Assembly: GCA_030433135.1 (NCBI GenBank)
Contig: JAUILF010000018.1
Coordinates: 1 to 32,646, forward strand
DNA from: Bacteroidia bacterium
GTDB taxonomy: Bacteria; Bacteroidota; Bacteroidia; Chitinophagales; Saprospiraceae
Direction: 5' to 3'
DNA length: 32,646 nucleotides
The notes under the pieces are model-generated. The model saw only the letters and a program-made list of their open reading frames with translations, ran no database searches and was not told the origin of the DNA. Below, one piece after another: positions 1-32,646 of the stretch (within the stretch, counting starts at the first letter, position 1; each line of letters starts with the position of its first letter). The position numbers were made by a program, and so were the translations under genes.

Positions 1-626
1 CTATTTCTAATGCAGATCTATACCTACAAAACAATAGTGCTGGGAATCTTAATGTACTCAACGGTGAAGGATTTCTGGGAATAAGATATAATCTGCCGGA
101 GGGTGATATTCATCTTCTTCAATCAGATGGACTAATGAGTGGAACAGGTGGAATGCTATTCGAGGCAAATAACAAGGTCTGGAAAATCTATAACAGTTTC
201 TCGCATTTTTCTTTCGCAGAGGAGGGGACGAGAAGAGCATATGTTGAAGCTGGAACGGGAGATTGGACCCAACCATCTGACAGAAGTGTTAAAGAGGATT
301 TATTGCCGATTGGAAAAGTACTGGAGAAAGTGCTGGAATTAAAACCTCTGAGTTACCGTTACATTGGTCTGGGTTCAAAGAATAGAAATAACCGAACCAA
401 CAATAGGTCTCTAGGGTTTATTGCACAGGATGTAGCAAAGAACTTCCCTGAAATCGTTCGTTTTTCGGAGGATGGACAAATGGCTCTGGCTTACAAAGAT
501 TTTGGAGTTATCAGTATTAGAGCGATACAAGAACAACAACGGATCATAGACAAACAACAAGAATTAATTGAGGATCTGGAAGCTCGTGTCCAATCGTTGG
601 AGAAGGCTCTGGCAAATATCAACTAG
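1..626 (+). CDS. S74-type tail/fibre protein, intramolecular chaperone C-terminus (5' truncated by window)
   Basis: The reading frame is open from base 3 with no start before base 135, so the gene begins outside the window and only about 208 C-terminal residues are present. Counting from the internal Met at 135, residues 46-125 match the Peptidase_S74 intramolecular chaperone domain of phage endosialidase and tail-spike proteins. The signature SDRSVKEDL carries Ser48 and Lys53, the same five-residue spacing as the known autoproteolytic Ser/Lys dyad, followed by LKPLSYRY and SLGFIAQDV. The last ~35 residues (EQQRIIDKQQELIEDLEARV) form a heptad coiled coil, as expected for the trimerising tail of this domain. 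The upstream part (LYLQNN, GIRYNLP, HLLQSDG) looks like repetitive beta-structured fibre. In Bacteroidota such domains also cap large surface proteins, so phage origin is not implied. The domain call is firm; the parent protein is unknown. Confidence 0.85.
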   Translation, partial: ISNADLYLQNNSAGNLNVLNGEGFLGIRYNLPEGDIHLLQSDGLMSGTGGMLFEANNKVWKIYNSFSHFSFAEEGTRRAYVEAGTGDWTQPSDRSVKEDLLPIGKVLEKVLELKPLSYRYIGLGSKNRNNRTNNRSLGFIAQDVAKNFPEIVRFSEDGQMALAYKDFGVISIRAIQEQQRIIDKQQELIEDLEARVQSLEKALANIN

Positions 627-754
627 ATAAACCACCATTATGGTAGAACAAGGCCCCTAGAAGTTGCAAACTTTCCATTCCTTTAATCCTGTTTTATGCC
701 ATTATCAGCGATGAAACATTATTACCTATTATTGTGGTAAAGTAACCATACATT

Positions 755-1663
755 ATGAATCGAAGGAAAATGTTGATTCACACCGCTTGCCTAACAGGTC
801 TTTATCCGCTCAGTGGTTTTGTCCCAGTGACACCATACCGCAGGCTGAAAAACATCGGATTGCAGCTCTCCACCATAACTGCCACATTGGTACAAGATTT
901 TCCCGGCACCCTGGAGAAAGTCTCAGCAATAGGATATGACCAGGTGGAGTTTTCAGCTCTGGGTTTGCTGGGCCGGGATCCTCAGGAAGTGAAGGACCTA
1001 CTGGACAAGAACAACCTGATGGCCCCCGTGGGACGCGTATCTTTCGATGTGCCTCCTGACTTCATGGCCATGCCAAGAGAAGATCAGATTAAAATCTTTG
1101 GCAACCAGGGCAGTATGGATAGCCTGAAATCACGAATTGAAAGGTCAATCAATGAATGCAAAGTGCTGGGACAGAATCTGCTCATTATTCCTGCCATCAT
1201 GCCTCATGCATTTTCAGATATGGACCAGGTTAAAGGCATGATCACCATGCTCAGTGAAATGGCTGCCAAATGCCAGGATGAGGGAATTACGCTGGGATAT
1301 CACAACCATAACTGGGAGTTTAATGAGATCGATGGTACCATCCCTTACTTCCTCATGCTGGAGAGTTTGCCTCCCGACATTTTCACCTTTCAGTTAGACA
1401 CCTATTGGGTAAGAAAAGCCGATTATTCTCTTGACGAAATTCTGGATAAGTATTCAGGTCGATTCATCACTTGCCATCTCAAGGACATCAACACAGCAGG
1501 AGACTTTGAAGATGTGGGTCATGGCGATATTGATTTTCCCTCTTTTTTGAAAAAAGCTACCGGACAGGGAGCCAAATATTTCTTCGTGGAACGCGATACC
1601 TCACCTGACCCCATAGCATCCATCGAACGATCCTTTAATTATCTCAAAGACCTTCAATATTAG
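755..1663 (+). CDS. Exported sugar phosphate isomerase/epimerase-like TIM barrel protein
   Basis: This 302-residue protein belongs to the xylose isomerase-like/AP endonuclease 2 superfamily. Visible signatures are YHNHNWEF (182-189), QLDTYW (213-218), CHLKD (240-244), GHGDIDF (256-262) and FVERD (278-282 region), which supply the His, Asp and Glu side chains that bind a divalent metal in this fold. The N-terminus MNRRKMLIHTACLTGLYPLS has a twin-arginine pair followed by a hydrophobic stretch, as in the Tat-exported members common in Bacteroidota, so the protein probably acts in the periplasm on a free sugar or glycoside rather than a phosphate. Such proteins often sit near ThuA and dehydrogenase genes, as here about 10 kb downstream. 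It is monocistronic, with 128 bp upstream and about 150 bp downstream free of genes. The substrate cannot be told from sequence. Confidence 0.85.
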   Translation: MNRRKMLIHTACLTGLYPLSGFVPVTPYRRLKNIGLQLSTITATLVQDFPGTLEKVSAIGYDQVEFSALGLLGRDPQEVKDLLDKNNLMAPVGRVSFDVPPDFMAMPREDQIKIFGNQGSMDSLKSRIERSINECKVLGQNLLIIPAIMPHAFSDMDQVKGMITMLSEMAAKCQDEGITLGYHNHNWEFNEIDGTIPYFLMLESLPPDIFTFQLDTYWVRKADYSLDEILDKYSGRFITCHLKDINTAGDFEDVGHGDIDFPSFLKKATGQGAKYFFVERDTSPDPIASIERSFNYLKDLQY

Positions 1664-1812
1664 AATGGAAGCTATTGACGATCGATATTGCTACCGGTGT
1701 TTGCAGTAGGTCAGATTCAGTGCAGAACAAGTACAAAATTGTACAGCCTTCCAAATTATCCTCCTATTTTGCTTGTTGTTGTGATGCATACTAAACCGAC
1801 ATATTTGTTCAC

Positions 1813-2505
1813 ATGAAAGTAGACCTTATCAAATCCCTGTTATCTTCTTTTACAGAGTACCTCACCGATGATTTTGATCGAGATAACCTATTCAAATGGG
1901 AGTGCCTGCAACATTTTCAGGAGAACTGGGATTTGTCATCCACTGACTTACCCGGGATGTTTGATCGCTCATTGAGCAGTACAGTTTCAGGAAGGCTCTG
2001 GGGTGGAAGCAAGCACTCTGCCAAGTCCATAATGTTGAAATTCTGGCAACATAATCCAGACTACACATCGGCTGCCTTTCGGGACCTTTTCGACAATAGC
2101 AAAGATGTGCAGATGAGAATTCAGCGATTTCTTACTCACTGCGATGAGCTTCTGGATCATCTGCCGCAACACCTGAAGAAGGAGAACACGCATTATCACA
2201 ATGACTTCATGGCATCCTTGTATCTCTCCTTCCGCTATCCGGAAAAGTACTGCCTTTATGAATATCCGGCATTTATTGCCACTGCCAGACACATTGGGGT
2301 AAAGCCTCTTCCGGAAGCATTTAACATAGATCGCTTTTTCAAGATCAGTTCCATTCTGTCCACCTTCATTTGGAAAAACGAAACACTCATGGACACCTAC
2401 AGAAAGATGATTGCTGACACTCAGTATTACCAGCACCCAACTCAGTTACTGACCTACGAGCTGTATCATTTTACGAGAAAATCTATTCAGGTCGCAAATC
2501 CCTAG
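1813..2505 (+). CDS. Stand-alone protein resembling the N-terminal domain of McrB-type AAA proteins
   Basis: This 230-residue soluble protein has no signal peptide or membrane segment. The pattern FKWECLQHFQENWDL (27-41), a middle stretch ending FRDLFDNSKDVQMRIQRF (89-106), HYHNDFMASLYLSFRYPEKY (127-146, where an HY-N motif precedes a YP-KY motif) and a helical C-terminal part resembles, from memory of the family, the N-terminal domain of 5-methylcytosine-specific restriction McrB-like ATPases. There that domain precedes the AAA+ GTPase/ATPase module. No Walker A or B motif is present, and the next 220 bp hold no AAA gene, so this is either a domain used alone or the remnant of a longer gene. 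It has its own ATG at the end of an AT-rich leader. Homology is recalled, not computed; function is unknown. Confidence 0.6.
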   Translation: MKVDLIKSLLSSFTEYLTDDFDRDNLFKWECLQHFQENWDLSSTDLPGMFDRSLSSTVSGRLWGGSKHSAKSIMLKFWQHNPDYTSAAFRDLFDNSKDVQMRIQRFLTHCDELLDHLPQHLKKENTHYHNDFMASLYLSFRYPEKYCLYEYPAFIATARHIGVKPLPEAFNIDRFFKISSILSTFIWKNETLMDTYRKMIADTQYYQHPTQLLTYELYHFTRKSIQVANP

Positions 2506-2728
2506 CAGACCCTTGGCAATCACATTCCCGTAGAATATACTTGCCGCTTAACAATGAAATAATACCTGCAAACACTTTATTCTGCAATGAATCCACGATC
2601 TTTCGCCCGTTGCATGAATTTTTGGTACTATGGCATTGTTTTTGAGCTTGGTATACCGGAAAGGACTCCTTAAGGGAGAACCGGATCTCAACACATAGTT
2701 CCCCCGATTCACAACAAAACTATGGTGT

Positions 2729-3379
2729 ATGAGAGTGAAACTTACCTTAACTCTTCTATTTTCTATAATCTCAACCTATCTGATGATGGCACAGCATTGG
2801 GGTAGTCATACTTCATGCTGGGAACTGGCCATCGAAAAGAATGCCGTCGAGGTGTATGTACATCGCTCCACGGAATCAGGAGTACGAGGATTTAAAGCGG
2901 TCACTACTATAGGCTTACCGCTCGACAGTATCGAGGTTATCTTTGATGATATCGAATCCTACGCGGATTGGCAGGTAAATGTCAAGGACGCAAAAATCAT
3001 GCATGAGGTTTCAGACATGATGTATCATTTCAATACACGTACCAGCCTCCCCTGGCCATCCAAAAACCAGGACCTGATGTGGCGGGCTGAAAAGGACTGG
3101 GATGAAATCGATGGCAGTTTGGTGTACAACCAGGTTTGTTCCAACAACACCATGCCAGAGAAAATCCGGAAGAGTTCGGTTGTCCAGGCCTTTGCCAGCT
3201 GGAGATTGACACCCATGAGTGAACATGAAGTAAAAATCACCTACTATCTCACAGTGGATAAAAGGGGAAAGATACCCGGATGGGTCATCAATTTCTTGAA
3301 TCCCGACAGTCCATATGAAACCTTGCACAATCTCCAGGCTATGTCGATGACCGATACGGATGAAATGGCGCTGGAGTAA
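2729..3379 (+). CDS. Secreted START-domain lipid-binding protein
   Basis: This 216-residue protein begins with a clear Sec signal peptide (residues 1-21, cleavage near MMAQ-HW). The rest matches the START/SRPBCC fold: WELAIEKNAVEVYVHR near the N-terminus, a GVRGFKAVTTI strand, YADWQVNVKDAKIM (the typical Y-xWxx-v-a-k segment), LPWPSKNQDLMW, and a C-terminal helix with GKIPGWVINFLNPDSPYETLHNL. START proteins hold a hydrophobic ligand in a cavity, and secreted bacterial versions are thought to carry lipids or sterol-like molecules in the periplasm. It stands alone, with about 220 bp upstream and a 640-bp gene-free stretch downstream. A large frame open on the opposite strand over this gene is an antisense shadow. 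The family call is confident; the ligand is unknown. Confidence 0.85.
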   Translation: MRVKLTLTLLFSIISTYLMMAQHWGSHTSCWELAIEKNAVEVYVHRSTESGVRGFKAVTTIGLPLDSIEVIFDDIESYADWQVNVKDAKIMHEVSDMMYHFNTRTSLPWPSKNQDLMWRAEKDWDEIDGSLVYNQVCSNNTMPEKIRKSSVVQAFASWRLTPMSEHEVKITYYLTVDKRGKIPGWVINFLNPDSPYETLHNLQAMSMTDTDEMALE

Positions 3380-4022
3380 GTGGTAATTAGGGTTTAGTAC
3401 CTTATCAATCAAATTGTCTATTTCCGGCAGAAATTGATTTTGCTTCCATCTTCCCCTTTGTGCTTTAACTTTTTGAGTACAACGTTTTGGCCTGGCGACG
3501 GTTTTCAGCTCAACCGTTGCTGCTTTCCTGACATGAGGCCCACTGCCGTGGTGGCGTTCTTTGGCATTGCCCCAAAGAACCAAAAGTCTAGTCAACTCCG
3601 AAGGCGGCGGGAAGGCTCTTGTTTTCTCTGAATATATTGATCAATAGGCGCGTCTCTTGAGGGTCTGGGTGGATCGCTTGTATAACCGCTGGATCCATTT
3701 GGAGTCAAAGGTCGTTGAAATGCACTTTATCCTCAATTATGTTTCTCTAAATCATATTAGGCTATCATCCTATTTCTCCAAATGTATAAGGCTACACTTA
3801 TCTTGAAAAGTAGGTTGTACATGTACGATTACTTTTATCTTCTTCTCATCATCTTGAAAGTTACAAGCGATCTTGATGGCCACTGGAAGTTGACGTCATT
3901 TTGCAAATGCAATAGCCAACTTTATGGCTTTGATCAACTGTAGGATACATCCTCTTGATGCATCTGGGCAATTCGATTTACTGCATGGCACCTTTTTGGT
4001 TCTGGCTCGTCCAGGTTAAAGT
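3380..4022. other. Gene-free interval bounded by short direct repeats
   Basis: No convincing gene lies in these ~640 bp. Short open frames exist on both strands but lack family signatures. An 8-bp hairpin with a 7-nt loop is at 3557-3579 (TTCTTTGG / CCAAAGAA), and a 10-bp palindrome GTACATGTAC is at 3817-3826. The interval is bracketed by the identical decamer TTAGGGTTTA at 3387-3396 and 4023-4032. At its right edge it carries a 24-nt motif that recurs inverted at 29898-29922. It may be an intergenic repeat or a decayed insertion. Confidence 0.5.
3995..4018 (-). repeat. Dispersed 24-25 nt repeat, copy 1
   Basis: TTTGGTTCTGGCTCGTCCAG followed by GTTA is the reverse complement of 29898-29922 apart from one inserted A. 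Flanking bases differ on both sides. Both copies lie in gene-free DNA, and this one sits a few bases past the stop codon of the creatininase-family gene. Confidence 0.75.
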
Positions 4023-4766
4023 TTAGGGTTTAAGTTTTAAGGTTGAGGTTGTTTCTGAAGCTACCCAATCAGTAATTTTTTGTAACAACACGCGGGCCTG
4101 TTCTTCATCGTAATCTCTGGGGTCGTCACCCAGTACTCCAAACAGAACATTGTCAGGATCTCTTCGATGGTCACCCCAGCTATCTCCTCTGGGGTCGTTT
4201 GCCGGGTGAGTTTCCTGAGGAGGTAAATTGTCCAGCCAAACCAGGTCAGGTTCAAGCTGTTTGAGCAAGGAGGTTTCAAAAATCGCCCCATGATCACCAC
4301 GCATCTCCACAGTGGGACACTGTGAGATCGACAAATACAACAACTGCAGCGAATGCTTTTCTTCTTTCCAACTTTTGGACAGAGCCTCAAGTGCAGCGAG
4401 TTGACGGCGCCCGAAATGACCGGTGAAAACGACCGCTACTTTTACGCCAAATGCTTCCAGCCGGTTTAAGGTGTCTCGAATAATTTGTTCGAAGGTTTCT
4501 TCCTTTTCCAAAAGAATGGTCCATGGATGATGTCCGATGCTCCCGGTCATACCATAGTAAAGTGGCGGCATCACCAGACCTCCCACCCTATCCGCGACAC
4601 GCAGACAAATGGAATGTGAGGTCATGCTATCGAGTCCAATAGGAAGGTGCAGACCATGCCATTCGATGGCTCCTAACGGCATATAGATGACTGGTTGCTC
4701 TTTCATTGCTGCGTATATCCGGTTCGGACCCAGTCGTTCGATCTGCAGATTCTTGTAATCTGACAT
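4023..4766 (-). CDS. Creatininase-family metal-dependent amidohydrolase
   Basis: From the ATG at 4766 the protein is 247 residues. A GTG eleven codons upstream is also open but adds a non-conserved tail. The creatininase fold is shown by YMPLGAIEWHGLHLPIGLDS (28-47), giving metal ligands Glu35, His37 and Asp46, then FTGHFGRRQ with His117 and the GDHGAIFETS segment (158-166) with Glu164. The second-metal Glu of true creatininase (the E in its HxE motif) is Gly119 here, so the substrate is unlikely to be creatinine. Family members open cyclic amides or act on small amides and N-formyl compounds. It is the last gene of the minus-strand module A, 197 bp after the UPF0261 gene, and has no signal peptide. 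The last codons (LKLKP) and stop fall in a degenerate heptamer repeat. The family is sure; the substrate is unknown. Confidence 0.85.
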   Translation of the reverse strand: MSDYKNLQIERLGPNRIYAAMKEQPVIYMPLGAIEWHGLHLPIGLDSMTSHSICLRVADRVGGLVMPPLYYGMTGSIGHHPWTILLEKEETFEQIIRDTLNRLEAFGVKVAVVFTGHFGRRQLAALEALSKSWKEEKHSLQLLYLSISQCPTVEMRGDHGAIFETSLLKQLEPDLVWLDNLPPQETHPANDPRGDSWGDHRRDPDNVLFGVLGDDPRDYDEEQARVLLQKITDWVASETTSTLKLKP

Positions 4767-4963
4767 AGTTTTACTTTTCCGGTTTATTATAACTTGCACA
4801 AAAGATAAAGATGAGGATTCATTTCACTTCAATGCTGGTAATACTAGAGATCTAGTCCGACCGTAAGTTGACTAAGGCAGTGGTGACAGATTTCGCAACT
4901 ACCTGGTCAATAGTGTAGACGGCCAGGCTTCTACGGTCGCGTGTACCTCGAAAATACCCAGGG

Positions 4964-6199
4964 CTACTGATTCTCGATCAGAGAGATCAAACGATCCACT
5001 GCTTCTCGGACGAAGGCCGGATCCTCAGCGGTCAAATCTTTCTCTACAACTTCAATATTGTCGGGCAGCCCTTCTTTCAGCCTTTTGAAAAAAGCCTCAT
5101 CAGAGCCCTTGTCCTCAAGTTTGGCACCAGGGTAGGAATACCTTCCGACTCCCTTTCGGGGAATCATAAAGTAGGCTTTTGAAGTAGTATACTGCAGCCG
5201 GTTACAAATTTCATCGGCCACTTTGCGAATCTCCTCCACATTCAGCCGGGGTACAAATACCACCGGGCTATGAAATACATACTTGTGCTCCTCATATTCT
5301 CCCGGTACTTTATTGGGACTGACCAGGATACCGAGGTGTTCTGCACCACCTGGACACAAAACCTGAGGCAGACCCAGTTTACCTGCCACAGTCAGTCGTT
5401 CAGGACCACCCGAACGAAGCACACCGAATACATCATCAGCAATTTCACCCATCGCGTAGTCAAACACCGCTCCAATAATGCCTTCCTTCATCATTTGCTC
5501 CATGGCTCTGCCTCCCGATCCGACGGCATGAAAGACAATGACTTCATACCCCGCTTCCTCAAAATACTTCAGGGCCTGAATCGATCCGTTCGTCAGTACT
5601 CCCAGATTTGTCATTCCTATCAAAGGCTTGTCTCCCTTTTGCATTTCAAAAATCGACTCGGATTCAGCCATTCCGCAAGCAGCAGCTGCTGCATTGGCCA
5701 GTACCTTCCGCGTAAAGGGGTTGAGTTTAAGGATATCACTTACCGAAAACATCATGGTGATATCCTTGATCCCGACAAAATTGGAAGTATCTCCGGAAGC
5801 TACTGTTGACACCATAATTTTGGGAAAGCCATAGGGCAAGGCCTGCATGATATCACAACAACTGGATGTACCCTGCGTACCACCGAGTCCTAAAACTGCA
5901 TGGACCTCATCGCTTTTGATCTTTTCCTGAAGGATCTTCTGACTGCCCGCAACCATTACCGGACCAGCCTCTTCTCTGGTTGGGTTTTGCAATAATTCAT
6001 CAAGTGACTTACCACCAGCAGCAGCAATCTCTGAACGGGATACATCGGCCTCAATGCCAGGTGTTCCTACAACACCAATATCCATCAGGAGGGCTTTGTG
6101 ACCTCGCGCTTCTACTTGTTCTCGGAGATAGCCTGCCTCCTGATCCTTGGTGTCCAGGGTAACTAACAGGGCTATTGTCTTTTGGGAACCACTACTCAT
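4964..6199 (-). CDS. UPF0261 / Tm-1-like ATP-binding protein, copy A
   Basis: This 411-residue cytoplasmic protein matches the UPF0261 family (Tm-1-like ATP-binding domain). Signatures: TLDTKDQEAGYL (14-25), GVVGTPG (42-48), the glycine-rich GLGGTQGTSS (104-113), GFPKIMVSTVASGDTSNFVG (124-143), VFHAVGSGGRAMEQM (222-236) and a C-terminal IPRKGVGRYS segment. In plant Tm-1 the same domain binds ATP and blocks tobamovirus replication; in bacteria its role is not established. Its ATG overlaps the stop of the upstream TIM-barrel gene by 4 bp (ATGA), so the two are translationally coupled. Compared with copy B at 17511-18710 it is divergent near the C-terminus, where the canonical INDP-FA segment reads AEDPAFV and DPEAD reads GSDEA. 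Copy A may therefore be specialised. Family assignment is firm, biochemical role unknown. Confidence 0.88.
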   Translation of the reverse strand: MSSGSQKTIALLVTLDTKDQEAGYLREQVEARGHKALLMDIGVVGTPGIEADVSRSEIAAAGGKSLDELLQNPTREEAGPVMVAGSQKILQEKIKSDEVHAVLGLGGTQGTSSCCDIMQALPYGFPKIMVSTVASGDTSNFVGIKDITMMFSVSDILKLNPFTRKVLANAAAAACGMAESESIFEMQKGDKPLIGMTNLGVLTNGSIQALKYFEEAGYEVIVFHAVGSGGRAMEQMMKEGIIGAVFDYAMGEIADDVFGVLRSGGPERLTVAGKLGLPQVLCPGGAEHLGILVSPNKVPGEYEEHKYVFHSPVVFVPRLNVEEIRKVADEICNRLQYTTSKAYFMIPRKGVGRYSYPGAKLEDKGSDEAFFKRLKEGLPDNIEVVEKDLTAEDPAFVREAVDRLISLIENQ

Positions 6200-7056
6200 T
6201 TCTCAGGAAATCTTAGATCAGCAAATTCTTTCGCGGTTTCATATACTGCTTTCTCAATGGGAATCCGTTCGGTTGAAGATCCAGTCCAAATTCCATCGCA
6301 GGATGTGTTATCCAGGATATATTGAGCATCAACCGGATTCTCCAGGGCGGCACCGTGTGCGATCAACATGACATCCGGCTTGATCTTTCTCAACTCGGCA
6401 TATACTTCCTCTGATCTGGCCGCGGTTTGCTCAATAGTCTCTCCGCTGTCATAACCTCGCAGTCCACCCTTGGTGGTACCCGCATGAAAGCAGAATATAT
6501 CCGGTTCAGACTCGGTCACCATGCGCAGGCTGTCTTCTTCGTCAAAAGCCAGCCCGACAGAGACCATGTCCATTTCTTTTGCCAACTTCAGTAGTTCAAT
6601 CTCGTTGTCGAAAGTGATACCGCTCTTGGTCAATACCCGGTAAATCTCACTATCCTTATCCACATAACTTATGGAAGGACCTATGTTGGATACAGAGAAC
6701 ACCCCAATGTTTTTCAAATCCTGCAGCACACATCTCATATCCTTGAGGGGGTCGTTGGCATTCAAGCAAGCACAAATAAACGAATCACCTTTGATGGCAG
6801 GCATAATATCTTCACGGGTGTAGTCAATAGTCTGTTTGTTCGAATCCAAAATGGGCCACATCATCGACATCGTTCCCATTCCGTTGGCTCTTAACCGGGC
6901 TCCCGAAAATGTATTGATACAATCTGCTCCGGCTTTTTCCAGCAAACTGGCCACCAGACCACTACCAGCGCTGGCAATGAAAATGGGAATCTTCTTATCA
7001 ACCTTGGATTTGAGCTTAGCCATTATTTCCTGGCGGGATGTTCTTGGTACGATCAT
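6196..7056 (-). CDS. PEP-hydrolase-like TIM-barrel protein, copy A
   Basis: This 286-residue protein belongs to the PEP_hydrolase/TIM-barrel family (formerly TIM-br_sig_trns), which forms the C-terminal half of plant Tm-1. Signatures: IPIFIASAGSGLVASLLEKAG (23-43, typical strand 1-helix 1), a central NIGPSISYVDKD segment, FCFHAGTTKGGLRG (188-201), LIAHGAALENPVDAQYIL (231-248) and GSSTERIPIE (259-268). Some members are phosphoenolpyruvate or phosphonopyruvate-type hydrolase relatives, but activity has been shown for few of them and none is implied here. It is the first gene of module A. The stop overlaps the start of the UPF0261 gene (ATGA). The 221-bp region upstream is shared with the divergent lectin gene and probably contains both promoters. 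Confidence 0.86.
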   Translation of the reverse strand: MIVPRTSRQEIMAKLKSKVDKKIPIFIASAGSGLVASLLEKAGADCINTFSGARLRANGMGTMSMMWPILDSNKQTIDYTREDIMPAIKGDSFICACLNANDPLKDMRCVLQDLKNIGVFSVSNIGPSISYVDKDSEIYRVLTKSGITFDNEIELLKLAKEMDMVSVGLAFDEEDSLRMVTESEPDIFCFHAGTTKGGLRGYDSGETIEQTAARSEEVYAELRKIKPDVMLIAHGAALENPVDAQYILDNTSCDGIWTGSSTERIPIEKAVYETAKEFADLRFPEK

Positions 7057-7277
7057 TTATTATCAATTTCTAAATTTCAATCTCAAAGGGAGGGGAAATT
7101 AGTTAAAAAGTTCCGAATTGACGAACGTGGACATAATTGATAAAGCATCCATTCCTCGCATTTCAGATATGGTTCGTCAGTATCAGGCAAACCGGCTAAG
7201 GACCCGGATTTTTCTGCAGAGAAGACCTAAAACCGTTATCTTTAAGACAATCTAAACCAGCGTATTAGATTCCTGAA

Positions 7278-8021
7278 TTGAAACATCTAGCAAAACATTC
7301 CCTGATCCTGATCGGTTGCCTGACATTCCTAACAGGTATCATGCCGCTCTGGGCACAGAGACCTACCGTAGAGGATTTCACTATGAGTGGGGACACCTAT
7401 CTCACTGAAGACGAATGTTTCAGACTCACAGATGAACTCGACTATTCATCCGGATCTATTTGGTATCGACAGCCCATTAGCCTGGCAGAACCCTTTTCGA
7501 TCAGGCTGTCCATCATGGCCGGATGCCAGGATGATGTGGGAGCAGATGGGATGGTGTTTGCATTTACCTCGAGGGCCAACAGGGTGGGGTTCCGTGGGGA
7601 AGGTATAGGGTACTCCGGACTGGCTCCATCTGTCGGAATTGAACTTGATACCTGGTTGAATGAGCACCTTCGTGATCCGATAGAAGACCACATTGCTATC
7701 ATGGTTAATGGACGGGTTGGTCACTGGAACGACCTGGCAGGACCGGTAAAGATTCCCAATATTGAAGATTGTCAACGACATGGCTTCTATGTCAACTGGG
7801 CCCCGGACAAGCAAAAGCTCAGCATCGAAATCGACGGTGAAGAAGTGATTTCGGCAACCTTTGACCTGGTCAACAAGATATTTGGTGGCAACCCGCTGGT
7901 ATACTGGGGGGTAACAGCGGCGACGGGACGGTATAACAACATGCATGAGGTGTGCTTCGATCGCATAGCTTATTTTCGGGAGGCTGCCAAACCACAAAAG
8001 TCGACATACGGGGAAGAGTGA
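7278..8021 (+). CDS. Secreted L-type lectin-like protein
   Basis: The frame has an in-frame TAG at 7266 and the only usable start before the signal peptide is TTG at 7278, giving 247 residues. Residues 1-27 are a signal peptide (hydrophobic core LILIGCLTFLTGIMPLW, cleavage after AQ). The rest is a legume/L-type lectin beta-sandwich: GADGMVFAFTS (88-98), GIGYSGLAPSVGIELDTWLN (109-128) with the DGxxF and ELDT signatures that set carbohydrate and Ca2+ contacts, DHIAIMVNG (137-145), and a late strand segment LVYWGVTAATG. Such domains in Bacteroidota usually sit in larger adhesins; here it is a free secreted protein about 190 bp before the aldolase gene and divergent from module A. It may bind the glycan handled by this locus, but that is inference. 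Confidence 0.85.
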   Translation: MKHLAKHSLILIGCLTFLTGIMPLWAQRPTVEDFTMSGDTYLTEDECFRLTDELDYSSGSIWYRQPISLAEPFSIRLSIMAGCQDDVGADGMVFAFTSRANRVGFRGEGIGYSGLAPSVGIELDTWLNEHLRDPIEDHIAIMVNGRVGHWNDLAGPVKIPNIEDCQRHGFYVNWAPDKQKLSIEIDGEEVISATFDLVNKIFGGNPLVYWGVTAATGRYNNMHEVCFDRIAYFREAAKPQKSTYGEE

Positions 8022-8212
8022 GTTGAACCAATATGAGGGTTATGAAACTCAGACCCGGACTATTCAGGAACTTTCTTAAGCACCATTGTCAACCCGTCCG
8101 ACATTCTTAAAATCCATATATTCGGGTCCTGATTTATAGACCATTCATGAGACCTGCCTTATGCCTGGATTCATGATTATTTGACAACCATTAAAAGATA
8201 TAAACCAACACC

Positions 8213-10183
8213 ATGCTAAATAGATGGAATGACCAGGAAGCCTCAAAACTGGAAGGAGACCTACTAAAACTACGCGTATACACATCTCGACTTCAAGGAC
8301 AAGATCCTGATCTCGTATTACATGGGGGAGGTAACACCTCGGTAAAGATTAAGGAAACCAATGTGTTTGGTGAAGAAGAAGAAATCCTATATGTAAAGGG
8401 AAGTGGCTGGGATCTGGCTACCATCGAAACAGCCGGATTCGCTCCAGTTAAACTGAGCCGCCTGCTGCAGATGGCCGACCTCGATGAACTTACCGATCTG
8501 GATATGGTAAAGTACCAAAGAACTGCCATGACCAATCCTTCAGCACCAAATCCGTCTGTTGAAGCCATTTTGCACGCCATCATTCCATTTACATTTGTGG
8601 ATCATACACATGCTGATGCTGTGGTGACCATCAGCAACACGCCGGGAGGAGAAGAAAGGATCAGAGAGATCTATGGGAAACATATGCTCATTGTTCCATA
8701 CGTCATGCCGGGCTTTATTCTCGCAAAAGAAATATACAACCTCACCAGGGACTTTGACTGGAACAAGGTGGAAGGTATGATCCTGCTCAATCATGGAATT
8801 TTTACTTTCCACGATGATCCCAAAGTTAGTTATGACCGAATGATCAGTAATGTGAGCCTGGCAGAATCCTACCTGGCCAGTAAGGGAATTGAAGCCCTAT
8901 CAGAAGAAGAGGGTGCAAATGCCAACCTGGAGCAATTGGCCCGGTTTAGAAAACACGTGAGTGAAGCCATGAAAAAGCCGACCCTCTGCCGACTAAACCA
9001 GGATCAGCAAGCTGTGGCTTTTTCAAACCTGGATGAAGTGGATTCGATCATAGAACGGGGACCGCTCACTCCGGATCACATCATCCGAACCAAGAGAACT
9101 CCAATCATGTTGGGGAAGGACCCCGAAGCTCGTTTAAGTCGCTATATTCAGTCCTACCAGAACTACTTTGAAAAAAATACTCCCGGAGACCTCACGCAGC
9201 TTGACCCGGCACCGCGCTGGGGTGTTTGGCCAGGTGTCGGGACGGTATCTATCGGACCAACGGTTAAGCACGTTAGGATTATTGAGGACATCACTGCTCA
9301 TACCATGAAGTCAATCCACCAGGCAGAACAGTTGGGTGGCTGGGTAGCACTACCCGAAAAAGATCTTTTTGAAATGGAGTACTGGAGCCTCGAGCAGGAA
9401 AAATTGAAGAAGGGGGGCAAACCTCCGGCTATGCAAGGCAAAGTAGCTTTGGTCACCGGGGCTGCCAGTGGTATTGGAAAAGCCTGTGTCGATGAATTAT
9501 TATCGCAAGGCGCGGTCGTTACCGCCCTGGACATTAGTGCCGATATCACTTCCGTTTTTGATACCGGCCAGGTATTACCACTGGTTTGTGACGTGACCAG
9601 TGAGGAGCAAATGAAAGATGCCATAGAGAAAACGATCATTCATTTTGGAGGTCTGGACATGCTCATAACCAATGCAGGTATATTCCCTAAAAGCCTGTAC
9701 ATCAAAGATATGAGCGATTCTACCTGGAGTAAAAGTCTAGATATTAACCTGACCAGTCATCAACGTTTGTTCCAGTTAGCCAAACCATACCTTGATGAAG
9801 GTATTGATCCGGCTATAGTAATTATGGGATCAAAAAATGTACCGGCACCGGGACCAGGAGCAAGTGCCTATTCAGTGGCCAAAGCTGGTTTGACGCAATT
9901 GGGAAGAGTTGCGGCTATGGAGTTTGGAGGAGATGGTATCAGGGTCAATATATTACATCCTAATGCCGTCTACGATACCGCGATCTGGACGGATGAAGTA
10001 CTTCAGGCCAGGGCTGATCACTACGGTCTGACCGTAGAGGAGTATAAGACCAACAACATTCTCAAAACGGAGGTAACTTCCGTCGATGTAGCCCGGATGG
10101 CCGTAGCCATGCTCGGACCCGTCTTTTCTAAAACGACCGGCGCACAAGTTCCGATCGACGGTGGAAATGAACGAATCATTTAG
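8213..10183 (+). CDS. Bifunctional class II aldolase / short-chain dehydrogenase fusion
   Basis: This 656-residue fusion has an N-terminal class II aldolase/adducin domain (about 15-260) and a C-terminal SDR domain (about 405-656). The aldolase part shows the phosphate loop LHGGGNTSVK (36-45), metal ligands His131 and His133 in DHTHADAV and His194 in LLNHGIF. The SDR part shows the NAD(P)-binding TGAASGIG (415-422), a LITNAGIF segment, and catalytic YSVAK with Tyr553 and Lys557. The arrangement matches the RhaD/YuxG-type fusions, in which the lyase splits a ketose 1-phosphate (L-rhamnulose 1-phosphate in the best known case) and the SDR oxidises the aldehyde released. No rhamnose isomerase or kinase gene is in the window, so the sugar is open. 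It is about 190 bp after the lectin gene, with a 46-bp gap before the cytochrome/DUF1549 gene. Confidence 0.9.
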   Translation: MLNRWNDQEASKLEGDLLKLRVYTSRLQGQDPDLVLHGGGNTSVKIKETNVFGEEEEILYVKGSGWDLATIETAGFAPVKLSRLLQMADLDELTDLDMVKYQRTAMTNPSAPNPSVEAILHAIIPFTFVDHTHADAVVTISNTPGGEERIREIYGKHMLIVPYVMPGFILAKEIYNLTRDFDWNKVEGMILLNHGIFTFHDDPKVSYDRMISNVSLAESYLASKGIEALSEEEGANANLEQLARFRKHVSEAMKKPTLCRLNQDQQAVAFSNLDEVDSIIERGPLTPDHIIRTKRTPIMLGKDPEARLSRYIQSYQNYFEKNTPGDLTQLDPAPRWGVWPGVGTVSIGPTVKHVRIIEDITAHTMKSIHQAEQLGGWVALPEKDLFEMEYWSLEQEKLKKGGKPPAMQGKVALVTGAASGIGKACVDELLSQGAVVTALDISADITSVFDTGQVLPLVCDVTSEEQMKDAIEKTIIHFGGLDMLITNAGIFPKSLYIKDMSDSTWSKSLDINLTSHQRLFQLAKPYLDEGIDPAIVIMGSKNVPAPGPGASAYSVAKAGLTQLGRVAAMEFGGDGIRVNILHPNAVYDTAIWTDEVLQARADHYGLTVEEYKTNNILKTEVTSVDVARMAVAMLGPVFSKTTGAQVPIDGGNERII

Positions 10184-10229
10184 TTATTTTTAGAAGGACC
10201 TTATAACACGCTTAAAAGGATATGAAAGA

Positions 10230-13200
10230 GTGAACGCTAACGCATCCAAAGGAATACTGTGGCCAGTGTGTCTGCTGGGTATTGTTTTGCTTATGGTATC
10301 CTCATGCGGCAATCCTGATCAGGCCCAGGTTCTTCCACAAAAGGTTGACTTCAATTATCATATCAAACCGATACTTTCTGATCGTTGTTTTGCCTGTCAC
10401 GGACCTGATGAAAACACCCGGGAAGCCGAATTAGCGCTACACACGCAGGAGGGTTTGTTCAACTTGCTGGATAGTGCCGAAAGTCTTTATGTGGTACGTC
10501 CCGGAGATCCGGATCACAGCGCTTTATTCCAGCGTATCATCTCTCATGATCCTGACTTTCAGATGCCTCCACCGGCTGCTAATCTGAGTGTATCTGAGTA
10601 TGAAATCGATCTTATCGCCAGGTGGATTGATCAGGGTGCAGAATGGAAGAAACACTGGTCCTTTATCCCACCGGGTGATGTATCTGTTCCAGATATCGCC
10701 AAGAAGGATTTCGTAATCAATGAGATAGATCAATTTGTTTTACAAAAACAACGTGAGCATAAACTCAGACCATCAGAGACCGAATTGCCAGAGAAGTTGC
10801 TACGACGCGTCTACTTCGATTTGATTGGTTTGCCACCTCCCGTTGAAATATTGGAGTCTTTTACTCAAAATCCCAGTGATTCAGCGTACGAAGCCGTGGT
10901 GGACCAACTCCTCGAAAACCCCAAATATGGTGAAAGGATGGCATCAGTCTGGCTCGATGTGGCCAGATATGCTGATTCTCACGGCTACCAGGACGATCGG
11001 CCCCGCACGGTGTGGCCATGGCGCGACTGGGTCATAGATGCCTTTAACGAAAATCTGTCTTATCGCGACTTTGCCACCTGGCAGATCGCAGGAGATTTAC
11101 TTCCCGATGCCCAATATCGACAGAAACTGGCTACTACATTCAACCGAAATCATGCCATCACCCAGGAGGGCGGTGTCATCAATGAAGAATACCTCACAGA
11201 ATACGCGGCAGACAGGGTTCAGACCTTTTCAACGGCATTTCTCGGTCTGACAATGCAATGTGCCCGGTGTCATGACCACAAGTATGACCCCCTTTCGCAG
11301 GAAGAGTACTATGAAATGCTGGGATTTTTCAACAATGTGAAAGACGAAAGGGGACAAATCAGCTACTTCGACCTGGCACCGAAACCCAATCTGATCCTGC
11401 AGGACAGTGGATACATACGGGATATGCAAGCTGTCAGAGAATATATAGATCAGCTGGATAACGAGGTTGCCGGGCTTCCTGATACCGAGAGGGAATATTT
11501 TGAAAGTTGGAAATCAAAGCCACCACCATACGATCCGGGAGTTATTCAACCATATCTACTGGTGGATGCAGATCTGAATGACACAATCGGATGGACCTTC
11601 CATAATAAGGTGCAAAGGGATCATCCCGGAAAAGTCAATGTCAACCTCCCTCCTACTATCGAAAGACCTGAGCGCCATACAGACAGTCATGGTATCCGTT
11701 CGCTGTCGTTTAACGGAAAGAATTTCCTCACCTTCGGAGAGCTGGGAGATTTCGAATACTACGATGACTTTACCCTGGGAGCCCGGATCATGCATACCGG
11801 ACAACATCAAAAAACAGCGACTTTCCTGAGCCGTAGAAATGGAGAGCAAAAAAGGCAGGGATATGACCTTAGTATCAACCCTTCCAATCAGGTCACTTTT
11901 CGCCTGATCCATAATATGAATGACGAATACATTCAGGTGACCACCACTACCCGAATTCCCGGAGGAGTGTGGAAAACAGTGTATGCCTCATATGATGGCT
12001 CCGGGAAGGCATCTGGTATTACCATTTTCTTTGATGGCAACCCACAGCCAGCTTATATCCAGCAGGATAGTCTTCATGAAAAAAGCATCCTTAATGGCAA
12101 CGATTTCATCATTGGAAATTGGAATCACCGTGCCCGGGAATTGTCAGAATTATATGGATTCAAAGGAGGATATACAGATGATGTTAAGCTTTATGACAAG
12201 CAACTAAGTACACTGGATATCAAACACTTATCCGACACAAACACGCAGCCTTCATTCAGTGATTCTGAATGGATGGACCATTATTTAAAACATTATTCGA
12301 TTGTAGCCGGAGACTTGAAGAACAAGCTGGACAGTCTCAGGTCCATAGACCGATCCATACCCAACATTCCAATCATGGAAGAGCGGGACACCATCAATCA
12401 AACCTATTTGTTAGCTCGGGGACAATATGATGCGTATGTCAGGCCTGTTTCACGGGATGTGCCCGTTGCCATCATGGAATTGGAAGACGCAGACTCCATC
12501 AACAGACTGGACCTGGCAAACTGGTTATTCTCGGATAAACATCCTCTTACATCAAGAGTAATGATTAACCGGTTATGGCAGCTTTACTTTGGCCAGGGTC
12601 TGGTCAGCACCCCGGAGGACTTCGGTAACCAGGGTAACTTACCGAGCCACCCCGAACTCCTGGACTGGCTATCTGTCCGGTATAGAGAATCTGGCTGGGA
12701 CACCAAAGCAATGCTGAAGTTGATCGTTATGTCAGGTACCTACAGGCAATCCTCCCGGATCACGGAAGCAAAGAGAAGAAAAGACCCTGACAATATCTAC
12801 CTCGCTCGCGGACCCCGCAAAACCCTGACTGCGGAAATGATCAGGGACCAGGCACTATATACCAGTGGTCTACTTTATGAAAAGATAGGCGGCAAATGGG
12901 TCAAACCCTACCAGCCTGCGGGTATATGGAAGGAAATGGCCAACCAGATAGGAGAAAACAAATACCGGCAAAGTAAGGGAAGGGATCTGTACAGGCGAAG
13001 TCTGTATACCTACTGGAAAAGGACCATTCCTCCCCCGACCATGCTTACTTTTGATGCACCTGAAAGGACTGTTTGTACCGTTAAGAGACAGGAAACCAGC
13101 ACACCATTGCAGGCACTCATCCTGCTCAATGATCCTATTTACCTCGAAGCTTCCAGAGTCCTGGCACATTCCTATCTCTCAAATAATTCGGAAAATTCAA

Positions 13201-13448
13201 TTGAGGATATCCTTCCCACGGCATGGAAAAAGATCACATCAAGGAGCCCTAAGCAAATCGAAGTTGAAAAACTATATGCATATTTTTTGGAAATGGAAGA
13301 TCACTACAGTGAAAATACACTCCAGGCTGAGGAGCTTCTCAACGTAGGGGAAAGTCAGCTAAAACCTGTCGGTGCTACTGCAAAATGGGCTGCCCTAACC
13401 ACAGCGATCAGTACTATTTATAATCTTGATGAGTCAAAACATAACTGA
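10230..13448 (+). CDS. Planctomycete-type cytochrome C / DUF1549 / LamG / DUF1553 lipoprotein
   Basis: The start is GTG at 10230, preceded by an AAAGAG purine run; an ATG at 10222 in another frame stops after three codons. The 1072-residue product has a signal peptide with lipobox VSSC (Cys26), so it should be a lipoprotein. A planctomycete-type cytochrome c domain follows with a heme-binding CFACH (53-57). Then come DUF1549 with a second CARCH (344-348) in the conserved [14 protein letters not shown] context, a LamG-like laminin-G fold (about 445-660, likely glycan binding), and DUF1553 (about 740-1010; [18 protein letters not shown], and [12 protein letters not shown]). In related organisms such proteins are coupled with DUF1501 partners and expressed on polysaccharides; their catalytic role is not established. 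The last base overlaps the ATG of the DUF1501 gene. Confidence 0.92.
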
Positions 13449-14920
13449 TGCCACCTGTTGAAGCAAATAAAACATTCGTAGAACACTGTTGTCAGCTTAA
13501 TCGACGGCATTTTCTATCCAAATTGAGTCTGGGACTGGGTAGTATGGCCCTGGGATCACTATTGGGATGTGGAAGCAAAGCACAGACACCCGGTTTGACC
13601 ATGGGTAAAGGCCTACTTGACAGTCCTCATTTTGCTCCCAAAGCTAAACGCATCATCTATCTTTTTCAAAGTGGCGGACCTTCGCAACTGGACCTGTTTG
13701 ATTACAAGCCAACGCTTGCCAAAATGCACGGTGAAGAACTTCCGGCATCGGTGAGGATGGGACAACGTCTTACCGGTATGACTTCCGGGCAGTCGAGCCT
13801 GCCTCTGGCATCTTCGTTCTTTAACTTTAGTCAGCACGGACAGAGTGGAGCATGGGTCAGTGAACTGATGCCGAAAACAGCAGAGATTGTGGATGATCTT
13901 TGTTTTATCAAGAGCATGCACACCGAAGCCATCAATCACGATCCAGCTATCACCTTCTTTCAGACCGGGTCCCAGCAGGCGGGTCGACCCAGCATTGGGT
14001 CCTGGCTGAGTTATGGCCTGGGTTCATCGAATGAAAATCTTCCCAACTTCGTCGTGCTGCTGTCACGTGGTGCCCAACGGCCGCAACCTATCTATTCAAG
14101 GCTTTGGGGCAATGGATTTCTGGCTTCTCTACACCAGGGAGTTCAGTTTCGTTCTGGCAAGGACCCCGTACTGTACTTGCAGAATCCTGAAGGACTGGAT
14201 CGTCAGGGGCGTCGGAAGATGCTGGATCACCTGGAAACACTCAACCGGGAATATCAACATGAATTTGGAGATCCTGAGATCAGTTCTAGAATAGCCCAGT
14301 ATGAAATGGCCTACCGTATGCAGGCCTCTGTTCCTGATGCCATGGATTTGCACGATGAACCGGATGAGGTATTTGAAATGTATGGAGAGGATGCCCGTCG
14401 TCCTGGGAGCTACGCTGCCAATTGTCTCCTGGCCAGAAGACTGGCCGAAAGAGATGTAAAGTTCATTCAACTTTATCATCTGGGATGGGATCAGCATACC
14501 GACCTACCCAGAGAACTTTCATCCCAGTGCAGAGACACGGACCAGGCTTCAGCCGCCCTGATCACCGATCTTAAGCGCAGGGGCATGCTCGAGGACACGT
14601 TGGTTATCTGGGGAGGTGAGTTTGGCAGAACCAATTATTCGCAGGGTAAGCTTACGGCAGATAACTATGGGAGGGATCACCACCCTCGTTGCTTTACCAT
14701 CTGGATGGCAGGAGCCGGTGTTAAACCAGGAACAAGCTTCGGTACGACAGATGAATTTGGCTACAACATTGTCGAAAATCCGGTACATGTTCACGACTTT
14801 CAGGCAACGTTACTTCACCTTGCCGGAATTGATCATGAAAAACTTACCTTCAAGCATCAGGGTCGTCGATACCGTCTGACAGATGTGCACGGCCATGTGG
14901 TCAATGACATACTAACTTAG
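13448..14920 (+). CDS. DUF1501 (alkaline-phosphatase-like fold) exported protein
   Basis: This 490-residue protein has the DUF1501 signature: [18 protein letters not shown] (71-88), [23 protein letters not shown] near 165, and [10 protein letters not shown] (389-398), with a later DHHP. DUF1501 is related to the sulfatase/alkaline phosphatase superfamily. The leader contains a twin-arginine pair (NRRHFLSK, Arg19-Arg20) and a hydrophobic segment ending LLGC (Cys41), consistent with Tat export and possible lipidation. Its ATG overlaps the stop of the preceding DUF1549/DUF1553 gene by one base (TGATG), so the two are coupled, as is usual for this pair. A ThuA lipoprotein gene follows after 19 bp. 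Enzymatic role and substrate are unknown. Confidence 0.93.
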
Positions 14921-14939
14921 CTTAACCATACTTACCTAA

Positions 14940-15950
14940 ATGACTTATTTACAAAAAGATACAGGTTTTTACTCTACTGTTATTTTTCTTTTTTTGGGAC
15001 TCCTGGCGTCTTGTTCATCAAGTCCTGAAACATCCAATGAAACTCAAGAAGAGGAGGCAGAAACCTTAAAAATTGTGTTTGTTACGGGTGATGAAGAATA
15101 CCGTTCCGAAGAGTCCATGCCGATGCTGGCCCGGATCATACAGCGGGAACTCGATTGTGAAGTTGCTATCTGTTATTCACTGGATTCCGCAGGATATATT
15201 GACCCAAACAACATCAATGACATCAGTGGCCTTTCTGATCTGGAAGACGCGGATCTGATGGTGATGTTCACACGGTTCAGGGCGTTACCTGATGATCAGC
15301 TTCAGATGATCACTGATTATGCAGAGTCAGGCAGGCCGATGGTTGGTTTCCGGACGTCAACTCATGCCTTTCGATATGAGGATGACACTACTAAAGTCTT
15401 CTACAATGAACAGTGGCCCATCCAGGTTTTTGGTCAGAAGTGGATTACCCACCACGGGCATTTTGCCGATGGTCATGGTCACTTAACCTCGGTAAAAGTG
15501 CTACCTGAAAAATCCGGTCATCCCATTCTGCAAGGCGTCACTGATTTTGAAGCCTACAGTTGGTTGTACCATGTAGACGGTGGTGACTATACACTCTATG
15601 GCGATAGTGATCCTTTGCTCGAAGGCACTTCACTGCGATCCAATCACCAGGAAAATGACCGGCTCGATCAGTTTCCACTAACCAATCCGGTTGCCTGGAC
15701 CAAAACCTATACTGGCGCATCGGGTGAAAGTGCCCGGGTATTCTTTACCACCCTGGGACATCCTTATGATTTTAAAGAAGAATCCATGCGCAAGCTGGCA
15801 TTAAACGGTATGTACTGGGCTCTGGGGTTGGAAGAGGACATTCCCTCCGGAGGCGTCACCGCTGATATCCAGGGAGAGTACGACCCCAACAATTCCGGCT
15901 TTGGAGAAAAATTCAAGAAGAATCTGGAGCCGGTAATGATGGCTAATTAG
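14940..15950 (+). CDS. ThuA-domain lipoprotein
   Basis: This 336-residue protein starts with a signal peptide and lipobox LLASC (Cys25). Residues about 43-300 are a ThuA (trehalose-utilisation-like, class I glutamine amidotransferase fold) domain: KIVFVTGDEEYRSEESMPML (44-63), LMVMFTRFRALPDDQLQ, HAFRYEDD, ITHHGHFADGHGHLTSV and FFTTLGHPYDFKEESMRKLALNGMYWAL at the end. ThuA domains are frequent in glycan-catabolic loci of Bacteroidota and Planctomycetes; recent work links some to 3-keto-glycoside processing, but activity here is not shown. It is the last gene of the plus-strand operon. Its final codons and stop (ATG GCT AAT TAG) lie inside the octamer-repeat array that follows, so its C-terminus may have been reset by the repeat. 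Confidence 0.88.
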   Translation: MTYLQKDTGFYSTVIFLFLGLLASCSSSPETSNETQEEEAETLKIVFVTGDEEYRSEESMPMLARIIQRELDCEVAICYSLDSAGYIDPNNINDISGLSDLEDADLMVMFTRFRALPDDQLQMITDYAESGRPMVGFRTSTHAFRYEDDTTKVFYNEQWPIQVFGQKWITHHGHFADGHGHLTSVKVLPEKSGHPILQGVTDFEAYSWLYHVDGGDYTLYGDSDPLLEGTSLRSNHQENDRLDQFPLTNPVAWTKTYTGASGESARVFFTTLGHPYDFKEESMRKLALNGMYWALGLEEDIPSGGVTADIQGEYDPNNSGFGEKFKKNLEPVMMAN

Positions 15951-16032
15951 CTGGTTGGCACATTGGCTAGTTGGCTAATTGGCTGGTTAGCTCTTGGCTA
16001 GTTAGCTCTTGGCTGGTTGGCTCTTGGCTGAG
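15941..16032 (+). repeat. Degenerate octamer array TTGGCTAG/TTGGCTGG, 3' of ThuA gene
   Basis: Units read TTGGCTAG (15963), TTGGCTAA (15971) and TTGGCTGG (15979), then two 15-mers TTAGCTCTTGGCTRG (15987 and 16002) and a 16-mer TTGGCTCTTGGCTGAG (16017). The array begins at GGCTAATTAGCTGG, covering the ThuA stop codon, and also supplies the stop of the small minus-strand reading frame at 16002. It is inverted relative to 16177-16247. Confidence 0.85.
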
Positions 16033-16163
16033 TGCCAATCAACATTTTTTTGCTTCCAATTGTCAGAGTCAAATTTTTCAGGTCGATCCCAAATGACCTT
16101 GTAGGCAAGGATTGAAATAGCACCAACGGTAATCAGAAGAAAAAGCGCTTTTGATCTCATCAT
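16002..16163 (-). CDS. Possible small (53-residue) single-pass membrane protein
   Basis: A short minus-strand frame starts ATG ATG AGA at 16163, with GGGAAC immediately upstream as a weak ribosome-binding sequence. It encodes MMRSKALFLLITVGAISILA (1-20), then a basic/aromatic step (YKVIWDRP) and a polar acidic tail. Residues about 6-24 make one membrane helix, or an uncleaved signal anchor. The last ten residues (HSAKSQPAKS) and the TAA come from the octamer repeat, so the ancestral C-terminus may have been different. It lies 79 bp downstream of the cupin gene on the same strand and is convergent with the ThuA gene. The non-repeat part has normal amino-acid composition and a sensible topology. 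No family is recognised, and expression is unproven. Confidence 0.5.
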   Translation of the reverse strand: MMRSKALFLLITVGAISILAYKVIWDRPEKFDSDNWKQKNVDWHSAKSQPAKS

Positions 16164-16176
16164 GTTCCCAATTAAG

Positions 16177-16247
16177 AACTAGCTCGCTAAAAAGCTAAAA
16201 AGCCAACAGGCTAACTAGCTAACAGGCTAACAAGCCAACGAACTAAC
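16177..16247 (-). repeat. Degenerate octamer array, 3' of cupin gene (inverted copy)
   Basis: On the minus strand this reads TTAGTTCGTTGGCTTGTTAG and continues with TAGCC/TAGCT units. The family is the same as at 15941-16032 but inverted. It starts exactly at the cupin stop codon (TAG, 16245-16243). Both arrays therefore have the same polarity relative to the gene they follow and could pair in a read-through transcript. Confidence 0.8.
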
Positions 16248-16641
16248 GCAAATCTTTCCAGGGTGCCTCATGAGCCACCTCTGTTACTTCATAGCCATCG
16301 GTACCGACAGCAGGTCCCAGAATGGCAAGTACTTTAGCCATATGATCGCCAACATTGAAGGAAGCATGGACTTTGTTCGCCGGGATAAAAACCGAATCAC
16401 CCGGCCCCAGGATCTGTTTCTCCTCTCCTACCCACTGCTCTACAGCGCCTTCCAGCATATAGATCACTTCCTCTTGTTGTGGGTGTTTATGAAAGTTATG
16501 CCCCATCCCGGGCCTGAGCATGACCTCGATTGTTACTATATCTTTTGCCTGATTGACCTCAGGTCCACTGAGTGTCGCTGTGGACCCCCAATCCAGTTCA
16601 TCCCTGGTCCTCGCGTTCTGAAATAAAAATGTCTTATCCAT
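16243..16641 (-). CDS. Single-domain cupin
   Basis: The ATG at 16641 gives 132 residues. Longer forms of the frame would run back through the stop of the upstream gene and are not believed. Cupin motif 1 is GHNFHKHPQQEEVIYMLEG (47-65) with metal ligands His51, His53 and Glu58; motif 2 is GDSVFIPANKVHASFN (81-96) with His92. There is no signal peptide, so it acts in the cytoplasm. It begins 7 bp after the stop of the TIM-barrel gene and is the last gene of the minus-strand module B. Small cupins of this sort are metal-dependent isomerases, dioxygenases or decarboxylases of carbohydrate-like acids. Which reaction applies cannot be told. The octamer array starts at its stop codon. Confidence 0.88.
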   Translation of the reverse strand: MDKTFLFQNARTRDELDWGSTATLSGPEVNQAKDIVTIEVMLRPGMGHNFHKHPQQEEVIYMLEGAVEQWVGEEKQILGPGDSVFIPANKVHASFNVGDHMAKVLAILGPAVGTDGYEVTEVAHEAPWKDLR

Positions 16642-16648
16642 ATTACAG

Positions 16649-17479
16649 TTATGATAGTCTAAGATTCGTAAATGTCTTGACTTGTTCGGTAATGGCAATT
16701 TCCGTAGGCAGACGCTCCATGCTACTGGCACCGTAAAAGCCAACCACACCCTTGCAGTTATCGAGGATGTAAGCTGCATCATCAGGCATGGCGATTGGCC
16801 CTCCGTGACAGAGCACTAGGATATCTTCGCGAATAGCTTTGGCAGCATCAACCATGTCTTGAATTTCTGGGACACAATCTTCCAGTGACTTGGCTGTCTT
16901 TGCTCCTATGGTACCCGATGTAGTAAGACCCATATGACAAACAATGATATCGGCACCCGCCCGGGTCATAGCTTCAGCATCTTCAACACTAAATACATAG
17001 GGAGTGGTAAGGAGATCCATATCATTCGCAATGCTGACCATCTCAACCTCCAGGTTATAACTCATTCCCGTCTCTTCCAGATTTGCCCGGAACACACCGT
17101 CTATGAGGCCAACCGTAGGGAAGTTCTGAATACCGGCAAACCCCTGGTCTTTCAACTGTCTGAGAAAGTTGGGTGTACTGATAAAAGGGTCAGTACCATT
17201 TACCCCGGCGAGAACCGGTGTATCTTTTACTACCGGGAGCACCTCCCTCCCCATTTCCACGACAATTTCATTGGCATTTCCATAGGCCAGCAGACCGGCT
17301 AACGAACCACGTCCGGCCATTCTATAACGGCCAGAGTTATAAATAACGATGAGATCGATACCTCCGGCTTCTTCACATTTTGCAGAAATCCCGGTACCGG
17401 CCCCTCCACCTACAATCGGTTTTCCTTCGCTTACCTTTTTTCTAAATGAATCTATTATTTGTGCTCGGTTCCAGGTCAT
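16649..17479 (-). CDS. PEP-hydrolase-like TIM-barrel protein, copy B
   Basis: This 276-residue protein is in the same family as copy A (6196-7056), though clearly divergent. It has [19 protein letters not shown] (22-40), [20 protein letters not shown] (176-195), [20 protein letters not shown] (220-239) and [11 protein letters not shown] (250-260). The paired His motifs (CHMGLT and CHGGP) correspond to FHAGTT and AHGAA of copy A. It also has VNGTDPF (93-99), standing for the NANDP of copy A. It follows the UPF0261 gene by 31 bp and precedes the cupin by 7 bp, so it is in one operon. The order UPF0261 then TIM barrel equals the domain order of plant Tm-1, whereas module A has the reverse order. 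Members have an unproven biochemical role. Confidence 0.88.
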
Positions 17480-17510
17480 AAAATCTTATTGAATGGTAGT
17501 ATGATTGAAC

Positions 17511-18710
17511 TCAAATTAAAGCAATTTCACGAAAACCTTTTGCAACCTCTGCTGCAAATGATGGATCGTTGATATCCAGAGGGAGCCGCACTATTTTTCT
17601 GTCGTCAGTTTGCACAACCAATTCCTCCAGGGAATCAAAGAGTGCCCGGTCAGCTTCAGGATCGTAAAAATACTGTCCTTCGGTACTCAATGACGAGACG
17701 CCCTTTTCCGGTATGTATAGTCTGACTGGTGCTGACACTCGATTGATCTTTTCCGCAATCCAGGATGCCATCAATTTGTTTTCATCAGGAGTTGTGCGCA
17801 TCAGTGTCACCTGCGGATTATGTTCATACAACAGCCGGTACTTATATTTTTCAGGGATAGTCTCCTTAGCGCCGAAGTTGACCATATCCAGCGCTCCCAG
17901 AGAAAGCACATAAGGAATGTTTGCCTCGATAATGGCTTCCATCCGCTCTTCTCCAGCACTCATGACACCCCCCATATGTAAATCACAGATTTCTGTAGTA
18001 GTCATATCGAGCACGTAGGGCATCAACCCGGACGACACCAGTTTTTCCATGGAACGACCACCGGTACCGGTTGCGTGAAAAACCAGGCACTCATAGTCTT
18101 TTTCCAGAAGCTGTCGGAGTTCTGTAACACAAGGAGTAGTCACACCAAACATGGTCAACCCCAACACAGGCTTTTCCACGTCATATTTGGGCACCTGGTT
18201 ATTGATCATTCCTGCCAACGCATGTGCAGCATTTGCCAGAATCACATTGGACACCTGGTTTATCCCTGCAACATCCGTCACCGAATACATCATGCAGATA
18301 TCACTCGCGCCTACATAAGGGGCTACCTGTCCGGATGCCACTGTAGACACCATCACTTTAGGTATCCCAATGGGCAATTGTTGCATTCCGCTGCAGATGA
18401 TGGCAGTTCCTCCCGAACCTCCCAGGCCAATCACTCCGGCAACATTTCCAGCAGTAGCCATGAATGCAGCCAGGGCATCGGTCATACAGCCAACTGCATC
18501 ACCTCTACCATCATTGTTTTCCAGAAAATCGCTTCGTTCCGGATGCTTCTTTGCCACTTCTGATGCCGCAATATCTACCGGATGATCATGTTTCGTGGTA
18601 GAAACATCCAGAATTTTATGTGGCACCGCACACTGCTTCAGCCGATCAGATACAAATTTGATCTCTTGCCATTTGGTATCGCAAGTTCCAATAATAAATG
18701 TTTCAGCCAT
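17511..18710 (-). CDS. UPF0261 / Tm-1-like ATP-binding protein, copy B
   Basis: This 399-residue protein is the more canonical of the two UPF0261 copies. It shows IIGTCDTKWQEIKFV (6-20), GLGGSGGTA (95-103), GIPKVMVSTVASGQVAPYVG (115-134), VFHATGTGGRSMEKL (210-224), LDMVNFGA (274-281), PEKGVSSLS (334-342), FYDPEADRALFDSL (348-361) and LDINDPSFA (378-386). The phosphate-binding-like glycine loops match those of copy A. It is placed 3 bp after the stop of the giant ThuA/dehydrogenase lipoprotein gene and 31 bp before the TIM-barrel gene, so all three should be cotranscribed. No signal peptide is seen; action is cytoplasmic. The role in bacteria is unknown; in tomato the family member Tm-1 binds ATP and inhibits viral replicase. 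Confidence 0.9.
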   Translation of the reverse strand: MAETFIIGTCDTKWQEIKFVSDRLKQCAVPHKILDVSTTKHDHPVDIAASEVAKKHPERSDFLENNDGRGDAVGCMTDALAAFMATAGNVAGVIGLGGSGGTAIICSGMQQLPIGIPKVMVSTVASGQVAPYVGASDICMMYSVTDVAGINQVSNVILANAAHALAGMINNQVPKYDVEKPVLGLTMFGVTTPCVTELRQLLEKDYECLVFHATGTGGRSMEKLVSSGLMPYVLDMTTTEICDLHMGGVMSAGEERMEAIIEANIPYVLSLGALDMVNFGAKETIPEKYKYRLLYEHNPQVTLMRTTPDENKLMASWIAEKINRVSAPVRLYIPEKGVSSLSTEGQYFYDPEADRALFDSLEELVVQTDDRKIVRLPLDINDPSFAAEVAKGFREIALI

Positions 18711-18713
18711 AAC

Positions 18714-21700
18714 CTATAGCGTTTCAGCAATCACCGAGATGGTACCGTTCATTGTCCTCCAGTGACCGGGGAAAGTACAAACATAGATGTATTCTCCGGG
18801 CTCTGCAGGGACTTCCCATACCAGTTCCACCGTATCACCCGGATCTACCAAACCCGTAAACATGATGACGCCCTCGGCTTCCGGGACATACTCCCTGGTG
18901 GCGCCTTCCGGAGTCTGTGCCATCTCATCTGCGGCGGTCCCGATCACTTCCAGGCTTCCAGGCTCTCCCAGGATGAAGTTATGCTGCATACCATCATTGT
19001 TCGAAAAAACAAATCTGATTGTCTCGCCGGCTGTAACCGTTAGTTCCTCCAGGTCGTAGCGCATCTGATCCGGCACCGTACTGAGTTGTATCACCCTTCC
19101 TTCAACTCCAGAGTCAGCCAAACTATTGGTCACCCTGCTTGCTTCAGGTCCATAGTTTTTCAGAAAGAGATCCTCGATACTCATCCCTTCGGCAAAAACC
19201 GACCGGTTCGGAAAGAACTGTTCCTCCACTTTATATAACCATTGTCCCGACAAGTCCACATTTTCTGAACCCACTTCAAGAAACACCTCGTCCATCTGAC
19301 CATACATACCTCCACGGCCACCCGAATCAGATATCCTTACCGCTAATACATTTTCACCGGCTTTCAGCAAACCTGCAGGTACTCTGTATACCCGTGTTCC
19401 ATTCCAATCCCTTTCCGTAGCACCGATCAACTGCCCGTTTAAATAAGTCTCATCTGTATCATCAATCGGTCCCAGATGAAGCATCACCCGATTCCCCGTT
19501 AATCCATCCACAGAAAAAGTGGTTCGTGTCCATATAACACCATCAAAGTTTGTGAACAACGGAATGCCGGTCTCGTTCCACCGTGATGGAACCTTGATGG
19601 ACTTCCAATCACTATCATCCAGATCTTCTCCCGACCAATCTACCTCGACTTGCTCATCCTGGTACCCTGCTGCTACTTTTTTTGCATTGGCGTTGTATAG
19701 TGCCCGGACATAGGCATCTTTATGTTGCACTGCCACTGCATAAACTGCCCTCGATAGCCATTCATCTTGCTGAACCATATTATCCTGACTGAGACGATAC
19801 AGGAGTTCGCCCACTCCTGCCACGTTATTCAGATCACCCACCATGATAATCGATGCCAGCCTGGTGCCTGGATCCTCATCAGCAAACATCCTGTTGCGAA
19901 GCAGAAGTCTGTAATTGCTCTCAGTAGGAGCCAGAACCCGAACTGCATTCTTCCTGACCGCAGCCGATGGGTGTCTGAGTGCACCAGCCACTGCTTCTAT
20001 TACATCCTGGTTTTCATCATTGATCAGATCCAGTCCATGCAAAGTCCACAAAGCATGGATAGCAGCCGTATTCAGACCAATTTCATCCACATCTGTATTG
20101 GCCAACATCGCCAGCAACTCATCTTTAACACTCAGATCTCCACTTTCGACCAGGAGCCTTTGAGCATGGAGGCGCCAGAGCATATTGGTATGTTTCAAGG
20201 CATCTATTCTGCCCTGCGTACTACTTAGATCGGGAGTAGCTCTGTTTTCCGCCTCTGTATGGACCAGCCGGTATATCCTGCCATGCTGACGGTCGCGCAG
20301 GGGGTTTACGTGGGCATTTCCGGGTCCATTTTCAAAGCCTTCAGGTGTAGGATTATGCTGAATGATAAAATTGTACCAGTCAATCACCCAAACCGCCCCG
20401 TCAGGCCCCACCTGGGCATGTACCGGTGAAACCCATTCATCACTACTGGCAAGCAGGTTCCATCCGTCCACCTCCCGGTATCCGGCTCCCTCGGGTTCGA
20501 GAATGGATCTGTGCAGCAGATGGCCTGTAGGTTCACAAACCAGGGCTATCCTGTTCCAATACTCCATAGGATAATTACGGGCCGTGTACAGATGATGTCC
20601 TGCAGCTGCCGTAAAACCCCCAAAAACATCGACCTGCCGAAAATTGGCGGTATTGGGATGAAAGGAATAATGTCCATCTATCTTCTTTACACTTTCGACT
20701 TTTAATCCTTCAACCCCTTTAAAAGTACGATCCGGGATTCCAAGAAAAGCGGAATGTGTATTGTTGGCCGTTGAAATAAACACGTCAAAGTCCTCCGAAA
20801 AACCCAAACCCCAGGTGTTGTTAGAGGTTGACCCCATAAACTCCAGTTTTTCACCATCAGGGGTAAATCTATAGGCACCTTGCCTGAACTCAAAGGATTC
20901 ATCTCCGACCTTTCCTTCAAATCCCGAATAGCCCAGCACACCCCATATCCGGTTATCAAATCCGTATTGCAAATTTGAGGGTCCTGCATGAGTGTCAAAA
21001 GTTCCCCACCCCTCTATGATCACTTCCGTAATATCTGCCCGGTCATCACCGGTAGTGTCCTTGAGAAAAAGAAAGTAAGGTGCTTGCGAAACGATGACAC
21101 CTCCGTTTGCAAACAAAAGACTCGTGGGTACACTGAGGCTGTCGGCAAAAACCGTGAACTTGTCAGCTTTTCCATCTCCATCGGTATCTTCCAAAATCTT
21201 GATCCGATCCGATCCAATGCCATAGTCACTTTTGATCTCATTGGGGTAATCCTTGGTTTCAAGAATCCACAAACGTCCTCGCTCATCCCAAGCCATACTG
21301 ATAGGATTAAAAATGTCCGGATCAGATGCAAACAGTTCCAGTCGGAAACCATTTGGTATCTGAATTCGCTGCATAGATTGCTCAGGTGATAAGGGAGCCT
21401 GTAGCAATGGTGGTGGATCCCTTTTTTCATAGTTGGGAATTTTCGCAGGACTGTAGGTCAATTCCGGCAAGGCCAGGGAATCCAGCGCCTGCTTTTTGTT
21501 TTCACCAATAGCCCACAACAGACCCCCTTCTATTAATCCGAGGAACTCTGTCTTATTCCAGGTTCGTTCATCGTGACCCAAAGCGGTATAAAATACACGT
21601 CCTTTTCCATACTCCTTCACCCAGGTGTAAGGTTCGTGATGATCACCCTCTACCCTTTCCATTAAAACCTCGATATCACCAGCCATATTGGTATGTACAT

Positions 21701-22211
21701 AGGTCTCATCCCAACTGGTAAATGGTGTAAATCCTCCGAGAGCTGGATGTTCCGGTCTAACAACAACAGCTTCAAAAGTGGCGGTATCGTGAGAGGTAAA
21801 CTGTCCTCCGATCAGGTCAACAACATCATCTGAGTTTCTAAAACAATAACTGGCAGAATGGATCGGCAAGAAAGCACCGCCGTCATCGACAAAGTTTAGC
21901 AATGCTTCCTCCTGATCCGTGGTTACTTCATCATGATTGGCATATAGGATTAGTGCATCAAATCCCTGCAGGTTGTCAGCGTTCAGATCGTCCGGGTCCT
22001 CCGTATAGGTCATGTAAATTCCTTGTGGTGCAAGGTGTCTTTGCAATAAAGGAGCATAAACAGCCGAATTATGGTGTTCACTATCATGCCCAAGAAAAAG
22101 GACTTGGATTGGTCTGGGAGCTACACTTTCAGGTTCCGTTGAACACTGCCAAAGGGCTAATATAAGCAGCAGCATTCCTGCCCACTGAAGAGGCTTTAGT
22201 AATGATCTCAT
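18714..22211 (-). CDS. Giant ThuA / PVC-type dehydrogenase / HEAT / jelly-roll / cupredoxin lipoprotein
   Basis: The start is set at the ATG at 22211, preceded by GAGAAG, which gives 1165 residues. A 22-residue longer form would bury the signal peptide. The leader ends in LALWQC, a lipobox. Domains in order: ThuA (about 35-265; VLFLGHDSEHHNS, FYTALGHDERTW); a membrane-bound dehydrogenase-type beta-propeller (about 300-680; IQIPNGFRLELFASDP, WDERGRLWI, TDGDGKADKFTVF, NNTWGLGF); HEAT repeats (about 690-860); a galactose-binding-like jelly roll (about 885-1040; VPSRWNETG, YLNGQLIG); and a cupredoxin (about 1060-1165). Type 1 copper ligands are visible: His1077 (QHNF), Cys1145, His1150 and Met1154, with the C-x4-H-x3-M spacing of azurin. 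No CxxCH is present, though many relatives of this family carry a C-terminal cytochrome c. It heads module B, divergent from the amino-sugar operon. Confidence 0.88.
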   Translation of the reverse strand: MRSLLKPLQWAGMLLLILALWQCSTEPESVAPRPIQVLFLGHDSEHHNSAVYAPLLQRHLAPQGIYMTYTEDPDDLNADNLQGFDALILYANHDEVTTDQEEALLNFVDDGGAFLPIHSASYCFRNSDDVVDLIGGQFTSHDTATFEAVVVRPEHPALGGFTPFTSWDETYVHTNMAGDIEVLMERVEGDHHEPYTWVKEYGKGRVFYTALGHDERTWNKTEFLGLIEGGLLWAIGENKKQALDSLALPELTYSPAKIPNYEKRDPPPLLQAPLSPEQSMQRIQIPNGFRLELFASDPDIFNPISMAWDERGRLWILETKDYPNEIKSDYGIGSDRIKILEDTDGDGKADKFTVFADSLSVPTSLLFANGGVIVSQAPYFLFLKDTTGDDRADITEVIIEGWGTFDTHAGPSNLQYGFDNRIWGVLGYSGFEGKVGDESFEFRQGAYRFTPDGEKLEFMGSTSNNTWGLGFSEDFDVFISTANNTHSAFLGIPDRTFKGVEGLKVESVKKIDGHYSFHPNTANFRQVDVFGGFTAAAGHHLYTARNYPMEYWNRIALVCEPTGHLLHRSILEPEGAGYREVDGWNLLASSDEWVSPVHAQVGPDGAVWVIDWYNFIIQHNPTPEGFENGPGNAHVNPLRDRQHGRIYRLVHTEAENRATPDLSSTQGRIDALKHTNMLWRLHAQRLLVESGDLSVKDELLAMLANTDVDEIGLNTAAIHALWTLHGLDLINDENQDVIEAVAGALRHPSAAVRKNAVRVLAPTESNYRLLLRNRMFADEDPGTRLASIIMVGDLNNVAGVGELLYRLSQDNMVQQDEWLSRAVYAVAVQHKDAYVRALYNANAKKVAAGYQDEQVEVDWSGEDLDDSDWKSIKVPSRWNETGIPLFTNFDGVIWTRTTFSVDGLTGNRVMLHLGPIDDTDETYLNGQLIGATERDWNGTRVYRVPAGLLKAGENVLAVRISDSGGRGGMYGQMDEVFLEVGSENVDLSGQWLYKVEEQFFPNRSVFAEGMSIEDLFLKNYGPEASRVTNSLADSGVEGRVIQLSTVPDQMRYDLEELTVTAGETIRFVFSNNDGMQHNFILGEPGSLEVIGTAADEMAQTPEGATREYVPEAEGVIMFTGLVDPGDTVELVWEVPAEPGEYIYVCTFPGHWRTMNGTISVIAETL

Positions 22212-22269
22212 CTTCTCATAAACTTTATGAACCCTTAAAATAGGAAAGTAAAATGTAGAACAACACTTG

Positions 22270-22289
22270 TTATGCAATCAATTGCATAA
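22270..22289. promoter_or_regulatory. 20-bp perfect palindrome, candidate operator in divergent region
   Basis: TTATGCAATCAATTGCATAA consists of two 9-bp arms with a 2-bp spacer. It lies between the divergent starts at 22211 and 22345. The core TGCAAT-N2-ATTGCA resembles operators of LacI-family and similar dimeric regulators, though the usual central CG is CA here. No regulator gene is in the window. Confidence 0.55.
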
Positions 22290-22344
22290 AATTAAAATAG
22301 GTATGGCAAGAAGATCCTTTTATATTGTAAAAAAATTAAAAATT

Positions 22345-23073
22345 ATGAACACAAAGATCCTTTCGGATTCACAGAGTCTGGGAAGTGAAGCAGGAAAGTT
22401 TGCCGTTGCTATCCTTCAGGCTGCCATCGAAACCAAAGGCCATGCCAATGTCATCCTGGCCACAGGAGCCAGTCAATTTGCGATTTTAGAGACACTGGTA
22501 GATACAGATATCGATTGGAATAAGGTCACTATGTTTCACCTGGATGAATATATTGATCTGCCTGAGGACCATCCTGCCAGTTTTCGCAAGTACCTAAAGG
22601 AACGTTTTCTGGAAAAAATCGAATATGCATGTGAATACCATTTGATAGATGGTAACAAAGATCCCGAAGAAGAATGTGAGAGGGTCAGTAGTTTAATCAG
22701 TAAACATCCGATTGACCTGGCTCTGATAGGCATTGGCGAAAACGGTCACCTGGCTTTTAATGACCCACCGGCTGATTTTGAAACTGAGCAGCCCTACATC
22801 GTTGTCCAGTTGGATGAAGCCTGCCGCAATCAGCAGTATGGAGAAGGCTGGTTTGACAGTCTCGCGGATGTACCTGCCAAAGCTATATCGATGAGCATCA
22901 AGCAGATCCTCAAAAGTAAAGTCCTGGTTGTTTCAGTGCCTGACGAACGGAAGGCAAAAGCCGTAGCTGAGGCAATCAATGGACCTCTTACCAATGAGTG
23001 TCCTGCCTCGATCTTGCGTACCCATACAGATTGTCATCTGTTTCTTGATAAGAACTCTGCATCCCTACTCTAA
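22345..23073 (+). CDS. nagB: Glucosamine-6-phosphate deaminase family protein (NagB-like)
   Basis: From the ATG at 22345 the protein is 243 residues. An upstream ATG at 22267 would start inside the palindromic operator region, so it is not used. It belongs to the NagB family: ILATGASQF (37-45) is the phosphate-binding loop, VTMFHLDEY (61-69) carries the catalytic Asp67, and GIGENGHLAFNDPP (129-142) carries His135. Asp141 of E. coli NagB is Asn133 here, and Glu148 is Asp140, so kinetics or substrate may differ. GlcN6P deaminases turn glucosamine 6-phosphate into fructose 6-phosphate and ammonia. The stop overlaps the start of the symporter gene by one base (TAATG). It is the first gene of a three-gene operon with the SSS transporter and NagA. 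The family is firm; the exact substrate is an inference. Confidence 0.82.
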   Translation: MNTKILSDSQSLGSEAGKFAVAILQAAIETKGHANVILATGASQFAILETLVDTDIDWNKVTMFHLDEYIDLPEDHPASFRKYLKERFLEKIEYACEYHLIDGNKDPEEECERVSSLISKHPIDLALIGIGENGHLAFNDPPADFETEQPYIVVQLDEACRNQQYGEGWFDSLADVPAKAISMSIKQILKSKVLVVSVPDERKAKAVAEAINGPLTNECPASILRTHTDCHLFLDKNSASLL

Positions 23074-24731
23074 TGTCAGTATTAGATACAACAATCCTGA
23101 TCACCTACTTTCTTGGAATCACAGCATACGGTCTCTGGATTTCTCGTAATACCAAATCGAGTGACGGGTATTTTCGCGGTGGTCGAAAATTCAAGTGGTG
23201 GACCATGATGGGTCAGGCATTTGGCACCGGAACCCATGCCGAAATGCCGGTTGCACAAGCAGGTGCCTCATTCCAGGGTGGGTTTGCCACTATCTGGTAC
23301 CAATGGAAAAACCTTTTGATCACTCCGTTTTACTGGCTGATTGCCCCCTGGTACAGAAGGAGCGAAAGAACTACCGTGGCTGAAATGGTACGTGATCGCT
23401 ATGGCACCAGAATGGGTATGCTGTACACCATTTTTGCCATATTATTCTTTGTCTTTATCATGGGCTCCATGTTGCAAGGGGCAGCCAAAGTCATTTCGGT
23501 TGCGACCGGAGGCATGGTTTCCTCAAACTGGGTAGTCGTCGGTATGACCATAGCATTTATTGTTTACAGCTATTTTGGCGGCCTGGTTGCGGCAGCCCAT
23601 ACCGAGTTTATCCAGGGGTTGTTGATCATCGTCCTGTCTTTTCTGTTAATACCAGCCGGGCTGAATGAAGTAGGTGGATATGATACCATGAAAGATTTAC
23701 TACCGGAAGACTTCTTCAACCTTTATGACCAGGCATATGGAGTTGGTGGTTTTACCATTGCCATGTTGGCCATAAATGGGATCGTGGGAGTGACGGCTCA
23801 GCCACATATGATGTCCATGTTTGCCAGTGGTAATTCTGAAATGGCGGGCAGAATTGGCCAGACCTATGGCAATTTCGTAAAACGTTTTGTAACCCTGGGT
23901 TGGACCTTTACGGGAATGATTGTAGCAGCAGTGGTTATCGTGAAAGGGGTAGAACTGGAGGATCCGGAGTATGCATTTGGATATGCCACGAGATTACTAC
24001 TGGCCCCTGGATTGGTTGGTCTCATGGTAGCCTGTATTCTTGCAGCTAATATGTCATCATGTTCCAATTTTATGGTAAACCTGGGTGCCCTTTTTGCTAA
24101 AGACATCTACCAGCCTTATATCAAACCCGAAGCCACTGATAAGGAAGTACTGAGGACCGGTCGTCTTTCTGGCCTGGTCTTTACATTAGCTGGAGTTGCT
24201 TTTGCTCTCTCCATCAAGAATGTGTTGAGCGCTTTCCTGTTTACCGAAACCATTGCAGCTTTTATGGGGATCATGATCTTTGGCGGAACGTTGTGGAAGA
24301 GAGCTAATCGTCACGGAGCCCTGGCAGCCATCTTAATCTCATTCATAGTATATTATACAATTAACTATATCAATACCAACGAAATAGCTCTCGTTTACTC
24401 CTGGAAAGCTTTACCCTTTGCATGGGCTATGTTGGCAGGGTTTTCCGCCCTAATCATTGTGAGTTTGGCCACCAGACCTGAATCGACTGAAAGAATTTCA
24501 CTCTACTTTGACCGTTTGGACAAACCTGCCTCTGACGATCTCAAAGCCGATGGAAAACCTGAGGCAAACACCGGTAAGTCATTGATACTTGTTGATGTAG
24601 GTAGCTGGTTTCAGAAAGAAAGATGGAGACACTTCTTTACCCGGTACAAAGAAGACTGGCTGGGTTTCTTGCTGGCATGGCTTTTCGTCCTGGTATTGGT
24701 GTTGATAGCCTGGGGCATACTTCAGATCTAG
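23073..24731 (+). CDS. Sodium:solute symporter (SSS family)
   Basis: This 552-residue polytopic inner-membrane protein starts at the ATG that overlaps the NagB-like stop. It shows SSS features: ITYFLGITAYGLWISRN (TM1), SSDGYFRGGRKFKWWTMMGQ (29-48), GTGTHAEMPVAQAG, a TVAEMVRDRYG segment, and about 13 hydrophobic helices. The central part (GIVGVTAQPHMMSMFASGNSE) corresponds to the region that lines the substrate and Na+ path. A short cytoplasmic stretch (about 475-520) precedes the last helix. Placed between amino-sugar genes, it most likely imports the substrate of that pathway or a related carbohydrate by Na+ cotransport. The NagA-like gene starts 8 bp after its stop. Confidence 0.92.
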   Translation: MSVLDTTILITYFLGITAYGLWISRNTKSSDGYFRGGRKFKWWTMMGQAFGTGTHAEMPVAQAGASFQGGFATIWYQWKNLLITPFYWLIAPWYRRSERTTVAEMVRDRYGTRMGMLYTIFAILFFVFIMGSMLQGAAKVISVATGGMVSSNWVVVGMTIAFIVYSYFGGLVAAAHTEFIQGLLIIVLSFLLIPAGLNEVGGYDTMKDLLPEDFFNLYDQAYGVGGFTIAMLAINGIVGVTAQPHMMSMFASGNSEMAGRIGQTYGNFVKRFVTLGWTFTGMIVAAVVIVKGVELEDPEYAFGYATRLLLAPGLVGLMVACILAANMSSCSNFMVNLGALFAKDIYQPYIKPEATDKEVLRTGRLSGLVFTLAGVAFALSIKNVLSAFLFTETIAAFMGIMIFGGTLWKRANRHGALAAILISFIVYYTINYINTNEIALVYSWKALPFAWAMLAGFSALIIVSLATRPESTERISLYFDRLDKPASDDLKADGKPEANTGKSLILVDVGSWFQKERWRHFFTRYKEDWLGFLLAWLFVLVLVLIAWGILQI

Positions 24732-24739
24732 AAAACGAT

Positions 24740-26038
24740 ATGAATACATCTTTTGTAATCAAGGACGCTAAACTCGTTACCCCTAAGGGCATCTTTCCCG
24801 GAGACCTAAGAGTAGATAACGGAAACATCATTGAGCTATCAGGCAATATAGATGCTGGTAACCTGGCCTGTTACCAGGCAGCAGGTGCTTATCTCCTTCC
24901 CGGCTTTGTGGACATTCACAATCATGGAGCTGCCGGATGGGATTTCTCTTTTGGAACTTACGACCAACAGACAGGTGAGTTCAAAAAAGACAAAACGAGC
25001 TTCTTTGCGGGTTTGGAAAATGCCTTACAGCAATATCTCAATAGTGGCTGTACCTCAGTACTGCTAACAACCATGGCTGCACCTCTTGAAGGTCTGTTAG
25101 AATCCATTGAATACCTCAATGGATTTCTCGATGAAAACCCTGAGTACGAGAATCTCGTTGCAGGTATCAACATTGAAGGTACTTTTCTCAAGGATCCTCA
25201 ATTCGCAGGCGCCCAAAATCCTGACTACTTCCTGGAATTGAAATCCGAAACGATAGAAGCACTGATTGATGCATGCCAGGGCAGATTGAGGATCATGAAC
25301 ATACCTCCTGAGCAGGGTCCGGCGGCTTTGCCCCTCATCGAGAATCTGGTCGATCGAAATATTACTGTCGCCGGAGGCCATACCGGATCTTATGCAGATC
25401 AGTTTGTGGATGCAGTCAGTGCGGGGTTGAGTCTCGCTGTTCACTTCCTCAATGGCCCCTCGCGATCCAGTACCAAGAGCTTTCAGGGTGGAGGAGCAGA
25501 AGAAGCCATTCTGCGGTCTGATGATGTGCTGGTGGAGATCATTGCAGACGGGTATCATGTGGGCCGGGATCATGTCCGGGATATCATAGCACGAAAAGAA
25601 GACAGCCGGGTGGTCATTATTACAGACAGTATGTTTGCGACCGGATTGAATGATCTCCGTTCGTTTACCCTACTCGGACTTCATGGAGAGGTGAGCGACA
25701 ACCGGGAATACCTCCGGCAAGTGGGTAAGGACTCCCTTTTTGGAAGTGTCCTGACCATGCAAAAAGCCTTTGAAAATACCGTGTCCTGGTTAACAATAGA
25801 GATGACAGGGGTGTGGCAACGCCAGCACGATCAAGTAGATCTGGAATCTGCCATCTGTATAGCCTCTAAAATGTGCAGTGCCAATCCTTCCGGAATGATC
25901 CGTGGCCAGGAAAAGCTTCATGGTCAATTGATCCCCGGGGATCAGGCCAACCTGATTCTGGCATCAATCGACAAACAAGACGAGTCTGTTCAAATGGATA
26001 TCAAACAAGTGTGGTTGGGAGGAAGGGAGGTCAGTTAG
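24740..26038 (+). CDS. nagA: N-acetylglucosamine-6-phosphate deacetylase (NagA family)
   Basis: The ATG at 24740 gives 432 residues; a longer frame would overlap the symporter gene for over 100 bp. It is an amidohydrolase-superfamily TIM barrel. Metal and catalytic residues: FVDIHNHGAAG with His60 and His62 (57-66), NIEGTFL with Glu147, GGHTGS with His214, VHFLNG with His235, DGYHV with His273, and IITDSMF with the catalytic Asp296. Known members remove the acetyl group of GlcNAc-6-phosphate. Here it pairs with the NagB-like deaminase and an Na+ symporter, suggesting import and degradation of N-acetylated amino sugar, though no kinase gene is seen. The usual GINIEGPFL reads GINIEGTFL. The convergent enoyl-CoA isomerase gene ends 56 bp downstream. 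Confidence 0.9.
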   Translation: MNTSFVIKDAKLVTPKGIFPGDLRVDNGNIIELSGNIDAGNLACYQAAGAYLLPGFVDIHNHGAAGWDFSFGTYDQQTGEFKKDKTSFFAGLENALQQYLNSGCTSVLLTTMAAPLEGLLESIEYLNGFLDENPEYENLVAGINIEGTFLKDPQFAGAQNPDYFLELKSETIEALIDACQGRLRIMNIPPEQGPAALPLIENLVDRNITVAGGHTGSYADQFVDAVSAGLSLAVHFLNGPSRSSTKSFQGGGAEEAILRSDDVLVEIIADGYHVGRDHVRDIIARKEDSRVVIITDSMFATGLNDLRSFTLLGLHGEVSDNREYLRQVGKDSLFGSVLTMQKAFENTVSWLTIEMTGVWQRQHDQVDLESAICIASKMCSANPSGMIRGQEKLHGQLIPGDQANLILASIDKQDESVQMDIKQVWLGGREVS

Positions 26039-26093
26039 ACCGTATTGAATCTTATTCTTTGCAATCGTAATCGTAAGACTACTATAGAGACAT

Positions 26094-26861
26094 CTACTTC
26101 TTTTTTCCCGTAAAACCAGCAATGTACTCTCCGATTTTCTTCCGTGACTCCGGCTGCATCCAGTAGACACTTCGCTGCTCAATTTCCCTTGACATGTCGA
26201 CATCTACGGCGGCTACCCATTCCCTGCGCATCACCTGTTTAGTATCCTGCAACACATAATCGGGTGCCCTTAGCAATTGCGATAATTTTTGATCAGCTGC
26301 CGACAGTACTTCTTCCATAGGCCTTTTTTCATCAATTAAGCCAACTTTCAACGCCTCATCGACCTGAAACAGGCGCCCCCTCAACAGTGCATGATAGGCC
26401 TCCCGTTCTCCCAGCCAGAACCGGTAACTATGAAAGATACCCTGAGTGATGGTCACCCCAACAGACACCTCATTCAAACCAATGCGATAATCACCTTCGG
26501 CCATGATGCGGTAATCACAGCCCACAGCAATGACCGCACCTCCTCCCGGACTATGGCCGGTAATGGCGGCAATGACGGGTTTGGGAAATTTGATAAGGTC
26601 AACCATCAGGCCCAGAAAATCCTTCCAGAAAACCTTGATCTGCTCCAAATCAAATTCAAACAATTCAATCAGGTCCAGTCCCGCACTGAAAAAGTGAGGC
26701 TTACCAGCAATGATAATTCCACGAACCTGCTTATCTGCCCCGAGACCCTTCAAGCCATCTCTTAGTTCCAATACCATCTTGTGGTTAATGGCATTCACTT
26801 TGCCGCGGTCCATATTTATGATGGCCCTGTCACCTGCTTTGCTTATACTTATGCTGTCCAT
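26094..26861 (-). CDS. Enoyl-CoA hydratase/isomerase-fold protein, probably delta3,delta2-enoyl-CoA isomerase-like
   Basis: This 255-residue protein is a crotonase. The oxyanion-hole segments are FFSAGLDLIEL (57-67) and GHSPGGGAVIA (102-112), with CDYRIMAEGDYRIGLNEVSVG (115-135). The Glu in the first active-site loop of true hydratases (Glu144 in rat ECH) is Val110 here. The second Glu is kept as Glu131 within GLNE, the same context as mitochondrial ECI1 (GLNETQLGI). That pattern suggests an isomerase of the ECI1 type rather than a hydratase. It ends a minus-strand cluster with an acyl-CoA dehydrogenase and an SDR, 43 bp after the SDR stop, so a fatty-acid or acyl-CoA role is likely. The exact acyl substrate is not known. 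Confidence 0.85.
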   Translation of the reverse strand: MDSISISKAGDRAIINMDRGKVNAINHKMVLELRDGLKGLGADKQVRGIIIAGKPHFFSAGLDLIELFEFDLEQIKVFWKDFLGLMVDLIKFPKPVIAAITGHSPGGGAVIAVGCDYRIMAEGDYRIGLNEVSVGVTITQGIFHSYRFWLGEREAYHALLRGRLFQVDEALKVGLIDEKRPMEEVLSAADQKLSQLLRAPDYVLQDTKQVMRREWVAAVDVDMSREIEQRSVYWMQPESRKKIGEYIAGFTGKKK

Positions 26862-26904
26862 TTGGATTCCAAAATTTTCAAATATTCACTTTTATCCTGA
26901 AAGG

Positions 26905-27690
26905 TCACAGTGCGTTGGCCAATGTAAATCCTCCATCTGCCATATATACACCGCCTGTGCAGTAACTAGACGCATCTGAGGCGAGAAACACCGCAAGACC
27001 TGCCATCTCATCCGGTTGGGCTACTCTTCCTGAGGGGACCTTATTTTCTATGAATTCCATGACTTCACGGTTTTCGATCAGTGCCTTACTAAACTTAGTA
27101 TCAATCAATCCCGGCGCAATCGCATTAACCCTGATACCATACCTCCCCCACTCATACGCTTGTGATTTGGTCAGCATTTCGATACCTGCCTTTGAAATAC
27201 AATAGGCGCTCATGCCTTTGCCCGGGTGTTGAGCTTCTATCGAACTGATATGAATGATGGATCCGTTACCTTGCTCTTTCATCACGGGAAACACCAGATT
27301 ACTCAAACGCATAGGTGCTTCCAGATTGATAGCCTGCGTCTTATGATAGGCAGGCAAATCCATCTTCTGCAATGGTCCATAGAATGGATTGACGGCAGCA
27401 TTATTTATCAGGATATCAATGCGCTGATGTTGAGACAGTACCCAGTCAATCAGGTCCGCACATTGATCGGGATCACCTACATGACAGACCTTAGCACTGG
27501 CCTTACCCCCATGGGACCTGATTGCATCAGCAACTGCTTCAATACCTTCTGATTTGCGGCTACACACAATGACATGAGCCCCAAACTCGGCCAGACCTGA
27601 TGCTATAGCAGCCCCGATACCTTTACTGGCACCACTGACTATGGCCACTTTATCCTGCAGTTCAAATTTTGCCCGAATGGATTTCATCAT
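26905..27690 (-). CDS. Short-chain dehydrogenase/reductase (SDR), classical
   Basis: This 261-residue classical SDR shows SGASKGIG (19-26, NAD(P) binding), ILINNAAVNP (93-102), catalytic Ser149/Ser150 (IHISS), Tyr163 and Lys167 in SAYCISK, and APGLIDTKF (about 192-200). The C-terminus has CTGGVYMADGGFT, also typical. It starts ATG ATG; the first ATG overlaps the acyl-CoA dehydrogenase stop by 4 bp (ATGA). With the adjacent acyl-CoA dehydrogenase and enoyl-CoA isomerase-like gene it makes a small operon, and oxidation or reduction of a 3-hydroxyacyl-CoA or a related alcohol is the likely reaction. Sequence alone does not separate this from sugar or steroid dehydrogenases. Confidence 0.9.
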   Translation of the reverse strand: MMKSIRAKFELQDKVAIVSGASKGIGAAIASGLAEFGAHVIVCSRKSEGIEAVADAIRSHGGKASAKVCHVGDPDQCADLIDWVLSQHQRIDILINNAAVNPFYGPLQKMDLPAYHKTQAINLEAPMRLSNLVFPVMKEQGNGSIIHISSIEAQHPGKGMSAYCISKAGIEMLTKSQAYEWGRYGIRVNAIAPGLIDTKFSKALIENREVMEFIENKVPSGRVAQPDEMAGLAVFLASDASSYCTGGVYMADGGFTLANAL

Positions 27691-29480
27691 AATGGTTCAA
27701 GTGTCTGATAATCTGAATCTTGAAGCACCTCGGCTAAACTGTTTATTGATGGCATTTCATACCGGTAATAAAAACGCATGGTTCTCATTTCGTCTTCGAG
27801 CATCTTCTCTGTGTAACGAGGGTCCTTATCCTTAAGAAGCTCTAACGACCTTACGCCAATTTTTAGCCATTGCCATCCCAACACAAGTCTTGAAAACATG
27901 TCCATATACAGTGAAGCATCGGCAAGATATCTCTGATAATCTCCTTCCGTGGCATATTTCAGGAGATGGTTGGTAGTGTCCACCACCGTGGTTAGATAAC
28001 TCTCTAATTTACCAGCATAAGGTTTGATCCCGGGAAGGTCCTTTGATAGTGCTATTTCCTCCTTCATTTCTGCCATCAGCAAGCGGAAAGCACGCCCTTC
28101 AGAGAGGGGAATTTTCCGACCCAGGAGATCCAATGACTGAATCCCTGTGGTGCCTTCGTAGATAGATGTGATTCGAATATCCCGGTAGTATTGTTGCAAT
28201 GGAAAATCCATGGTATAACCGTAGCCACCAAGCACCTGCAACCCCTGGCTGATACTGCGAGCACCCCCTTCAGAAGGATAGGTTTTGCAAACAGGGGTCA
28301 GCAATTCCAGAAGAAGGTGTGCATCCTTCCCCTTACTGGTTGATTCAACATGAGCCAAATCATTCAAACGTGCACACTCCAGTACCAGGCTGAGACTCCC
28401 TTCACAGACGGCTTTTTGCAAAAGCAACATTCGCCTGACATCGGGATGCTCTATAATAGGAACCGGCTCCATATTAAGATCCTTTCTTACCTTGTTGGTG
28501 ACAGGTCGGCCTTGACGTCGTTCGTTTGCATACTGCAGGGACGCATAATATGCTGCCGTAGCCATCGAAGTTGCTGTTATTCCAACTGAAATGCGGGCTT
28601 CGTTCATCATCTGAAACATATGCATAAGCCCATGATTTGCCTCGCCGACGAGCCAACCACGGCAATTGTCATTTTCACCAAAGACCAGGTGCGTGGTCGC
28701 GTAACCCTTTTGTCCAAGCTTTTCAATTTCTGCTGCCGTCTTTACGTCATTGTCTACCAACTCACCGTCCTCAGAACGACGGGCCGGAACCACAAAAAGC
28801 GAAATACCTTTGGTACCAGCAGGAGCACCTTCAATCCTGACCAGAGTGAGGTGGATAATATTATCACCAAACTGATGATCACCACCGGAAATAAACATTT
28901 TCTGCCCCCTGATATCGTAAGATCCGTCATCCCTGGGATAAGCAGTGGTAGACAGATCCTGCAGGCTACTTCCTGCTTGTGGCTCGGTTAGGGCCATGGT
29001 GCCCAGCCATTGGCCACTCATCATTTTTGGTACATAGTGAGATATCAGATCAGAGTTGCCAAAGGTGAGAATAAGTTTGGCAGCGCCATCAGTAAGGGTT
29101 GTATATCCGTTGACATGATTATTGGCAGCATCCAGAATGTGTTGCAAGGCAAACCTCACGATACTGGGAAGTTGCATGCCACCACTTTCATAATCAAATC
29201 CTGCTCCGATAAAACCCAGTTCAACTGACTTTTTGATGATGGTATCGATCTGAGGGTGAATGATGACTTTTCCATCCTCAAATTGAACCCCTATCCTATC
29301 CATTTCCCGGTAGTAGGGAAAAAGTTCCTGATCAGCAAAAGATTTGAAACTATCCATCATCAGCGAAACCCCCTCTACGTCATAATCACTATATCGGTCA
29401 TACTGAAGAAGTGATTGAAGGTTGTGCACATCAAACAGTTGCAAACGCAGTATATCCTGATCAAAATATTTTTCAGCCAT
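27687..29480 (-). CDS. Acyl-CoA dehydrogenase, long form with acetyl-CoA-dehydrogenase-like C-terminus
   Basis: This 597-residue flavoprotein is in the acyl-CoA dehydrogenase superfamily. FAD and substrate segments: MALTEPQAGSSLQDLSTTA (162-180), IRGQKMFISGGDH (190-202), ARISVGITATSMA (295-307), RRQGRPV (321-327), and YEGTTGIQSLDLLGRK (441-456) with the catalytic-base Glu442 position. The extra ~150 residues after this segment match the C-terminal helical extension seen in the ~600-residue Bacteroidota and proteobacterial members with the Acyl-CoA_dh_N/AidB-like layout. It oxidises an acyl-CoA to a 2-enoyl-CoA, passing electrons to ETF. It is the first gene of the ACAD-SDR-isomerase operon, and its stop overlaps the start of the SDR gene by 4 bp. 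Confidence 0.93.
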   Translation of the reverse strand: MAEKYFDQDILRLQLFDVHNLQSLLQYDRYSDYDVEGVSLMMDSFKSFADQELFPYYREMDRIGVQFEDGKVIIHPQIDTIIKKSVELGFIGAGFDYESGGMQLPSIVRFALQHILDAANNHVNGYTTLTDGAAKLILTFGNSDLISHYVPKMMSGQWLGTMALTEPQAGSSLQDLSTTAYPRDDGSYDIRGQKMFISGGDHQFGDNIIHLTLVRIEGAPAGTKGISLFVVPARRSEDGELVDNDVKTAAEIEKLGQKGYATTHLVFGENDNCRGWLVGEANHGLMHMFQMMNEARISVGITATSMATAAYYASLQYANERRQGRPVTNKVRKDLNMEPVPIIEHPDVRRMLLLQKAVCEGSLSLVLECARLNDLAHVESTSKGKDAHLLLELLTPVCKTYPSEGGARSISQGLQVLGGYGYTMDFPLQQYYRDIRITSIYEGTTGIQSLDLLGRKIPLSEGRAFRLLMAEMKEEIALSKDLPGIKPYAGKLESYLTTVVDTTNHLLKYATEGDYQRYLADASLYMDMFSRLVLGWQWLKIGVRSLELLKDKDPRYTEKMLEDEMRTMRFYYRYEMPSINSLAEVLQDSDYQTLEPL

Positions 29481-29681
29481 CCCGGAGAGTTATTACCTAA
29501 ATATCAAAAAATAAACTGGAGAGTTTCATTTTGACTGGGAATATGCATTAGACTTTCTGTTGCCTGCCTGCGCTGCCGCTATGGCAGACAGGCGAACTAA
29601 ATCTGTCTGTCCGCCAAGGCTTGGCCTAGCGGGCTGCAAATACGGGCACATAATTACTTTTTACCACCGAGGACTCGGGGC

Positions 29682-29700
29682 TCCCGCACAGAGTGCGGGA
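29682..29700. repeat. Perfect inverted repeat, 8-bp GC-rich stem, loop AGA
   Basis: TCCCGCAC-AGA-GTGCGGGA is a perfect hairpin, not followed by a T run, so it is not a classical intrinsic terminator. It is part of the structured block 29560-29930. Confidence 0.8.
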
Positions 29701-29767
29701 ATGTTGACCACAGCCAACCTACCCACTTTGGCGCCCGCCTTGCCAGTCGGACAGGGTTCACTCATTT

Positions 29768-29785
29768 CGAGTACTGTCGTACTCG
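29768..29785. repeat. Perfect inverted repeat, 7-bp stem, loop TGTC
   Basis: CGAGTAC-TGTC-GTACTCG is a perfect hairpin inside the same structured gene-free block. No T run follows. Confidence 0.8.
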
Positions 29786-29897
29786 ACTCTTCGAGATCAT
29801 TCGCTCATGAGTCAAAAGTCCTTGGAGTATCTTGCCTGGCGGCCAGACAGGCCCGTCTTTATTGCATCTTTAGCTCTCACGACGAAACTCCAATACC

Positions 29898-29922
29898 TAA
29901 CCTGGACGAAGCCAGAACCAAA
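29898..29922 (+). repeat. Dispersed 24-25 nt repeat, copy 2
   Basis: TAACCTGGACGAAGCCAGAA followed by CCAAA is the reverse complement of 3995-4018 apart from one inserted A (GACGAAG versus GACGAG). It closes the hairpin-rich block. Confidence 0.75.
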
Positions 29923-30170
29923 TAGGGGAAAATGATGTATTCATAGTATCTAGACATGACCAGCTTAGCCCTTTTGCACGAGCGTCACATTTGTTCTCTG
30001 GAGCGACCGCAGGCTATACTGTATGAGCAGAACTAAGGCCACAATTGGACCATGAAGCTACGCAACCTAGTCACCAGATGGCAAAGACTGAGCAGACAAA
30101 GGCGAGTTTATAGAATGCAGTGGAGGAGAACAACTATGTGACCGTGCAAATTGGCAGCTGGCAGTTTTGT

Positions 30171-30194
30171 CAAACTTTTGCTGTCAAAAGTTTG
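30171..30194. repeat. Perfect 10-bp hairpin CAAACTTTTG-CTGT-CAAAAGTTTG
   Basis: The two 10-bp arms are exact reverse complements around a 4-nt loop, in otherwise unassigned DNA upstream of nothing obvious. No T run follows (TTTGCCCCGC), so simple intrinsic termination is unlikely. Confidence 0.8.
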
Positions 30195-30438
30195 CCCCGC
30201 TGGAAGCGAAAGAAAGTTGAATGTAAGAACATGCATGGTCTCCAGTAGAAAGGACGCCCTACTGAAGATTCTGTCAGCACCCTGCACGGTAGTGTTCCCA
30301 ACACTAAGCAGACTATGGACGATTGAGCAGAAATTCAACTGCCAGGGTTTTCAACCTCACATCTTTTCAAAGCAAAAGAACCTGCTAAAAAATGACAGAA
30401 CTTGAGCATTAATGTAATAATCCCGGTTTGACGGAGTA

Positions 30439-30936
30439 CTAATTCCCCTCAGTGTCAGTTATGACTTTTGCAGGGCAACCTGCCACAGTAGTGTGTGCAG
30501 GAACATCACGAGTAACCACACTGCCGGCCCCAACCATGGCCCCTTCACCAATCACCACACCACACATGATAGTGGATCCGGTTCCGATTGAAGCATTGTC
30601 AGCCACTGTAGTTGGAATAAGGTCCCAGTCATCCCTGTTTTTAGGTAGACCATCCGAATTGGTCGCCCGTGGAAATCGGTCGTTAATGAAGGACACATTG
30701 TGTCCGATAAACACCCCACTACCGATCTTAACCCCCTCACAAATAAAAGTATGGGACGAGATTTTACAATGAGATCCAATCTCCACCCCTTTTTGGATCT
30801 CCACAAAGGTACCCACCCGGGTGTCAGAGCCTATGCGGCATTCATACAGATTGACAAAATCAAAAATGGTAACCCGATCTCCAATTTCAACGTCCCTGAT
30901 GGTCTTTTTAGGAGAATCGATATTGATTTTCTTCAT
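30439..30936 (-). CDS. Left-handed beta-helix sugar N-acyltransferase (WbpD/FdtC-like)
   Basis: The ATG at 30936, preceded by GTGAAG, gives 165 residues; a 14-residue longer form is open but not conserved-looking. The protein is made of hexapeptide repeats ([LIV]-G-x4) such as IGSDTR, VGTFVE, VEIGSH, VKIGSG and VVIGEGAMVGAGSVV. The stretch SHTFICEGVKIGSGVFIGHN (61-80) followed by VSFINDRFPRAT is the active-site signature of acetyltransferases acting on UDP- or dTDP-linked 3-amino sugars (WbpD, WlbB, FdtC). It thus probably acetylates an amino group of a nucleotide sugar for glycan or O-antigen synthesis in the cytoplasm. The other genes of that pathway are not in the window. It is divergent from the methyltransferase gene, with about 150 bp between starts. 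Confidence 0.87.
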   Translation of the reverse strand: MKKINIDSPKKTIRDVEIGDRVTIFDFVNLYECRIGSDTRVGTFVEIQKGVEIGSHCKISSHTFICEGVKIGSGVFIGHNVSFINDRFPRATNSDGLPKNRDDWDLIPTTVADNASIGTGSTIMCGVVIGEGAMVGAGSVVTRDVPAHTTVAGCPAKVITDTEGN

Positions 30937-31085
30937 CTTCACATTTTTAACACAACTTGAATACCTAAAACTAATCATCTACGGCACAATACCTGGACAT
31001 CCCTTACAACTCTTGCATGCCCTAATGAAATGCTTCTATTTTTATACATTAGAGTTCGTTTATATATGACAGACATCAATTTTAT

Positions 31086-31877
31086 ATGGATCTCTCAGAG
31101 GTTGTGATTTTTGACAATGCTGCCAGACACCCCTGGGAGTTGGCGAGACTGAAGGTGGTGAAAGAACAACTCACCAAACTGATTCAGAAAAGTAAGTCTA
31201 CGAAATCACTCACTATTCTGGATATTGGTTGTGGTGATACATTTGTGGTAGCCGAACTTGCAAAGATGTTTCCGGATGAGCGCTTCGTGGGTATCGATAT
31301 ACATTTCACAGATGATCAACTGACGCAGTTAAAAGAACGATATCAGGGCAGCAACCTGGTGGTACACCGGGATTGGGACCAGTTACAACTGGACAAAGGA
31401 CAGGTAGATATAGTTTTACTTCTGGACGTTATTGAGCATATTGAAGATGAGATTTCCTTTCTGAAAGAGGTTTCCCAATACCCATACATGCGACAGGACA
31501 CTTTATACCTGATCACTGTTCCTGCTTATCAAAGCCTTTTTGCAGCACACGATGTCATTCTGGGGCATTTTAGACGCTACACGAACAAGACATTGAGGAA
31601 ACGACTGCAGGAAGCAGGCCTTGACACCAAAATGGAACGCTACTTTTTCCTGACTTTAATCCCGCCCCGCTACTTGCAACTGCTGGCAGAGAAAATTCGT
31701 CCGCGAAAGATAGAAGAAGGTTCAGATGTTGCTAATTGGAAAGGCAGCGAATTCACCTCTCAGCTGATCAAGACCATCTTGGTAACGGACTATCGTCTGG
31801 GAAGTTTGTTTAAGGCGGTCGGACTGAAATTACCCGGACTATCGAATATGGTATTATGCCAAAGGTCGCCGTCGTAG
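31086..31877 (+). CDS. Class I SAM-dependent methyltransferase
   Basis: This 263-residue protein has SAM motif I ILDIGCGDTFVVAELA (44-59), an acidic residue at the end of strand 2 in FVGIDIHF (67-74), motif IV-like VDIVLLLDVIEHIEDEISFL (116-135) and a later VPAYQSLFAAHDVILGHFRRYT segment. This last stretch is common in methyltransferases linked to lipid- or glycan-associated glycosyltransferase clusters in Bacteroidota. Its 3' end overlaps the start of the GT2 gene by 22 bp, so the two are translationally coupled and probably act on the same molecule. The methyl acceptor is unknown. Confidence 0.9.
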   Translation: MDLSEVVIFDNAARHPWELARLKVVKEQLTKLIQKSKSTKSLTILDIGCGDTFVVAELAKMFPDERFVGIDIHFTDDQLTQLKERYQGSNLVVHRDWDQLQLDKGQVDIVLLLDVIEHIEDEISFLKEVSQYPYMRQDTLYLITVPAYQSLFAAHDVILGHFRRYTNKTLRKRLQEAGLDTKMERYFFLTLIPPRYLQLLAEKIRPRKIEEGSDVANWKGSEFTSQLIKTILVTDYRLGSLFKAVGLKLPGLSNMVLCQRSPS

Positions 31878-32587
31878 TCCCCTGTTACAACGAGGCCGAG
31901 AGGCTCCCGGTCAATGCCTTTGAAGATTTCATTGGCAACCATGACTATCACTTTCTTTTTGTTAATGACGGTAGTACAGACGACACGGCTGAATTACTGG
32001 CCAAACTTGCCGATACGCAGAGCCAGTTTTCAGCGCTAGAATTAGAGCACAACGTCGGTAAGGCAGAAGCGGTTCGGGCGGGTATCCTTCATATACTCAC
32101 TTCGGATAGCAGCTATGATTTGGTTGGTTTTATCGATGCTGACCTGGCCACTCCTCTGGAGGAACTTGTTCCCTTTGTGCAATTGCTGGAAAAAAGCCCT
32201 GATTATCGACTGGTGATGGGAAGTCGCTGGAAAAGACTGGGATCAAGGATTAGGAGAAGTACGTTACGACACTATCTGGGTAGAATATTTGCCACGGTAG
32301 TAAGTATCACTTTCGACCTCAATGTTTATGATACCCAGTGTGGAGCCAAGATGATGCGCTGTCAGGACCTGAAACCCATTTTTAGTGAACCTTTCATCAG
32401 TCCCTGGTTTTTTGATATTGAGATTCTGTGTCGTTTTCGCCAACGTTTCCCGGATGAACCCGTTGACGACTGGGCGGCTGAAACCCCCTTGACCACCTGG
32501 CATGAAGTGGGAGGATCGCGCGTGAAGCTGTTTGACTTTCTATTGGCTCCGTTGGCTCTGTGGAAGATCCGGAGGCACTACAGGTAG
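31856..32587 (+). CDS. GT2 family glycosyltransferase (polyprenyl-phosphate type, DPM1/ALG5-like)
   Basis: This 243-residue GT-A glycosyltransferase begins with VAVVVPCYNEAERLP (4-18), has FVNDGSTDDT (35-44), the metal-binding DAD triad at 94-96 in GFIDADLATP, MGSRW (121-125) and YDTQCGAKMM with FDIEIL in the acceptor half. The pattern follows dolichyl/undecaprenyl-phosphate sugar transferases such as ALG5 and DPM1, so it likely moves a hexose from a nucleotide sugar to a polyprenyl phosphate at the inner membrane. It lacks C-terminal membrane helices, as do the ALG5 catalytic parts. The start overlaps the methyltransferase gene by 22 bp. Confidence 0.88.
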   Translation: MPKVAVVVPCYNEAERLPVNAFEDFIGNHDYHFLFVNDGSTDDTAELLAKLADTQSQFSALELEHNVGKAEAVRAGILHILTSDSSYDLVGFIDADLATPLEELVPFVQLLEKSPDYRLVMGSRWKRLGSRIRRSTLRHYLGRIFATVVSITFDLNVYDTQCGAKMMRCQDLKPIFSEPFISPWFFDIEILCRFRQRFPDEPVDDWAAETPLTTWHEVGGSRVKLFDFLLAPLALWKIRRHYR

Positions 32588-32646
32588 GTCGATGAAAACA
32601 TATTGTTGAATCGCATTCAAGGGTTGCGCGATGATCTAAAAATTAT

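Follow-up and report, generated by a model that had tools for sequence, protein, structure and literature searches.

At the locus under study, within a 32,646-nt stretch of Saprospiraceae DNA (the window), a minus-strand frame running from an ATG at 22211 to a stop at 18714 encodes a lipoprotein-like protein of 1165 aa, here called the copper protein, in which a ThuA domain, a propeller, a HEAT-like region, a jelly roll and a cupredoxin follow one another (Table 1). A TTG at 22277 is a possible alternative start, and we preferred the ATG because a stretch resembling a signal peptide by eye follows it. Of 54 aligned orthologue rows, 48 share the putative lipobox cysteine, Cys23, and the protein appears to be exported and is probably lipid-anchored. 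At the −1 position of the lipobox lies a glutamine, which is unusual. The chain holds four cysteines in all and no CxxCH motif, and profile searches placed ThuA at residues 37–234, DUF7133 at 275–652 and Copper-bind at 1048–1160; the domain order, complete copper ligands and lack of CxxCH given in a preliminary description of this DNA are thus borne out by Pfam, TIGR02604 and sequence. Orthologues were present in 5 of 5 other genomes of the same genus that were searched, one of them cut by a contig end.

Table 1 Features of the copper gene and its neighbours in the window
Feature	Position	Strand	Basis or remark
Whole gene, ThuA-propeller-HEAT-jelly roll-cupredoxin lipoprotein-like protein, 1165 aa	18714..22211	-	Frame and Pfam
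Signal peptide with probable lipobox Cys23	22143..22211	-	Sequence by eye; Cys conservation
ThuA domain, aa 37-234	21510..22103	-	Pfam PF06283 2.3e-37, fold
Six-bladed propeller DUF7133/TIGR02604, aa 275-652	20256..21389	-	Pfam, TIGR02604, fold
Helical HEAT-like region, aa about 665-848	19668..20219	-	Helices in predicted model
Jelly roll, aa about 855-1002, like CE20/sialate O-acetylesterase accessory domain	19206..19649	-	Sequence, fold
Cupredoxin, aa about 1038-1160; ligands H1077, C1145, H1150, M1154	18732..19100	-	Pfam, sequence, predicted fold
UPF0261 (Tm-1-like N-terminal family) gene	17511..18710	-	ATG 3 nt after copper-gene stop; Pfam
PEP_hydrolase-like gene	16649..17479	-	31 nt after UPF0261; Pfam
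NagB-like gene, divergent from copper gene	22303..23073	+	Glucosamine-6-phosphate deaminase family, under all cut-offs
Sodium:solute symporter	23073..24731	+	Pfam
NagA-like amidohydrolase	24623..26038	+	1.4e-41, under cut-off; probably begins after 24731

The ThuA assignment (PF06283) scored 129.7 bits against a cut-off of 33.4, its fold matched 4jqs (Z 22.3) and 1t0b (Z 22.1), and histidines 47, 118, 141, 173 and 213 recur in 54 of 54 orthologue rows. Within the helical region, HEAT_2 matched residues 744–801 at 4.9e-5, under its cut-off. The jelly roll resembles the accessory domains of solved sialate O-acetylesterases and CE20 proteins in sequence (7kmm, 5.8e-29; 9ega, 2.4e-21) and in fold (9ega, Z 22.7, 1.4 Å over 143 residues at 33% identity). 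Of the 75 full-length named relatives, 19 have it by BLAST, and others have a CARDB, a Laminin_G-like or no named domain in its place; as an optional module it is therefore inessential, which rules it out as a constant sugar-binding part.

By sequence and predicted fold, the C-terminal domain is an auracyanin-like type 1 copper cupredoxin with a complete set of ligands. Copper-bind scored over its cut-off (1.7e-9), the four ligands lie at the positions previously given, His1077 occurs in 54 of 54 aligned orthologues, and the Cys, His and Met ligands occur in all 51 rows that reach this region, three of the 54 having gaps. Since auracyanin A was matched at 3.7e-17 and the ligands are kept across orthologues, we do not regard the cupredoxin as a chance match. 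For the predicted model (pLDDT 95.2), auracyanins were the best fold matches at Z 17.7–18.2, with 6kol at 18.2 and azurins at 16.2 and below, and the azurin equivalog TIGR02695 gave 35.9 bits against a cut-off of 105.1, ruling out azurin identity; the earlier label "azurin-like" therefore gives way to auracyanin-like in both sequence and fold. Auracyanins A and B of Chloroflexus and the Roseiflexus auracyanin (2aan, 1qhq, 6kol) share the cupredoxin fold and the His-Cys-His-Met ligands, whereas the copper domain here is part of a ThuA-propeller protein or the product of a gene next to one. According to PMC8552683, auracyanin receives its electrons from alternative complex III (ACIII) in Roseiflexus photosynthesis.

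Out of the 80 best named loci, 75, almost all from Bacteroidota and some of them from isolates, have ThuA, propeller and cupredoxin in one frame. PVC-type propeller proteins in general were found in 7 of 118 Bacteroidota genomes sampled at E 1e-20 and in 16 of 296 sampled at 1e-40, at most six candidates being scored per genome in the latter, and can fill as many as 19 places in a single genome. The 19 places in the window's own genome comprise 2 with cupredoxin, 10 with CxxCH, 2 long frames with neither and 5 partial ones. To survey the tails, we took 78 propeller frames, that is, all places from both samplings and 18 of the 19 own-genome places (C112:35-532 left out), with local propeller scores of 40 or less dropped (L056, which has CxxCH, and L247). 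Using ThuA and cupredoxin profiles built from the copper clade, which may miss remote domains, we found cupredoxin in 13 frames, a CxxCH motif after the propeller in 55, neither in 10 and both in none, with ThuA in 13 of 13 cupredoxin frames and 0 of 55 CxxCH frames; the CxxCH class is a motif count, Pfam recognising a cytochrome domain in four of six members checked (not in L220 or L236). Pfam likewise gave no ThuA in six CxxCH-bearing members checked. The suspected alternation of cupredoxin and cytochrome c in this family thus takes the form of replacement, including one direct swap.

This swap is seen at locus L315, which encodes ThuA, DUF7133 and Cytochrom_C (1.7e-10) in place of the cupredoxin, is 72.6% identical over 854 aa to the cupredoxin-ended L310, forms a pair with it in a quick tree (every fourth named locus, quick search, no bootstrap), and has the propeller site residues of the copper clade. 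Across relatives the cupredoxin may be a terminal fusion, a fusion preceding ThuA or the product of a separate neighbouring gene, those in the other class being called with the clade's own profile (for L323, Pfam gave none at 0.001 and the ligands are present). The separate gene directly follows the ThuA-propeller gene at L244, L288, L289, L293 and L295, L244 being one of the 10 survey frames with neither tail, and lies about 1.2 kb beyond it at L294, and in the quick tree the fused forms L290–L292 nest among split-gene loci. Because the cupredoxin behaves as a swappable module, with cytochrome c in its stead in L315, we regard it as the electron carrier. Heme is replaced by blue copper whether the arrangement is fused, permuted or split, and one locus shows a direct swap to heme; this suggests a tail for electrons, and therefore that these proteins are redox enzymes.

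The propeller (PF23500, 1.3e-119; TIGR02604, 254.7 bits against a cut-off of 122.2) shares its six-bladed fold with PQQ soluble sugar dehydrogenases (GSDH, PF07995; 3a9g, sGDH) and AA12 pyranose dehydrogenases. Its best 16 structural matches (Z 23.7–27.2) were all PQQ- or AA12-kind sugar dehydrogenases, headed by the PQQ-type 3a9g (Z 27.2, 2.9 Å, 288 residues). Lactonases, DFPase and NHL six-bladed propellers come close behind (Z 21.7–22.8), and because they score nearly as high, the fold is no proof of a dehydrogenase. When PDB sequences were searched by profile, most hits were WD40 and teneurin propellers, and the E value for a sugar dehydrogenase was as poor as 0.99. A profile from the copper clade alone gave no significant alignment with GSDH (probability 1%). 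We take the PQQ site to consist of His144, Arg228, Asn229, Lys377, Arg406 and Arg408 (sGDH numbering), of which Lys377, Arg406 and Arg408 presumably bind the PQQ carboxylates in soluble glucose dehydrogenase. In a remote profile alignment (14% identity), these positions fall on Ala409, Asn464, Asn465, Thr562, Ser595 and Val597, only Asn229 being kept, as Asn465. Throughout the copper clade, the Lys377 position is Thr562 (138 of 138 rows), the Arg406 position, 595, is Ser, Ala, Gly, Ile or Val (Arg in 0 of 138), and the Arg408 position is Val, Ile or Thr; near-invariant residues are H408, N464-N465-T466-W467, T562, D591, W593, D611, H619 and R645. Thus, by this remote alignment, the copper clade differs from GSDH and AA12 in having most of the assumed PQQ-ligand positions replaced. 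None of 24 genomes, the own genome included, had a PqqC match above the cut-off (one weak match was in genome G009), but the search lacked a positive control, with 0 of 14 control genomes positive. In the copper protein chain, Pfam recognised neither an NAD nor a flavin nor a heme domain. A canonical quinoprotein is therefore unsupported, and whatever first accepts electrons in the propeller is, judging from these residues, probably not canonically bound PQQ.

A quinoprotein of a less usual kind, with scavenged PQQ held in a modified site and PQQH2 oxidised by the copper domain, is in our view unlikely. The ranking of PQQ sugar dehydrogenases first in fold points to it, as do the in-register alignment of a wider-family profile (A4) with GSDH (95.6%, E 1.1e-8), the conservation of N465 (138 of 138) and of H408 (137 of 138, the other row having X) one position off the catalytic His column, and the fuller PQQ set retained by CxxCH-bearing relatives, 55 in number, of which 45 have His at column 409, 48 have Arg at 595 and 24 have Arg at 464. 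The residues at 562 and 595 and the PqqC result argue against it.

On balance, we lean towards the copper protein being an exported oxidoreductase of carbohydrate catabolism whose cupredoxin passes propeller electrons to the respiratory chain. The substrate of the propeller, working with ThuA, would be a sugar, amino sugar or glycoside; the copper domain would accept the released electrons singly and deliver them to the respiratory chain, filling the role of the cytochrome c tail in other PVC-type propeller proteins. We infer this redox activity, the direction of electron flow, the substrate and the identity of the propeller's first acceptor, while domain order, ligands, the predicted auracyanin-type fold, tail alternation, split and fused forms and linkage to sugar-type genes are read from the sequences themselves. 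The preliminary description had envisaged a self-contained sugar-oxidising machine with a built-in acceptor, which goes beyond what is shown, given that no cofactor site ahead of the copper could be confirmed and most of the assumed PQQ positions are replaced in the remote alignment.

PVC-type CxxCH proteins (TIGR02604/PF23500, such as Lac161_ORF7) have the propeller and HEAT layout and a terminal electron-carrier domain in common with the copper clade, which differs in its cupredoxin for cytochrome c, its extra ThuA and its clade-specific propeller site residues. To our knowledge, few PVC-type propeller proteins have a known reaction. The cytochrome-tailed Lac161_ORF7, the only tested relative, was purified and is reported to be a glycosidase releasing glucose from lactose with a Km of 1.8 mM (PMC5342196). 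This agrees with a role on carbohydrates but counts against the oxidoreductase, and it would suit a propeller or ThuA domain acting as a glycoside hydrolase, lyase or eliminase, with copper in a side role such as holding a metal or substrate at one redox state. The nearness of the propeller fold to lactonases and the sugar-isomerase-like neighbouring genes are consistent with such an enzyme, but we hold it to be rather improbable, since two unrelated one-electron carriers alternate in one position and the L315 swap points to electron transfer. That swap, together with the closer auracyanin match in sequence and fold, also makes it quite improbable that the cupredoxin serves copper storage, delivery or sensing instead; a weak match to a CopI copper-resistance protein (8.9e-8, far under cut-off) speaks for it, while the scanned part of the window's frames held no recognisable copper-resistance gene. 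The source assembly is fragmented (577 contigs), yet an assembly chimera or fusion artefact is hardly conceivable and is refuted by the recurrence of the architecture at the named loci, isolates among them, and in the same-genus orthologues.

ThuA-propeller-cupredoxin surface proteins form a seemingly undescribed family, no description having been found among the papers listed by the literature searches. More speculatively, and with a low probability in our estimate, the ThuA-cupredoxin clade could be a copper-wired carbohydrate oxidoreductase of a new type, combining a GDH-like propeller, another redox centre or chemistry in place of PQQ, an interchangeable blue-copper or heme tail linking it to respiration, and two alternative downstream pathways. 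The clade offers a natural experiment on tail function in PVC-type propeller proteins, and its copper domains, small and probably coloured, could be easily assayed handles toward substrate and cofactor.

The alternative pathways, if real, would be one of Gfo/Idh and xylose-isomerase-like proteins and one of UPF0261 and PEP_hydrolase. Gfo/Idh and xylose-isomerase-like genes occur at 58 of the 80 best named loci, so that most relatives resemble the Agrobacterium GlycDH 3-keto-glycoside operon, in which, according to PMC10628242, a sugar oxidoreductase stands beside sugar-isomerase-like TIM barrels and a Gfo/Idh reductase; GlycDH, however, is a flavoenzyme (same source), and the copper gene of the window itself has other close neighbours. 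In the literature searched, including passages of PMC5028733, no function was found for UPF0261, nor for ThuA with 3-keto compounds. When the divergent region was scanned for promoters, 1 promoter-like site emerged, compared with 1.9 in shuffled sequences. The UPF0261 and PEP_hydrolase pathway, if it exists, would provide a metabolic setting for the uncharacterised Tm-1 domain pair.

The frame that the preliminary description proposed is confirmed: it lies on the minus strand from 22211 to 18714, encodes a 1165-aa protein, and carries the four copper ligands described there (H1077, C1145, H1150, and M1154) in azurin spacing, with no CxxCH motif in its sequence. A Pfam search provided the boundaries of the ThuA, DUF7133, HEAT_2, and Copper-bind domains, and the protein scored far above the TIGR02604 cut-off. 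The full-length predicted model had a mean pLDDT of 89.5 and a pTM of 0.77, and the copper domain modelled alone reached a pLDDT of 95.2. The cupredoxin had been called azurin-like, which holds for the ligand spacing, but the folds nearest to its model are auracyanins (Z 18.2, 18.0, and 17.7), with azurins ranking after them (16.2 and below).

Domains of the window gene product
Domain	Position (aa)	Source or remark
ThuA	37-234	Pfam
DUF7133	275-652	Pfam
HEAT_2	744-801	Pfam, weak
Jelly roll	~855-1002	like accessory domain of sialate O-acetylesterases/CE20 enzymes
Copper-bind	1048-1160	Pfam

PVC-type propeller proteins are a known kind, within which the copper-tailed clade is new; as far as searched, we found no description of this clade in the literature. 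A less biased survey took PF23500 matches from samples of the class and of the phylum, together with the window's own genome, and yielded 78 propeller frames. CxxCH followed the propeller in 55 of these (53 whole and 2 cut frames), a cupredoxin was present in 13, and the remaining 10 had neither tail: 3 cut frames and 7 whole ones, the latter including the split locus L244 and a 147-aa fragment. None of the 78 carried both, and the suggested alternation between cupredoxin and cytochrome c is thus borne out, with CxxCH counted as a motif and a cytochrome domain named by Pfam in four of six such proteins checked. The ThuA profile of the copper clade matched all 13 cupredoxin frames and none of the 55 CxxCH frames. 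In an unrooted tree of 76 propellers, the 13 cupredoxin frames and L244 formed one clade (support 100/99), adjoining a clade in which 24 frames had CxxCH and 5 lacked a tail (joint support just 92/66); the copper clade looks to have one origin.

In a further class of the phylum, 40 of 48 listed ThuA-propeller places were retrieved and their domains called with the clade's own profiles. The order was ThuA-propeller-cupredoxin (type A) in 19 of the 40, permuted to propeller-cupredoxin-ThuA (type B) in 11, and propeller-cupredoxin in 1, while the cupredoxin was the next gene in 4 and lay ~1.2 kb on in 1; CxxCH was found in 1, neither tail in 2 near a contig end, and 1 was broken. Adjacent splits total five, counting L244, and type B also occurs in the window's own genome (G000:C446) and in relatives. 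At locus L315 (3352-6291), Pfam named ThuA, DUF7133, and Cytochrom_C, placing a cytochrome c where the cupredoxin would be; this protein shares 72.6% identity over 854 aa with the cupredoxin-ended L310, beside which a quick tree placed it within the copper clade. Since the two unrelated one-electron carriers replace each other at one position, electron transfer best explains this one case. Perhaps a second, separate copper swap is seen at locus L143 (4336-6876), where a frame of 847 aa matches DUF7133 weakly (1.2e-6) and ends in a Copper-bind domain, with no ThuA listed; another frame overlaps it upstream. A protein at L142 (5828-8671) has several stretches of Lamin Tail Domain, with a Copper-bind domain in its interior and a Por_Secre_tail.

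A structural comparison placed the propeller nearest to PQQ-type sugar dehydrogenases, which filled the first 16 rows (3a9g, Z 27.2; AA12, 26.9; sGDH, 25.1), with other six-bladed propellers at Z ~22. In one relative (L251), a GSDH protein could be aligned with PQQ enzymes of known structure and shows the usual motifs. The wider-family profile aligned with GSDH proteins at 95.6% probability (E 1.1e-8, 210 columns), and the copper-clade-only profile gave no alignment with them (1% probability); the PQQ ligand positions on the propeller-GSDH profile alignment are named after those of sGDH. In the wider-family alignment, His stood at column 409 in 45 of the 55 CxxCH members and Arg at 595 in 48 of them, whereas all 13 copper-group members had Ala at 409 and Ser/Ala/Gly at 595. 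Among 138 clade sequences, a count that includes L020 (the locus of the window) but not the window itself, the residues T407-H408-A409, N464-N465-T466-W467, T562, D591, W593, P596, D611, H619, and R645 were kept in 137 or 138, none had Arg at column 595, and the L315 propeller has the same site as the copper clade. Because the clade looks single-origin, the difference between the copper and CxxCH sites counts as one event. A PqqC search, run without a positive control, gave nothing above cut-off in 24 genomes.

The distribution is wide yet patchy. All five other same-genus genomes searched contain an orthologue, four at 61-64% identity and the one in G005 at 48%; the G004 copy ends at its contig end ahead of the Cys, and some part of the window gene was matched at E 1e-50 in 9 of 40 genomes, its own included. 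Of the 118 genomes in the phylum sample, 7 had strong PF23500 matches, whatever the tail, as did 16 of the 296 in the class sample, and a ThuA-propeller query at 1e-80 matched 37 of 195 genomes of another class. When 84,980 species were scanned, there were at least 579 matches, of which the top 80 were retained as named loci; these are therefore biased to the window gene's architecture. ThuA, propeller, and cupredoxin lay within one frame in 75 of these 80, with C-x4-H-x3-M in 74 of the 75, the remaining one (L073) running off its contig; the other five (L117, L123, L124, L129, and L139) are broken or cut. Almost every host of these best 80 belongs to Bacteroidota (Saprospiraceae, Flavobacteriaceae, Cyclobacteriaceae, Chitinophagaceae, and Sphingobacteriaceae), alongside a Paraglaciecola and a single MAG that bears the label Gemmatimonadetes.

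A context census covered 139 locus entries, representing 138 places (L020 being the window), in which some overlap between the named and unnamed sets is possible and the flanks are not uniform. Gfo/Idh or xylose-isomerase-like genes without UPF0261/PEP_hydrolase were found in 90 entries, the converse in 31 (30 places), both in L315 only, and neither in 17. Within the 80 named loci (the top-ranked of at least 579 matches), Gfo/Idh and xylose-isomerase-like genes occurred together in 58 loci and an AraC-type gene in 53. All 15 whole type B loci lie in the UPF0261/PEP_hydrolase context (PEP_hydrolase alone in 11), and the window gene is a type A member of the same context. UPF0261 starts 3 nt past the window-gene stop and PEP_hydrolase 31 nt past UPF0261, gaps from which the three genes are probably co-transcribed; PMC5028733 terms UPF0261 uncharacterised. 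Divergent from the window gene are NagB-like, symporter, and NagA-like genes, an order repeated by eye in genome G003, and a more distant PF01261 (xylose-isomerase-like) gene, missed by the clade's profile, lies 17 kb away (755-1663). A second UPF0261/PEP_hydrolase pair occupies 4964-7056 on the minus strand of the same window. In genome G002, a HEAT-cytochrome c protein (L061:5384-7000) lies directly upstream of a UPF0261/PEP_hydrolase/type B cluster. At L205:5378-5800 and L206:2197-2622, PEP_hydrolase is separated from the type B gene by a small gene that is cupin-like by eye.

The window gene product is most likely a carbohydrate oxidoreductase that is exported and lipid-anchored. Its copper tail would then hand electrons onward, and the recipient may be alternative complex III or an oxidase, a partner and direction that we infer. 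The one tested relative known to us is Lac161_ORF7, which has a cytochrome tail. PMC5342196 reports that it cleaves lactose, which fits oxidation-elimination or hydrolysis alike. In Roseiflexus, auracyanin receives electrons from alternative complex III, according to PMC8552683. The Gfo/Idh and xylose-isomerase-like context of relatives resembles, by a possible analogy, the Agrobacterium GlycDH operon, for which PMC10628242 describes glycoside C3 oxidation, cleavage by a TIM-barrel eliminase, and sugar reduction by a Gfo oxidoreductase, terming the last steps preliminary.

Elsewhere in the window, a PSCyt1-PSCyt2-PSD1 protein with a Laminin_G-like insert, a DUF1501 protein, and a stand-alone ThuA protein follow in succession (10230-15950); PSCyt1 is 'Planctomycete cytochrome C' in Pfam, yet the window gene's nearest named relatives, within the 80 top-ranked of at least 579 matches, are Bacteroidota. 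One protein (8213-10183) joins Aldolase_II and short-chain dehydrogenase domains, like the rhamnulose-phosphate aldolase/dehydrogenase type, and an L-type (legume-like) lectin protein (7278-8021) stands amid catabolic genes.
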